A stretch of 64,000 bases of DNA from positions 186,001 to 250,000 of the forward strand of contig JBCAQO010000003.1 of NCBI GenBank assembly GCA_039111635.1. Reading direction: 5' to 3'. The DNA comes from Heterobasidion occidentale (lineage: Eukaryota > Basidiomycota > Agaricomycetes > Russulales > Bondarzewiaceae). Below are positions 1-64,000 of the stretch, piece after piece (within the stretch, counting starts at the first letter, position 1; the number at the start of each line of letters is the position of its first letter). Made by a program: the position numbers and the translations under genes. Under the pieces are notes generated by a model, which was not told the DNA's origin, did not search any database, and saw only the letters and a program-made list of their open reading frames with translations.

Positions 1-400
1 TAAACAACCCGCACTGCGATTGTGTTTGACCTCAACATGACCGGTATTGATGAGCGGCACCAACGGTTTTCCTAAGAATGCTCTGCGCTATGAGTAGAGG
101 GAATTAGAGATGATCGATGGAGCGTACAGACGGAATAAACAAGGCTCGTGACGCGCGCGGTCTGTCGGGCCGGGGCGATGATTCGATGAACTACGTGTGT
201 TTTTCTCAATCGTCTGAGTTCCCGTGTTTGTTATGCATCCGTTGAATGCCAGAAGCCATCGAGATACAGCTTCAGTCGGATACAACATATATCTCCACAA
301 AAACAGATGCCTACTCGATCACATTGAAGCATGTCGTCTACAAGGCGGTACATTCACCTATTGACTGTAGTATAAGGCTCAACACAGTGTTGAGCAGATC
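1..400. other. left-edge stretch, no gene recognised
   Basis: I see no supported gene, RNA or repeat here. Only short open frames occur, without recognisable domains or a spliceable continuation. It may be the 3' flank of the small minus-strand gene that follows. Confidence 0.4.
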
Positions 401-401
401 C

Positions 402-805
402 TTAGGAATCCATTGCGAAAAAATCCAGTATCCATCGCTGCGCTCGGATTTGCGACTTCCGCAACTGGGTAGCCTCCTTGTCCTCGGCCTGGTCGATCTG
501 CTGCCACCTCTGTGAAGCCCATAGTATAGAGGTCCATGTCTCTTCATTGGATTCATTGATCGCCGCATACACATCGCTCGTCAAGCCCGAGCACCAGATA
601 TCGTACGCTGTGAATTTCTTCTTCGGCTCCTCCAGTGCCTGCTTTTCATCAGAGCCTGAGGCAGAAGGCTGAACGCCAGTTCAGCAGGCAGAGTGGTACC
701 AGTGGCAGTGGATTTCTGATGATCATCGGCGACCGGCGGAGGAATGGCTTCTGAGCCCTCTGACTGAGACACTTTCGTCTCGGGAGGAGGTGGGGGGGGT
801 GGCAT
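402..805 (-). CDS. possible small hypothetical protein, proline-rich N-terminus
   Basis: Not recognised. Two minus-strand frames look like one small gene. The upstream part begins with Met followed by seven prolines and a Ser/Glu-rich stretch (start near 805). The downstream part, about 585-402, is acidic and tryptophan-rich (it includes EETWTSILWASQRWQQ) and ends at a stop at 402. The frames meet near 660-690 without an obvious intron, so either a short intron or a frameshift lies there. The composition looks coding rather than random, but I know no matching family. It is next to degenerate HPP-like sequence and may itself be a truncated remnant. Confidence 0.3.
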
Positions 806-1039
806 TCAAACACGTCGTGCGAGCTGCTAAAGCGAGAAAGATTCGGATGATAGGCACGTTCGCGTCCTCCTCCTCGAAAAGCCCTAGGTCGTATGGGTCC
901 ATGGCGTCCAATAACCCTGGATTTATTGTCATCGTATGACAATGGTCATTATTGAACTGCAGCAGGATCACCATAAGTGATTCGTAAACAGTCATTAGCC
1001 CTCGAATCGATCAGAACTACTTGACTATCAGAGCTGGAG

Positions 1040-1900
1040 AAAGCAATGTGTCGTGGGCTGACCTTAGCACAGAGAACAGTTGCTGTAAGAAAGGGGCGCG
1101 TCAAATTTGGTGAGAAGATGGTAGACATACCTGCATCTACGACGATGAGGCTGGTATCGAGTGACCTCCAGGAGAGGAGAGGCGAGGTCATCGACTGTTC
1201 ATTCGGAAGCGTACAAGCGTCCGCATCAGAGCGCGTGTATATGCACGTGCACCCACGGTCGCTGCTCTCCAGTGCTCTCCCCGCCCCCGCCGTCGACTGA
1301 ATCAACGTCCTCACCACACGGCGTCTCGCCTAGACGGCGCCGGCGCAACATGTCACCGACGCGACTCTCCCGCCTGCCCTCCCCACCGTGCAACGCCACC
1401 CCGCCCGATCCCTGCGCCGGTCGTTTGAGTATGTCCTGGGTCGGCGTATCCTGCGGCACCTCCGTGATTGTGGCCGTCCTGGGCCAATCGCGCTACGTTC
1501 TTGCCCGTGACGTCCCGCCGTTTGTGGCTAGCCATGGCGTACCTCTCTCGCCTGTTACGTCTCTGCCGCCGTTCCTCCACCCTCTGCCTTTTCTGCGCCA
1601 TTCGCTCACGTACCGTCCTGCCGAGCTCGACACCTCATCTGACTGACAGAAAGCCAGAGCATCTCTGCCTTCCTCGTGCACGGTGCCCATGATGCCCCGC
1701 TCACCCAGCCGCACGCGCTCCTCGGTAGTCACATCACCGGCGTGCTCCTCGGTACGCCCTACTCTCGGGTCCGGTGTTCTGCGCGGGTCATCGAGCGTGT
1801 GTGTTGCACGGAAGACGATGAGACGAGGGACGTACGATGGTGACGTTGCGCGATGGCGAAAGGAACGAGTGAGCGGGCGCGCGAGCGCAAGAGACTGAGG
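1040..1900 (+). pseudogene. degenerate HPP-family membrane protein remnant (copy A)
   Basis: Remnant of an HPP-family (PF04982-type) integral membrane protein gene. The best preserved piece, near 1685-1765, reads GAHDAPLTQPHALLG and corresponds to the family's short G-A-x-x-x-P-L-A-Q-P segment. A piece near 1505-1545 corresponds to the exon ending VASY, just before a conserved intron. The 5' part (about 1060-1250) aligns by eye with the 5' part of copy C at 9500-9680, including the shared run catcgactgttcatt. No continuous frame survives. Assignment rests on comparison with copies B, C and D, where the motifs are clearer. Confidence 0.5.
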
Positions 1901-1903
1901 CAC

Positions 1904-2245
1904 ACATGATGAGCATAACGTTAACGATCCAGCGCTTTCAGACGCCGCCGCAGAGGATGATCATGCTCGCCGTGTGCGCGGGGCGAGTGCGCAGGTTTGC
2001 TGGACGATGTCGGGCACGCGCCCGGGGCTCTTAGAAGGCGTGGAAGTGAATCAGCGAGTCATGTTGCCGATGGAGTCGTCCGTCAGAGAAAAAGAAAAAG
2101 AATTACAAGGACATTGGTCTGGTGCAAGGGACATCGATGGCGGGCTCGACTGTGGGAGGGTGTGCGGACGGCGAGCTAACCACATTGTACACCCAGTAGT
2201 AGTCAAGCGAGCGCTCGTTCTGAGAGAGGCAGTGGGGGGCGCCAC
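1904..2245 (-). pseudogene. deoxyhypusine synthase pseudogene fragment 1
   Basis: This stretch matches, at DNA level and with many substitutions, the minus-strand DHS gene at 18457-18810. It contains the equivalent of DHS exon 3 (cagacgccgccg...gaggatgatcatg), the position of the preceding intron, and the end of exon 2 (the codons for YYWAYK, here YYWVYN). Frames are broken. The intron position is kept, so it arose by DNA duplication, not from a processed transcript. It sits head to head with HPP copy B, the arrangement also found, inverted, at 58.7-60.4 kb. Confidence 0.75.
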
Positions 2246-2296
2246 TTTCGGTGCCGATCGGGACTCAGTGTTCGCTCTCTCGGGCTCAACCGGAAC

Positions 2297-3400
2297 TACT
2301 CACGCACCGACAAGCGCCCACATCGGGGCGCGTGTGTGGGCACGTGAGGCGCTGAGCGTGACCTCGACATCCGCGTCTCTCTCCCTTCGCCTGTCTTGTT
2401 CGCCTGCTCTCTCATTTCCTCGACTACTGTCTCGCTCATCTGAGTCTCGTCGTGCATTCGCACGTTCTACGTCGTCATGACCGTCTTTGGCCAGGCGCAC
2501 GCGCGCTCCTTCCTTTGCTCCAGATAACATACACGCACTTCCTCGGTACTTCCTCCCTCGATGTCGCATGCCGCCTCTCTCACGATGCGAAATGCCCGCA
2601 TGCACACTCCTCTCGCCCACCCACACCGTCGTCCATCGCGTCCTATACCAGCACTCCTCGCCTCCGCTTCTATGTTCTAACACGTTTCAGACCCTAAAGC
2701 CTTGATGCCATGAACACCCGCGCGTTGATGGACGTGCCATGCCTCAAACTCATAAGTTGTCCTCTCAATCCTCATGCCTCATCCGGTCACCCTCCCCTGC
2801 CTCCTCGGCTATCGTCAAACAGTACTCCTCCTTCTACTTGTCCTGCTCGTTTGGAGCCAGAGCTGAAGGGGCACGTTCTGTGGCCTGTCCGCGACGATTC
2901 CGAGCTTTTTGGTGGCTAGCTATGTGCGTCCCCGTTCAATTCTCTCAACTCTCTTGTTTTTACATCTTGACTTAACTTCCATCCTCCCCCGCCTTTTCCG
3001 CGCCGTTTCTCCACATCCGTCCCGCATTCCACATTCCAGCCCCTTCCCACCCAAGGCGCCTCCGTCGTCCTGATCTACGGCGCTTCTGACGCCCTGCCCA
3101 CGCGTGTTCCTCCTCAGCACCGCCAAGCTCTTCCGTCTACCCTCGCCCCAGCTGCACTGAATTTACATCACCGTCTCCCGCGCAAACGCAACCCCGCTGT
3201 TCCCGAGCACCGGAGAAGTCGGTGGTACTTCCTTCTCGCTACCCCGCGTGGTGACTTCTTACCTTGCGCCCCTATTGCGCTCCCATTGTGCTGTCCTGTA
3301 AGCTCATAAATGTACGCATTCGAGTGTTGGCTCAGATATGTGCATTCTTGAACCATGTCTGATGCACGCCGCACGGAAACTGCACAGAAAGGTTTGTACG
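2297..3400 (+). pseudogene. degenerate HPP-family membrane protein gene (copy B)
   Basis: A long remnant of an HPP-family gene. Near 2908-2925 the exon ending LVASY is followed by a gtgcgt donor. Near 3055-3100 the next exon reads GASVVLIYGASDA, the canonical membrane segment of HPP proteins, followed by an AKLFRL piece. Stops and frameshifts break the rest. The whole stretch from about 2300 to 3110 is the reverse complement, with divergence, of 59810-59090 (copy D), including the 5' flank with its acaagcgcccacatcgg motif. HPP proteins are four-helix membrane proteins; nitrite transport is reported for plastid and cyanobacterial members, while the fungal role is not settled. Confidence 0.65.
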
Positions 3401-3635
3401 CGGGACATCACGTGTGCCGCTGACGGCTCTGAGAATCATGCAGGCTACTTGCAGGCCGCCCTTGTCCAATGATCTCCTCGTCGCCTACACACTCGCCCTC
3501 ACCGCCTCTGATTGTGAGCAAGATCAACACCGCGTTCGATTCCTCATCCCTCCCCGTCCATCAGTCAGACGTCTGCGAATAGTCTCCCGACGCCGCCACA
3601 AGACTTGCTCCTTAGGCACGTCTGACATCAGTCAC

Positions 3636-3695
3636 ATTTTGGCTCCGCCATGTCGCCCGCCCTCAGCTGTACGGACGGCTTCGGTTGCATAGGCG
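3636..3695 (-). pseudogene. HPP 3'-end fragment upstream of NLR-1
   Basis: About 60 bases read, on the minus strand, KPSVQLRAGDMAEP, the same tail that ends HPP copy D (58.68 kb) and, in diverged form, the HPP piece at 48.3 kb. Its orientation is opposite to copy B just upstream, so it is a separate fragment. It lies about 410 bases before the NLR-1 start codon. Confidence 0.6.
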
Positions 3696-4103
3696 CAGGC
3701 GACGCACTTGTATATCATCATTGCGACCGAGTGGGACCGGAGCGCGACTGATAATAAAGGGTATCAAAGGTCAATTACGCTTCGTCAGAGTGCAGCATTC
3801 GTGTATCATTCTTTCACGATGAACGGAGATGACCCTATAGCTGTCTATGATATACTGTTTTTGACAGTGCAATTGTCTCGAATGACCCCGTGTCTCACGC
3901 CTGTCTTGAGTTTCGAATAGGGAGGAATAGAGTATATTTGAGTCTTCGAATAGGAATAGAGTATATAGTATTCAGCTCACGATGAAGTAGCGCTCACTTC
4001 CCGTGGCTGTTGTCCTTGGGAATCCTGTACGAGTATGTGTTCTATCACCTAGCATCCCTCACCGTCTGCCCTTACACCTGTCCCACAGAACGCTTTGTCA
4101 AAC

Positions 4104-7100
4104 ATGCCGGATTCGAATCCTGGATCTCAATTCCAGGACATCTGGAAATCGGCCCTCACGAAATACAAACAAGACACCGACCGCGACTATTTTGAAGGCT
4201 GGCTCGGGGAAGATTCCCCAGATGCTCTGTTTAGACTCCTCGACGACGAGCTGAAAAGTTTCAAGCAGTATCAGAAGAAGCAGAACAAAGTGCGAGCTGC
4301 GATTCAGCCCGTTCTTGAACTGGTGATTGTGTCCTCAAAGACGATCGGAGAATCTCTAGTGACGGCGAGCCCTGCATCTACCCATATTTCTGAGATGTAT
4401 ACCTAACTTCGGTGACAATAGGCATCCCCACCCGCGAAAGCGGTTTCTGTCGCCATTCGGGCGTTGCTAAAGGTGCGTGTTCCGATTATCAATTTGTTTT
4501 CTCCGGGCGAGTCTCAATGCCGTCGTCAATCTAGGCGGCAAGGGGCGTCAGTGGCAACTATGACATGATTATCGGGATGTTCGAGGAGATCAAAGGCTTC
4601 GTTGGACGGCTGAATTATCACACCCAACAAGAGATCACGGAAGCAATGAAGAAACTCATCGTCGACATCCTTGGGCAGTTACTTGTGGTGCTCGGAGTGG
4701 CTACGAAGCGGATGAAGCAGAATCGACTTGGTAGGAGGTTCCAGTGTTCATCGGATCAGAAGGCTGATATGTTCAAAAGCAATCTCGAGGAAGAATACGG
4801 AAGTGACGGAAGAAATGAAGACTTTGCGGACCTTATCAAATGAGGAGGTTCCACAGACCACTTCGTCGAACAAGCCAGTCACAAACCCTGAATCAGACTT
4901 CCTTGTCGCTTGGGATCTAGCGATCACCACCTACAACCAACACACCGAGAGTTACTATCTTATTGAAGGTGGTTTGGTGGCCAATTCCCCTGATGCTCTT
5001 TTTGGGATCCTCGACAACGAGCTGAACAGCTTCCAGGAGTATCGGAAGAAGGGAGAGAAAGTTCGACGTGCAATTGAGCCAGTTCTCAATATGGTGAATG
5101 TGTTCTCAGAGACAATAGGAGAAGGTCTGGCAATGGTGAGCAACATGTCTGCCCAGATTGTCGGGATGATGTTGAACTTTAATGATATCAGGCATTCCCA
5201 CCAGCGAAAGCGGTTTCTGTCGCTATCCGAGTCTTAATCAGGTGTGTGTTCGATTACCGTTTGAGGATGGATCTGAATGCCGTCATCGATCTAGGGTGCA
5301 AGGGACGTTAGTGCACACTATGACATGATTATCGAGATGTTCCAGAAGCTCAAAGGCTTTATGGGACGTCTGGACACTTACATCAAACACAATATCACTG
5401 ACAAACTCAAGGGCCTCATCATCGACATCCTTGCTCAGGTGCTCGTGGTGCTCGGAGTGGCCACAAAGTGGATAAACCAGAACCGTCTTTGTAAGAATGT
5501 TGCGTTATTCACTGGAGAATGTGGCTGATGGTAGGTTCTAGTTCAATATTCAAAGGTACTTGTCGGGAATAACACGGAAGTGACGGATGCGATGAGGAAA
5601 CTGGAAATGTTTATTCACCAGGAGGTTCCTATGGTCACCGCTGAGATTCATGGCAACGTGATGGCTATCAGAGGTATAGTCTTCATGAAGGATGATCTAT
5701 ACCTCATGTCTCATCCACGATGCAGACGATGGAATCCGACAGAGGATCCACTCCTGGCTCAAGCCACCTGATCCCACTACGAACTACAACACCGCTATCA
5801 AAACACGACAGGTGGGAACTGGCGAATGGTTTACCAAGGGACAGGATTTTCAAGACTGGATGAAGCTTCCAGGTTCATTCCTGTGGATTCATGGTATACG
5901 TGCGTCCACAAACCTTCGCCTATTGGAAGGTCGTTGACTGGAAGTATATACAGCTGGCAATGGCAAAACCGTTATTTGGTGAGGCTATTCCGACGTTAAA
6001 CTCGTTGAACCATTGCTGATGCGTCTATCGCTTCACAACAGCTCTACAGCTATCGAGACTCTTCAAGCTTCAGTCGAATCCTCTGCCGCGTTGGCCTACT
6101 TCTACTTCACATTCAACGACTCCGAGAAGGTACTCTATCGAAATATGCTGCATTCGCTTGTCTATCAACTCTGCAAGCAATGTCCTCAGCCGTTGAGAAA
6201 CCTCTACAACCGGAAGGACAACGGCTCCAAAGAGCCAACGGTGGAGGAGCTGCTCTATGTTTTGAAGATCACTGCTAGTTCATTCAGCCAGACTTACATC
6301 GTTCTTGACGGACTGGACGAGTGTGGTGGCTCAGAGCGAACAGATGTACTCAAATTCTTGACTGACATACAGAGCTGGAATCTGGAACCTCTTCATGTCC
6401 TTGCTGCAAGTCGGCCTGAGCAGGAAATCAAGGAGACCATGGAGACTTTGCGCGGCGCTTGTCACGTCGATCTTCATGACGCAAAGTCACAGATCAATGA
6501 CGATATCAAGGTGTACCTTGACAGTGTACTGCAGGACGACTCCCACCTGAATAAATGGGGACCTACGGAGAAGGCGCGAATCAGAGACACTCTTGTCGAA
6601 CGCGCAGATGGGATGTAAGTGAAGCTGATTGTCCGAATAGCATAAACACTGACGGGGAGTTCGCTATCAAGGTTTCAATGGGTGCGCTGTCAAATAGACA
6701 GCTTGCGACACTGCCATACACCCAAAGATCTCAAAAAGGCTCTAGGATCACTGCCGAAAACGCTGGACGACACGTATGAACGGATACTGAGAACCGTTCC
6801 AGATGACCACCAGGAGAAGATCCATCGAATCTTGGAATTCCTCTGCTTCTCCGAACGTCCGATGATGCTTGGAGAACTCGCCGAGGTTGTCACTGTGGCT
6901 ATAGATTCCGATGGAAAGGCCCATTATGACTCTGAGAATCGCATGCGCGATTCATCGGACGTGCTCACAATATGCAGCAGTTTGGTCTCGCTTTCAGCCA
7001 GTTCAGATGCCGCCAATGTTCTGAGATATGATAAATGGCACCCTGAATTTCTTCTCGAAACGGCCGCAGCGCGAATTCTGCGACTGTCGCACTTCTCTGT

Positions 7101-8692
7101 AAAAGAATACCTCTCCTCTCAAAGGATTCGAACAGGCCGAGCATCGGGTTACAGTGTCGATGCAGAGCTCGCCAGAAGGTCAATTGCCACGACATGTCTC
7201 GTATACCTGATGCGATTCAACACAGACAGACTAGACGAGAAAAGGATAAAAGGAGAGAAAGATGTTGCCCTAACTCTATATGCAGCACGGCATTGGATAT
7301 CCCATTTCCCGCAGCAGAGCCGCGACACTCCTCAGCCTCTACAGGATTTGGCACAAGAGTTCTTCCATATCCCCCGGCGAGCGAATTTTCTCAATTGGAT
7401 CAGGATGTATGATTTTGATGGCTACTCGCATGGCGTGGATTGGCATCGTGAAGCCAACACCATCCCTGATCCTCTTTACTATTCGTGCATGGCAGGATTT
7501 GTGGATGTCTCAAGATGGTTGGTCACCGAAGGCGCCGATGTCAATGCGCAAGGAGGTTATTACGGAAACGCGCTGCAGGCGGCGTGTTACGGTGGTCACA
7601 AATCCGTCGTGCGACTGCTGCTGGATCGAGGTGCCGTCATCAACGCGCAAGGAGGAATGTATGGGAACACGCTGCAGGCGGTGTGTTACGGTGGTCACGA
7701 ATCCATCGTGCGACTGCTGCTGGATCGAGGTGCCGACATGCATGCGCAAGGAGGATATTACGGGAACGCGCTGCAGGCGGCGTCTTACCGTGGCCACGAA
7801 TCCATCGTGCGACTGCTGCTGGACCGAGGTGCCGAAATCAACGCGCAAGGAGGACAGTATGGGAACGCGCTGCAGGCGGCGGCGGCGACTTACCATGGTG
7901 ACGAAACCATCGTGCAACTGTTGCTGGATCGAGGTGCCGACATGCACGCGCAAGGAGGATATTACGGGAACGCGCTGCAGGCGGCGGCGGCGTCTGTCCA
8001 TGGTGCCGAATCATTGTGCGACTGCTGCTGGATCGAGGTGCCGACATGCACGCGCAAGGAGGAATGCATGGGAACGCGCTGCAGGCGGCGTGTTACGGTG
8101 GTCACGAAACCATCGTGCGACTGCTGCTGGATCGAGGTGCCGGCATGCGCGCGCAAGGAGGATATTACGGGAACGCGCTGCAGGCGGCGTGTTACGGTGG
8201 TCACAAATCCATCGTGCGACTGCTGCTGGATCGAGGTGCCGACATGCACACGCAAGGAGGAATGCATGGGAACGCGCTGCAGGCGGCGTGTTACGGTGGT
8301 CACGAATCCATCGTGCAATTGCTGCTGGATGGAGGTGCCGACATGCACGCGCAAGGAGATATTACAGGAACGCGCTGCAGGCGGCGGCGGCGTCTTACCG
8401 TGGTGACGAAACCATCGTGCAACTGCTGCTGGATCGAGGTGCCGACATCAACGCCCATGGAGGAGCATACCGGAGTGCGTTGCAGGCAGCATTGGCCCCT
8501 CGTGGGTATCCGCCACGGAATCCTCACATAGTGATAATCTTGTGGGATGCCGGTGCGCGACTCTACACCATGCCATCCGAGGCGCATTCGGAGGAGTACA
8601 TCGCTCGGCTGCCAAAAATGGACCTGATGATGATGGATGAGCCTGCAAAAACTCTGGAGACGCGCAGCAGCAAGCGACGAAGCTGGTCCTGA
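4104..8692 (+). CDS. NLR-1: Goodbye-Goodbye-NACHT-ankyrin STAND protein, frame broken twice
   Basis: STAND/NLR-type receptor: nucleotide binding to NACHT is expected to drive oligomerisation after ligand sensing by the C-terminal repeats, a role tied to fungal non-self recognition and cell death. Start ATG at 4104. The first Goodbye domain spans exons at 4104 to about 4347, 4424-4470, 4545-4730 and 4760-4855; it then runs in frame into a second complete Goodbye domain (4856 to about 5680). Walker A is split by an intron (HGI-P-GNGKT, near 5895 and 5972), and Walker B TYIVLDGLDEC is near 6290-6325. An intron at 6615-6671 interrupts the codon of RADGM. A helical linker follows, then ankyrin repeats (7530-8490) and the tail LWDAGARLYTMPSEAHSEEY to a stop at 8690-8692. 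Two single-base losses, near 8009-8012 and 8355-8359, shift the frame inside the repeats. These are mutations or assembly errors. The first intron uses a gcgagc donor where its paralogues have GT. Confidence 0.85.
7530..8490 (+). repeat. ankyrin-repeat array of NLR-1 (about ten near-identical units)
   Basis: Tandem 99-base units, some 108 bases because of three extra GCG codons, encode the pattern AQGG-xYGNALQAA-xYGGHESIVRLLLDRGA. Units are almost identical in DNA. Differences concentrate at the residues after QGG, after QAA and after DRGA. Every unit length is a multiple of three and several frames lack stops, so long spurious open frames appear in alternative frames and on the other strand. 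Confidence 0.9.
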
Positions 8693-9495
8693 ATGAGGAA
8701 TTGAGATCACTGTGCGTGGATTCAGACATCTACTTCATCAAGGGACTCATTCACCGATTCGATTATTCTTTTCCAGTTCGGATCCGACGCTGTATATACA
8801 CGAGAGACGGAACCTTTGTACAGTGACAGCACCGGACATCGTACAGGCTAGGCTCGGGAGTACATACTTTGTAACAGAATGCAATGCACCGGAACACGCA
8901 TACAATCACACGAAGTTGCCTTGACATTTTGACCGACAAGGTCTGTCTAAAGTGCTGATACTTCGTCACAGGCTTCCAAATCCTGGTATATGTCGCTCAG
9001 GTAGAGATCAGCACATACAGCGAGTAGCGTCACACTGGAAGTAACAAATTGACAGTGAAAGCACCGAAAAAGAATAGCACCTCTCACCGTCCATGTGATG
9101 CCAGGTCAGACAGTACTCACCGCCGCACAGCATATATGCTATCCGCCGCTGACACGCCGATGCTACCACAGGTCTCGCACAATGATCTTTCTCTCTCGCG
9201 TCCTGCTGGTGGAACATAGAGAAAAACTGAGAGAAGTGAGCCAGGTAGAAACCAAACGTCAGCACACATTAAACCAGATTGCCTAGACAGCCGGCTGTCA
9301 GAGCGCATCTAGCAGTAGCTTGTCCTCACAATTTCCACAGTTGTCATCGCTCGTGCACGATGCCTCCATATCAGGAAGCCTGCAAAGGCACATGATACAC
9401 CCCGTCAAGGACGCGTATCTATGTCTAGAATAAGAGGCAAGGATAAACAGTTGATCATTTGCGAATGCGCATGCAGGAATCGGAGGCATACCGTA
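8693..9495. other. NLR-1 3' flank, no gene
   Basis: About 190 bases after the NLR-1 stop resemble the downstream flanks of NLR-2 (17089-17240) and NLR-4 (60890-60720 on the minus strand), including the run gctgtatatacacga. The duplicated unit therefore extends past the stop codon. Beyond about 8890 I see nothing recognisable. Confidence 0.5.
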
Positions 9496-9499
9496 CTTG

Positions 9500-10640
9500 G
9501 TGGCTTCTCTGTGTCTGAGTCGAGAAAGGAGCGCATCGAATGTAATGAGAACATGGGTTCAAAAATCCTACATAGACGACGACGAAGCCTGTGTCGAGTT
9601 CTTCCTGGAGAGATCATCGACTGTTCATTGAGTCGGAGGCGCACAAGCGCGCCCACATTGGCGCGTGTGTGCATGGCACACACGTTTGCTGCTCATCCCG
9701 CTCCCTGACTCCGTTCTCTATCCAAGTTCTTAATCGACTGACTCGTCCACATCGCACAGGCTCTCGCTCAGACGGCGTTGGTGATATATATCACCCATGC
9801 GTCTCGGCCATGTCTTGCACACGCCTCCCACGTACGCACATTGTCGTAGAACGCAGGCTGAACCCAACGCTGCTCTCATCTATCGACGCTCCGACGCGTC
9901 CACTCCACACTCGCCGCTGCATGACACACCCTGCTAGCATGACCTCTCCGCCCTTCTGCCTCGCTCGCCTCCACGATCACTTCCTCGACTTTGTACAATG
10001 CCACCCTGCCCTCCCAGCACTGTTTGCCTGGGTCTGGTCATAGATTAGTGCATTCCGCGGCCTGTCCGTGATCGTGACACCGTCTTGTTCCAGGTGCACT
10101 ACTTGCTCGACCGCGACGTGCTGCTATTGGTGGCTAGCTATGTACGTACCGTTTTGAATTTTCGGCTCTCGTGTCTTGACTTCTTTACCGCGCCATTTCT
10201 TCCTCCTCCGCCGTTTCTGCGCGGCCTTGTTTGCTTGGATGACACACGCCCAGCATTCCCCACCCTTCCCCTCCCGTACCTTCCTAATGATCCGAGGCCC
10301 CACTGACTCACCCCAGGTACCTCCACCGCCCTTATATGCGGTGCCCCTGATACCCCGCTCGCCCAGCCGCACGCCCTCCTGGCGGCATCAGCATTGCCAC
10401 ACTCAGCTGCTTCGACCCCCCGCGGGCTCGCTGCCGCCCTCGCCTGTGTGACCACGACCGCTGCAATGCAGATCACCAGCACGACCAGATCGCCCGCGCT
10501 GCTCCTCGGTGTCATCGGGTGGCACTTCCTATCGTCGGTACTCGCGCTCGCCAGTCGCGTTGCTCGCGAACGTACAGCCGCGCTATCCATGTGGTGCTGT
10601 GTGCCGCCGAGGTCGGTCGGGCAACCATGTGCGGAATCGA
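9500..10640 (+). pseudogene. HPP-family membrane protein pseudogene (copy C)
   Basis: The clearest forward HPP remnant. An exon near 10085-10141 ends VLLLVASY at a gtacgt donor. The intron ends ccccag at 10315. The next exon reads GTSTALICGAPDTPLAQPH, then after a short shift LAAALACVTTTAAMQITSTT, matching the family's conserved helices. The PAGATAL signature is lost (SPALLL). Near 10560-10600 the frame slips and LLANVQPRYP, the family's end motif, appears in another frame. Upstream, 9500-9680 aligns with the 5' flank of copy A. With the lost signature and shifted frame it is unlikely to be functional. Confidence 0.7.
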
Positions 10641-10869
10641 GCGTAAGCGTTGGGACGTGGAGCGGGTGGGCGTGCGCAGAGACAGCACAGCGGAGCCAGA
10701 AGTATGAATGCCACGCACGCGCCCCGGCGGTAGGTGATCGCGATCTCGTTCTATTGGGTATGCACCCTGCTGATCCTGATATCATGGCGAGGATCAAATA
10801 TATCTACACCCAAGTACTAAAGGCTCGACATTGATCACTATTGGGGCTGAGGCTCCTAATGACCCGCGA

Positions 10870-12240
10870 GCCTCAACCACTGTCTGCCGCACATGTCGAT
10901 CAGCTCAACGATGCGTTGTCCTAAAGCTGTTCAATAGATATGGAAGCGAGCAGCAGCAGTCAGAAGATGATTGAAGGGAAGGAGAGAAGGGACAGAGGAG
11001 CATAGACTTACCCTGCTTAACATATTTCTAAAAATATTGAGCTTTGCGTTCAGTCGCCTTGTCGAAGGGGTGCAAGAGCTCCTGGCAAAAGAACAAGTAA
11101 GCTAGAATGCGCCAGGATGAGACTGAGACAAGGAAGAAAGCAGATCAACTCACCGCCGATTCCAAACCTGGGTGACAGGCGTATACTTCACATAGCTATT
11201 GGCCCTGTGCTCTAAGATCGCAAACCGCCTCTTGACGTACCGAATGTTTCACGCTCGTGAACAGAAACCACAGGTCAGCGTCTTCGTCCTCGATACCTCG
11301 TGGCCCCTGCGGGACCTGACCTTTCCGGGCACCCGAAGGCATCATAGGCGAAGAAGAGCTGAGCAAGAAAGATCGGAAAGGCGTTGCCCGGGATGAATTC
11401 GAAACGCTCTGGTGTAGAGCAAGCTTATCGTCGGACGTAGTGACGAGGAGTTTGTGACGGACAAGAGGACGAGTTCGGGCAAGAAGCGGCAACAAAGTGT
11501 GAAAAAATTGTGGGCCGTCGGCAAGCCCATAGAACAGCTCCAAGCTCCAAGCCGTGTGCATGCCCTCAGCATGTGCCTTCAGGTGCTGCTGTGTACAAGA
11601 GCGTTTGTCACGCCACAGCTCGATGCAGGGACGGGCTGGCTCGATACGGGGAGGTGCGTACGTTCGGGCGTGCACGGCGAGATGGGCGTCGTGAAAGTAG
11701 AAATCGGAGTAGGAAGGGATGTGTATGATTGTGCATGGGCGCTGAAATAAAGATCATCAGACTGAGCAGGCCATGAGAAATGAGACGAAGAATATGTGGA
11801 AGCTAAAGGAAATGGTAAAATGGAAGGGAGAAGAGAAGTAAGCGCACGTATTCGGTATATATGCGAGCGCGCGAGCTCAGCGAGACGCAACGGCTTGGCG
11901 TGCGCCTCAAACGTCTTCAACTGCATATCAATACGCTTCCTCCCGCTTCTTCACAGTACCCGTACAATCAACCACCCATCCTTAGACGCAGATGATCTCG
12001 CGGCAGCATCAAAGACATAGGACGACGCTTGGCGTAGAGATTGGTGCTCGCGTCGATGTTCGCGTCGGCGTCGGCGTCGTAGACAGAGAGACGAAGTATG
12101 TATTATTGAACTGTTTGGGCTTCCCAATGACGCTCGTGGTGAGTATTGCGCCTCTTGCAGCCGTCGCCATCGGTCTCACAGGCGGTAAAGGAGGAGGGGT
12201 CGTTGTGGGTCCGTGGGATAGTGATGTAAGCAGCAATCAC
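10870..12240 (-). CDS. possible spliced gene of unknown function
   Basis: Not recognised. Several minus-strand pieces look coding. One begins MATAARGAILTTSVIGKP near 12160. Another near 11930 reads MQLKTFEAHAKPLRLAELAR and is followed by a donor-like site. A third (about 11730-11400) reads through YSDFYFHDAHLAVHARTYAP and WSLELFYGLADGPQFFH. Splice-like sites occur near 11155 (gtgagt) and 11090. I could not assemble one convincing frame, and no family is evident. It could be a real multi-exon gene or a degraded one; exon limits are unknown. Confidence 0.3.
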
Positions 12241-12837
12241 ACTAACCGAGTCGGAGGATATCGCTCCTGTCCGTGTTCGCTGAGCAGTCGACCATCCACA
12301 GAGTATCCACAAGTTACAGACTCGATCCGTGTTTCTTTCTTCCGACCTGCAGTGATCTGCGCATAAATCAGATGGGCGCTGAGTTTGGGCTCAGGGCTTT
12401 AGATTTTGGCTGGTTCGGCTGACGTCAGTCCACCGCCTTGTACTTGACCTTTTCTTCTTCTGAAGGCCAGAGGGCGGAGGCAGCACCGTCAGGTCTTTCT
12501 TGCTGACTCTTCGATTGTTACAGCAACGAGTGGTCACCCATTTCTCCCATTCCGGGCTGTGTCGGCTCATGTACATATCACCAATGTATCATCAAACATT
12601 ATCTGCGATATTGTCTTGCTCTCCGTGTCTTAGTATCGTGGGTGCGAAAATAATGTGCAGTTCCGGATCAGAGCTTCCCAGATAGTCAACATCGGCGCGG
12701 TATGTCCACGCACACAAGTTGTGCCAGTGCGCTTATTCTGCACCTTCTTTCATCGCATTAGCATCGCCTCCAGCTATACACGCTGCCTTAAGAGGCCCCC
12801 CACCCCTACACCCGCCCCACAATCCACCTTGTCGAAC
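12241..12837. other. intergenic stretch before NLR-2
   Basis: No gene seen. The last 30 bases before the NLR-2 start (ccaccttgtcgaac) match the leader found before every NLR of this family in the window. Confidence 0.4.
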
Positions 12838-15800
12838 ATGGCCGACATCGATCCTCACTCGCAGTTCCTCGACCTCTGGGTCTCTGCAATCAAACGCTAC
12901 AAGCAAGATACCAAATACGACATCCTCGAGGGCAGACTCGAGGCCGATTCCCCGATGCCCTTATCGTAATCATCGAGAGGGAGCAGGAAAAATTCAAGGA
13001 ATATCGGAAGAAGGGAGAAAGGATCAAGAATGCTATCAAACCAGTCCTTGAACTGGTCAACAGGTTCTCAGAGACGGTGGGAGAGAGTGTAGCAACCGTA
13101 AGCATCCTATTTGCTGTGCCCGAGATACGTACTTGATCGGAAAATCACTAGGCCTACCCACCGGCCAAGGCAGTCTCTGTTGCCGTTTGTGTATTGCTCG
13201 AGGTACGTGTTTTCATACTTAGTGAAGGGCAAAACTTCATCAGCTTATCGATTGTAGGCTGCGAAGGATGTCAGCGCAAACTATGACATGATCATCCGGA
13301 TATTCAGGAAGGTCAAGAGTTTCATTGAGCGACTGAGTATCTACGTCCAACAAGAGATCACTACACCGTTGCGGAAGATCGTTGTCGAGACCCTTGCGCA
13401 GTTACTTGTGGTTCTCGGAGTGGCCACGAAATGGATGAAGCAGAATCGTCTCGGTGAGGGTCTCGTCACGCTTGACCGAATCTCATAGCTGATGACATTT
13501 CTAGCTCGCTACTTGAAGTCATTGTTTGGAAAGAACACGGATATCCCAGACGCGATGGAGAAGCTGCAGGAGTTGTCGAGTCAGGAGGCCCCTATGGTCA
13601 CTGCCGTCATCTTAGCGACGACGGCTGGAAATGCTAAGCTGTTACATGTTCTAGAAGGCAGGTCTTTGTTCTTTCCGTATCAGTTTTGCTTGTGTAACTC
13701 TTATGATTGCTACACAGATGAAAGCCTTCGCAAGGACATCCGATCGTGGCTCAGCCCACATGATCCATCCACGAACCTCCAGACCGCTTTAAGCATGCGA
13801 CAACCTGGAACCGGCAAATGGTTCGTGAAGGGAGAAACATTCCGGGAATGGAAGACAGCTCCCAACTCGTTCCTTTGGATGCATGGTATTCGTATGTTCA
13901 TGGGTATACAGTTTAACTATTCGGTCACGTTCTGATGAAAGCTTTCCTACAGCTGGCAACGGAAAAACAGTCCTTTGGTAAGGTCTCTTTGAAATGGAGA
14001 TGTGTGGTGATGACTAACGCACCACAGCTCTACTGCCATCGAAACCCTCCAACGTGACCATTGCCCACCTTCATCGTCCACTGCTGTGGCGTATTTCTAC
14101 TTCGACTTTAACAATCCAGAGAAATTGCTTTTTAGGAGTCTCATACACTCGTTGGTCGCTCAACTCTTGTTCCAGGGCCCTGGGACTCCTGTCGCTTTAA
14201 AGGATCTCCGCGTGCGGAATCACAATGGCACTCAGCAGCCGAATCTGGGCGACCTGATCACCATTCTGAAGACAATGATTGGGTTGTTCGACCAGACCTA
14301 CATCGTGCTCGATGCGCTTGACGAATGCACTGGCCTAGAGCGAGACAGTTCTCTACGCTTCTTGGCCGAAATGAAGAGTTGGGATATCCAGACTCTGCAT
14401 GTTTCAGTCACAAGTCGCTCTTTACTAGAGATTGAGGAGGCAACAGAGCTCTTGCGCACACATTGCGTTGATCTCCATAGTACTGAAACATCTCACGTCT
14501 CACATGACATTGAGCGGTATCTTCAAAATATACTGGAAACCGACTCTCACCTTCGGAGATGGGGCACTACAGAGAAGGAGTTGATCACAGAAACTCTTCT
14601 CAAGCGTGCGGATGGAATGTAAGTGAAAAAAAATTGCCCGGATCGCATGGACACTGATGGGGAAATGGTTATCAAGGTTCCAATGGGTGCGCTGTCAACT
14701 GGACAGTTTGCGTCGCTGCATCACTACCAATGATCTTGAGATGGCTTTAAATACTCTGCCGAACACGCTGGACGCAACATATAATCGCATACTGCTAAAT
14801 ATTCCAGAGGAGCAGCAAGAGAAGTTCAAACTGATCTTGCAATTCCTGTGTTTCTCAGAACGTCCGATGGGACTTGACGAACTCGCCGAGGTCGTCACGG
14901 TGGCTATAAACTCTGAAGGAAAGCCACATTACGACTCGAAGAACCGCATGGGCGATATATCGTATTTACTCACGAAATGTGGCAGTTTGGTCTCTTTGTC
15001 ATCCAGGTCACATTTCCGATTCCTGCGACCTTTCCGACAGCTCCGTAGATCTCCTGACAGAGCATTCGCAGCGCGGATTGTCCAATTATCCCACTTTTCT
15101 GTTAAAGAATACCTCACGTCGAGATGGACTTTCAAAGGTGAAGCATTGGGCAATAGCTTCAGCGCGGAACTAGCCAACAGGTCGATCGCCATGACATGCC
15201 TCGCATATCTGATGCGATTCACAGACAAGTTGGATGAGAACAAGATGAGAGGAGACCAGGATGTCGCTCTAGCTTCATATGCGTCAGAGTACTGGGTCTC
15301 CCATTTCCAGAAGCAGGGTCCCGATGCTCATCCGCCTCTACAGGAATTGGCACAAGAGTTCTTCCATCCTTCCCGGCGAGGATACTTTTTGAATTCGATC
15401 AGGATGTACGAGTTGGATGAAGCCCACTATTTTTCAGGATGGCTTCGTGAATCCAACACGATCGCTAACCCTCTATACTATTCATGCTATGCAGGATTTC
15501 TGGATGTCACAAAATGGTTACTTACTACAGGCGCCGACATAAAGGCCCAAGGGGGATTGTACGAGAACGCTTTGCAGGCGGCGTCTGCGGGTGGTCACGA
15601 ATCCATCGTGCGACTGCTGCTGGATGCAGGTGCCGCCACGCATGTGCAAGGCGGATACTATGGGAATGCGCTGCAGGCGTCGTCTAACGGTGGTCACGAA
15701 TCCATCGTGCGACTGCTGCTGGATCGAGGTGCCGATATCAATGCGCAAGGAGGAGAGTACGGGAACACGCTGCAGGCGGCGTCTGCCGGCGGTCACGAAT

Positions 15801-17088
15801 CCATTGTGCGACTGCTGCAGGATCGAGGTGCTGACCCCAACGCGCAAGGAGGGAGGTATGGGAACGCGCTGCATGCGGCGTCTGACGGTGGTCACGAATC
15901 CATCGTGCGACTGCTGCTGGATGGAAGTGCCGCCATCAACGCGCAAGGAGGATTTCGCGGGAACGCGCTGCATGCGGCGTCTGCCGGTGGTCACGAATCC
16001 ATCGTGCGACTGTTGCTGGACGAAGGTGCCGATATAAACGCGCAAGGAGGAGGGTATGGGAACGCGCTGCAGGCGTCGTGTGCACATCATGACGAATCTA
16101 CCGTGCAACTGCTGCTGGATCGAGGCGCTGAGATCAACGCACAAGGAGGATATTACGGGAACGCGCTGCAGGCGGCTTCTGTAGGTGCTCACGAATCCAT
16201 CGTGCGACTGCTGCTGGATCGAGGTGCCGACCCCAACGCGCAAGGAGGGCATTACGGGAATGCTTTGCAGGCGGCGTCTTACGGTGGTGACGAATTCATC
16301 GTGCAACTGCTGCTGGATGGAGGTGCCGATATCAATGCGCAAGAAGGAGAGTATGGGAACACGCTGCATGCGGCGTCTGCCATGGTCACGAAACCGTCGT
16401 GCGACTGCTGCTGGATCGAGGCGCCGACATCAACGCGCAAGGAGGACTTTACGGGAACGCGCTGCAGGCGGCGTCTGCCGGTGGTCACGAATCCATCGTG
16501 CGACTGCTGCTGGATCGAGTTGCCGACATCAACGCGCAGGGGGGACGTTACGGGAACGCGCTGCAGGCGGCGTCCAACGGTGGTCACGAAGCTGTCGTGA
16601 GACTGCTGCTGGATGGAGATGCCGATATCAACGCGCAAGGAGGATATTACGGGAACGCGCTGCACGCGGCGTCTACAGGTGGTCACGAAGCTGTCGTGCG
16701 ACTGCTGCTAGATCGAGGTGCTGAGATCAACACACAAGGAAGAGACTCGAGGAATGCACTGCAGGCAGCGTCTACTCATGGACACAAAGCCATCGTGCGA
16801 CTGCTACTGGATCGAGGTGCCAAGGCCAGCGTGACAGGAGGACTCTACACTGGAGTATTATGGGAATCATTGGCTTCCCTGTGCACACGCCATCGATCGT
16901 CTCGAGAGCGCAGCAACAGAGAGACGATAACGATATTATGGGATGCCGGCGCCAGACTCTACACTATGCCGTCTGAGGCACATTCAGAAGAGTACATCTA
17001 TCGGCTGCCAGCCATAGATTCAACGACTTTGAGAAGGGATGCGGAGACTCCGAAACCGCACAGCAGCAGGCGACGAAGCTGGTCTTGA
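12838..17088 (+). CDS. NLR-2: Goodbye-NACHT-ankyrin STAND protein with two frame breaks
   Basis: Paralogue of NLR-1 with one Goodbye domain. Start ATG at 12838. Goodbye exons lie at 12838-13097, 13152-13202, 13258-13453 and from 13505. Walker A is split over an intron (HGI-P-GNGKTVL, near 13885 and 13955); Walker B TYIVLDALDEC is near 14298-14330. The codon of RADGM is interrupted by an intron ending near 14676. A helical linker follows to about 15520, then about fourteen ankyrin repeats and the conserved tail LWDAGARLYTMPSEAHSEEY, with a stop at 17086-17088. Compared with NLR-1, one base is missing in exon 1 at 12950-12954 (SPDAL becomes SPMPLS and a stop) and one in the repeats at 16379-16383. 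Restoring each base gives an uninterrupted protein, so it is either a very young pseudogene or carries assembly errors. Confidence 0.85.
15530..16850 (+). repeat. ankyrin-repeat array of NLR-2 (about fourteen units)
   Basis: Consecutive 99-base units encode the same consensus as NLR-1. The framework GNALQAASxGGHESIVRLLL hardly changes, whereas the residue after QGG (L, Y, E, R, F, G, H) and the two after DRGA or DGSA vary from unit to unit. The last units (TQGRDSRNALQAAS and SVTGGLY) are more diverged, as expected for array ends that escape homogenisation. Confidence 0.9.
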
Positions 17089-18053
17089 AAGGGGGGTCGA
17101 GGACACCGTGCGTGGGCTTCAAAAATATCCTTCTTCAGTCGTCTTACGATTCGATGCTGTATACACGAGTGACGGAGCACCGATACAGGGACAGTAGTGG
17201 AAGTTCTGCAAGCGGAGGTGAGGAGCACGTACTTAGTACCATGACAGCTTGTGAGTGTTCGTTCCAGCAAGAGAACATGAGCATGCACTATCCAGAGCAG
17301 GGGGCGATACACAACCGAATATACGCATACACGACCTGTCCACTATTGATGAGACGCGAAGAAACGGCCGGGATCGAGGTACGGCCGCCATGGCCGCGCG
17401 TGCGCTCGAGTGCGTCTGCTCTCCGTCGTTTCGAGATAGTCTTGTGCCGGACAGGCGCCCGCGCGACACGCGCAACGGACAATGCTGCCAGCGAGGACCG
17501 GAGAATCTGGATAAGCAGGCGACGGACATCTTGCGACCGCAACGCATGTGCGGGAAAGAACCGGAAACGCGCGCTCGTGAGCCCTCGCGCGAGCGCCTGC
17601 GGCGTCGCGCACGACTCTGTGCGCCGTGCATTTCTGACACAGGGGGCGCTGCACGTGGGTGGTTGTGCCCACAGCAGCAAGGGTTGCCAGGGACGTGCTC
17701 AGCACGTCTTTCTCGGAGCGGCGAGCAGGCCGTGTAGAAGCCTGCACGGACACGTCTCGGGAGCGTCGGTTTGTTTAACTCGCGGACAAGCTATCCGAGA
17801 GCTCTGCAGCGCGCCATCTTGACGCTTTGACGTCGCACCGGGAATGAGAGACGGGCCGCCTGTGTCATGCGATAAGCGGTGTACAAATTGTCTGCACTGC
17901 AGTGTATGACACGTTCTGTAGTCGACAAGTAAGATGAATGTATGACCTACACATCCGTCTTATTTTGAGGTGCGTTTGGGTAGGCATCAATCGCACGTGA
18001 TGATACATTCAGCACGACGCTCCCTCGAAACCTACACACACTCTCTGTTTAAG
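17089..18053. other. NLR-2 3' flank and spacer to DHS
   Basis: The first 150 bases resemble the 3' flanks of NLR-1 and NLR-4. From 17230 to 17820 the DNA is GC-rich and open in several frames on both strands, but no frame shows a recognisable domain or consistent codon use, so I do not call a gene. 17830-18050 is plain sequence downstream of DHS. Confidence 0.4.
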
Positions 18054-19506
18054 TCAACTATCAGCAGCAGCAGGCACGTCCCGCGCGAACGTCGCCGCGA
18101 CGAGCAGCGGGAACACGAGCGTCGCGTCCGCATATACCTACGCGAAGACGGCGGCGCGGGGGTCAGGACACGCGCGACGGGCGGAAGAGGCGAGAAAGGC
18201 GGCGGCGGGGACGTACTTTGACGGACTCGGAGCCTGCTCTGATTTTTCCCCAGGAGACGGCCTCGTCGGGGCGCGCGCCCGAGTCGGAGCCGTCGAATTC
18301 CTGGCCTGTGTTCTGCGCGGCGGGGTAGATAAGCGAGGTGGGAGAGGGAGACGTGGGGGACGTACGATATAGACAGCGTAATCTGCGCCGTTGCGCTAAT
18401 TTCAGCGAAAGGAGTGAGCGGTCGTATCAATGTGTGTGACTGAGGGTGGGAGAGGCACGCACGATGAGCATGGCGTTGGCGATCTGGTGCTTACAGACGC
18501 CGCCGCCGAGGATGATCATGCCCGCCTTTCTCGCGCGGCGGGCCTGCTCGTTGAGCGCGCGGATGTCGTGCACGATGTCGAGCACGAGCCCGGGGCGCTT
18601 GAACGCGTGGAAGTAGAGCATGTCGCCGATCGAGCCGTCCGTGAGCGCGGGGCAATACACGGGGATGTCGTTCTGGCACACACAACGGACGTCAATCGCG
18701 GGCTCGGGTGCTCAGAGGAGGGGTGTGAGGGGCGGGGGGCGAGGAAGGCGGCGGGGGATTCACTTTGTACGCCCAGTAGTATATCGAGCGCTCGTCGTCG
18801 ATCTCCTTGCCCAGGCGGCGGATGAACGCGCTGGGCGACCACACCTGGCCGGACGCGGTCTGCTCGGCGAGCATGGCGTCGAGGATGGGCATGAGCCAGT
18901 CCTCAAACTTGCAGTAGTTATCGTTGGGCACGACGAGGTTCCCGATGCGGTTCATGCCGCGCCTGCGGAGGTCGGCGCCATCGAGGTGGAAGTCGGCGAG
19001 GTAGGTGGGGCCGAGGCACTTGATGAAGTCCTCCTCGATGCCGCCGGCGGTGGTGACGAGGCAGGCGACGTGTTTGTGCTTGACGAGGTGCAAGATAATC
19101 TCGCGCAGGCCGGAGGAGACGAGGTTGGAGGTGTAGCCGAGGAAGATGGCGCAGCGGGTGTCGGCGCGAACGCGTGCGTCGAGGAACTCCTCCGGCTCGT
19201 CCTCCGCGACGGGGTCGTCGGAGAGGCGCCATTTCCGCTGTGCCGCACCGATATGCAAAATTGACGCGGTGATGAGGATAGGAGGGTGCTCACCATGTTG
19301 TTGACGACATGGATGGCCTTGCCGAGGTGGTTCGCTTGGAAGCCGATGCGCTCGTAGGAGGCTAGGAATTCTTGTAGAGAGAGCTGCTTGTCGAAATTTG
19401 GGCCCTCGACGGAGACGGCGTCGTCGGGTACGGGGTCGGAGGGCTTGAGGACGGCGGCAGAGGCGGCGGAGGGGACGGACGAGGAGGAGGAGGAGTCGGC
19501 GGCCAT
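18054..19506 (-). CDS. DYS1: deoxyhypusine synthase
   Basis: Catalyses the first step of hypusine formation: NAD-dependent transfer of the aminobutyl group of spermidine to one lysine of eIF5A. Cytosolic, essential in fungi. Six exons read cleanly: 19506-19294, 19237-18764, 18672-18463, 18395-18366 (30 bases), 18312-18217 and 18137-18054, giving 368 residues, the family's usual size. Landmarks: [46 protein letters not shown], the SIYYWAYK exon end, [34 protein letters not shown] (active-site lysine region), the tiny exon NGADYAVYI, then [13 protein letters not shown] and [17 protein letters not shown]. All key blocks are present. It diverges from the Sec7 gene across 128 bases. Two decayed partial copies lie at 1.9-2.2 kb and 60.2-60.4 kb. 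Confidence 0.95.
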
Positions 19507-19634
19507 GAGCGGAGAGCAGAAGAAAGGTGGCTTATCTAAGCGTGGCCATCGCGCGCCGACGGTCGTTGCTCCTTGCTCGACGTCGACCACAGCCCGCTCC
19601 ATCCCCCGTCCGTGCTCGCTCACCGACACCGTCC
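19507..19634. promoter_or_regulatory. divergent promoter between DHS and SEC7
   Basis: Only 128 bases separate the DHS start (minus) from the most likely SEC7 start (plus), so both promoters must share or overlap this stretch. I see no obvious TATA box. If SEC7 translation starts further downstream, the spacer is longer. Confidence 0.5.
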
Positions 19635-22600
19635 ATGGCGGCCGTAAACGACGACCCTGCCGCACTAGACACACCACGACCACCACCCGACGCCCCGTCG
19701 CACGACAGTCGCACGCCCTCGAACGGTCTCGCGGTGACGAGTCCCGTCGACACCGACAACAAGCCGGCCCCAGACATCAAAAGCACGCTCCGCACACAGC
19801 ACAATGGGCACGCTGCAGGGGAGGAACGCGTAGAGGCGGAGGAAGAGGCCGGAGGAGAGTCGACAGAGACGAAAGACGCACGCGCGCCCGTTCAGCACGT
19901 CGACCACACCGCTGAGCAAGAGCCAGAGCCCGCCGTGGATGTCGTTCCCGCTCACGACGACGCGGGCCCACGGCATAAGGAGAACACGGCGCCCTGCGCA
20001 CGACGAAGCCGCCCTGCCTAGTGGCCCCGCACCCACGGAAGCAACCCCGGACGCCCAGGTGATCACCATCCACAACCGGCCCTCGCTCTCAGAGACGGTG
20101 AGCTCGCCGGCGCCCCCGACGCCGCCGTCCAAGAACTCGCTCCAAGACCCGCCCCCGCGCAGAGACAGCCTCAACTACCGCGCGCATCACCCCCCGTCCT
20201 CCCGGCTCTCCTCCACCGACGCCTCCTCCCCCTCGCGCACGATCGACACCCGCACCGCGTTCTCCCCGTCCATGTCCACCGCGTCCCTCCACACCGTCAC
20301 CTCGCCCTCCTCCCACAAACGCTCCATGACCATCTCCAAGGGCAACTCCGTCTCCACCGTGCTCATCACCTCCGCCCTCGACACCATCGCCGCCTCCCGC
20401 GAGGCAAAGCGTTCCGCCCCGCTCAGAGAGAGCGTCCACATCGCCCTCGAGATGGTCCGCGCAGGCATGGGCGGCGACCGCCCCCGCGAGATCTTCGAGC
20501 CCCTCCGCCTCGCCTGCGAGACCCGCAACGAAAAGCTCATGGTCGCCAGCCTCGACTGCATCTCCAAGCTCATCTCCTACTCCTTCTTCGTCGAGGCCAA
20601 CCCCCCCGAACACGCCTCCCTCCCGTCCCCGCCCCCCTCCCCAGGTCCGGGCGCCCGCCACTCCACCTCGAGCGCCTCCCAGAGCAACCTCCCCCCGCCC
20701 TCGCTCGTCGACCTCGTCGTGCACACCATCACCACCTGCCACACCGAGACCACCGCCGACTCGGTCTCGCTCCAGGTCGTCAAGGCCCTCCTCGCCCTCG
20801 TCCTCTCCTCCACCATCCTCGTCCACCAGTCCTCGCTCCTCAAGGCCGTCCGCACCGTCTACAACGTCTTCCTCATGTCCACCGACCCCGTCAACCAGAC
20901 CGTCGCACAGGGTGGCCTCACACAGATGGTCCACCACATCTTCTCGCGCTGCAAGGTCGCCCCGCCTCCCACCGCAGAGTCCACCGCGTCGCTCGCGTCC
21001 AAGGCCGACGACGCCCCGTCCGCAAAGCGCGATTCGTTCGCGCCGTCCACGCCGGACACCGAGCCGCCGCGCGCGCTGCCGTCCCAGGACGAGGCGCCCT
21101 CGGCAGACGACATCTCGCTCGAGATCCCGCTCCCTCTGTCGCCTCCGATAGCCGCCCACGACGACTCGCCCGTCCTCGAGCTGCCGTCGACGAACGGGAT
21201 TCAGCACGGCGCGGACAGGCCGGGTACCCCTCACTCGTGGGTTTCTCCCGCACAATCCCGCTTGTGTTCCCTTTTGACTGATCCGCACGTTAGCGAGCCC
21301 ACTCTCCGCCCGAGCACCCCAGGCCGGGCGCATCATGCTCCCCCGGCACACACGATGACGATCAACGACCTGTTCCTCAAGGACGCCTTCCTCGTCTTCC
21401 GGTCCATGTGCAAGCTCACGATGAAGCCCCTCAACACGGAAAGGTTCGCTCTCTCCTCCTCGCACCACATCCACATCGCCCTTACTGAGCCCCGCGCCCG
21501 TGCGCCCCGCCCACAGCGAGCGCGACCTCAAATCGCACGCGATGCGCTCCAAGCTGCTATCCCTGCACATGGTGCTCGTCATCCTCAACGCGCACATGGA
21601 CGTCTTCGTCTCGCCCTCGTCGCTCATCCACTCGAGCTCGTCCCACGAGGCGACCCCGTTCGTGCAGATGGCGAACCAGTACCTCTGCCTCAGCCTCAGC
21701 AGGAACGCCGTCAGCCCCGTCCCGCAGGTGTTCGAGATCAGCGTCGAGATATTTTGGCGCGTGATCACCGGCCTCCGGACGAAGCTCAAGGTGCGCGCGA
21801 GCGCGCCCGGGGGGTCCGTGTTCGCTGACCTAGTTTGTTTGTTTTTTCCCCGCGTCTGCAGAAAGAGATCGAGGTCCTGTTCCACGAGATCTTCTTCCCG
21901 ATCCTGGAGATGAAGACGTCGACGCTGAAGCAGAAGGCCGTCATCTTGGGTATGCTGTCACGCCTTTGCCACGATCCGCAGGCGCTCGTCGAGATTTATC
22001 TCAACTATGATTGCGACAGCCAAGCTGCGGACAACATCTACGAGCAGTGAGCATGCCCCACCTCCTATCTTTTCCTCTGCTCTGCTCTCTGTTTCTTTCT
22101 GTCTTTTTTGTGTACGCGGCTCGCTAAACACCCTGCCCACCACGCGCGCAGCCTCATGAACATCATCACCAAGATTGGCACCAGCACGCTCCCGTCCGCC
22201 GCGCAGCAGAAGCCGGCGGACCCCGCGAGCCCCGCGCTGACGCCCACGAGCAAGGCGCACGCGCCGGGCATCCCGCCGTCGCTCGCGACGTCCGCCGTGT
22301 CCGTCTCGGGCTCGCTCGACACGTCCGCGCTCGGCCACTCGGAGCAGCAGCTCCGCCGCCAGAGCCTCGAGTGCCTCGCCGCCGTGCTGCGCTCGCTCGT
22401 CGCGTGGGGCACCGCGGCCGGCAAGGGCGCGGGCGACGCCGCGCCCGACTCCGCCTTGGCCTCCGCAGCGGCGGGAATGGGGCGCGCTAGCGTGGGCGAG
22501 GACGGGCGCCCCGAGGGTTTGACGCCCGACGCGTCGCAGTCGCTGGATAGGCTCCCGACGGGGGGCCCGAGCGCGGAGGCGACGAGGCAGCCGACGCCGG

Positions 22601-25600
22601 ATATCCACGACGACCCGGGCCGGTTCGAGAGCGCGAAGCAGAAGAAGACGACGTTGCTGGAGGGCGTCAAGAAGTTTAACTTTAAGCCGAAGCGGGTGCG
22701 TCTCTCTCTTTCGGCCGCGGGTGCAGTAGCACTAGGAGGGCTGACCGATGGTGGTTAGGGCATACAATTTTTGCTCGAGACGGGGTTCATACCGAGTAAG
22801 GCGCCGCAGGACGTTGCGCGGTTCTTGTTGCAGACCGATGGGCTGAGCAAGTCGATGATCGGAGAGTATCTCGGCGAAGGGTGCGCGTTTTTCACCTACT
22901 CCGTTTGCTGTGCGCGCGCGATGGCTCATCGGGTTGCAGGGACGAGGAGAACATCGCGACCATGCACGCGTTCGTCGACATGCTCGACCTGCGGAACATG
23001 CCCTTCGTCGACGCGCTGCGCGTCTACCTGCAGGCGTTCCGCCTGCCCGGGGAAGCGCAGAAGATCGATCGGTTCATGCTCAAGTTCGCCGAGCGCTATA
23101 TTGAGGGCAACGCGAACACGCCGTTCGCGAACGCCGGTGCGTGTCCCGCGCGATCCTCATCCGCGCGCGTCTGACGAGCCGCCGCCCCGTTTCCGTTGCA
23201 GACACCGCCTACGTGCTCTCGTACTCGGTCATCCTGCTCAACACGGACGCGCACAACCCGCAGGTGAAGAAGCGCATGACGCGCGCCGACTTCGTGAAGA
23301 ACAACCGCGGGATCAACGAGGGCGCGGACCTCCCCGAGGAGCTGCTGTCCGTCATCTTTGACGATATCGTGAACAACGAGATCAGGATGAAGGACGAGGT
23401 GGACGCGAGCCTCGTCGCGTCGCTCGCGCCGGGCGCGGGGCTTGCTAGCGCGCTCGCCACGGTCGGGCGGGACTTGCAGAGGGAGGCGTACATGCTGCAG
23501 TCGAACGGCATGGCGAACAAGACCGAGGTGCGTGCTTCTTGATGGCGTCGAGCGTCGAGATGTCGGTGCTGGGGGGTTTGCTCATGCGTCGGTTATGCAG
23601 GCGCTGTTCAGGACGATGATGCGGTCCCAGCGCAAGGGCTCGCGGAGCGGCGAGCAGTTCTTCAGCGCGTCGCACTTCGTGCACGTCCGGCCCATGTTCG
23701 AGGTCGCGTGGATCCCGTTCCTCGCGGGGATCTCGGGCCCGCTGCAGGAGACGGACGACCTGGAGGTCGTGGAGCTCTGCCTCGACGGCTTCCGGAACGC
23801 GATTCGGATCGTGTGCTTCTTCGACCTCGAGCTGGAGCGCAACGCGTTTGTGACGACGCTCGCGAAGTTCACGTTCCTGAACAACCTCGGGGAGATGAAG
23901 GCGAAGAACATGGAGGCGATCAAGACGCTGCTCGACGTCGCGGTCACGGAGGGCAATAACCTCAAGGGCTCGTGGCGCGAGGTGCTCTCGTGCGTGAGCC
24001 AGCTGGAGCATATGCAGCTGATCAGCAGCGGCGTCGACGTCCCGGACGCGCGCAAAGGGTACGTCGCGCGTGCTTCGATCATCGCTGTGTGGACGCGTGT
24101 CGACTCGTTGACTTTTCTTTTATCTTATTGCCGTCACCAGGCGGACGCGGAAGCTGCCCAACGAGGAGCTGGCGAACGAGAGCCGGTCGACGCACATCAC
24201 CGTCGCGGCGGACATGGTGTTCTCGCTGAGCCATTACCTTTCCGGGGTGCGTCGCGGTCGCCGGGTCTTGTATGCGCGTGCTGATCTCTGCGCGCAGACC
24301 GCCATCGTGGACTTTGTCCAAGCCCTGTGTGACGTGTCGTGGGAGGAGATCCAGTCCTCGGGGCTGTCGCAGCACCCGCGGCTGTTCAGCCTGCAGAAGC
24401 TGGTCGAGATCTCGTACTACAACATGGGCCGCATCCGTTTGGAGTGGTCGAACCTGTGGGATATTCTCGGCGAGCACTTTAATCAGGCGAGTGGCTGCGT
24501 GTGGTTATATGCGCGACGGGAGCTGACTTTGGCGGCGGGCAGGTGTGCTGCCACAGTAATCCGCACGTCGGCTTCTTCGCGCTGGACGCGCTGCGGCAGC
24601 TGGCGATGCGCTTCTTGGAGAAGGAGGAGCTGCCGCACTTCAAGTTCCAAAAGGATTTTCTCAAGCCGTTCGAGTACACCATGATCCACAACGCGAACCC
24701 TGATATCCGAGACATGGTGCGTGATTCTGCGTCACGCCTGTGTTGCTGTTCCTGGATGAACGGGCCGTGCTCTAGGTGCTGCAATGCTTGCAGCAGATGA
24801 TCCAGGCTCGCGTGCAGAACATGCGGTCGGGCTGGCGAACGATGTTTGGCGTCTTCTCGGCCGCGTCCAAGGTCCTGACGGGTACGTGCTCGAGCCCTCG
24901 TCCAATCCTCGCGTCGCCGACTGAACGTCTGCGCAGAGCGGATCACGAGCTCCGCGTTCGAGATCGTCACGCGGCTGAACAAGGAGCACTTCCCGGCGAT
25001 CGTGCGCTACGGCTCGTTCGCGGACCTGACGGTGTGCATCACGGACTTTTGCAAGGTCAGCAAGTACCAGAAGATCAGCCTGCTCGCGATCGCGATGCTG
25101 CGCGGGGTGATCCCCATCATGCTGAGCACGCCCGAGTGCGGCTTGAACGCGTCCGGGACGCCGAACGCCACCGTCGACGACCCGATGATCAAGTACTGGT
25201 TCCCCGTTTTGTTCAGCTTTTACGACGTGATCATGAACGGCGAGGATCTGGAGGTCCGGCGATTGTGAGTGCGCTCGGCGTCGTCTGTGGTCGTCGTGGC
25301 TGACATGTTCGCGCCGCGCGCGCAGAGCGCTGGACTCTCTGTTCAGCACGTTGAAGAAGTACGGGGCGACGTTCCCCGTCGACTTTTGGGACACGGTCTG
25401 CCAGGAGCTGCTCTTCCCGATCTTCGCCGTGTTGAAGTCGAGTCAAGACCTGTCGCGGTTCAGCACCCAGGAGGACATGAGCGTCTGGCTGTCGACGACC
25501 ATGATCCAGGCGCTGCGCGACCTCATAGACCTTTACACGTTCTACTTTGAGATCTTGGAGCGCTTCCTGGACGGCCTCCTCGACCTGCTCTGCGTCTGCA

Positions 25601-26844
25601 TCTGTCAAGGTTTGTTTTGCGTTCAGATAGCTTGCGTCGCGACGCTCATCGCGGTTCCTAGAAAACGACACGCTGGCGCGCATCGGCACGTCCTGTTTGC
25701 AGCAGTTGCTGGAGAGCAACGTCAGGAAACTGAGCCCGGCGCGCTGGGAGCGCGTGGCAACCACGTTCGTCAAGCTGTTCAGAACGACGACGCCCCATCA
25801 GCTATTTGACGAGAGCCTCCGCGTCGAGATCCACAATGCGTCCCCGGAGCCTCAGGACTCGGCAGGTGCGCACTGCCGTCTTGACTAGCTTTCGCCTGTT
25901 GTTCTGATGTTCGCGAGTAGACACGGATGGACAGGCCATCCTGCCCGCTCCGCTGTCGCCGTCGACGCACGACAGCCAGAAGATCAACGCCAAGACGAAC
26001 CTGAACGACCGCCGCCGGATCTTAAGCAGATCATCGTCAAATGCGTGCTGCAGCTGCTCCTGATCGAGACCACGAACGACCTGCTGCGGAACGACGAGGT
26101 GTACAACACGATCCCGCCGGAGCACCTGCTGCGGCTGATGGGCGTCCTCGACCACAGCTACCAGTTTGCGCGGCTTTTCAACGAAGACAAGGAGTTGCGG
26201 ACCGGGCTCTGGAAAGTCGGTCAGTGTTCCGCTCGCGTTCTTCACAGCACCCGTTCCCCGTCCTCACACCCGTCCGTCTGTTCGCCGCAGGTTTCATGAA
26301 GCACCTGCCGAATCTGCTGAAGCAGGAGTCGAGCAGCGCGTCGACGCTCGTGCACGTGCTGTTGCGGATGTACTACGATCCGCGGGCCGAGCACCAGGCG
26401 GCGAGGCCGCAGGTCGCGGAGCGACTTTTACCGTGAGTGCATCGTCTCGCGCACAAGGGTTCGGTTCGGGGCGCGTGCTCACCTCTCTTCTCGCTCGCAG
26501 GCTCGGGCTCGGGGTGCTGCAAGACTACAGCAAGCTGCGCTCGGACACGCAGGCGAAAAACATCGCGGCCTGGACGCCCGTCATCGGCGAGATCCTGCGC
26601 GGGTTCTGTCGCTTCGACGACAAGGCGGTGAGTGGCCTGCGCTCCGCACTTGACCTCGTTCTGAGGACCGCCTCGCTGACCCCGCTCTCCCCCGCACGCT
26701 GGCACAGTTCACGCGATACCTGCCCGCGATCTACCCGCTCGCGGCGGACCTGATCGCGCGCGACACGTCGCCCGAGATCCGCGAGGGCCTGCGGGACTAC
26801 TTTGTGCGGGTCGGGTACGCGCAGGGCATCATAGAGCCGTCATG
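19635..26844 (+). CDS. SEC7: Sec7/BIG-family ARF guanine-nucleotide exchange factor
   Basis: Activates ARF GTPases at the trans-Golgi, driving coat recruitment and vesicle budding. A protein of roughly 1,800-1,900 residues from about 18 exons. After a disordered, Pro/Ser-rich N-terminus come the DCB helices (near 20400-20950), the HUS region with the box NYDCD (near 22003), the Sec7 domain (22,760-23,480) and long HDS helices to IIEPS and the stop at 26842-26844. Sec7 catalytic signatures: [13 protein letters not shown] with the glutamate finger (near 23038-23075), and [19 protein letters not shown] with NNRGINEG. Most donors are gtgcgt or gtgagt; the intron after HFNQ at 24486 uses a GC donor (gcgagt). 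The join between the N-terminal frame (start 19635) and the next (from about 20020) needs a short intron I could not fix; a start at 19939 is an alternative. Ends convergent with SLA1. Confidence 0.93.
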
Positions 26845-27118
26845 ACCCTTGCTGTTGTCTTTTTGTTCCCTACGGTATCATTGTACGACTTTTCACTTAA
26901 TTATATCTTTCTTCTTCTTGGACGCACAGTCTATAAAAATCCCAGCGGCCTGTTTGGTTTTTGAATCCGGAACGAGACGACGTGCATTGAGAGCGAACGG
27001 GAACGGAGAGAGTAAGACAGGAACAAAAAAAAAAAGAGAGAAGGAAAGACGAGCGACGGGAGAGCGAACGAAAGGAGAGTATCACGAAAAACAGTAAAAC
27101 GTCCATAAAAGAAGACTA
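26845..27118. terminator. shared 3' region between convergent SEC7 and SLA1
   Basis: A 274-base spacer holding both 3' ends. It is AT-richer than its neighbours, with an A-run (aaaaaaaaaa near 27027) and tataaaaat near 26932, suitable for cleavage and polyadenylation on either strand. No gene seen. Confidence 0.4.
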
Positions 27119-30100
27119 CTATTGGTATCCACCGTACCCTCCGGGGAAGCCGGGATAGCCCCATCCCGTCGGCTGCGCGGTAAGCTGCGCGGCTAGAGGA
27201 AGCAAACACCATCAGCGAACAGTCCACAGCAAAAGCGCGACACGACTCACGCGCCGGCCGAAGGGCATCGTACTTGTCTGCGCATCGAACAATAAGCACA
27301 AAACACGCGTGGGAGGAGCATCCCAAAGACAGAACGGGCAGCTCACCGGAAGACTGCGGCGCGGCGTCGTTGCGAACGTGCCCGCCTTCATCTGCGCGAA
27401 GATGTTCGCGGGCGACGTGTCCTTCCCCTGCTGCTGCTGCTGCTGCGGGGGCAGGCCAGAGTGCATCCCACCGCCGTTGAACGCGGCGGCTGGCCGAAGC
27501 CGGGGTTGAAGCCCGTGGGCGCTGCAGACGTCGTCAGCTCACGCACAAAACGCACGTCCACGATCGATCGGAGAAACGGCACGCACAGGGCTGCATCTGC
27601 CCGAACGAGTTGCTGCTCTGGAAAGACGGCAGCGGGGCACGGGCGGCGGCGGCAGTGCACCACCGCCGCCGCCATACCCTCCGAACCCTGTGGGCTGGGA
27701 CATGAGCGGGCCTGACATCTGGAAGCCCGTCTGCTGCGGGAGCATCGGCTGCGCGTTGAAGCCCGTGGGCTGCGTCGAGAGGAACGACGGCTGCTGGGGC
27801 TGCTGGAACTGCTGCTGGAACTGCTGTGGGGGTTGCTGCTGGGGCTGGAACGGCGACGCCTGCGAGCCGCGCGTGGGCACGAACCCGCCAAAGCCGGTCG
27901 TCGTCGGGATGAGCGGCTGCAGCAGCGTCTGGTTCGCCGGGACGGGCGCGTACGGCCCGCGGGGCCCGCTCGCCGCGCCGCCGCCGCCGCCGACCGACGG
28001 CGCGCGCGGCGGCGGGAGCAGCCCCGTCTGCTGCGCGTGCAGGTGCTGCCCGAGCGGGACGGGCGAGCTGCCCATGCCCATGCCCTGCGCGTAGCCCCCG
28101 GGCGGCGGGGACACGATCGACGGGGACGGCGCGGCGCTGGCGTTGAGAGAGGCGCTGGCGGAGACGCTGAGGCTGACGGCGGGGGGGCTGCGCACGCGGA
28201 GCTGGCTGAGGCGCGCGAGCTGGTCGAAGATGTCGGACTCTGTCGTCTTGGCGAGGCTGCCCCCGCTCGTGGGCTGCGGCTGCACGGGGGCAGCAGCGGG
28301 CGGGGACGCCACGCGCTGCGCGGCGGGGGCGGGGGCGGACGGAGCCGGTGGGGCCGAGGGCGCGCGGGGCTCGAGGACGGGCGGCGTGGCGGCGGGCTTC
28401 GTCGAGCTGGGGCGCGGCGTCCACGCGTCGTCGTCGAACCCACTCGGTGGCGGGACGGCGGGCGGCAGCACGGAAGGCGCGGCGGGGGCGGGCGAGGGCG
28501 CGGCGGAGGAGGCCTGCGGGGTGGACGAGCGCTGGATCTGGTCGGAGGCGGTGGCGATCGCGCCGAGCGCGACGGACGCGAGCGGGCCGGTCTTGCTCGG
28601 CGGCGGGCGGCCGCGGCGCGTGCTCTTGAGCGCGCCGCCCGGGCCGGCGGCGAAGAGGTTCGGCGGGGGCGCGACGGGGCGCGTGGACTCCTCCGCCTGC
28701 AGCTGGCGCGCGAGCTCCTCGTCGCGGCGGACCTGCTCGGCGTCGCCGGCACCAGCGGATGGGGGCGGCGGCGTGCGCGCGGCAATGGCCTTGCGCACGC
28801 GGATGATGTCGCCCTCGCGGAGGCCGAGCGAGCGCATGGTGCTCTCGGTGATGTCGGGCAGGATCTGCGCGTCCATCTTGTCGCGCTCGAACGCGGACGC
28901 GTAGCGCGTGCAGTCGTCGACGTCGCACCCCGCGTTGAGGAAGAACTCGAACCAGTCGATCGTCGGCTTCTTCGGCGCCTGCGCCTGCGCCGCGGCGGAC
29001 GGGGGCGCGGTCGCGGAGCGCGGGGGGGCCTTGAGCGACGAGCGGCGGTGCGCGAGCGGCTCGTCGTCGTCGTCCGACGCGCGCCGCTGCGGCTGCGCGC
29101 GGCCCGTGACGCGCTCGACGAAGCGCATGTCCTCGACGGACATCTTCTCGGACGGCACCTCGATCACGACGCCGTTGACCTTGTGCAGGCGGATCTTGCC
29201 GTTCGCGAAGCCGAGGAAGGCGGCCTCGACGCGGAACTGGCCCGAGCGGTCGTGCCACACGCGCGTCTTCTCCGACGGCGGGGGGCCGCGCTTGTCGATC
29301 GAGCTGCGCGAGGGCTGGTCGGTGGACGCGCGGGGCTTGGAGGACGAGGAGGAGGACCTGGCGCGCGGGCGTCAGAACACACGGCTCACGTGGGGAGGAG
29401 AACGGACGGCACTCACGACGGTCGAGGCGAAGGCGAGGGGGACGGCGACGGCGTCTCCCGCTTGCGCGCGTCCGCCTCCGCGCGCTCCTTCGCCTTCTGC
29501 TCTGCCTCGCGCGCGTCCCTCTCCTTGCGTTTCCGGTCCACCTCGGCGGCGGCGGCGGCGGCGGCCTTGGCGCGCTGCTCCTGCTCGATCTTCTTCCGCT
29601 CCTTCTGCGCGCGCTCAGCACTAGCCCGCGCCTCCGCCTCCTGCGCCGCCGTATCCTCCTCCTCTTCCTCCTCCTCCTCCTCAGCCGCAGCGGCTGCGAG
29701 AGGCGCCGGCGCCGGCGCGCCCGACCCAGACGGCTACAACGACGTCAAACAAGCCCCACGACGCGATCAGCACCGCCGGCCCCCCGCAGGTGGACGCGCC
29801 ACGCACCTCGACATACGACGCGGGCACGACGCCCTCCTCCCCCCTCGCGTTCCGGCACTTCCACCACTCGTCCCCGTCCCGCTCGACGATCCACAGCGCC
29901 TCGCCCTCCGCAACGCTCATCTCGTCGTCCCCCTGCGCCGCGAAATCGTACAGCGCCACCGCCGCCTCGCCCGCGTGCGCGTGCGCGCGTGCGTGCTCGT
30001 GTGCGTGTGCGTGTGCAGCGTCCGGGTCCGAGTTGTCTTCGCCCTCGTCCTCGTCCGCGCCGTCCTCCTCGTCCCCGTCCTCGCGCGGCGGTATAATCGC

Positions 30101-31761
30101 CGGGCCCTGCTCCGAGAAATGCACCGACGCGCCCTTCTTCCCCGCCCCCGCCCCCGCCCCAGCGCCCGTGCCCGCCGACGCCCCCACGCCGTCCGACCCG
30201 GACTCGGCAGTAGCAGTGACGGCGGCGGCGAGCGCGCGCGACGCGTCGAGCTTCGCCGCGATCGCCTCTGCCGCGTCCTTCGAGCCCGCGTGGAAGTGCA
30301 GGCTCGCGGGCGCGCCGCCTGCGCCGGAGCCGCCGATCTCGATGAGGATGTGCTTCGTCTTGTCGATCTTGGACGAGGCGACGTCTGCCGTCTGCCATTT
30401 CTGCACGGGTGTCTGTGGGGCGCGGGCGTGGGCGCGGACGAGCGCGGGAGGCGGGGCAGGAGCGGTTGTCAGGACGGGCGGAGGTGGACGTGGGAGGGAA
30501 AGGGTGAGGGTGAGGGCGAGGTGAAGAAGGCGAAGGTGAAGAAGAAGAGACCTGCCGCACCTTGTCGCTCTCGCTCGCAAAGAAGACAGCGCCGTTGCCG
30601 ACGCCCAGCGTGCCCTTCTTCTTCTTCCCCTTCTTGTCGACCTCCGACACGGCCCAGGTCTGGATCGCGTCGGACGCCGCGGGCGCGGCGGCGCGGGCCT
30701 TTGTGGAGGAGGCGACGAGGTCGGCGGGGTCGGCGTAGGTGCTTACTGGGCGGGCGGGGCGCGGTGGCTGGATGAGGGAGGGGCGGAGGGGAGGCAGATG
30801 GGATGAGATGAGAGAGGCGTGCGGCGGAGGGAGGGCTTACCGAATCGGGGACGACGATGTTGGCGAGTATCGGTGCGGCGGCGGCGGCGGCGGCGGCGGG
30901 TGCTGCCTCTTCGGCCTCTTCAGTGCTCTAAACGCCCAAATCAAACAACAGCATCAGCGGCCGAGGTGCACCCCAGCGCAGCGAGTCCGACTCGAGCCGA
31001 CGGCGAACGGCGACGCACCTCCTCGACGTAGTTGGCGGGGACGTAGCCCGCGCCGTCCTTCCCGCGGGCCTGGACGAGCAGCCAGCCGTCCTCCTCGGGG
31101 CCGAAGGTGTGCAGGAGGTCGTCCTCGGCGACGGTGAGCTCGCCCGGGGCGGCGGCGTCGTAGGCGTATTGGGCTTTCACGGTCGCTGTGGGGTCAGCCT
31201 ATCGCCGGGCGGGGGCGGTGGATTCATGGGAAACGAGGGCAAGAGGCGGTGGAGGGTGGATGTGGGCGGGTGGGAGGCGAGGACGGGGTGGAGGCGTTAG
31301 CGGGAGTGCGGGATGTGGAGAGGCAGGGAGGGAGAGGACGTGCCTGGTCGACGTAGGCGGAGGGGACGAGGCCTGCGGGCTGCTCCTCGGCATCTGGCGA
31401 GTCGGCTTTGGGGCGCACCTTCCACCAGCTGCGTGCACGGCGTCAGGCGGGGCGGCGATGCGTGGCAGACGAGCGATGCGATGCGGGGCGGGGCCAGACC
31501 ACCCAGTCGGAATGGCGATAGGGCGATACGGTCCACGACAAGCAGCGAGCGAGCGAGCGAGCGAGGACGAATGAAAGGAAGGGAGTCTGAGTAGATGTAG
31601 AGAGGAAGAGAGAGGAACAGCTCGGGCACGCACTCGTCGTCTGTGCGCTCGACGAGGAGCAGCAGCTGGTCCTCGCGGATGGCGATCTCGTCGTCGGACT
31701 GGGGCGCGTAGTCGTAGGACGCCTTGAGCACGGCGAGGTAGTGCTGTGCGTCTGTGCTCAT
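27119..31761 (-). CDS. SLA1: SLA1-like actin patch and endocytic adaptor
   Basis: Cortical actin-patch adaptor linking endocytic cargo to the Las17/Arp2/3 machinery. The start MSTDAQHYLAVLKASYDY at 31761 opens the first SH3 domain, whose exons continue to AGLVPSAYVDQ (near 31350). The second SH3 starts TVKAQYAYDA (31180) and ends GYVPANYVEE. A PH-like middle region includes HILIEIGGSG (30360). The third SH3 reads AVALYDFAAQGDDEMSV to VVPASYVEV (29970-29800). A charged coiled-coil-like stretch (29690-29430) precedes SHD1 (VWHDRSGQFRVEAAFLGF, 29260-29100), which binds NPFxD cargo signals, and SHD2 (TIDWFEFFLNAGCDVDD, 28965-28780). The C-terminal third is Pro/Gln-rich with several QPTGF or QQTGF repeats, which are phosphorylation sites in yeast Sla1. 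The final exons encode HSGLPPQQ, then AQPTGWGYPGFPEGYGGYQ and a stop at 27119. The domain order is complete. Confidence 0.92.
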
Positions 31762-32040
31762 GCGTGGATGTTATGCGTGTGCAGGATAGAAATGACGATG
31801 GTAATAGACAGGGATGGTGCAGAGAGGAGGAGGAGGAGGTGGAGGAGCGGTGCTGACGCTGACGGTGTGTCCGCGGGCGGACTCGGCTCTTCCGCGAGCG
31901 CGCTGAACCCGTCGTCGCTTGCTCACAACTCAACAGCACACAGTAGTCTACAAAATCCTGTCTATCATAAGCGTACATGTACAAGAATCCCCGAAACACA
32001 CCTGCGACCCCAGCAATCGTAGATAAATAAACGTGCGACC
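31762..32040. promoter_or_regulatory. SLA1 upstream region
   Basis: 279 bases between the aminotransferase stop and the SLA1 start, both on the minus strand. It must hold the 3' end of one and the promoter and leader of the other. No specific site is recognised. Confidence 0.35.
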
Positions 32041-34195
32041 TTACTCCCTGAAAAACTCCTTCAACGTCTTCGCAAAAATCGCGATTCCCTTCCTCATCTC
32101 CTCCGGCTGCACACAACACAACCCCCCGCGTCAGGTCACAGTAACAATACACAAGCACACAACAAAGCGCCCACGCACCTCCGCACTGCTGAAGCTCATC
32201 CGCATGTGTCCCTCCACATCCGGGTCCGTCGGCGCGTCCTCCTGGTCCGCAGCGAAGTACCACCCGGGCGCAGTCAACACCCCCGCGTCCGCCAGCGCCG
32301 TCCACAGCCGCATCTCCTGCGTCGTCTCCTCCCCATCCTCCCCGTCGTCATCATCCCCGCCGCCGCGCCGCGCGCGCCCCACAAAGTGCAGCTTCACCCA
32401 CACGAACATCCCCGCCGCAGGCGGGACGAAGCTGAACAGCGGCCTGCGCACCGCGCCCGCGCCTACCTTCTCCCCGAACGACAGCAGGCCCCGCGAGCGC
32501 CTGGCGTACGCGGTGTACACCGCGCGCCCGTGCCACGCGCCCTGCGCGCGCGTGCCCGGCGCCTGCGACAGCTCGAACGCCTCCGCGAGCAGATCGACGA
32601 ACAGGTCCCGCCGGAGCTGGTACTGCATGCGCAGCCCTGCGCGCGGCGCGCACGGCGCCTCGTCAGCGCGCGCTCGGAAACACGACACAAACAGACAGCG
32701 AAAGAAGCGCGGAGGCGGGGCGGGGCGGGGCGGTGCGCACCTCGGAGCCAGCGGATGTAGCCTTCGTATTTCCACGTGGAGAGGAGCTTCGTGACGAGTG
32801 CCTGGCCGAGCCCGCACGGCGACTGCGTCGACGTTTCGCCTTGGCGTTCGAGGCGCTCCGCGAACATGGGGTTGCAGGTGAACCACCCGAGTCGCACGCC
32901 GGGCGCGATCGTCTGCGGGGCACGCGCCCTGTCAGCGCGGGCGCGGGTGGGGGAGCGCGTGGCGCGCGTACCTTGGAGAACGTGTCGAGGCGTATGACGC
33001 GCCCTTGGCAGTCGACCCTGTCCACGCGCACAGGTTCAGCGTCGGGATCGGGTCAGGATCGTGCGGCGAGCGCGGCGCACCTCAGGTAGCTCGGCGCGAG
33101 GCTGTCGATGAAGTGCGAGGCCTCGTCGTGCGCGGACGCCTCAGGCGCGGCCTTGCGGTCCGCCTTGGGCACGTACTCGTCGACCTGCAGGAAGAAATAC
33201 GGGTCGTCCTCGACGATGACGACGTCTGCCCCGCGGGATGAGCCGCGTCCCGCCTGCGATAAGCACCGAACGAGGCGCACCGAACTCCACGCAGACGTCG
33301 TAGATCTGCTTCTTCCGCGCGAGCTGCATCGTCTGTGCGGGCGGGTGAGCGGACGCGGGGGAAGCACGGGTGAGAGAGAGCGCGCGCACGTACCGCGCCA
33401 CACGGGTTCTGGCCGACGGGGACGGTGTACATGACGTGCGGGCGGCGGCCCCTGCTTGGGTCCCACCCCTCCAGCAGCTCGCGCAAGCTATCCGCACGCA
33501 TGCCCTCCCCGTCCATCGCGACCGGCAGCACGCGCACGCCCACAGGGCCCGCACTCGCAAGCGCAGACGGGTACGTCCACTCCTCCGCGATGATCGTGTC
33601 CCCGCGATTACACAGCGTCATCACGCAGCGCGACCAGCCGTCGGTGTTGCCCGTGTGCACGAGCGTCGCGAAGCCCGCGTGCGCGGGGCGGAACACGCGC
33701 GCGGAGAACGCCTGCACGAAGGCCTGCAGCGCGGGCATGCCCGTCGCGGGGCCGTACTGCAGCGCCGTGGCGAGGTTCAGCCCGCCGTCGCCCGCGCGGG
33801 GGGCCTTGGGGACCGCGATGCGCGCGGTGCGCTCCGCGTGCGGCGCGCTGCCGAGGAGGCGCCAGAGCCACGCGAGGGGCGACGGTGGCGATGCGTGCGG
33901 GGGCGCGAGGGCGAAGGAGTCGGCGACGAGGGCGAAGGAGTCGGCGACGAGGGCGTCGCCGCCGACGGCCGCGAAGGGGAAGTAGTCCGTGCTCGGGAGT
34001 CCTGTGCGTGCGGCGGCGATGGGCGAGGGCGTCGGCGCATGCGGGGGGCGGGTACTCACCGCCGGCGAACGCTATCATGTCCTCGCGGCCCATGTACTTC
34101 TGCAGGCCCTTGAGCGGCGACATCTTGCGCGCCTTGGAGAGGTCGGAGAGGTGGTGCGACAGGTCGACCGGGTCGTGTTGTTTCTCTGCGTCCAT
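32041..34195 (-). CDS. ARO8: aromatic amino acid / 2-aminoadipate aminotransferase (ARO8-like)
   Basis: PLP-dependent class I/II aminotransferase of the ARO8/ARO9 (LysN-like) group, acting on aromatic amino acids and/or 2-aminoadipate in lysine synthesis. About seven exons. Start MDAEKQHDPVDLSHHLSDL at 34195; exon 1 ends MIAFAGG at a gtgagt donor. Landmarks: LPSTDYFPF, ALQYGPATGMPALQ, TLCNRGDTIIAEEWTYPSAL, YTVPVGQNPCG, then VVIVEDDPYFFLQ and VIRLDTFSK-TIAPGVRLGW, where the lysine is the PLP Schiff-base residue (an intron falls just after it). The C-terminal exon ends GIAIFAKTLKEFFRE. Odd features: a short in-frame duplication ADSFALVADSFAL near 33905-33960 and an acidic, Gly-rich insert near 32350, both probably surface loops. 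Substrate preference cannot be told from sequence. Confidence 0.9.
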
Positions 34196-36528
34196 CGTGT
34201 GCGTGCGTCGACGGCGTCAGTGGAGAGTGATGATGGGAATGAAGCAGAGAGGGGCGACGAGGGTGCGACCTTGTGCCATTGATAAGAGCGTGACTGTGCG
34301 GCAGTAGTAAGCGACGCGGTTGGGAATTGAGACCCAAGTTTGGCCCCGGCCAGCGCCGTTCCGCTCGACGAGGGTTCCGATAGCAGTGCTGCTGACTGGC
34401 TCATACACGCTGCGCAAGTATAGCCAGGGATCATTCCCGCGCACACGCAGCCCGGCCGGACTGAGCAGAGCAGTCGTAGAGACCTGCAGTGGCCGGTTCT
34501 GAACGCGGGTCGGATCGAGAAGAGGTTCGATGCGTGCTCGACGACGACGTCTTCAGCATGGATGGCGACACTGTGGACGAAGAACACGAATGGATCAGTG
34601 AAGGGCGATCTCGTTCGCCTCGCCGGTGCGAGAGCAGATATCATGGCAAGCCGGCGCGGTCGCCCGGCTTCTCGTGCGCGCCTGCATCCTGTTTGAAGCT
34701 GAATGCTGCGTTGCGCGACATGGTAGACAGAGGACGTGTTGAGCGTTCTGGTTTACGGAGCAGAGGGTAGTCTAAGACGGACATCGCGCCATCGGTCGCT
34801 TGGATGATGCCAGACAAGCGTGCGGCATAACGTTATAAGGACGACAGCTATGACATCTCTACTTAGTACACACGCTAATCGAGACGTTGGGAGACGAGAA
34901 AGTGAAGAGTTTTGACTTTTCGAGGTCTCGATTATGACAACTCTTCATGTAGCCACAAGGCCTCGACATCGATGCTGAATCCTCGGAGTCGGAGCGAAAG
35001 AAGTCGTGGCACGCGCAGAATCAAACCCAGACTCTCAATTGGGGCGCCTCGCATTAGCTCGCCTCTCGGTTCACACCCCTGGGGAACGATGATCGATAAG
35101 GCTGTGGAGCGTGAGGCCCGTACGGACGAGCAGATCGAGTGACGAAATTCGCGCTGAAATGCTCCAGTGCATACGGGAGCGCCGAGATCTGGAGCTGGAG
35201 AAGCCCGCGCAACGAAGCCCTCACGAGAGCAGAGATCTGCCCGCCAGCGCGCCAAATATATATGAAAATGCCATTCGGACGATCTTCCAGGAACAAGAAG
35301 TTCGGACGAAAACAGCTGCGTAGCTCCGGATGTACTAGCCCACACCTGTTGGGTTGTCGAGCCGCGATGTTCAGAGCGACGGTTGTTAGCAACCAAGAGG
35401 TCGAGCACAGCGTACCTCGACGCGTTGATCATTCCGAGAAGGCTCCCCTCTTACACACGACGCCATACATCGAGCGCTCGTTACGCGGCTTCTTGTCGGG
35501 TTGGAAGACGACGTCAGAGAAGATGCGACTCTGCCGTGTAGATGTGTGAAATCGCGTGGCCAGCGGGAATTTAAGCTCACGAACCTGCGGAGAAGCCGTC
35601 GAGTAACCTTACAAGAAGCGCGATATGCCAGTGTCCGAGGCGTGGCGATGCGCTAAGAGGCACGAAGGAGTCCTCGGCGATCCCAGCGCCTTGACGAGAA
35701 AAGCACGGGAGGTCAAAATATGTCCACGGCGACGACAACGTAAATGCAGGTGGTGCTCACAAGGTGGCCAAGGGCGGGCGATGTGGAGGGGGAAAGGGGA
35801 ACGGCCCAAGGATTTTGAGAAACGGAGCGTTGCCTTATAAAAAGGGCCCAAGCGTCCGGGTCGGAGTGTACAGTACGGCCCCGGAGCCGGCCAGAGCCTC
35901 AACGGTCTACAAATTCGGCCTCAACCTCGGCGACAGAGGGCGGGATCAGAAGCTGGAAAACACAGTGCGCTTTGGCGGACCTGGCACACAGAAGGCGGTC
36001 CACTTCGGGGTTGGAAGGGCGAGAAAGTAACCCAGCCCGCAGGGGATGTCGAGAGGTGGCTATATCTGGTCCGTTGCGAAAGAGGTCATCCTTCGTGAAC
36101 TGATACCTTGGTGATTGCCGAAAGGTCGTTGGCCCCTCTACGATCGCTCCGACATGCTCGAGAGAGATCGATAAGGGTAAGGAGAATTAAGAGCCTTGCA
36201 AACGGCTCAAGGTTGCATTGGACGAAGAGCATGACCGTGCTGCGGACACTGAAAGTGGCGGCTGTGGCTGTCGGCGTCGGGGAGGGAAAACGGTGGCGCG
36301 GCGCGTCGGCGGGGAAACAGCCGCCGCACGGGATCCGATTCCTTATCCACCACCATCACCTCCACTTCACGTCTTTCGCTCGTCGGCGGAGGGTTAGCAG
36401 GAAAGGGTTAGCAGGTCGAGGGTTGAGAGGTCCGCACTTGCCCTTTCGCGTCGCCGTCGCACCTGCTGACCCTCCCTTTGCAGGTTTTCGAAGAAAGCAG
36501 ATCAGAAGAGGCATTGTATTTAAGTAAA
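34196..36528. other. 2.3-kb spacer between aminotransferase and zinc-knuckle gene
   Basis: No supported gene. The last few hundred bases must contain the promoter and leader of the plus-strand zinc-knuckle gene (pyrimidine-rich near 36350-36480). 34900-35580 has open frames on both strands with no recognisable domain and no consistent splice sites, so I treat it as non-coding or decayed. Confidence 0.4.
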
Positions 36529-37312
36529 ATGGCGTATCAGTTTCCTAGGAAGGGGTGTTTCAAGTGCGGCAACTGTGCGTCCTTCGGCCCCCGTTTTGTG
36601 TCCAGCTCTGAGCTTGTTCTGGCATTGCGCATTCAGTGGGGCACATTGCCGAGAACTGTTCGTCCGACCAGCGGCTGTGCTACAACTGCCGCCAACCCGG
36701 CCACGAATCGTCCGCCTGCCCTTCTCCCCGCACTGTCTCTGCGAAGCAGTGCTACTCGTGCGGCGGCGTCGGTCATATCCAAGCGGAATGTCCTAGCCTC
36801 CGTCTCCAGGGTGGGAACCAGAAGTGCTACGTATGTCGTCCTGCTGTGTTTGAAAACTTTCACTTACGCCATCGACACGCTACAAGAACTGCGGCCGCTT
36901 TGGACACATCGCACGGGCTTGCCCCAACGGCGCAGGGGGTGGAATGGGTTTCGCTTCCCGTGCTGCTCCTCCTGGCCGCGGCCTCAACACATCTACACTT
37001 CCCCCTGTGAAGTGTTACCGTTGCGGTGGGCCGAACCACATGGCCAGGTCAGTACTCCCGCCTCTCTTTCGTCTTCCCCTCTGAACCTCCCGTGCGACAG
37101 GGACTGCCTTGCTGCCCCTGGCACCCTTGCTGACGGCATCAACGGTCTTCCGGCGGCAAGTCTGAACAAGACCAAGACATGCTACAAGTGCCAGCAGGAA
37201 GGACACGTACGTCACTGGTCATATGCTCGACCATCCCACGCCTGATTGGCTTCTCTGTTTCGCTCTCCAGATCGCCAGAGAATGCCCCGAGAACACCGAT
37301 TACGTCGCCTAA
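36529..37312 (+). CDS. GIS2: CCHC zinc-knuckle nucleic-acid-binding protein (GIS2/CNBP-like)
   Basis: Small cytoplasmic protein expected to bind single-stranded RNA or DNA through zinc knuckles; the yeast and animal relatives act in translation and RNA granules. Five exons (36529-36574, 36637-36830, 36887-37047, 37101-37206, 37271-37312) give 182 residues. Six C-x2-C-x4-H-x4-C knuckles are visible: CFKCGNLGHIAENC (across intron 1), CYNCRQPGHESSAC, CYSCGGVGHIQAEC, CYNCGRFGHIARAC (across intron 2), CYRCGGPNHMARDC (across intron 3) and CYKCQQEGHIAREC (across intron 4). A Gly-rich linker separates knuckles 4 and 5. Yeast Gis2 has seven knuckles, so one is absent or unrecognised. Introns interrupt knuckles, so missing a splice site would destroy the motif; the fit supports the model. 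Confidence 0.93.
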
Positions 37313-40300
37313 ACCAAAGTATGCGCGGACTGGTTCTTCTGCATGCGTCGTCTGAGGGGGGGATAATAGGCATGAAGCGAGATTCGGCAGAGTGTAGTGA
37401 TTTATTTTTCTTCTGATCGCTGTATAGTCTTGTGCTTCGAATATTGAACAGCATCAGCTTCTGCACCAGTTATTCGGCATCTTATGCTTCCGAAGCTTCG
37501 GCAATGGATGTTCGTGGTCATAATTTCACTTGACCTGGTCAAGAGGTGAGGATGGCTGCAAGACACAACAAAGTCGGAGTAGGCATCAAGCCTCCGAGCG
37601 CACGTTGGTGTGGGTGCTTTACGAGTCAAGACACTGTGAACTGGTTCGGAGAAGTAAGTATATTCGTGACAATATTTTCGACTCGATCAATGCAATAGGA
37701 GTCAGAGTAACTATATTCGTAGAAGTGATTTGTACTCAACCAGCGCAGTGATTGTGTCAGTAGTTCTTTTCATGATGTACTGCAACAGACGAAAATCAGG
37801 TGTAAACCTCGAGGGGCCTGCTTGGAAGAACAGCTATCCGTGACTGAAGTTTGGCGGAATGCAAGATGAGCACCAGAGGACAGCACGGCACTTGTTGGCC
37901 TGGTGAGGAACCTGCAGAGGGTGGCGTAGCGTAAGCGGGGAGCGGCGGAGACCGTAAAATCTTGGATTTCCTATGCGTATGTTTTTCCACCAGCCCATTG
38001 TTTGTCGCAAGCGCCGGACGCGCTCTGCAATTATCACGTGGTGGGAAATCCATATCCTCCGCGACTACAAGCACACGGAGTTCAAAATCCCAGTCAAACG
38101 AACCTCAGCGGACCAGTAGCGGACCGTCGTGGTAATCAACTCCGATTTTAAGGCAGCCTCTAGCGCACTCCTCCCCGTCAACGTCCTGAAGCTGTGCGAG
38201 GGCCACTCTAGAGCGACCTTGCATCGCTTGCTAATGTGGGTGAGGGTAGCCGTCTCATTCCCATCTGGCTGTAGCCGCGTCAGCATCCGAGTAATCTGGG
38301 AGATGGGTTGTTGGTACCACGGGTCTCACGGGAAGACTCACAGGTAATTAATGACCTTGAAGGGTGCTCCGTGGAGTGCCTTCGAACCTAAAAGGCATCT
38401 AGAGGGAGGACGTTATCGGATTTCCTCGGTGGAACAGTCTCTGACATGCGTGGAGACATTGCCAACACAGTGGCGGCCTTCTGGCCTCTACCATGCACAC
38501 CTACAACTCCGCCTATCGTTCCTGGATATTAATGAATGAAAGATCGTGAGTCGAATCCATTTCGGGTGGGCCTGCTCCGTCGTCGGATGAGTTCGTGCGC
38601 ATTCTGACTTTCAAACCGTTCATAGGAGCGACTTACAGCCGTGTAATGTCCTCATATGCTGTTCTTCTCGGAGAAGCCGTGACTGAGATATATCCATCGC
38701 TCCTGATATCTATCCAAATCATAGAGCAGGGGCTGAATCCCTATTCGCGCGGTCAAGTTTATCCTCTGGATAACGTACCATCTTTCCGCCATGTGCTTCC
38801 ATACTCCTCACTTGGGCGAAGAAGGTTCCGCACCCTTTAAGGTCTCTACGGCTATGGTACTACACTCGCCCAAGTCGAAGACAGGATGTGCGATCCGTTG
38901 ATCAGTCGCGAGTTAGTGGCCCCCAGTAAGTATGTGTCATGGTTGATTCGTGGCTCACCACGGTATAGAGCTGATCGTGATAGTAGCTCCAAGGCGGAGT
39001 TCCCCATATCATCGGGCCGACGGACACTCCTACGATGAATAGGATAGAATGAGCTCAACAACCATGCCGACAGGGACACTATGAACAGACTCAATTTAAG
39101 CCAAGCGCGAGAAATGGATGTGGTTGGGCGGCTCAAGTGGCTGTTTCGGGCAACCAATGGCGCACCAGCAAAGCCTCGCACACCCAGTCTCTCGGCTGAC
39201 TACCCACGGAGAACACCGGTCAGCGTCTGTTCTCTGTGATGCATTTTTTTGATGACTCGATTGAAAACTGTGTGCAACAGTAATGGCATCTCGTCAGCCG
39301 ACGGAGTGTGCGGCTATAAACCCATCTGCCAATAGCTGTGCACACGAGCAATGTATTCTTTCGTCTCACTGCATGTTTTCGCTCCTCGTGGTTAGAGCGT
39401 GTATCGTACTTGCCTTGCCCAAGGATAGCCGATCCGTTCGGCGGGACGTTTTTCCCGCCCACGTAAGATCTCCTTGCTCCCATCGCTCTTCTCATCGTAG
39501 ACTGGATGCGCATTCAGTGTTACCCCGGGCGTGTTTCACTTGATTGACGCACGATTCAAGTCCCCGACCGGCTGCTTTCCTATTTTAGTCCCTTGCCCTA
39601 GTCCCTTGCCTGGTTCTTCCCTGCACGCACAGTCCAAGGTGCGTATTTTTGACTGCGGCGAAGCTGTGACATTGTGAATCTGACATGGCGCCATTGAGGC
39701 CTATCCAGATCCCACAGTTCAATGGAGCAGCCTGAAACAACTTAGTGGGGTAATGTTCGTGATCTTTGGAGAGGTTTCTCTCCGCTATCTGATACGCCTG
39801 GCGGTGTTTGAGAACGGCAGCGTTCCGACCTCCTGAAACGACCTCCATCAACGCCCCTCCATGACAATTCCCTTGTCTCTTCCATACACGGAAGCCGCCC
39901 TCTTCTGCCCCGCTTGCTTGGCTCGAGCGGGGCGTGAATCTTGTGGAGACTTTGCCTGGTAGCTGATGCCTGAGAGGACTCGCTGCTCAACTCATCACCT
40001 CGTCTCGCCGCCCACCCAGTCGCAAATCGGCAAATTTGTGCCTTTCTGGCTTGCCTCCACACCTCCCTATCACACATATCTGCGGCTTATCCTCCACTTT
40101 CTCTAACCGACATCCTTCTCTGAGATGTAGAGGAATACGGCATGCTCACTGTGTTTTCACACGATGAATAAAACAGGGCTCCAGCGGAGTTTTGGGCAAA
40201 GCTCGGGCCTTCTCACAGCTTCTGTAGCGATGGAGAAGAAGATGGAGAAGATTTGTCGTACGCATGGAGAACAATTGACGCCACTGCTCGGCTCAAGTGC

Positions 40301-41401
40301 GCAGACCCCTGGACTTGGAATGTTGTCCGACTCTGCGCAGAGCAATACCCTGACACGAGACCTCAAAACGAAGTGACCCTCTTTCGATCTTATCTCTCAT
40401 CAGTATGCGCCGAGAGCGCGTCTTCCCGAGGTCCACGTCGAGCGAGAGCCGATATTTTCTCTTCGCTCGGTCAGGTACCCAGGCCTTTTGTGTTGCACGT
40501 GCAGAGTGGTGTATAAAGGTCGCGAAGCATTTTTTGACGGCTGGCCATCATCCGTCGTCCCCTCGTCAGACTGTATGCCCCACTCTCCCATCGTCTCGCT
40601 TACTACCTGATTGCTCACCGCCTATCCCTCAGTTTTCATGAATCTTGCTGCACCACCGTGCACAAAGTTCATCTGCGTTTGAGTCTCATTCCATACGCTT
40701 CTTGTAAGGCTGCACGGCGGCCTCTCCTCAGGTGAGCTTTCATAGAAATAATCCATCATCATTTATCTCTGATTGTACTGTTCATCTAGGTCACCCCTTT
40801 GCCGAGATCTTCTACCGGCCTCGCAAGAAGAGGAATGCGAGCAACCGCAGATGAAACCCAGGCCAGTGTTCAGGAGGCTTTGGTGGATCGTGAGTAACCT
40901 CTCTCGTCATGCAGCCCATGGCGGCTGCCAGTATTGATGTTGGCCACGGTGTGTAGTGATGACAAGATAGTTGTAACTGTGCCGTCTATGTCTCGGATTC
41001 CCTATCTACGACTCGTGTTGAGTGGAAATTATGCCAATTTTTTCTCTCCTTATCTTAAACGCTGCACTCCCTCATGCTCATCGGGCACTGGGCACAAACG
41101 CCACGATGCGGATAATTCCTTGCCTGGCAGCTCAGCGACAACTGCTAGGAATAAGTAAATAATTTGGTGTCTAAAAGTAGCTGGTGTGCCTCTACGCTTT
41201 ACGTTCGTTTCATTCCAGCACCCACATCTATGGGTTGAAATGAAATTTAACTGCTATCTCTTCGTTCTGAAAAAGAACCACTTTGTCCATGAAAACCGAG
41301 ATTAACACGAACTACTCACGTATGTCAAAAGAACTCGACCATTGCACGTGATGGGCAGATGGCTCCAATTTCAATTTCACAGACCTCGCTCTCGTACAGC
41401 C
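37313..41401. other. 4-kb gene-poor stretch before COQ10
   Basis: I see no complete gene. Near 40705-40895 two short pieces flanking an intron-like segment (one reading LARRGMRATADETQASVQEALVDR before a gtgagt site) resemble the 5' end of a truncated gene, but nothing downstream continues it. 37320-40700 has only short, domain-free frames; it may contain decayed transposon sequence that I cannot identify. Confidence 0.4.
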
Positions 41402-42217
41402 ATGTTGAAGCCCATTTCTTTGCTTTTCTCGACAGCATGCAGTTCAAGACATGCGCGATCCATGCGACGTACATTCATAACGCTTCCCGACTTCTCTTCG
41501 TTGTCTCCTTTTTCAAATCCAGTGCCTGAAGCACAGACATACCATGAACGGAAGATTCTTCCGTACGTACGTTGTCGTCACACTTGACAAGCTCGTGCCA
41601 GATCTGATTCAGAGTGTTCCATCTATGTATAGATACCGGCGGGCTGAACTGTATCGCGTGGTCGCGGACGTCTCTTCATACCACAAGTTCATACCCTTCT
41701 GCACTTCTTCCCGAATTCTCGAGTCTAGCTCATCTCTGCAGGCCCATCTGACGGCCCGCGACAAACCGGATGTACTGGAGATGGACGGAGAGTTGACGGT
41801 TGCATTCCTGACGCTGAAGGAGAGCTATGTGAGCAAAGTGACGTGCAAGCCGTACGAGTCTGTACAAGTACGTCTGCACTCGCCCTCCCCTCCTCTGCAC
41901 GGTTGTCAACGTATATATTCAAGGCGGTCGCACTGTCTTCGACTCCATTGTTCAAGAATCTGACTACAACATGGCGGTTTCAACCTGCCTCTCCTCGGTC
42001 ACAGCATATGAGCATGAATGGTCCGATATCACAAATGCAGACAACCTCTGCTGGCGATGAGGCCGGCCCTACATTGCTGACGTTAGACCTGTCATACGCC
42101 TTTGCAAATCCATTACATGCAGCAGTGTCGTCTGCATTCTTTGGGCAGGTATCAAAACTAATGGTGGAAGCATTTGAAAAGCGATGTTTAGCTGTCTATG
42201 GACCGGGTCAAAAATAG
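41402..42217 (+). CDS. COQ10: coenzyme Q-binding protein COQ10 (START domain)
   Basis: Mitochondrial START/polyketide-cyclase-fold protein that binds ubiquinone and supports its use in respiration. Three exons: 41402-41562, 41633-41867 and 41924-42217, 229 residues. The first 50 residues (MLKPISLLFSTACSSRHARS) are basic and hydroxylated, as in a mitochondrial targeting peptide. The family block HERKILPYRRAELYRVVADVSSYHKF forms across intron 1, which confirms that junction. GELTVAFLTLKESYVSKV, then FKNLTTTWRF and LSYAFANPLHAAVSSAFFGQVSKLMVEAFEKRC follow, matching COQ10 in order and spacing. No defects seen. Confidence 0.93.
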
Positions 42218-43180
42218 GACGGGAGCCACGAACTGAGGGAATGCAGTTTAGATCGGTAAGTCGATTTACTGTATTCATCGCATCTCTATGTTGCCAATTG
42301 CCGGCTCAATCACTACAGCTCTCAGAATATGTAGACAGATAGATAAATGGATCGGTAGCGGGTGGTGCGCATTCTTGTAAGTCGCTAGAGTATCTCAGGG
42401 ATGTGCGGGAATATTCGCTAATATGCCTGCGAATTACAGATGTTCATAGATGTCCGCAGTAAAAGCTCTCAAAACTATCACACGGATTGCAAGCCATATA
42501 TTTATAAGCCGAAAACCCGTCAGGTGAGGTCCAGGCGCTAAATTACACAGAAGATTCATGTGCTGTACGGAGTTCGAGTAGACCCGCCTGCCATGCCGTG
42601 GGTATATCAACAGGAGATGCTTCCCGTAGATGTGAAGATGCATCCACTGCATCTTCACAACCTCACATCTATATCTATCTATCTCACAAATCGTACAATA
42701 CTGACGAGGTTAGTGCGGCGCGCATGCCAGTGCGTGATCAATTTCTTGCCACGACCTCGCGCCTTCTGTCTGACTTGCTACTCTCTTTCTTTTGTCTCCC
42801 ACCCTTCATGAAGACAGATCGTGATCTTGGGAATGGCTCACTCGTCTCGATCGCCATATTGGCATTGATATTCCCATACCAGTATTGTCGTTCCCCCACG
42901 TATCTGTTTGTATCCACAGGCAGCATACTCAAGACAAGCTGCGTGGCGATGCACATTGTGTCCTCCTGAACAATTGCTCGAGCAGCGATTGATACCGTAG
43001 CCAGTGATGTCAAGATTTGTTACTATCTGCAAACGTACGTGTGGGATGAGCTATTCCTAACAGAGAATCACCTTGCTGTATCGGGTATTGCAAACACTTG
43101 GCCACGCACTATGCTAGCTGCTAGGTACTCGGTAGACCTTGAATTTCCTATACCTACTCGCGCTCCAAACAGCACACCCT
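42218..43180. other. spacer between convergent COQ10 and a minus-strand gene
   Basis: No gene seen. It contains a short tatctatctatct simple repeat near 42670. It should hold the 3' ends of both flanking genes. Confidence 0.4.
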
Positions 43181-44028
43181 TTAGTCTTCATTCTTGTACT
43201 GGAACTTCCCATATGAACCACTGATTTTGAACTCCCCTGTCTCCGCGGTCCAACGGATATTAACTTGGCTTGTGATGTAGAGGTCGTCGTATCTGAGACA
43301 TCCCGACTCGCGTTTACCAGTGAAGACGCCATTCGCAGAGCATCAGCAACGTACCGAACGGACCCAACAACTGCACCGAATAGGTCTTCGAAGTCGTCCT
43401 TGGGGAGTTTCTTCATCTTCCACGCAGGCGGGCCGTCCAAGCGCATAAGGGCCCCGAAGACCGCAGGGTCAGCGCATACACCATCGTAAACGAAGCGCGC
43501 TGTGCCGGTTTTACAACTTGGTTTCCACTGATGTTCAAAGGCAAGAGAAAACAAGAAGGATCCACGAATTCAAGCAAATTGCAAAACAGAAAAAATATCC
43601 CGGAAACAGAATGAAAACTCGCAGCTCACCGACATCTGCTTCTTGATCCCACTGACTGCGGCATTCCGCACCTTATCCGCAGCCGCCTGCAGCTGTTCAG
43701 GGGATTTTTTTGCAGTGGTCTGGCTACTCGCACTTCCGGCAGCAAGAGCGTTCTCAAGCTGCCGCGCGCAGGTCGCGATCGTGACCAGGGTGGTACCCAG
43801 CTCTCCATCATCATCCTTGTAGGACTGTGCATTTTCGAGGACGTCAGCAACTAGGGAACGCGCGTTCGCATCGACAACGGATATAGTGGACGCCGCTTTC
43901 TTTTTAGTAGTGGCCGTGCGCGCTTTCTTCATCGTGCTGGCAGCCTTATGAGCTGGATCAGATTTGCGCTTGCGGAATGCGGAGGTCGTAGGGCGCGTTT
44001 CCTTGTCGCTGTAAGAGTCGTCTTCCAT
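43181..44028 (-). CDS. conserved-looking hypothetical protein, lysine-rich N-terminus
   Basis: Not recognised. Three exons read cleanly: 44028-43630, 43527-43355 and 43292-43181, 227 residues. The N-terminal half is basic and Ser/Thr/Ala-rich (FRKRKSDPAHKAASTMKKAR), consistent with nuclear targeting, followed by a helical stretch (DANARSLVADVLENAQSYK). The C-terminal half is compact: FVYDGVCADPAVFGALMRL, AWKMKKLPKDDFEDLFG, then a beta-rich end NIRWTAETGEFKISGSYGKF finishing NED. The clean splicing and globular second half argue for a real gene. A chromatin or DNA-binding role is only a guess from composition. Confidence 0.75.
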
Positions 44029-44628
44029 ACTGATTCGTGGCCCGTGGGGGAAGGTGGTGAAGACGCTGCGACGCGTGCGCGTGTCGCCGTCGCGTTACGT
44101 CACGCGTCGTGAAGTGACATTCTTTCCGAAACTTCCCGCGCGGCCGCGGTCCTTTCCCAATGACCACGACATCGGGCGGTTTTGCTCAATTCTTGAAGCT
44201 GCCAGCACGCGAATGTTCATAGAGGTTGTCATCTTGCGTTGCGTCGTGGAGGATTGAACTCACGCCCTACACAGCGCCTGGCATTTAAATTGTCGCGGAG
44301 GACAAGATATATTGGCAGACTCAAGCTGTTCGTTGTCAATGTTGACTGACGAAGATCTACAGCCTGTCAGTAGCCTATGGATGTTTCCACTAAAATGTTT
44401 ACTGAAGGTATGTAGTCAACGATATGACCCCTCTATTCAATACCGTCCAGCAGTAATTACAAGAACGAATCTTAGTATACATCCTATCGCCTCCAATCTT
44501 ACCTCTATCCCAATAAATATGTTCCTCCGGTACGTGCTACAGTAAGTATGTCATAAATAGTCGCTGTTCATGATATATAAGCAGTTTATCTCGATGCTCG
44601 CACCATTCCCGACGCCAATCATCCCCAT
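44029..44628. other. spacer, no gene
   Basis: Promoter side of the minus-strand hypothetical gene and 3' side of the peroxidase gene. Nothing else is recognised; 44410-44570 is AT-rich. Confidence 0.4.
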
Positions 44629-45702
44629 TCACCGGGCCTTCTGCTCCTCTTCCATGGCTTTCCGGATGTCGGCCGCCGCACGTACAGTCTGCAACAGGCC
44701 CTGCATTCGTGTCGGCCGCCAGTTCTCGGGGAACCGCTCCGTGTTCCACCACTCTGACAGCAGCTCAAGCGGGACTTCGTCTTTTTGTGGTGCTTCCGCT
44801 GCACCGGCCCCAGCGCGCTGCCCGAATATGCCGAGCACGAGTGCCATCTCTCCGCGCGCGATCTCCGAGTGCACGTGGTCCAGCGGTACGCGGAGACTGT
44901 TTTCCCTGCGAACGCGCGCGCGCGCGATGTCGTGCGCCGTCAGCCCACTCCCGTCCGCCGAGTCCTCCAGCAGTGCCTTCAGCGCATTTTCATCGAGCTT
45001 CCACGGCGCGTACTCTGATGTTGCGCGCGCGTTGCGCCGTGCGAGAGACGCATCGTGCTCGATCGCGCCGTGTCGTGCCAGGTCGCCGAGGGAGAGGCGG
45101 CGGAACTGGCCAAGGAGGATGTACGAGCCGAAGGTGAGGAAGACGGAGAGCGGGAGAGAGAGATGGAACCCTTCGCGGAGAGCGGAGACGAGCTGGGAGG
45201 CATGGATGTCGCGCCCGTTGTGTGGGCTGGTGGATGCGAGGAGATGATCAGTGGGGGCGAGGGTGAAATGTGGGAAGCGAGGACGTACAGGTATCCGTGG
45301 TTCGCGAGGGTGTTGAGCGCGGGGCAGGGCGAACGGGAGTCTGTCGCCTTTCTTGGCACGAACTCGTGGCCCGTTCCAGGAAAAGCGACTGGTGGGTGTG
45401 GTCTCTGCCTTGGAAGGAGGAACCTACGGGGTATACTGCAACATCGTCCAAGATTTGTCAGCTTTCGTCCTCATAATTGAGAGGAAGAAGGAAAGTGCGT
45501 ACATGGTCGCGATGAGGAGAATGAGCAGGTGTACGACGTAGAGAAGGCCGCGGTGGAAGCAGGAGCATAGTTGCTGCAGGCGGAGGGAAAGAACCAGTGC
45601 CTCCGTCGGCGCGGCGGATTCTGCGACAGGGGGCACGATGCTCGTGCTTGTGGTCACGATCGACCCGGTGAGTGAGGACATGATGTGTGCGTGGGAGGCC
45701 AT
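44629..45702 (-). CDS. heme-thiolate (chloro)peroxidase family protein, membrane-anchored
   Basis: Member of the chloroperoxidase/unspecific peroxygenase (Peroxidase_2) family, which uses peroxide to oxidise or halogenate organic substrates. Three exons: 45702-45428, 45351-45289 and 45226-44629, 311 residues. The diagnostic heme-ligand block SPCPALNTLANHGYLPHNGR forms across intron 2; its cysteine is the axial thiolate. AIEHDASLAR carries the acid-base glutamate of the EHD motif. The C-terminus reads NTERFPENWRPTRMQGLLQ. Instead of an ordinary signal peptide, the N-terminus has about 45 residues and then a hydrophobic helix (VVHLLILLIATMYALSFFLS), so the enzyme is probably anchored with the catalytic domain following the helix. 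All expected motifs are present; substrate unknown. Confidence 0.88.
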
Positions 45703-48176
45703 GAACAGGAATGAGCAAGGAACTGGTGGTAGTATAAATGTCTAATGGGTATTATCGAGGATGCTCACTCCATGCTGGCTAGGTGTCACTTTTATTCTAG
45801 GGGAAATTTGTGCGCGGACAGGTTCGAACCTTCATTGATGATCTGTTGATGGGTCGGGCGTGTCATCAGGCGTTGATTGTGGGATGAGGCGGTACGCACT
45901 TACCCGAATGCGACACGCAACCCCGGTGTGCAGCTGAGACTCGCCATCTTTTTGACCAGACACTTTCCATAGGTTTCAGCTTGTATACTTTCACCACCAA
46001 GCTCTCGACGACGCCACACTATCTTCTCGTGGCGAGGTCAAAACTATCGCTGCTTCATGATCGTCACAGGGATACCTATATTTTGTCGAGATGAGATCTC
46101 GGTGTTCTCACTCTTCCGGCATGCCAGTTACCATACAACCGCCCATATCACCGCACTTGCTGCTCAAATCAATGTACTGTATGGTGCACGATCCATCATC
46201 AAGAAGGCGGTAGTGTCATCGGTATGGGCGCGCGAGTCGTCATGGGACCAAGTTTGCCCCCACGATGATCGACGTTTTACCCAAACTTGGACAGCTTCCC
46301 ACATGGTACATCTTCAATCACAGCCGCCTGGCTGTCCTTTCGCACTCCTTTCGCCTCTATCTTTCTAGCTAATAGCAGTTTGGCGACCTGAGTACTCATC
46401 GACGGTGTGTCCGCCTCTACTCGCCATACTCCAAGGGCGGCGTGTGAGCCACCTTCCCTCCGAACCATACTGTCAGCGGCTTCCAGGGTCTAGTTGCACA
46501 TGCACATGAACGAGGGGTTGCGCGCTCACGACGATCCGGCACCGGTTGAGTGTATCGAGTCTTGACATTGATATTCACGGTCCATGACAGTTGCATCCAT
46601 ACTGAGCCACGATCATAGTTGATAACCTCATGATCGTGATCTTTGACATCGCTGCCTCCGTAGACCGTGCACGGCGAAGGTTCAGCTACAGCTCTGCAGC
46701 AAGCGGTAGTGTCATCCACCTCGGAGCCTGCGTCTGCGTCACGATTTGAATAATGATTGATTGGTTCAAGGCACAGGTACAAAGTGGGTCTACAGTATCG
46801 GGCGCGCGCTCGTGACAAGTCGACACAGATCAAAATGAACCGAGTGGTAGCGGCCCTTGTCACTCATGCTTGCCCGATATCCATGGCAGTCCCGCCCGTG
46901 CCGTGCTGTGCAATGATAGCCTGCCAGAACGGCCATGGGGCTGGCGCTTCACCTGTATAGTAGCTGTCTACTTCGGGGGTGTCCATGAGTGGATGAGATG
47001 GGAGATGACGGGAGGGCGACCATCTAGAAGTATGTTTGGCGCGACCGGTGTTGCGCGGTTGGCATTCACGGCGTCGAAAGAGGGAGGAGATGTGGGCAAC
47101 GATCCAAGAAGTCGTATCTACCTTGTTTGAATGACGACAGGAACTCACGCTGTCGCGATTGAAGCACACTGGAGGACATTTCATTGGAGATGGTGTCGAG
47201 ACCACACCTTCCATAATTTTTTTAGTGGGAACATTCATGAGTTACTGACACTATGCGGAGATAAAAAGAAGTTTGTCAGTACGCCGAGGTTGAAGGTATT
47301 GGATGCTGACCTATGCTCCACGAAGCACGGGTGCAGCGACACCAGACAGAGAACTGAATCTAGGTATACATTACTATCGCACGTGTTTGAGCACCGCAGG
47401 ATCCATGGACGGATTAGACATGCGATCTCATGTCCGCATGCGCATGTTCGCTGTGATCGGGGACGTGCCGTCGGTAGCAGCCGCGGGCGGGGATGAACGT
47501 GCGACGATCAAGGTCGGTGCCATACCTAACGTTCCTTTCTGTTCCGTGTTCCGTGTTCCTGTGCGGCGGGAGATCATCAATGCATGCGCTTCTTCATGGT
47601 CATCGCGGATCGTGGAGCGTGGGTCGCGTTCTCAAGCTGCTTTAGCATGAGAGGATCTTGCTTGCGCATGTGCACGGTTCACGCAGGTGAGGGTCTCCTC
47701 GAACGGATGCAACAGCAGGGCACTGAGTTGTAGCGATCATCGACAACCGTTGCATCGACATACCGACCCGATCACGAGCCCAGCGTCAACATGGTGCAGG
47801 TCCCGGTACAAGTTCACCTCCGTGGTGGCGGTGTCTAGTAGAGATGGGAGATGACTGATGGCTACGATCTGGTATTAGGAGTCTGATCGAAGTAGGGGTG
47901 GCAGGCCTACCTTTGTTCTCAGTTCAGCATGTCGATACAGCGCGATACCATCCATGTACGCGCGAGTCGTGTATAATGGATTAACATTTAAACGCTACTC
48001 ATGTAGGCAGGGATTATCCCGTCTGCGCATGTACAAGTATCACGAAAAGGGCCTGTTCAATTTATTAGCAGGCAAAAGATATCATGAAATGGGCAAGTAC
48101 ACGCTCTGAAACCGCTGGGGATCAAACAATCCGGCTGGCTGCGCGACCGTCGCCCTCAAATATCGCATCGGCCATC
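45703..48176. other. 2.5-kb stretch without a recognised gene
   Basis: Short open frames on both strands without domains. The phrase GEAPAPWPFWQAIIAQHG (minus, near 46930) looks protein-like, but its surroundings are broken. Possibly decayed gene or transposon sequence; I cannot name it. Confidence 0.4.
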
Positions 48177-49976
48177 TTAGAGCGGCCTGACGCTGGTCAC
48201 AGTCAGACTCTGCGTCCGTCGGCGATTGCCTGTGGATTTTGATATCATCACTGGCGGAGAGAGACAGGGATCGCGTTTGCGGATGTGGCCGGTCATACTG
48301 TTGGCTCCGCCTCCCCGCCCGTGCCCGCGCGCTCTCCCTCCATGTCTCCCGCGCTCAGCTGCACGAGGTTTGGCGGCGCGGGCGCGGGCTGCGAGAACCG
48401 CCACGCGGGGCAGCGCCTCTGCACGTTGTTCACGAGCAGCGCGACGGGAAGCAAGCGTTTCCGAAACTTTGGGATGGCCTTCTAACGCCATCGAGTCCAT
48501 GTCTGGTAGCCCATAGATGTACTCCTCCGAATGCGCCATGGACGGTATGGAATAGAGCCTAGCACCGGCATCCCATAGGGCCATCGCCATCTCTTTGCTC
48601 AGCTTCCGAAGCGCAAAGGAACCGGGCGGTCGAAAATCAGGAGTCAGCGCCGCCCGCAACGCACTCCCGAACCGTCCTCCCTGTACATTGGCCTTTGCGC
48701 CTCGATCCAGCAGCATTTGTACAATGGCAAGGTGTCCATGCTGAGATGCCGCCTGAAGTGCATTCTCATGAATCCCTCCCCGAGCATCGATATCAGAACC
48801 TTGATCCAGCAAGAGGCATACGATGGCCTCATGGCCGTTGTGGGATGCTGCCTGCAATGCACTCCCGTGGAGTCCTCCTTGAGCGTTTACCTCGGCACCT
48901 TGCTCCAGCAGAAGTTGCACGATGAGTCCGTGACCAGACAGAGAAGCCATCTGCAGCGCATTCCCAAAAACCCCGCCTTGGGCATTGACTTCTGCACCGC
49001 GATCTAGCAGCAGTCGCACGGTGGCTTCATCGTTTTGCGTACACGCCGCCTGCAGTGCAGTCTCGTGCTCTCCTCCTCGAGCATTGACCTCAGCACCGCG
49101 GTCCAGCAGCAAGTGTACGACGGCTTCGTGGCCACCCGAAGATGCCGCCTGCAACGCATTTCCGAAAATCCCTCCTGGTGCATTGACGTCGGCACCCCGG
49201 TTCAGCAGCAGTTGCAAAATGACTTCGTGACCGCCTTGAGACGCTGCCTGGAGCGCGTTCCCAAAATCTCCATCTTGTGCATTAACATCCGCACCTCGGT
49301 TCAGTAGCAGACGCACAATGGCTTCGTGACCACATGCGGATGCCGCCTGCAGCGCGGTCCCGGGCTCCCCTCCTGGTGCATTAACATCGGCACCTTCCTC
49401 CAGAAGCAGCTGCACGACGGCTTCATGCCCACTTTCAGATGCCACCTGCAATGCGGTTCCCCGCCATCCTCCTTCAGCATTGACCTCCGCGCCTCGCTCT
49501 AGCAGCAGTCGCACGATGACTTCATGACCACCTTGAGATGCTGCCTCCAGCGCGTTCCAATAGTCTCCTGTCTCTGCATTAACCTCCGCACCACGATTCA
49601 GTAGCAGGCGCACAATGGCTTCGTGACCACACGCAGATGCCGCCTGCAGCGCGGTCCCCAGCTCCCTTCCTGGTGGATTGACCTCGGCACCGTGCTCCAG
49701 AAGCAGCCGCACGACGGTTTCGTGGCCACCTTCAGATGCTAGCTGCAGTGCATTTCCCCGCCATCCTCCTTGAGCGTTGACCTCCGCGCCTCGATCCAGC
49801 AGCAGTCGGACGATGACTTCGTGACCGCCTTCAGACGCCAACTGTAGTGCGTTGCTAGGGTCTCCCGGCGCCTCAAGATCCGCACCTCTATCCAGCAGCT
49901 GTCGCACGACGGCTTCATGCCCATCTCGAGACGCCGCCCGCAGCGCTTTTCCACTGTGTTGTCTTTGCTCGTTCAT
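48177..49976 (-). CDS. ankyrin-repeat protein, NLR-derived, with HPP-derived overprinted C-terminus
   Basis: An uninterrupted 599-residue frame from MNEQRQHSGKALRAASRDGH at 49976. It holds about fourteen ankyrin repeats of the family pattern (AEVNAQGG-x-GNALQLASEGGHEVIVRLLLDRG), more diverged from each other than in NLR-1 or NLR-2. The NLR tail follows (LWDAGARLYSIPSMAHSEEY, DMDSMALEG). Near 48448-48456 the sequence switches to the 3' end of an HPP gene, read in a different frame from HPP (the codons for LLVNNVQRR become AAREQRA); a basic Ala/Arg/Gly-rich end continues to the stop. No Goodbye or NACHT domain precedes it: only a remnant of NLR exon 1 lies upstream. It may be expressed as an ankyrin-only decoy or regulator, or be a silent derivative. 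Confidence 0.8.
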   Translation of the reverse strand: MNEQRQHSGKALRAASRDGHEAVVRQLLDRGADLEAPGDPSNALQLASEGGHEVIVRLLLDRGAEVNAQGGWRGNALQLASEGGHETVVRLLLEHGAEVNPPGRELGTALQAASACGHEAIVRLLLNRGAEVNAETGDYWNALEAASQGGHEVIVRLLLERGAEVNAEGGWRGTALQVASESGHEAVVQLLLEEGADVNAPGGEPGTALQAASACGHEAIVRLLLNRGADVNAQDGDFGNALQAASQGGHEVILQLLLNRGADVNAPGGIFGNALQAASSGGHEAVVHLLLDRGAEVNARGGEHETALQAACTQNDEATVRLLLDRGAEVNAQGGVFGNALQMASLSGHGLIVQLLLEQGAEVNAQGGLHGSALQAASHNGHEAIVCLLLDQGSDIDARGGIHENALQAASQHGHLAIVQMLLDRGAKANVQGGRFGSALRAALTPDFRPPGSFALRKLSKEMAMALWDAGARLYSIPSMAHSEEYIYGLPDMDSMALEGHPKVSETLASRRAAREQRAEALPRVAVLAARARAAKPRAAERGRHGGRARGHGRGGGANSMTGHIRKRDPCLSPPVMISKSTGNRRRTQSLTVTSVRPL

Positions 49977-50069
49977 CTCAGCGCCCTCAAGGGTTCCGCA
50001 GAGAGTACCAAAGGGATCTATCGTCCGCTCGAGGTCGATGTGCTCGCGCTCGATGTGTTCTTCGGATTG

Positions 50070-50150
50070 TGCGATCGCACTTTTTTGCGTGCGATCCAGG
50101 ATTTGGTTCTGCCGTATTCGACAAAGTGGTGTGACCAGGTGTAAGGAGAG
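50070..50150 (-). pseudogene. remnant of NLR exon 1 upstream of the ankyrin gene
   Basis: The minus strand reads ccactttgtcgaatacg and then codons for AEPNPGSHAKK, matching the leader and first codons of NLR-1 (ctttgtcaaacatgcc, PDSNPGSQFQD). The ATG is replaced by ACG. It shows that the ankyrin gene derives from an NLR whose Goodbye and NACHT parts were deleted. Confidence 0.6.
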
Positions 50151-50159
50151 GAGAGGGAA

Positions 50160-50780
50160 GAGGGAAGGCGATCAAAAAAGATGCGGAGGACACGTATGAC
50201 AACAGCCATTGGCAGTGACTTGAGCACTCTCCAGCGCTTCAGTAACTGAGTCGAGGATACTGCTGTAGCTGTACAGCCTACTTCCCCAGTTGGAAATGAC
50301 GCCCAGATACGAGACACTGCACAATTTGATACATGTGCATTGTAGGTCGATGGTATGGTGGGTGTGAAATAACACTGAAATAACGACAAACAAGTCCTAT
50401 CAAACTCCTGCGTCGCGTTGCCCGAGTCAGTCTTATCTTGTACCCTAAGTAAATCGTGCAGTGTCCTCCGTTGCAAAAGCTCACAGTCTCCGTTGCCAGC
50501 ACTGAACAACTTAGTCTCCGTGGCTGACCTTTACACAGAAGACAGTCGTTCTGTGTATAAGAACTCTCGTTGATGTATCGAGACATCGTTCTTACATGGC
50601 CGCATCCATTAATTCCTGTAATCTTCGTAAAATTCCAACCTCGAGCCTTGACTTAGGGACTCAGCGTGACCAGCGATGCCGTCCAACCACCGTGACTTGC
50701 ATGCTTGGCTAACTACTGCAACTGATTAACAGCGAAAGTTTCGCCACCTTTTCGCCATTGCTTATGAAGTAAAGGACTTT
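50160..50780. other. spacer, no gene
   Basis: No domain or convincing exon on either strand. The stretch lies between the 5' end of the ankyrin gene and the 3' end of the protease gene. Confidence 0.35.
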
Positions 50781-50905
50781 TTGTATCGAGACGTTACACT
50801 GAATGAACGAGACATGCTTGCTTGGTGCTCAGGAGAGGAGGGAGGAGAGATACACGATTGGAAAAAAATCACATCGAGTGCGAGTACGGAGTGGTGTGTG
50901 TGTGT

Positions 50906-50978
<73 letters not shown>

Positions 50979-51017
50979 CGGGATACTGGACGAGGGGGGG
51001 GGGGGGGGGGGGGGGGG
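50906..51017. repeat. very long poly-G tract, interrupted
   Basis: Seventy-two consecutive G (50906-50977), sixteen other bases, then 24 more G (50994-51017). It is preceded by a (GT)n run (50895-50905). It falls exactly at the 3' end of the minus-strand protease gene, where it would encode polyproline. Such a tract is unstable and hard to sequence, so its length is uncertain and it may be an assembly artefact. Confidence 0.9.
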
Positions 51018-53078
51018 TACCGTAGGTAACATGGTTGTGCAGGCCTCGAGGCATTCCCGAGTGCAACATGGCGAGCGCGTTGCCGTCTCCCGTGAAGATC
51101 AGTGAGCCCGAGTCGCCGTGGTCCGAAAAATCACCCATATTGCCCGAAGCTTTGGTGTACTTGTACACAGCGACCTCCCTGGACTCGAGCCCGAGGTCGG
51201 TGCAGGTATAGGCGTCCATACCAGAGTAGTGGCCCAACGTAAGCTTGGTCGTTGCCGTATTTGGCAACGATATAGAGGGGCTCGTCGTTTTTGTCCACCG
51301 TATCGGGATTGATGACGAAACAGCGAGGAAGAGCACAACGGATGGGGAGCTGGAGATTGGCTGGGATCGTCCTGCCCTCACGAACGGCAGCGACGGGCCA
51401 GAAGAGATTCTCGAGCTGACCAGCGGTATATTGATTACCTGAGGAGTTGGATGTTAGTAAGTGTGATGGGAATGAAGAGAGCAAACGGAACGAAACGTAC
51501 CGAGGTCAACGATGTTGCGCTCAAAGTTCCCGAGCTTCTCGTTATCGACTGCGAACGTGGCGATGTCGCGAGTGTAGTGGCTGTCGTCGACCCTGACGGA
51601 GATGTGGGGAGCCCAGTCGACGACACCGAACCTGCGACCATTGGTGTCTTTCCAGTTGGCGTCGACTTCGTGGAATAAGGCCCGGAGATTGGTGTTGTCC
51701 TCGCGCTTGTCCTCCAAGGCGTTCCTCCTGCGTCTCAGAGCCGACGTATCATCCTTGGGCGTGTCCTTGAGTTCGCCAGCGAGTCTGATGGCGTCGCGGA
51801 GACCCGTGGTGACGGCATTCTGGACCTCGGTGATGGCACGAGCGAGACGACGATCACCACAGACCAGGATGTGCTGAGGGTCGGCCTCGTTGAGCTCGTA
51901 ATCGGTGGTGGCGACGAGGGAAGCGACGTGTTTGTTGGTGAGAGCGAGGATCCTGTCGCTGGGTTCGCCGGTCTTGGTCTTCACCTCTTTGAACAGGAAC
52001 GTAAGGGTACCCTGAGCGTCGTCGGACTGCCTGGCGATGGGGATACCTAGGCCAGTGTTGAAGGGGTGGTTGAAGCCGAACTTGGCGTTGGTGTTGCCCT
52101 CAACTCTCATAAGAGGCGGACCATCTAGGCGGACGACCGACCCCTCATACCACTCCACAACGACACCGGTGATCTTGGCGCGAGTGAGGATGTCGAGGAT
52201 GTCTGGAGTGGCATCGCAAACGGCCCGGGCGTTGGTGGTGTTGGGACGAACAGCAATCCAGATAACGATGGGACCAAGTCTCTCCTCCTTGCCGTCCTCG
52301 ACGATCGAGAACTTAGCCGTCTTCAGCGCGGAGTACTTGAGGCCGCGGGCCTTCATCGACTCTAGGATCTGAGGAGCAACGGTGGAGTCCCACACGTCGT
52401 TAAGCGGCGTGTTGAAGACGCCCTGGGGAGTCTTCTTAGGGATCTTGTAGAAGTTGGTGCCAACAGGGGGGATAGGGAAGGGGTTGGACTCGAGATCGGA
52501 ACGCCATAAGAGCTTAGGAGGGTTGCCCGAGATGCCGTGGTAGTAGAAGTTCATCTCATACTCGGAGATTGAGTCGAGGGCGACGACGGTGCGGGCACCT
52601 GAGTTGGTGCTGAGCTGCGAGAAGAGGGTCTCGGCGTTGCTGAGGGTGGGAGAGGTAGGAGAGGTAGGAGAAGTAGGAGAGTGGGGCTGATCTGTCGCGT
52701 CGTCTTGTCGGGCAGCCTTGGCAGCGTCGCGCCTGAGGCACTCAACCTCAAAGCAGGTCACGCCTGAAAATGGAAGAACGTGTAAGTAAATGGGAGATGA
52801 AAGGCGCAACAAAGAACGTAGAAAGACTTACTGCCAAGGTTAACAGGGTCAGCTTTCACTGCCTCGACGATACGTTTGACACCAGCAGGAACATCTACAA
52901 GGTCGAAGGGTGAAATGAGTGAGGGATGGACGTTTGTGATGACAAAAGGGCTCACTTTCACCCATGAAACCGAGGGTAGTGAGCTCCTCATTGGTCATGT
53001 TGACAATCTCTGCGGGAAACAATCAGCACTGGTAATGAAGGGGAACAACGGACGCCACTCACTCTTGTTTGGATCCAT
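51018..53078 (-). pseudogene. trypsin-fold (S1-like) protease-related protein, frameshifted
   Basis: Large cytosolic-type protein with a chymotrypsin-fold peptidase domain. Exons: 53078-53063 (MDPNK), 53009-52962, 52894-52832, 52763-51501 and from 51438. The candidate catalytic His is in ALTNKHVAS (near 51935) and the Ser in DHGDSGSLIF (near 51100); I could not place the Asp with confidence. No signal peptide is seen. Between IVAKYGN and KLTLGHYSGMDAY, near 51241-51262, the frame changes by one base (insertion of one or loss of two), so the Ser-containing part is out of frame. After HNHVTYG the coding sequence runs into the poly-G tract and the natural C-terminus is lost. Upstream is a Ser/Pro/Thr repeat (SPTSPTSPTSPT). 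Family recognition is from the GDSG and His motifs; the exact peptidase clan member is uncertain. Confidence 0.65.
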
Positions 53079-53590
53079 AGCGGAAGAGAACAGTTCACGA
53101 GAAGTAGTAGTAAGAGTGCACGAGAGGTGGTAGTAAGAAAGAGCAAGTAATTCGCCGATGGGGATGAGTTGAGGAGAGATGGGAAAATGAAAAGAGGGGA
53201 TACTTTTAAGAGTCTCGAGTGGAACAGTTGAGTCCGTGGATATCTAACTGCTGTAAGCCCATGGGCTTACAACCTCTTACAACACGTCCTACATACGTCC
53301 CGATCCCGATCATGTCCTACTTGCACCCGCATATGTCACGATCGTGTCCTACTCGCACCCCCATACTCACCTCTCGGGACTCACTGGACACTTACCTATA
53401 TCACAGCCCTCCGCGCCCCACCTGGGACCCGTTGCGGCCGGCCTTGTCAGCGGAGGGCGTGACGTTCACACGACTCGGGCATCGCCATCGGTATTCCTTC
53501 ACCAGTCACACATCCGTCAGCGTCTGCGCCTCATCGTGTTGCTCATCGTGCGACAACTTTTCGCATCTCCCCTCGTGAGCACCGTCGTCT
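53079..53590. other. promoter side of the protease gene; short direct repeats
   Basis: No gene seen. Near 53295-53370 the phrases catgtcctacttgcacccgcat and cgtgtcctactcgcaccccc form a short imperfect direct repeat. Confidence 0.35.
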
Positions 53591-53593
53591 GAC

Positions 53594-53860
53594 ATGCAGG
53601 GCAGCCTTTGTCGTCGAACGCCAGCAATCACCTCTCGGACAACGTCTCCGTCTACCATGTACGTGTCGTCTCTCCCTCGGGCACTCCTTTCTGTCCATGA
53701 ACGCGCTAACGACTTCATCTTCTTTTCCTCGGCCTCCCCCCCGCACTTCTGGCACCCGCAAGCGCAAGCGCCGCGCGAGCAAGCACGAGGATTTTTCCGA
53801 TGACGACGACGATTTCCAGTCTGTCCAGACCAGCAATGCTTCGAAAGAAGTGTAAGTATC
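53594..53860 (+). pseudogene. possible 5' gene fragment with acidic, basic-patch exon
   Basis: An exon-like piece from 53740 reads GTRKRKRRASKHEDFSDDDD and continues FQSVQTSNASKEV to a gtaagt donor at 53852. A preceding exon may end near 53656. The basic cluster followed by an Asp run suggests a nuclear protein or the start of a transposase, but nothing downstream continues it, so it is probably truncated. Confidence 0.3.
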
Positions 53861-54324
53861 TTCCCCTATTGGACATAATTAAGAATAGGTCGTACCTACT
53901 GCCGGAATGTAGGGTATTCTGTCGGATTAGGCCGAATCCTGCGAAATATTGCCATTTTTAGCACGATCAGTCCAATTTGGGTCACGATGACTCCTTGCAG
54001 ATTATGCTCGAATCTGCCGGATTCGGCCAGACTCCCCTAACCTCCCCAACAGCCCTTTGATCTACTCTCGTCGTGTCATATCTCGCAAGATCTGGATATT
54101 ACGCGCTGTCCTATTGGTCATACTCACCCTCACTAAGCTCACCATCAAATCCTAGAATCTGCCACAGTCTACACCCCCACCGCAGCGTTTTGTGGAATCG
54201 ATCCGTAAGCGCGCGGTCTGTTTCTATGAGGAGGTACCACGTGGTCGTGGCCTCGCACTTTAGGTAGAGGGTCACGCCCAGTGAGAACGCCCTCGTTTGA
54301 GCTGCGACGAGATCGAGTCCTGGC

Positions 54325-54551
54325 GAATGAGCTCTGGAAAAGGGGCGGCCTTGCGCTGAACCGAGTACCGTCTCTGAGTAGGGGAGTACAACCACTGGAA
54401 AGCCGAATGAGCTCTGGAAAAGGGGCGGCCTTGCGCCGAACCGAGTACCGTCTCTGAGTAGGGGAGTACGACCACTGGAAAGCCGAATGAGCTCTGGAAA
54501 AGGGGCGGCCTTGCGCCGAACCGAGTACCGTCTCTGAGTAGGGGAGTACTG
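54325..54551. repeat. 80-bp tandem repeat, nearly three copies
   Basis: Units start at 54325, 54405 and 54485 with gaatgagctctggaaaagg and contain ccgagtaccgtctctgagta. Copies one and two are 80 bases with only a few differences; the third stops after about 67. The array lies just beyond the point where NLR-3b is cut off. No coding role is evident. Confidence 0.9.
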
Positions 54552-54788
54552 TCGGGGAATGAAAATAAGGACCAATGCTAGCGAATGGTCTCAGATACGG
54601 CGTGGGATTTCCTCAGTTGAGTTTGTTTCTCGGTACGAACTCACCATTTTCGAATCTTTCTTGTCGTTAAGTTTGTCTACATCTGTTTCCCTCGGGTCGG
54701 ATCGAATCAAATCGAATAGTGTACTTTACAATAATTAAGGCTGACTGTATCTTTTCAAATATCTATTAGAGAGCTTTTTCAACTGAAT

Positions 54789-56677
54789 TTATTGTGGATT
54801 CTGCCTTAGAGCGAGAAGGAGAAACTCCAAGATTCTCTGGATCTTGCCTTGGTGGTCAACTGGAATGTTTCTCAGTCTGCGTTCATACGTCCCATCAAGC
54901 GTTTTAGGCAGAGTGTTCAAGGCCGTCTTGAGATCAACTATGACACAGTTCCGCAGGCTGTCTAGTTGACAACGCACCCACTGGAACCTTGATACAGAAC
55001 TCTCTCTCAGTGTTTCTGTGCGTGCCACGCAGCTTTGATATCAACTTACATGCCGTCTGCGCGTGCGACAAGCGCATTTCTGATCAACGCCTTCTCCTTT
55101 GCTTCCCAATTCCTCAGATTGGGATCCTTCTCTAGTTGAGCTATGAGAAATTGATTAATGTCTTAGTCGATACGGGACGTTGCGTCGTGGAGATCGACGT
55201 GACGAACGCCAGGCAAAGACTCCATTTTCTCTTTAATTTCCTGCTCCGGTCGACTGGCTGCCAGAACGTGAAGAGGTTCCAGATTCCAGCTCTGTATTTT
55301 GGCCAAGAATTCGAGCACATTTGTTCGCTCTGATCCAACGCACTCGTCCAGTCCATCCAGAACAATGTATGTATGGCTGGAGAGGACAATGGTCTTCTGG
55401 AGAACATCGAGCAGCTCGTTCACTGTTGGCTGTTGAAAGCCGCTGTCGGTCTGATCGTAGAGTTCTCTCAACGGGCTAGGACATTGTCTCGAAATTTGGA
55501 AAACAAGCGAATGCAGCATGTTTCGATATACCAGCTTCTCGGAGTCGTTGAAGTAGAAGTAGAAGTAGGCCAACGCGACAGAGGAATCGGTTCGACGTTG
55601 CAGAGCCTCGATGACGGTCGAGCTATCGTATGTAAGGTGTATCAGTGACATCCATACAATCTGATCTCAAAATACCCTGACCAAATAATTGTTTTCCCAT
55701 TCCCAGCTGCATAAATGTATCGTTAGAGTTCTTAGCAAGAGACGAGTCTCGGGCGCACGTTTTCCTCGGATCCACAAGAATAACCCTGGTGTCGTCGTCC
55801 AGTCCACAAAAGCTTGGCTTTGTATGAACCATGCGCCGGTTCCGACCTGTCGGGCTTCTATAGCTGTATTGTAGTCTGTGGTAGGATCAGGAGGCTTGAG
55901 CCACGAGCAAATCTTGTCTCGGAGCGCGCCGTCTACACCATCGATGGTATATATGAGACATAGCACATGATCACTACCTGGAAAGAAGAACGCACCTTCT
56001 AACGCTTGTGCATTCTGCGATATTGTAGTTGTCGTCGCTAAGATCACTGCAGTGACCATAGGGACCTCCTGGCTGGATAAGATCTGCAGTGTCCCCATCG
56101 CATCGGACACTTCTGTATTCTTCCCGAAGAGTACCTTCCTGTATTGAACTACCAAGTTGCTCCATCAGCGACGTCCTCGGCTAAGCAATATGAGCTCTTA
56201 CCAAGACGACTTTGTTTCATCCACTTTCTAGCTACTCCGAGCACCACGAGCACCTGGGCATGCCGACAATGATTCTCTTCAGATTGTCGGTGATCTCGTG
56301 TTGGACATAAGCATCCAAACGTCCCATGAAGCCCTTGAGCTTCTCAAACATGTCAATAATCATGTCATAGCGTCCACTGACGTCTTTTGCAGCCTAGATC
56401 GATAACGACAATGAGATCCGTGCTCAAATGAGTACCGGGACACGTACATTGAGCAATACACAAATAGCGACAAAACCCGCTTTCGCTGGCGCAAATGCCT
56501 AACATCGTCAAAGTCAGGTACATGTCTCTGGAGTTTGGCAGACACGGTGCTCACTGTCGCGAGGCTGTCTCCGATCGCACCTGATGATAAATTCACCAGT
56601 TCCAAAACTGACCGTATCGCATGCCGTATTCGTTCTCCCCTCTTGCGATACTCCTTGAATCGGTTCAGCTCCTTGTC
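54789..56677 (-). pseudogene. NLR-3b: broken Goodbye-NACHT gene, joined to NLR-3a
   Basis: A second NLR copy fused directly to NLR-3a. It starts inside a Goodbye domain (KELNRFKEYRKRGERI, 56677), so its first codons are missing. The next Goodbye exon (AAKDVSGRYDMIIDMFEKL) contains a four-base deletion near 56270 that shifts the frame. Walker A is kept (GNGKTIIW near 55695), though the usual HG before it reads RG. Walker B TYIVLDGLDEC is near 55350. An in-frame TAA at 55163-55165 interrupts the sequence after TSRID. The linker continues (FQWVRCQLDSLRNCV, LPKTLDGTYE) to ILEFL near 54812, where homology ends; no ankyrin repeats remain. Several independent lesions make function very unlikely. Confidence 0.85.
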
Positions 56678-58670
56678 CAGCGTTTTTGGCAGAGATCCTA
56701 GAGCCATCTCTAGATCTTTGTGGGTAACGCAGCGTTGCAAGCTCTCCAATTGACAGTGCACCCATTGAAACCTTGATAGCGAATTTCACATCAGTGTTTA
56801 TGCCTCCGGACAATAAAGTTCACTTACATTCCATCTGCACGTTCGACAAGAGTGTCTCTGATCAACGCCTTCTCCGTAGGCCCCCATTTCTTCAGGTAGG
56901 AGTCGCCCTGCAGTGCAGTGTCAAGATACACCTGAATATCTTCATTGATACGTGACTTTGCGTCGTGAAGATCGACGTGATGAGCTCTGTGGAAAGACTC
57001 CGTCTTCTCCTTAATTTCCTGCTCAGGCCAACTTGCAGCGAGCACGTGAAGAGACTCTAGATCCCAGCTCTTGACTTTGGCCAAGAATTTGAGTACATCT
57101 GTTCGCTCTGAACCAACGCACTCGTCCAGTCCATCAAGAACGATGTAGGTCTGGTTGGAGGAGCCGGCGCTCTTCTTCAAAACATCGAGCAGCTCGCTCA
57201 CTGTTGGCTGCCGTGAGCGGTCGTTGGTCCGGTTGTAGAGGTCATTTAAGGGGCCGGTGGTCCCAGGGCATTGGTCCCAGAGTTGGCAGACAAGCGAATG
57301 CAACATCTTTCGGTACACTAGCTTCTCGGAATCGTTGAAGTCGAAGTCGAAGTAGGCCAATGTCACAGACGCATTAGCTCGACGTTGAAGAGTCTCGATG
57401 ACCGTAGAGCTGTCGTATGTAAGGAATATCAGTGATGTTCAATGCATCCAGCCCCATGAGAGCCTTACCAGATGATTGTCTTGCCGTTGCCAGCTGTATG
57501 CACCTATCATAAGAAACTATCGCGAAAACAATTAAAATAAACAAAATAAAAGCTTATGGCCTCACGTATACCATGGATCCACAGGAAGGAGCCTGCCGTC
57601 TTAGTCCAGTCCACAAGATCCTCTCTTTGTATAAACCAGTCACCAGTTCCAAACTGTCATGCTTCTATAGCTGCATTGTAGTTCGTGGTCGGATCGGGTG
57701 GCTTGAGCCACGAGTGGATCTTCTCTCGGAGTCTATTATCTATATTATCGAGTGATAGTGAGACAAATATAGCAATATTTCGCACATAAGACCATACCTT
57801 CAAGATTTTTGACGTTGTGAAGGATCTCAACAGCGATCATAGGGATCTCCCGGTTGATGAACATTCGCAATTTCCCCATCAAATCTGGCACCTCCGTATT
57901 ATTTCCGACTAGTATCTTTGAGTATTGAACTAGGACCAACCATCAGCCATGTGATCAACTGAGCAGCAAAAACCTCTTACGAAGACGGTTTTGCTTTATC
58001 CACTTTGTGGCCACTCCGAGCACCACGAGCACCTGAGCGAGGATGTCGACAATGATTCCCCTTAATTTGTCGGTGATATTGTGCTTGATGTAAATATCTA
58101 GACGTTCAACGAAGCCTTGGATCTCCTCGAACATTTCTATAATCATGTCATAGTTTCCAACGACATCCGTTGCAGCCTAGATCGATAACGACATTAAGAT
58201 TCATCCTCAAACGAAGACCAGAACACATACGTTCAGCAGCACTCGAATGGAAACAGAGACCGCTTTCGCTGGTGGGAATGCCTGATATCGTCAAAGTTGA
58301 ATGTTATCTCGGAAATCTGGGCAAAATTGGTGTTCACCGTCGCTAGAGCTTCTCCTATCGTCTCTGAGAATACATTCACCGTATTGAGAACTGGCGCAAT
58401 TGCATTTCGGATCTTCTCCCCCTTCCTCCGGTAGTCCTTGAGACTGTTCAGCTCGTTGTCGAGGATCCCAAACAGTGCATCAGGTGAATCGGCCCCCAGC
58501 CCGTCTTCAATCAGATAGTAGCTCTCAGTGTGTTGGTTGTAGGTGGCGATCGCTCGGTCCCAGATTACAAGGAAGTCCGATTCAGGGTTTGTATCTGGCG
58601 TGTTCGACAAAGTGGTCTGTGGGACCTCGTGGTTGGATATGGCCCGCAGATGTTCGCGTCCAATGCCAGT
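56677..58670 (-). pseudogene. NLR-3a: truncated Goodbye-NACHT gene, both ends lost
   Basis: It begins within an internal exon (REHLRAISNHEVPQTT, near 58660) that runs in frame into a Goodbye domain (NPESDFLVIWDRA). This is the same fusion junction as in NLR-1, so the lost 5' part probably encoded another Goodbye domain. The normal start ATG of that domain is ACG. Further exons: AFPPAKAVSVSIRVLLN, NYDMIIEMFEEIQGFVERL, then VQYSKILVGNNTEV. A TGA at 57657-57659 replaces the CGA arginine codon seen in NLR-3b and NLR-4. The Walker A exon is near 57480; NACHT with VLDGLDEC lies at 57366-56824. After LPKTLD at 56677 the sequence jumps into the Goodbye domain of NLR-3b. Upstream it is cut by the 3' end of HPP copy D. 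Confidence 0.85.
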
Positions 58671-58674
58671 TGCG

Positions 58675-59810
58675 TCTTGGCTCCGCCATGTCGCCCGCGC
58701 TCAGCTGTACGGACGGCTTCCGCTGGGCGGGCGTAGGCGATGTGAGTGACCACGCGGGGTAGTACCGCTGGACGTCGTTCATAAGCAGCGCGAGTGCGCA
58801 GGACAGCGGCGCAACGTGCAGGAAGTCCCGCCGACCGTGCGGACGGTGTCATCAGCGCTTGTGGATAGAGCGGTCGCACCCGCAGGCTGGTAGGTCGTGC
58901 CGGTGATCTGCATCGCCGCGGTTGCGGTCGCGCAAGAGACGGCGGCGGCAAGTCAGTGCAGCTGGGGCGAGAAGAGGCGGAAGAGCTTGGAGATGCTGGT
59001 GCCGAGGAGTCCACCGAGAGTAATGCGAGGCTGGATTACCGGGGCATTGGGGCGCCGCAGGTCAGGACGATGGAGGTGCCTTGTGTAAGAAGGGGCTTAA
59101 ATGCGGAATACAGAACGAGAGTTGCGGGGAAACGGAAAATGCAAAGAGGATGAAAAACGAAAGAGCTGAGAAATCCGAACGGGTACGCACATTCCTAGCC
59201 ACCAAAAGATGGGCATCGTTGCGGACAGGCCGCAGCACCGATCCAGGACCGAATCCGGACGAGCAGGCAAGGAGAGGGCGGGGTGGTATTGGACGACGGG
59301 TGAAAAAAGAAGGGAAGGGAAGGAACTGGATGAGGCGGGAGGTTAGAAAGGTCATCTTTTGAGCCTGAGCTATGGTGCGCCAAGAACTTTGGTGGTTCTG
59401 ATAGCGTCGAGGCCCGAAGGATTGAAATGCGTTAGAGTAGAGAAACAAAGGCGAGAAGCGCTGGTAGAGATTGCGTTGGACGACGATGTGGGTGGGCAAG
59501 AGGAGTGTACATGCAAAATCGATGTCGGCATCGAGTCCGTCGGTTTCAAGACCAGATGGAGAAGAACAGGCGAGGGAGGAAGTATACCTGAGGAAGTACG
59601 TGTATGTTATTTGGAGCAAAGAAAGGAGCACGCGTTCGCCTGGCCAAAGTCGTTCATTACGACGTAGAACGCGCGGGTGCACAGCGAGACTCAGATGAGC
59701 AAGACGATAGTCAAGGAAATGGGAGAGCAGGGAGAGAGACGCGGATTGTCGAGGTCACGCTCAGCGCCTCACGTGCTCACGCGCTCCGATGTGGGCGCTT
59801 GTGGGTCTTT
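58675..59810 (-). pseudogene. HPP-family membrane protein pseudogene (copy D)
   Basis: The best HPP copy for recognition. On the minus strand: GTSIVLTCGAPMP (near 59070), QPRITLGGLLGTSISKLFRL, then LAAAVSCATATAAMQITGTT and YQPAGATAL (58930-58880), matching the family signature PPAGATAL. After a shift follow LSCALALLMNDVQRYYPAW and the tail KPSVQLSAGDMAEP. At least three frameshifts and a stop are present. Its upstream half (59090-59810) is the reverse complement of copy B. Its 3' end abuts NLR-3a directly; its 5' end faces DHS fragment 2. Confidence 0.8.
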
Positions 59811-60204
59811 CTCCTTGTCGCACACACACTCGTCTTCATCACCTTCGATGACGATCAAGCTCGACACCGGCGCATTCCACTTCGTTTCAGGCAAGTACTT
59901 CTGTATTTCCCTTCCCTTTCCTCCCCCGGCGGTCTCTCTCAACATTGATGTGGCTAGACCTCCTACGCCTGCTAGCACGGCCGGTGTCACACCCGCCTCA
60001 GCTTCCGCATCCTGTAGCTTCATCGTCGGGATGACCAAGGCCGACACGACTCCAACCTCCCAGGAAGGCCAGGCTACCGTGTATGGGGTCGTCCTCAAGT
60101 TCAAGGATATTTTCGGCGCTCCATGCTCTTTGTCTACCCTCTTCACTCTTGCTTTCCTTTCAATCCGTGTCTGCACCCCCCTGCACATCTGGCATCTCTG
60201 CGTC
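59811..60204 (+). other. unidentified protein-like stretch between HPP-D and DHS fragment
   Basis: The plus strand has an open piece MTIKLDTGAFHFVSGKYF and another reading FIVGMTKADTTPTSQEGQ. They look coding but match nothing I recognise, and are not DHS. They may be a fragment of a third gene carried in the rearrangement. Confidence 0.3.
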
Positions 60205-60445
60205 AAGCCTACACCGTCACCACCACCGGCGGCATCGGAGAGGATTTCATCAAGTGCCTCGGCCCCACCTACCTCGCAGATGTCCACTTCGATGGCCTCG
60301 CCCTCCGCGCGTGCGGCATGAGCTGCATCGGGAACCTCGTCGTGCCCCAGGTGTGATCCCCCAGCGCGTTCGTCCGCTGCCTGTGCACGGAGATTGATGA
60401 CGAGCGCTTGATCTACTACTGGGCGTACAAAGTGAATCCCCGCCC
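60205..60445 (+). pseudogene. deoxyhypusine synthase pseudogene fragment 2
   Basis: Reads [20 protein letters not shown] and then GMSCIGNLVVP, clearly the middle of DHS exon 2. It then lacks about 26 codons and resumes at QV-stop-SPSAFVR, where the intact gene has [10 protein letters not shown]: tryptophan TGG has become TGA. It continues EIDDERLIYYWAYK and reaches the conserved intron donor gtgaatcccc. No other exons remain. It is more similar to the intact gene than fragment 1. Confidence 0.9.
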
Positions 60446-60894
60446 CTTCGCACCCTCGCACCCCCTCCGTCCATGAGCACCCCCTTTGAGCGCCTGAGCA
60501 GCGTATTCTCGTTCACATTTTTGTAGAGAACATTTACACGTCTGTTGACTGCGCACCTTTTCAAGCTTTCTTCGTGCAATGAAGGCTATCCTTCGGTGCC
60601 CATATCTCGATCGAGGCTGTTTCTTCATGTCTCATCAAGATGCAAGTTGATGGTGTTTTGAGCCTAGTTAATTGTGTGTCTACCTCCTACTGCCGCACAT
60701 CTGACGCTCATGTCGTCTTGCCTGAACGAACCATCCCAAGCTGTCACATAGTACGTGCTCCTGGCCTCCGCTTAGAAAACATCCACTGCTATCGCAGTCG
60801 GAGCCCCGTCATTCGCGTATCTACAGCGTCGAATCGCAAGACGAGTGGAGAAGGATATTTTTTGAACCCACATACGGTGTCCTCGATCCCCCTT
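60446..60894. other. 3' flank of NLR-4
   Basis: No gene. The 170 bases next to the NLR-4 stop resemble the 3' flanks of NLR-2 and NLR-1, so they belong to the duplicated NLR unit. Confidence 0.45.
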
Positions 60895-63800
60895 TCAAGA
60901 CCAGCTTCGTCGCCTGCTGCTGTGCGGTTCCGGAGTCTTCATATCCCTTCTCAACGTCATCGAGTCCATGTCTGGTGGCAGCCGATGGATGTACTCCTCT
61001 GAATGTGCCTCGGACGGCATGGTGTAGAGTCTGGCACCGGCATCCCACAATATCGCCACCACACGCGGACGGACTCGACGATAAACTCGGGGTATCAATG
61101 CTGCCTGCAACACACTCCCGTATTCTCCTCCTTGAGCGTTTAACTCCGCGCCTCGCTCCAGCAGCAGTCGCATGATGGCTTCATAACCACCTCGAGAAGC
61201 CGCCAGCAGTGCATTCCCAAATTCTCCTCCTTGCGCGTTGATCTCAGCACCTCGATCTAGCAGCAGTCGCACAACGGCTTCGCGACCATTGTGCGATGCC
61301 ACCTGCAACGCGTTCCCCCATCTCCCTTGTGCATTGATCTCGGCACCTCGATCCAGCAGCAGTCGCGCAATAGTTTCGTGACCACCCTGAGATGCCGCCT
61401 CCAGCGCATTTGCATAAGATCCTGCTTGCACGTTGATCTCCGCACCTCTATCCAACAGCAGTCGCACGATAGATTCTCGACCGAAAGCAGATGCGGCGTG
61501 CAGCGCGTTTCCATGCAGTTTGATGTTGGCACCTCGATCTAGCAGCAGTTGCACGATAGTTTCGTGACCACCCGACGACGCCAGCTGCAGTGCGTTTCCG
61601 TCGAGCCTTTCTTGGGCATCGGTGTTGGCACCTCGATCCAGCAGCAGTCGCACGATGGCTTCGTGACCGCGATACGACGCCACCTGGAGTGCGGTCCCAT
61701 TGAACCTTCCTTGTGCGTTGGCGTCGGCACCTCCATCCAGCAGCAGCCGCACGATGGATACATGATTACGGGCAGCCGCCGCCTCCAGCGCGTTTACGTA
61801 GTGTCCACCTTGCTGGAGCATATCAATCTGTCGATCTAGCTGCAGTTGTATGGATTCGTGACCACTGAATGACGCCACCTGCAGAACATTCTCATTGAGC
61901 CTTTCTTTCCCGTTGGTGTTGGCACCTCGATCCAGAAGCAGTTTCACGATGGATTCGTGACCTCCGAACGACGCCGCCTGCAGAGCGTTCAGCCCTAACC
62001 TTCCTGTCGCGTTGATGTCGGCACCTCGATCCAGCAGTAGTTGCACAATGTATTTGTAACCATGGGCTGACGCTGCCCGCAACGCGTTCCCATAGCGTCC
62101 TCCTTGTGCGATGCTGTCGGCACCTCGATCCAGCAGCAGTTGCACAATGGATTCGTGACCACGAATAGATGCCGCCTGCAGCGCGCTCCCGTGATCTCCT
62201 CCTTGCGCGTTGACATTAGCACCTTCGGTCAGTAACCATTTTGAGATATCTAGAAATCCTGCACTGCATGAATAGTACAGAGGGTCAGGGATGGTGTTGG
62301 CTTCACGATGCCATTTTGGGGAATCCCCGCTTCGATCCAGATCATACATCCTGATCCAATTCAAGAAATATGCCCGCCGGGAAGGATGGAAGAACTCTTG
62401 TACCAGTTCCTGTAGAGGCTGAGGAGTGTCGGGGCCCTGCTGCTGGAAATGGTCGACCCAATGCCGTGCTGCATATAGAACTAGGGAGACATCCTTTTCT
62501 GTTTTGATCCTGTTCTCGTTCAACCCGTCTGTGTCGAATCGCATCAAGTATACGAGGCATGTCATGGCAATTGACCTGTTGGCGAGCTTCGCATTGACAC
62601 TGTAATCCAACGCTCGACCTATTTGAATCCGTTTAGAGAGCAAGTACTCTTTGACAGAGAAGTGCGACAGTCGAATGAATCGGGCTGCCATCGTATCGTG
62701 AGGGAATACAGGTCTCCACAGCTGAAATCGCCGAACATCGGCGGCACCTAGACCGGCTGACATAGAGACCAAACTGCCACATATCGTGAGCACGTCCGAC
62801 GAATCGCGCATCCGGTTCTCATAGTCATAATGAGCCTTTCCTTCAGAATCTGTAGCCACAGTGACAACCTCGGCGAGTTCTCCAAGCATCATCGGACGTT
62901 CTGAGAAGCAGAGAAATTGCAAGATTACATGGAAGTTCTCTTGGTGCTCATCCGGAATGTTTCGCAGAATCCGTTCATACGTCTCGTCCAGCGTTTTTGG
63001 CAGAGATCCTAAAGCCGTCTCGAGATCTTTGTGGGTAACGCAGCGTTGCAAGCTCTCCAATTGACAGCGCACCCATTGAAACCTCGATAGCACAGCACAT
63101 TCCCAATTAGTGTTGATGTTTCCGGACAATAAACCTCACTCACATCCCATCTGCACGTTTGACAAGAGTGTCTCTGATCAACGTCTTCTCCATAGCTCCC
63201 CATTTCTTCAGGTGGGTGTCGTCCTTCAGTACACTGTCAAGGTATACCTGAATGTCTTCATTGTTACGTGACATTGCATCGTGCAGATCAACGTGACGAG
63301 CGCCAGGCAAAGTGTCCATTTGTTCCTTGATTTCCTGCTCAGGCCGACTTGCAGCGAGAACGTGAAGAGGCTCCAGATCCCAGCTCTTGACTTTGGCCAA
63401 GAATTTGAGCACCTTTGTTCGCTCTGAGCCAACGCACTCATCCAGCCCATCAAGAACAATGTAAGCCTGGCTGAACGAGCCGGCGCTCTTCTTCAGAACA
63501 TCGAGCAACTCGCCCTCTGTTGGCTGCCATGAGCCGTCGTCAGTCCGTTTGTAGAGGTCTATCAACGAGTCTGGGTGTTGTTGACATAGTTGAAAGACAA
63601 GCGAATGTAGCATATTTCGATGGATCAGTTTCTCCGGGTCATTGAAGTTGAAGTAGAAATATGCCAGCGCGACAGAGGAATCAACTCGATGTTTGAGAGT
63701 CTCGATAACGGTAGAGCTGTCGCATACAAGGTGTATCAGCAGCATTCAGAGTATCGTGCCCCAGGATAGCCTTACCAAATGATTGTTTTGCCGTTGCCAG

Positions 63801-64000
63801 CTGTATATATGTCCTATCAGAAACTATTGCAAAAAATGAACACTTGTGGACGCACGTATACCATGAATCCACAGGAATGAGCCCGGTTTCGTCATCCAAT
63901 CCACAAAATCCTGGCTCTCTGTAAACCAGGTGCCGGTTCCATCGGTTCGTGCTTCTAGGGCTGTATTATAGTTTGTGGTCGGATCGGGCGGCTTGAGCCA
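60895..64000 (-). CDS. NLR-4: NACHT-ankyrin STAND protein, 5' part beyond the window
   Basis: The only family member here with no visible break. It enters from the right edge at WLKPPDPTTNYNTALEA, the end of the Goodbye-NACHT connector. FLWIHGI precedes the split Walker A exon (GNGKT near 63790). The NACHT exon (63725-63145) carries QAYIVLDGLDEC and ends RADGM at a donor. The last exon (to the stop at 60895) begins FQWVRCQLESLQRCV, then the linker with LSHFSVKEYLLS, about thirteen ankyrin repeats and the tail ILWDAGARLYTMPSEAHSEE ending RRRSWS. The repeats are clearly less alike than in NLR-1 and NLR-2, and one is shortened (GANIKLHGNALHAAS). It is likely functional if its unseen 5' end is intact. 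Confidence 0.88.

Follow-up and report, generated by a model that had tools for sequence, protein, structure and literature searches.

Two adjacent NLR genes end in ankyrin arrays

The window, by which we mean the whole stretch of 64,000 nucleotides analyzed here, contains two adjacent genes, NLR-1 and NLR-2, that are fungal NLR genes with a Goodbye-like N-terminus, a NACHT-type domain and a C-terminal ankyrin array. This is the order that defines fungal NLR (STAND) proteins with ankyrin repeats, in which the NACHT-type domain lies upstream of the repeats and the repeats form the C-terminal array. Their parts, and two further arrays in the window, are as follows.

4192..4736, + strand: incomplete first copy of the Goodbye-type N-terminal exons, lying upstream of the second copy by about 760 bp; direct repeats 4192-4397/4963-5168 (71%) and 4512-4736/5272-5496 (77%)
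4911..5495 (approximate limits), + strand: NLR-1, N-terminal domain, Goodbye-like exons; PF17109 pieces of 23.9 and 18.5 bits, both below the cut-off of 24.8
5689..6618, + strand: NLR-1, NACHT-type (NPHP3_N) exons; PF24883 at 26.0 and 87.5 bits (cut-off 24.8), NACHT PF05729 at 23.1 bits, below its cut-off of 26.7
6649..7533, + strand: NLR-1, linker from NACHT to ankyrin array, open in a single frame; 98.2% identity to protein P0122 over 224 aa
7552..8458 (repeat span 7546-8464, 9.1 copies), + strand: NLR-1, array of 9 ankyrin units (99-105 bp each), with the frame broken in units 5 and 9
8459..8692, + strand: NLR-1, last ankyrin unit, followed by the conserved C-terminal tail with KRRSWS at its end
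12840..13456 (approximate limits), + strand: NLR-2, N-terminal Goodbye-like exons; PF17109 pieces of 20.1 and 18.9 bits, below the cut-off of 24.8; one frame break, in exon 1
13717..14622, + strand: NLR-2, NACHT-type (NPHP3_N) exons; PF24883 at 25.5 and 78 bits
14654..15532, + strand: NLR-2, linker from NACHT to ankyrin array; 87.3% identity to protein P0003 over 292 aligned positions
15551..16836 (repeat span 15529-16821, 13.1 copies), + strand: NLR-2, array of 13 ankyrin units (about 99 bp each), with the frame broken in unit 9
16837..17088, + strand: NLR-2, C-terminal tail, ending in RRRSWS
48681..49964, - strand: third 99-bp ankyrin array (N3), intact frame, low unit identity (0.60 aa)
61132..62202, - strand: fourth 99-bp ankyrin array (N4), intact frame, low unit identity (0.58 aa); 744-aa ORF behind a NACHT exon

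The Goodbye assignment rests on four exon pieces over both genes (18.5-23.9 bits), all of them below the cut-off, and the piece at 4535-4741 in the partial upstream copy gave no Pfam match when searched alone. The NACHT-type exons of both genes were also recovered by an NPHP3_N search of the whole genome; no PF05729 match was listed for NLR-2 in the Pfam search. As we read the frames, the P-loop of NLR-1 appears to be interrupted by an intron. A two-Ala in-frame insert is present in NLR-1 units 4, 5 and 9.

We compared these genes with 39 listed DNA matches, from which 14 stretches outside the window were analyzed, and with 328 database proteins, which are the matches listed, each list holding the best 120 of 4613 to 7563. 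Four of these 328 proteins (P0083, P0122, P0213 and P0284) carry the C-terminal tail signature; judged by their units, none of the four represents an NLR-2 allele. We found 18 ankyrin arrays of this family, with 159 units, and 18 NACHT-type loci form an NLR cluster within C3:119-401 kb; the assembly contains no exact (TTAGGG)5. Those listed protein matches that have names are scattered over ascomycetes and basidiomycetes.

Units are homogenized within arrays and appear to be shared between the two genes

The sequence-only reading had described two 99-base ankyrin arrays with almost identical units. Both arrays are real and each lies behind a NACHT-type domain, but the likeness of the units was overstated: pairwise comparison of 6 NLR-1 units gave a mean identity of 0.80 for amino acids and 0.89 for nucleotides, and of 12 NLR-2 units 0.72 and 0.80. 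Identity to the consensus is 0.870 in NLR-1 (7 units) and 0.828 in NLR-2 (12 units). All 6 NLR-1 units and 10 of 12 NLR-2 units have their nearest neighbor within their own array, and the units of each gene are more alike inside their own array than to any other array compared, the neighboring gene excepted. Silent divergence among NLR-1 units is low (dS 0.11). Repeat-induced point mutation (RIP) is expected to increase TpA/ApT, and we saw no RIP signature in the arrays, where this ratio is 0.38 and 0.40, compared to 0.59 in the window.

Between NLR-1 and NLR-2, the silent difference pS is 0.21 across units compared to 0.46 in the flanks, which suggests exchange between the neighbors. This gap is the largest among 45 locus pairs (10 loci), with one other pair rounding to the same value; silent change is lower in units than in flanks in 28 of the 45 pairs, so the effect is not general. 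Moreover, the longest exact match between the two arrays (49 bp) is the longest among 133 array pairs (median 22), in a comparison that included non-repeat DNA because the L008 stretch spans 4553 bases. The silent closeness could in part reflect a star-like history, with NLR-1 units lying near the consensus. These results support the sharing of repeat units between the two loci.

One listed protein, P0213, is an NLR-1 allele, two intact units of which match window units 3 and 4 at 32/33 and 33/33 residues (leaving out the two-Ala insert). Unit counts at the NLR-1 locus are 9 in the window, 6 in P0213 and 3 in P0122, the latter two coming from other contigs that were possibly collapsed in assembly.

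Amino acid change is concentrated at three positions of the concave face

Variation had been described as confined to a few positions of the unit, those after QGG, QAA and DRGA. We found that 16 of 33 sites vary in NLR-1 and 24 of 33 in NLR-2, and that 38% and 36% of the entropy, respectively, falls on the top four sites (calculated without the frame-broken units, two in NLR-1 and one in NLR-2). Variation is thus concentrated rather than confined, and restriction to three spots is ruled out by these counts and shares.

The three motifs fared differently when we compared each site with neutral simulations on each array's own tree (p values uncorrected for 33 sites). Position 3, after QGG, was variable as described and exceeded the simulation in NLR-1 and in NLR-2 alike (p=0.0002 for each, the lowest value that 5000 simulated sites allow). 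After QAA, position 13 exceeded neutral expectation in NLR-2 (p=0.002). In NLR-1, by contrast, the seven units used all have Tyr at this position; the excluded, frame-broken unit 5 has Val there. Positions 12 and 14 were variable in NLR-1 (p=0.045 and 0.023). After DRGA, only NLR-1 showed a weak rise at position 29 (p=0.045); neither 29 nor 30 was raised in NLR-2 or in a pool of 14 arrays. Thus, the predicted excess of non-synonymous change across units is borne out at position 3 in both arrays and at position 13 in NLR-2. Across whole units, dN/dS is 0.56 in NLR-2, indicating overall constraint, and 1.09 in NLR-1 (6 units only), a value that also fits relaxed constraint. These measures come from counting and simulation, in place of the HyPhy tests of Dyrka et al. 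2014.

In the pool of 14 arrays of the genome (123 of 159 units, leaving out units that scored below 40, arrays in which fewer than four units reached that score, and L010 and L012, which are near-duplicates), pN exceeded pooled pS only at sites 3, 13 and 14 (95% array-bootstrap interval above 0). Mean pN in the pool was 0.40 at the seven sites randomized in DARPins, compared to 0.16 elsewhere (permutation p=0.0002), and NLR-2 alone gave p=0.003 for these seven sites. In NLR-1 alone, concentration on binding positions was not significant (permutation p=0.15-0.22), and we do not regard that array by itself as a case of concentrated binding-face diversity. The concave sites as a class were not significant in either single array (p=0.22 in NLR-1; p=0.07 in NLR-2). 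Between P0003 and the first three NLR-2 units, 6 of the 9 contact sites differ, as do 22 of the 90 remaining sites (p=0.014).

We placed these positions on a structure model of 297 residues of the NLR-2 array (window 15443-16333; mean pLDDT 94.4), in which helix A comprises positions 7-14. In most units of the model, residues 1 and 5 are strand residues, with position 3 between them. In PMC8415598, the concave class of ankyrin positions takes in 3, 13 and 14 (the paper's numbering plus 2) and positions 29-30 belong to the basal class. The proposal that the variable sites lie at the hairpin tip and the exposed helix side, where ligands bind, therefore holds for position 3 (hairpin tip), position 13 (inner helix end) and position 14, all on the concave binding face, and not for 29-30, which are basal. 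The residues flanking DRGA are ruled out as ligand contacts, since they are basal and show no pooled excess.

The frame breaks probably reflect assembly errors

Frame breaks interrupt both genes, a feature absent from the sequence-only reading: two lie in the NLR-1 array, one in the NLR-2 array and one, read by eye from the sequence, in exon 1 of NLR-2. At least one break was flagged in 9 of the 18 arrays of the family. In the same assembly, two housekeeping genes, the best match to HSP70 and one CCT subunit, show similar breaks with no room for an intron. In addition, the recent duplicate pair L011/L012 differs by 3 substitutions and 12 small indels over 8508 bp. Counts in the other pairs were:

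L015/L016: 11 substitutions, 10 indels; second piece 46 and 10
L017/L018: 66 substitutions, 10 indels; other piece 1 and 0
L019/L020: 111 substitutions, 9 indels
L021/L022: 0 substitutions, 1 indel
L021/L023: 1 substitution, 1 indel
L022/L023: 1 substitution, 2 indels
L024/L025: 32 substitutions, 6 indels
L026/L027: 33 substitutions, 13 indels
L010/L011: 218 substitutions, 18 indels (best piece only)
L010/L012: 216 substitutions, 19 indels (best piece only)

Indels thus outnumber substitutions in L011/L012 and also in L021/L022 and L022/L023, which have only one or two indels; the first L015/L016 piece has nearly as many of one as of the other, and the more diverged pairs have fewer indels than substitutions. 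Since housekeeping genes are broken likewise and a duplicate pair differs mainly by small indels, assembly error is likely, and the breaks in both genes are probably, though not certainly, sequencing or assembly errors. If they are residual assembly indels, NLR-1 and NLR-2 may be intact in the organism.

We considered that the genes might instead be decaying copies, in which the arrays are parts of pseudogenes broken by real one-base losses and their diversity reflects relaxed constraint. The breaks throughout the family and the NLR-1 dN/dS fit this idea, as do P0213 and P0138, which come from other assemblies and are broken too, so that the breaks may be real; moreover, wild Podospora het-d/het-e alleles are reported to include repeats with stops or frameshifts in PMC12222747, where the same legend regards one deletion as a likely misassembly. 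We nevertheless consider decay unlikely: the C-terminal tail is open and conserved beyond the breaks, P0122 reads open from inside the linker to the stop, the two housekeeping genes are broken in the same way, L011 and L012 differ mainly by small indels, and relaxed constraint does not produce pN above pS at site 3.

Still less probable is a recent neutral amplification, by which the units would be alike through recent duplication and the variable sites would be merely the least constrained ones, with neither positive selection nor a role in recognition. The low NLR-1 dS, the many variable sites and the lack of significance of the concave class in single arrays are as expected under such a history, but it does not account for the excess over neutral simulation at site 3 in both arrays and at site 13 in NLR-2, or for the three sites that exceed the silent rate in the pool. 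Finally, that unit number and some unit differences are errors made in assembling near-identical repeats is very improbable: small indels are frequent in this assembly and high-identity tandem repeats are difficult to assemble (PMC12222747), but the mean DNA difference between NLR-2 units is 20%, sufficient for long-read placement, P0213 repeats two window units almost exactly, and the substitutions have a selection-like site bias not expected from errors.

Relationship to known systems

The pattern in NLR-1 and NLR-2 is already known in kind, as high-identity ankyrin NLRs of fungi with selected concave and hairpin sites were published in 2014 (Dyrka et al. 2014; PMC4986451). Like Pa_3_8560 and Pa_2_8180 of Podospora anserina described there, the genes combine a NACHT domain with a C-terminal ankyrin array, apparent differences in repeat number, and selection at sites of the hairpin and the concave surface. 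The repeat-number differences here are between contigs, possibly collapsed, whereas those in that paper are between isolates. The Podospora genes have a PNP_UDP N-terminus, unlike the Goodbye-like one here. The 2014 class takes repeats with an identity of 85% or more across a stretch of 100 aa or longer. NLR-1 falls within it (0.870 to consensus in 7 of 9 units, 231 aa), by our own measure rather than T-REKS and with a mean pairwise identity of 0.80; NLR-2, at 0.828 to consensus in 12 of 13 units, is below it and hence not a strict member of the high-internal-conservation class, yet has the same site pattern. Positive selection on the concave face, another mark of that class, was found in both arrays at site 3, in NLR-2 also at site 13, and in the pool at sites 3, 13 and 14.

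The HNWD genes het-d, het-e and het-r of P. anserina (PMC1805685 and PMC12222747) similarly have tandem repeats common within and between loci, a few positively selected binding-face positions and repeat-number polymorphism. They differ in having a WD40 beta-propeller, a HET effector and proven allorecognition, whereas the genes here combine ankyrin repeats with a Goodbye-like domain and are known from sequence alone. Both Pfam and the model identify the repeats as ankyrin, which excludes membership in the het-d/het-e family.

A model of unit reshuffling and selection at contact positions

We favor, at a probability of roughly three in four, an account in which units of the NLR-1 and NLR-2 arrays are reshuffled, selection acts at their contact positions in a putative recognition role, and the frame breaks are assembly indels. 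Unequal crossing-over or gene conversion would shuffle units within and between the two genes, selection would retain new residues at contact positions, and the array would sense a putative non-self or modified-self ligand and so trigger the N-terminal effector. The proposed combination of concerted evolution with diversifying selection agrees with the homogenized repeats, the amino acid excess at positions 3, 13 and 14 and the sharing between loci; it does not extend to the DRGA spot, to NLR-1 alone, or to the broken frames as assembled.

These arrays add to the cases of natural ankyrin NLRs in which change is fastest at surface positions that engineers randomize in DARPins, which are engineered, unlike the natural receptors here. 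They also advise caution, in that broken frames in such arrays are no proof of pseudogenes unless the assembly is checked.

More tentatively, the cluster might serve as a shared reservoir of ankyrin cassettes, with neighbors such as NLR-1 and NLR-2 trading units, so that a contact residue born in one receptor could pass by copying to the array of a second one. Arrays of low identity, N3 and N4 nearby among them, might have ceased trading and fixed their specificities. High-identity and low-identity arrays lie side by side within the one cluster, so that the model of cassette exchange can be put to the test in two neighboring genes.

Structure of the NLR-1 and NLR-2 arrays

The window covers C3:186001-250000 of the source assembly (45.05 Mb, 159 contigs), whose gene content is fungal. 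Tandem Repeats Finder detected four 99-bp arrays in the window, which lie among the following features.

4192-5496: tandem duplication of Goodbye-like N-terminal exons before NLR-1, copies 71-77% alike
7546-8464, + strand: ankyrin array of NLR-1, 9.1 copies
15529-16821, + strand: ankyrin array of NLR-2, 13.1 copies
48873-49839, strand opposite to NLR-1 and NLR-2: third 99-bp array (N3)
61098-62213, strand opposite to NLR-1 and NLR-2: fourth 99-bp array
6040-6414, 14017-14418, 55250-55624, 57031-57411 and 63344-63718: NACHT-type (NPHP3_N) loci

NPHP3_N/NACHT-type exons precede both + strand arrays (87.5 bits in NLR-1 and 78 bits in NLR-2; cut-off 24.8). The Goodbye domain matched the N-terminal exons only piecewise, at 18.5 to 23.9 bits, all below the curated cut-off of 24.8; part of these exons is present twice in NLR-1, with a diverged second copy ~760 bp upstream. 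The C-terminal tail is kept between NLR-1 and NLR-2, as well as in four of 328 database proteins among the matches listed. We also note that NLR-1 units 4, 5 and 9 (7849-8458) carry an in-frame GCGGCG insert, which adds two alanines to the inner helix and is also found in P0122 and P0213, database proteins encoded on other contigs. Among solved structures, the NLR-2 array matches chain B of PDB 6ne1 (3.3e-30), which bears the name Pfs, NACHT and Ankyrin domain protein and may represent a naturally occurring fungal scaffold built from this type of unit.

Variation concentrates at a few positions of the unit

Mean pairwise amino-acid identity of units is 0.80 in NLR-1 and 0.72 in NLR-2, with 16 and 24 of 33 sites variable, respectively. 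In ankyrin numbering, with the register set by alignment to DARPin chains, the unit reads G1 G2 x3 Y4 G5 N6 A7 L8 Q9 A10 A11 S12 x13 G14 G15 H16 ... D29 I30 N31 A32 Q33. In neutral simulations, run on each array's own tree and set to its silent divergence, site 3 exceeded neutral variation in both arrays (P = 0.0002, the floor) and site 13 did so in NLR-2 (P = 0.002); sites 12, 14 and 29 in NLR-1 and site 26 in NLR-2 exceeded it weakly (P 0.02-0.045, uncorrected for 33 sites). When within-array counts were pooled (14 arrays, 123 of 159 units; bootstrap over arrays), only sites 3, 13 and 14 exceeded the silent rate, and the proportion of nonsynonymous sites differing averaged 0.40 at the seven DARPin-randomised positions, compared to 0.16 elsewhere (P = 0.0002). 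This concentration was significant for NLR-2 alone (P = 0.003); it was not significant for NLR-1 alone (P = 0.21; 0.15 on a second count), nor with the published concave class in place of the DARPin sites (P = 0.07 for NLR-2; 0.22 for NLR-1).

Proposed unit turnover and exchange, and other alleles

The closest DNA neighbour lay within the same array for 6/6 NLR-1 units and 10/12 NLR-2 units (62/123 across all arrays). NLR-1 and NLR-2 differ at 0.46 of silent sites in their flanks and 0.21 in their units, the largest such gap among 45 locus pairs, although one other pair rounds to the same value. The longest exact match between their arrays is 49 bp, more than in any other of the 133 array pairs (median 22). 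Moreover, at silent positions each of the 12 NLR-2 units is nearer, on average, to the NLR-1 units than to the other units of its own array; a star-like history with NLR-1 units close to the consensus accounts for part of this closeness and leaves the gap between flanks and units unexplained.

We compared these loci with database proteins whose contigs may be collapsed, which bears on the unit counts given here. Along 224 amino acids, P0122 shares 98.2% identity with the NLR-1 linker, whereas the paralogues compared reach at most 75% across that length; it has three units plus a terminal unit. P0213, assigned to the NLR-1 locus by eye from its out-of-frame lead-in, has six units, the first one frame-broken; leaving out the two-alanine insert, two intact units match NLR-1 units 3 and 4, one being identical and the other differing solely at position 3. 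P0003, with a flank 87.3% identical to that of NLR-2, differs from the first three NLR-2 units at 6/9 contact sites and 22/90 other sites (P = 0.014). In contrast, the low-identity array L013 (contig C7) is collinear with P0138 across six units, with differences at 2/18 contact sites and 11/180 others. On these sequence comparisons, some arrays appear to turn over while others stand still.

According to the available text of Dyrka et al. (2014; PMC4986451), 10% of the ankyrin repeats annotated in fungal NLRs show high internal conservation, two Podospora ankyrin loci are polymorphic in repeat number, and one of these has five positively selected sites; selected and polymorphic sites fall on the concave face and hairpin, bar one exception. 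The same regimen, with inter-locus exchange, is described for WD40 repeats in the available text of Paoletti et al. (2007; PMC1805685). Thus, NLR-1 and NLR-2 are a further case of a known kind, although by our own measure NLR-1 (0.870) lies above the 85% identity criterion of Dyrka et al. and NLR-2 (0.828) below it.

Broken reading frames

Judged by unit spacing, a single base is missing from each of NLR-1 unit 5, NLR-1 unit 9 and NLR-2 unit 9, and reading by eye revealed another such loss in NLR-2 exon 1; of the 18 arrays scanned in the family, 9 had one or more flagged breaks. Assembly error was gauged with three controls. Across 8508 bp, L011 and L012, two near-identical copies on one contig, show 12 indels (1-2 bases each) and only three substitutions. 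Frame shifts fall mid-domain, with no room for an intron, in the genome's best HSP70 match and in a CCT subunit, both essential genes. Other duplicate stretches have small indels in every comparison >1 kb, with substitutions outnumbering indels in diverged pairs. We consider that the breaks are probably assembly errors (roughly two chances in three), and P0122 is an example of a copy that is open from linker to stop. Pointing the other way, P0213 (unit 1, NLR-1 locus) and P0138 (its L013-type array), both from other assemblies, break within the array as well. Real Podospora alleles with frame-broken repeats are also on record in the available text of PMC12222747.

NLR clusters and duplicated sequence

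Contig C3 has 18 NACHT-type loci in 282 kb (119-401 kb), and C10 has another dense group (512-949 kb). When only the distance part of the 40-kb cluster rule is applied, the C3 loci form groups of 5, 5 and 8, compared to at most five NLRs per cluster in Sordariales (rule and figure from the available text of PMC12258605). Between the N3 array and the nearest same-strand NACHT exon, a ~70-G run followed by a shorter one (50906-51017) may be a sequencing artefact or the mark of a broken gene. One ankyrin NLR is present in three copies, L010, L011 and L012 (C3:3439-3493 kb and 3722-3731 kb), of which the last two lie ~280 kb apart in opposite orientation and share 99.8% identity along 8.5 kb. Smaller contigs also duplicate parts of large ones (C33/C14, C24/C7, C125/C4, C116/C2, C134/C7 and C17/C10), as if they were leftover alternative assemblies or recent duplications.
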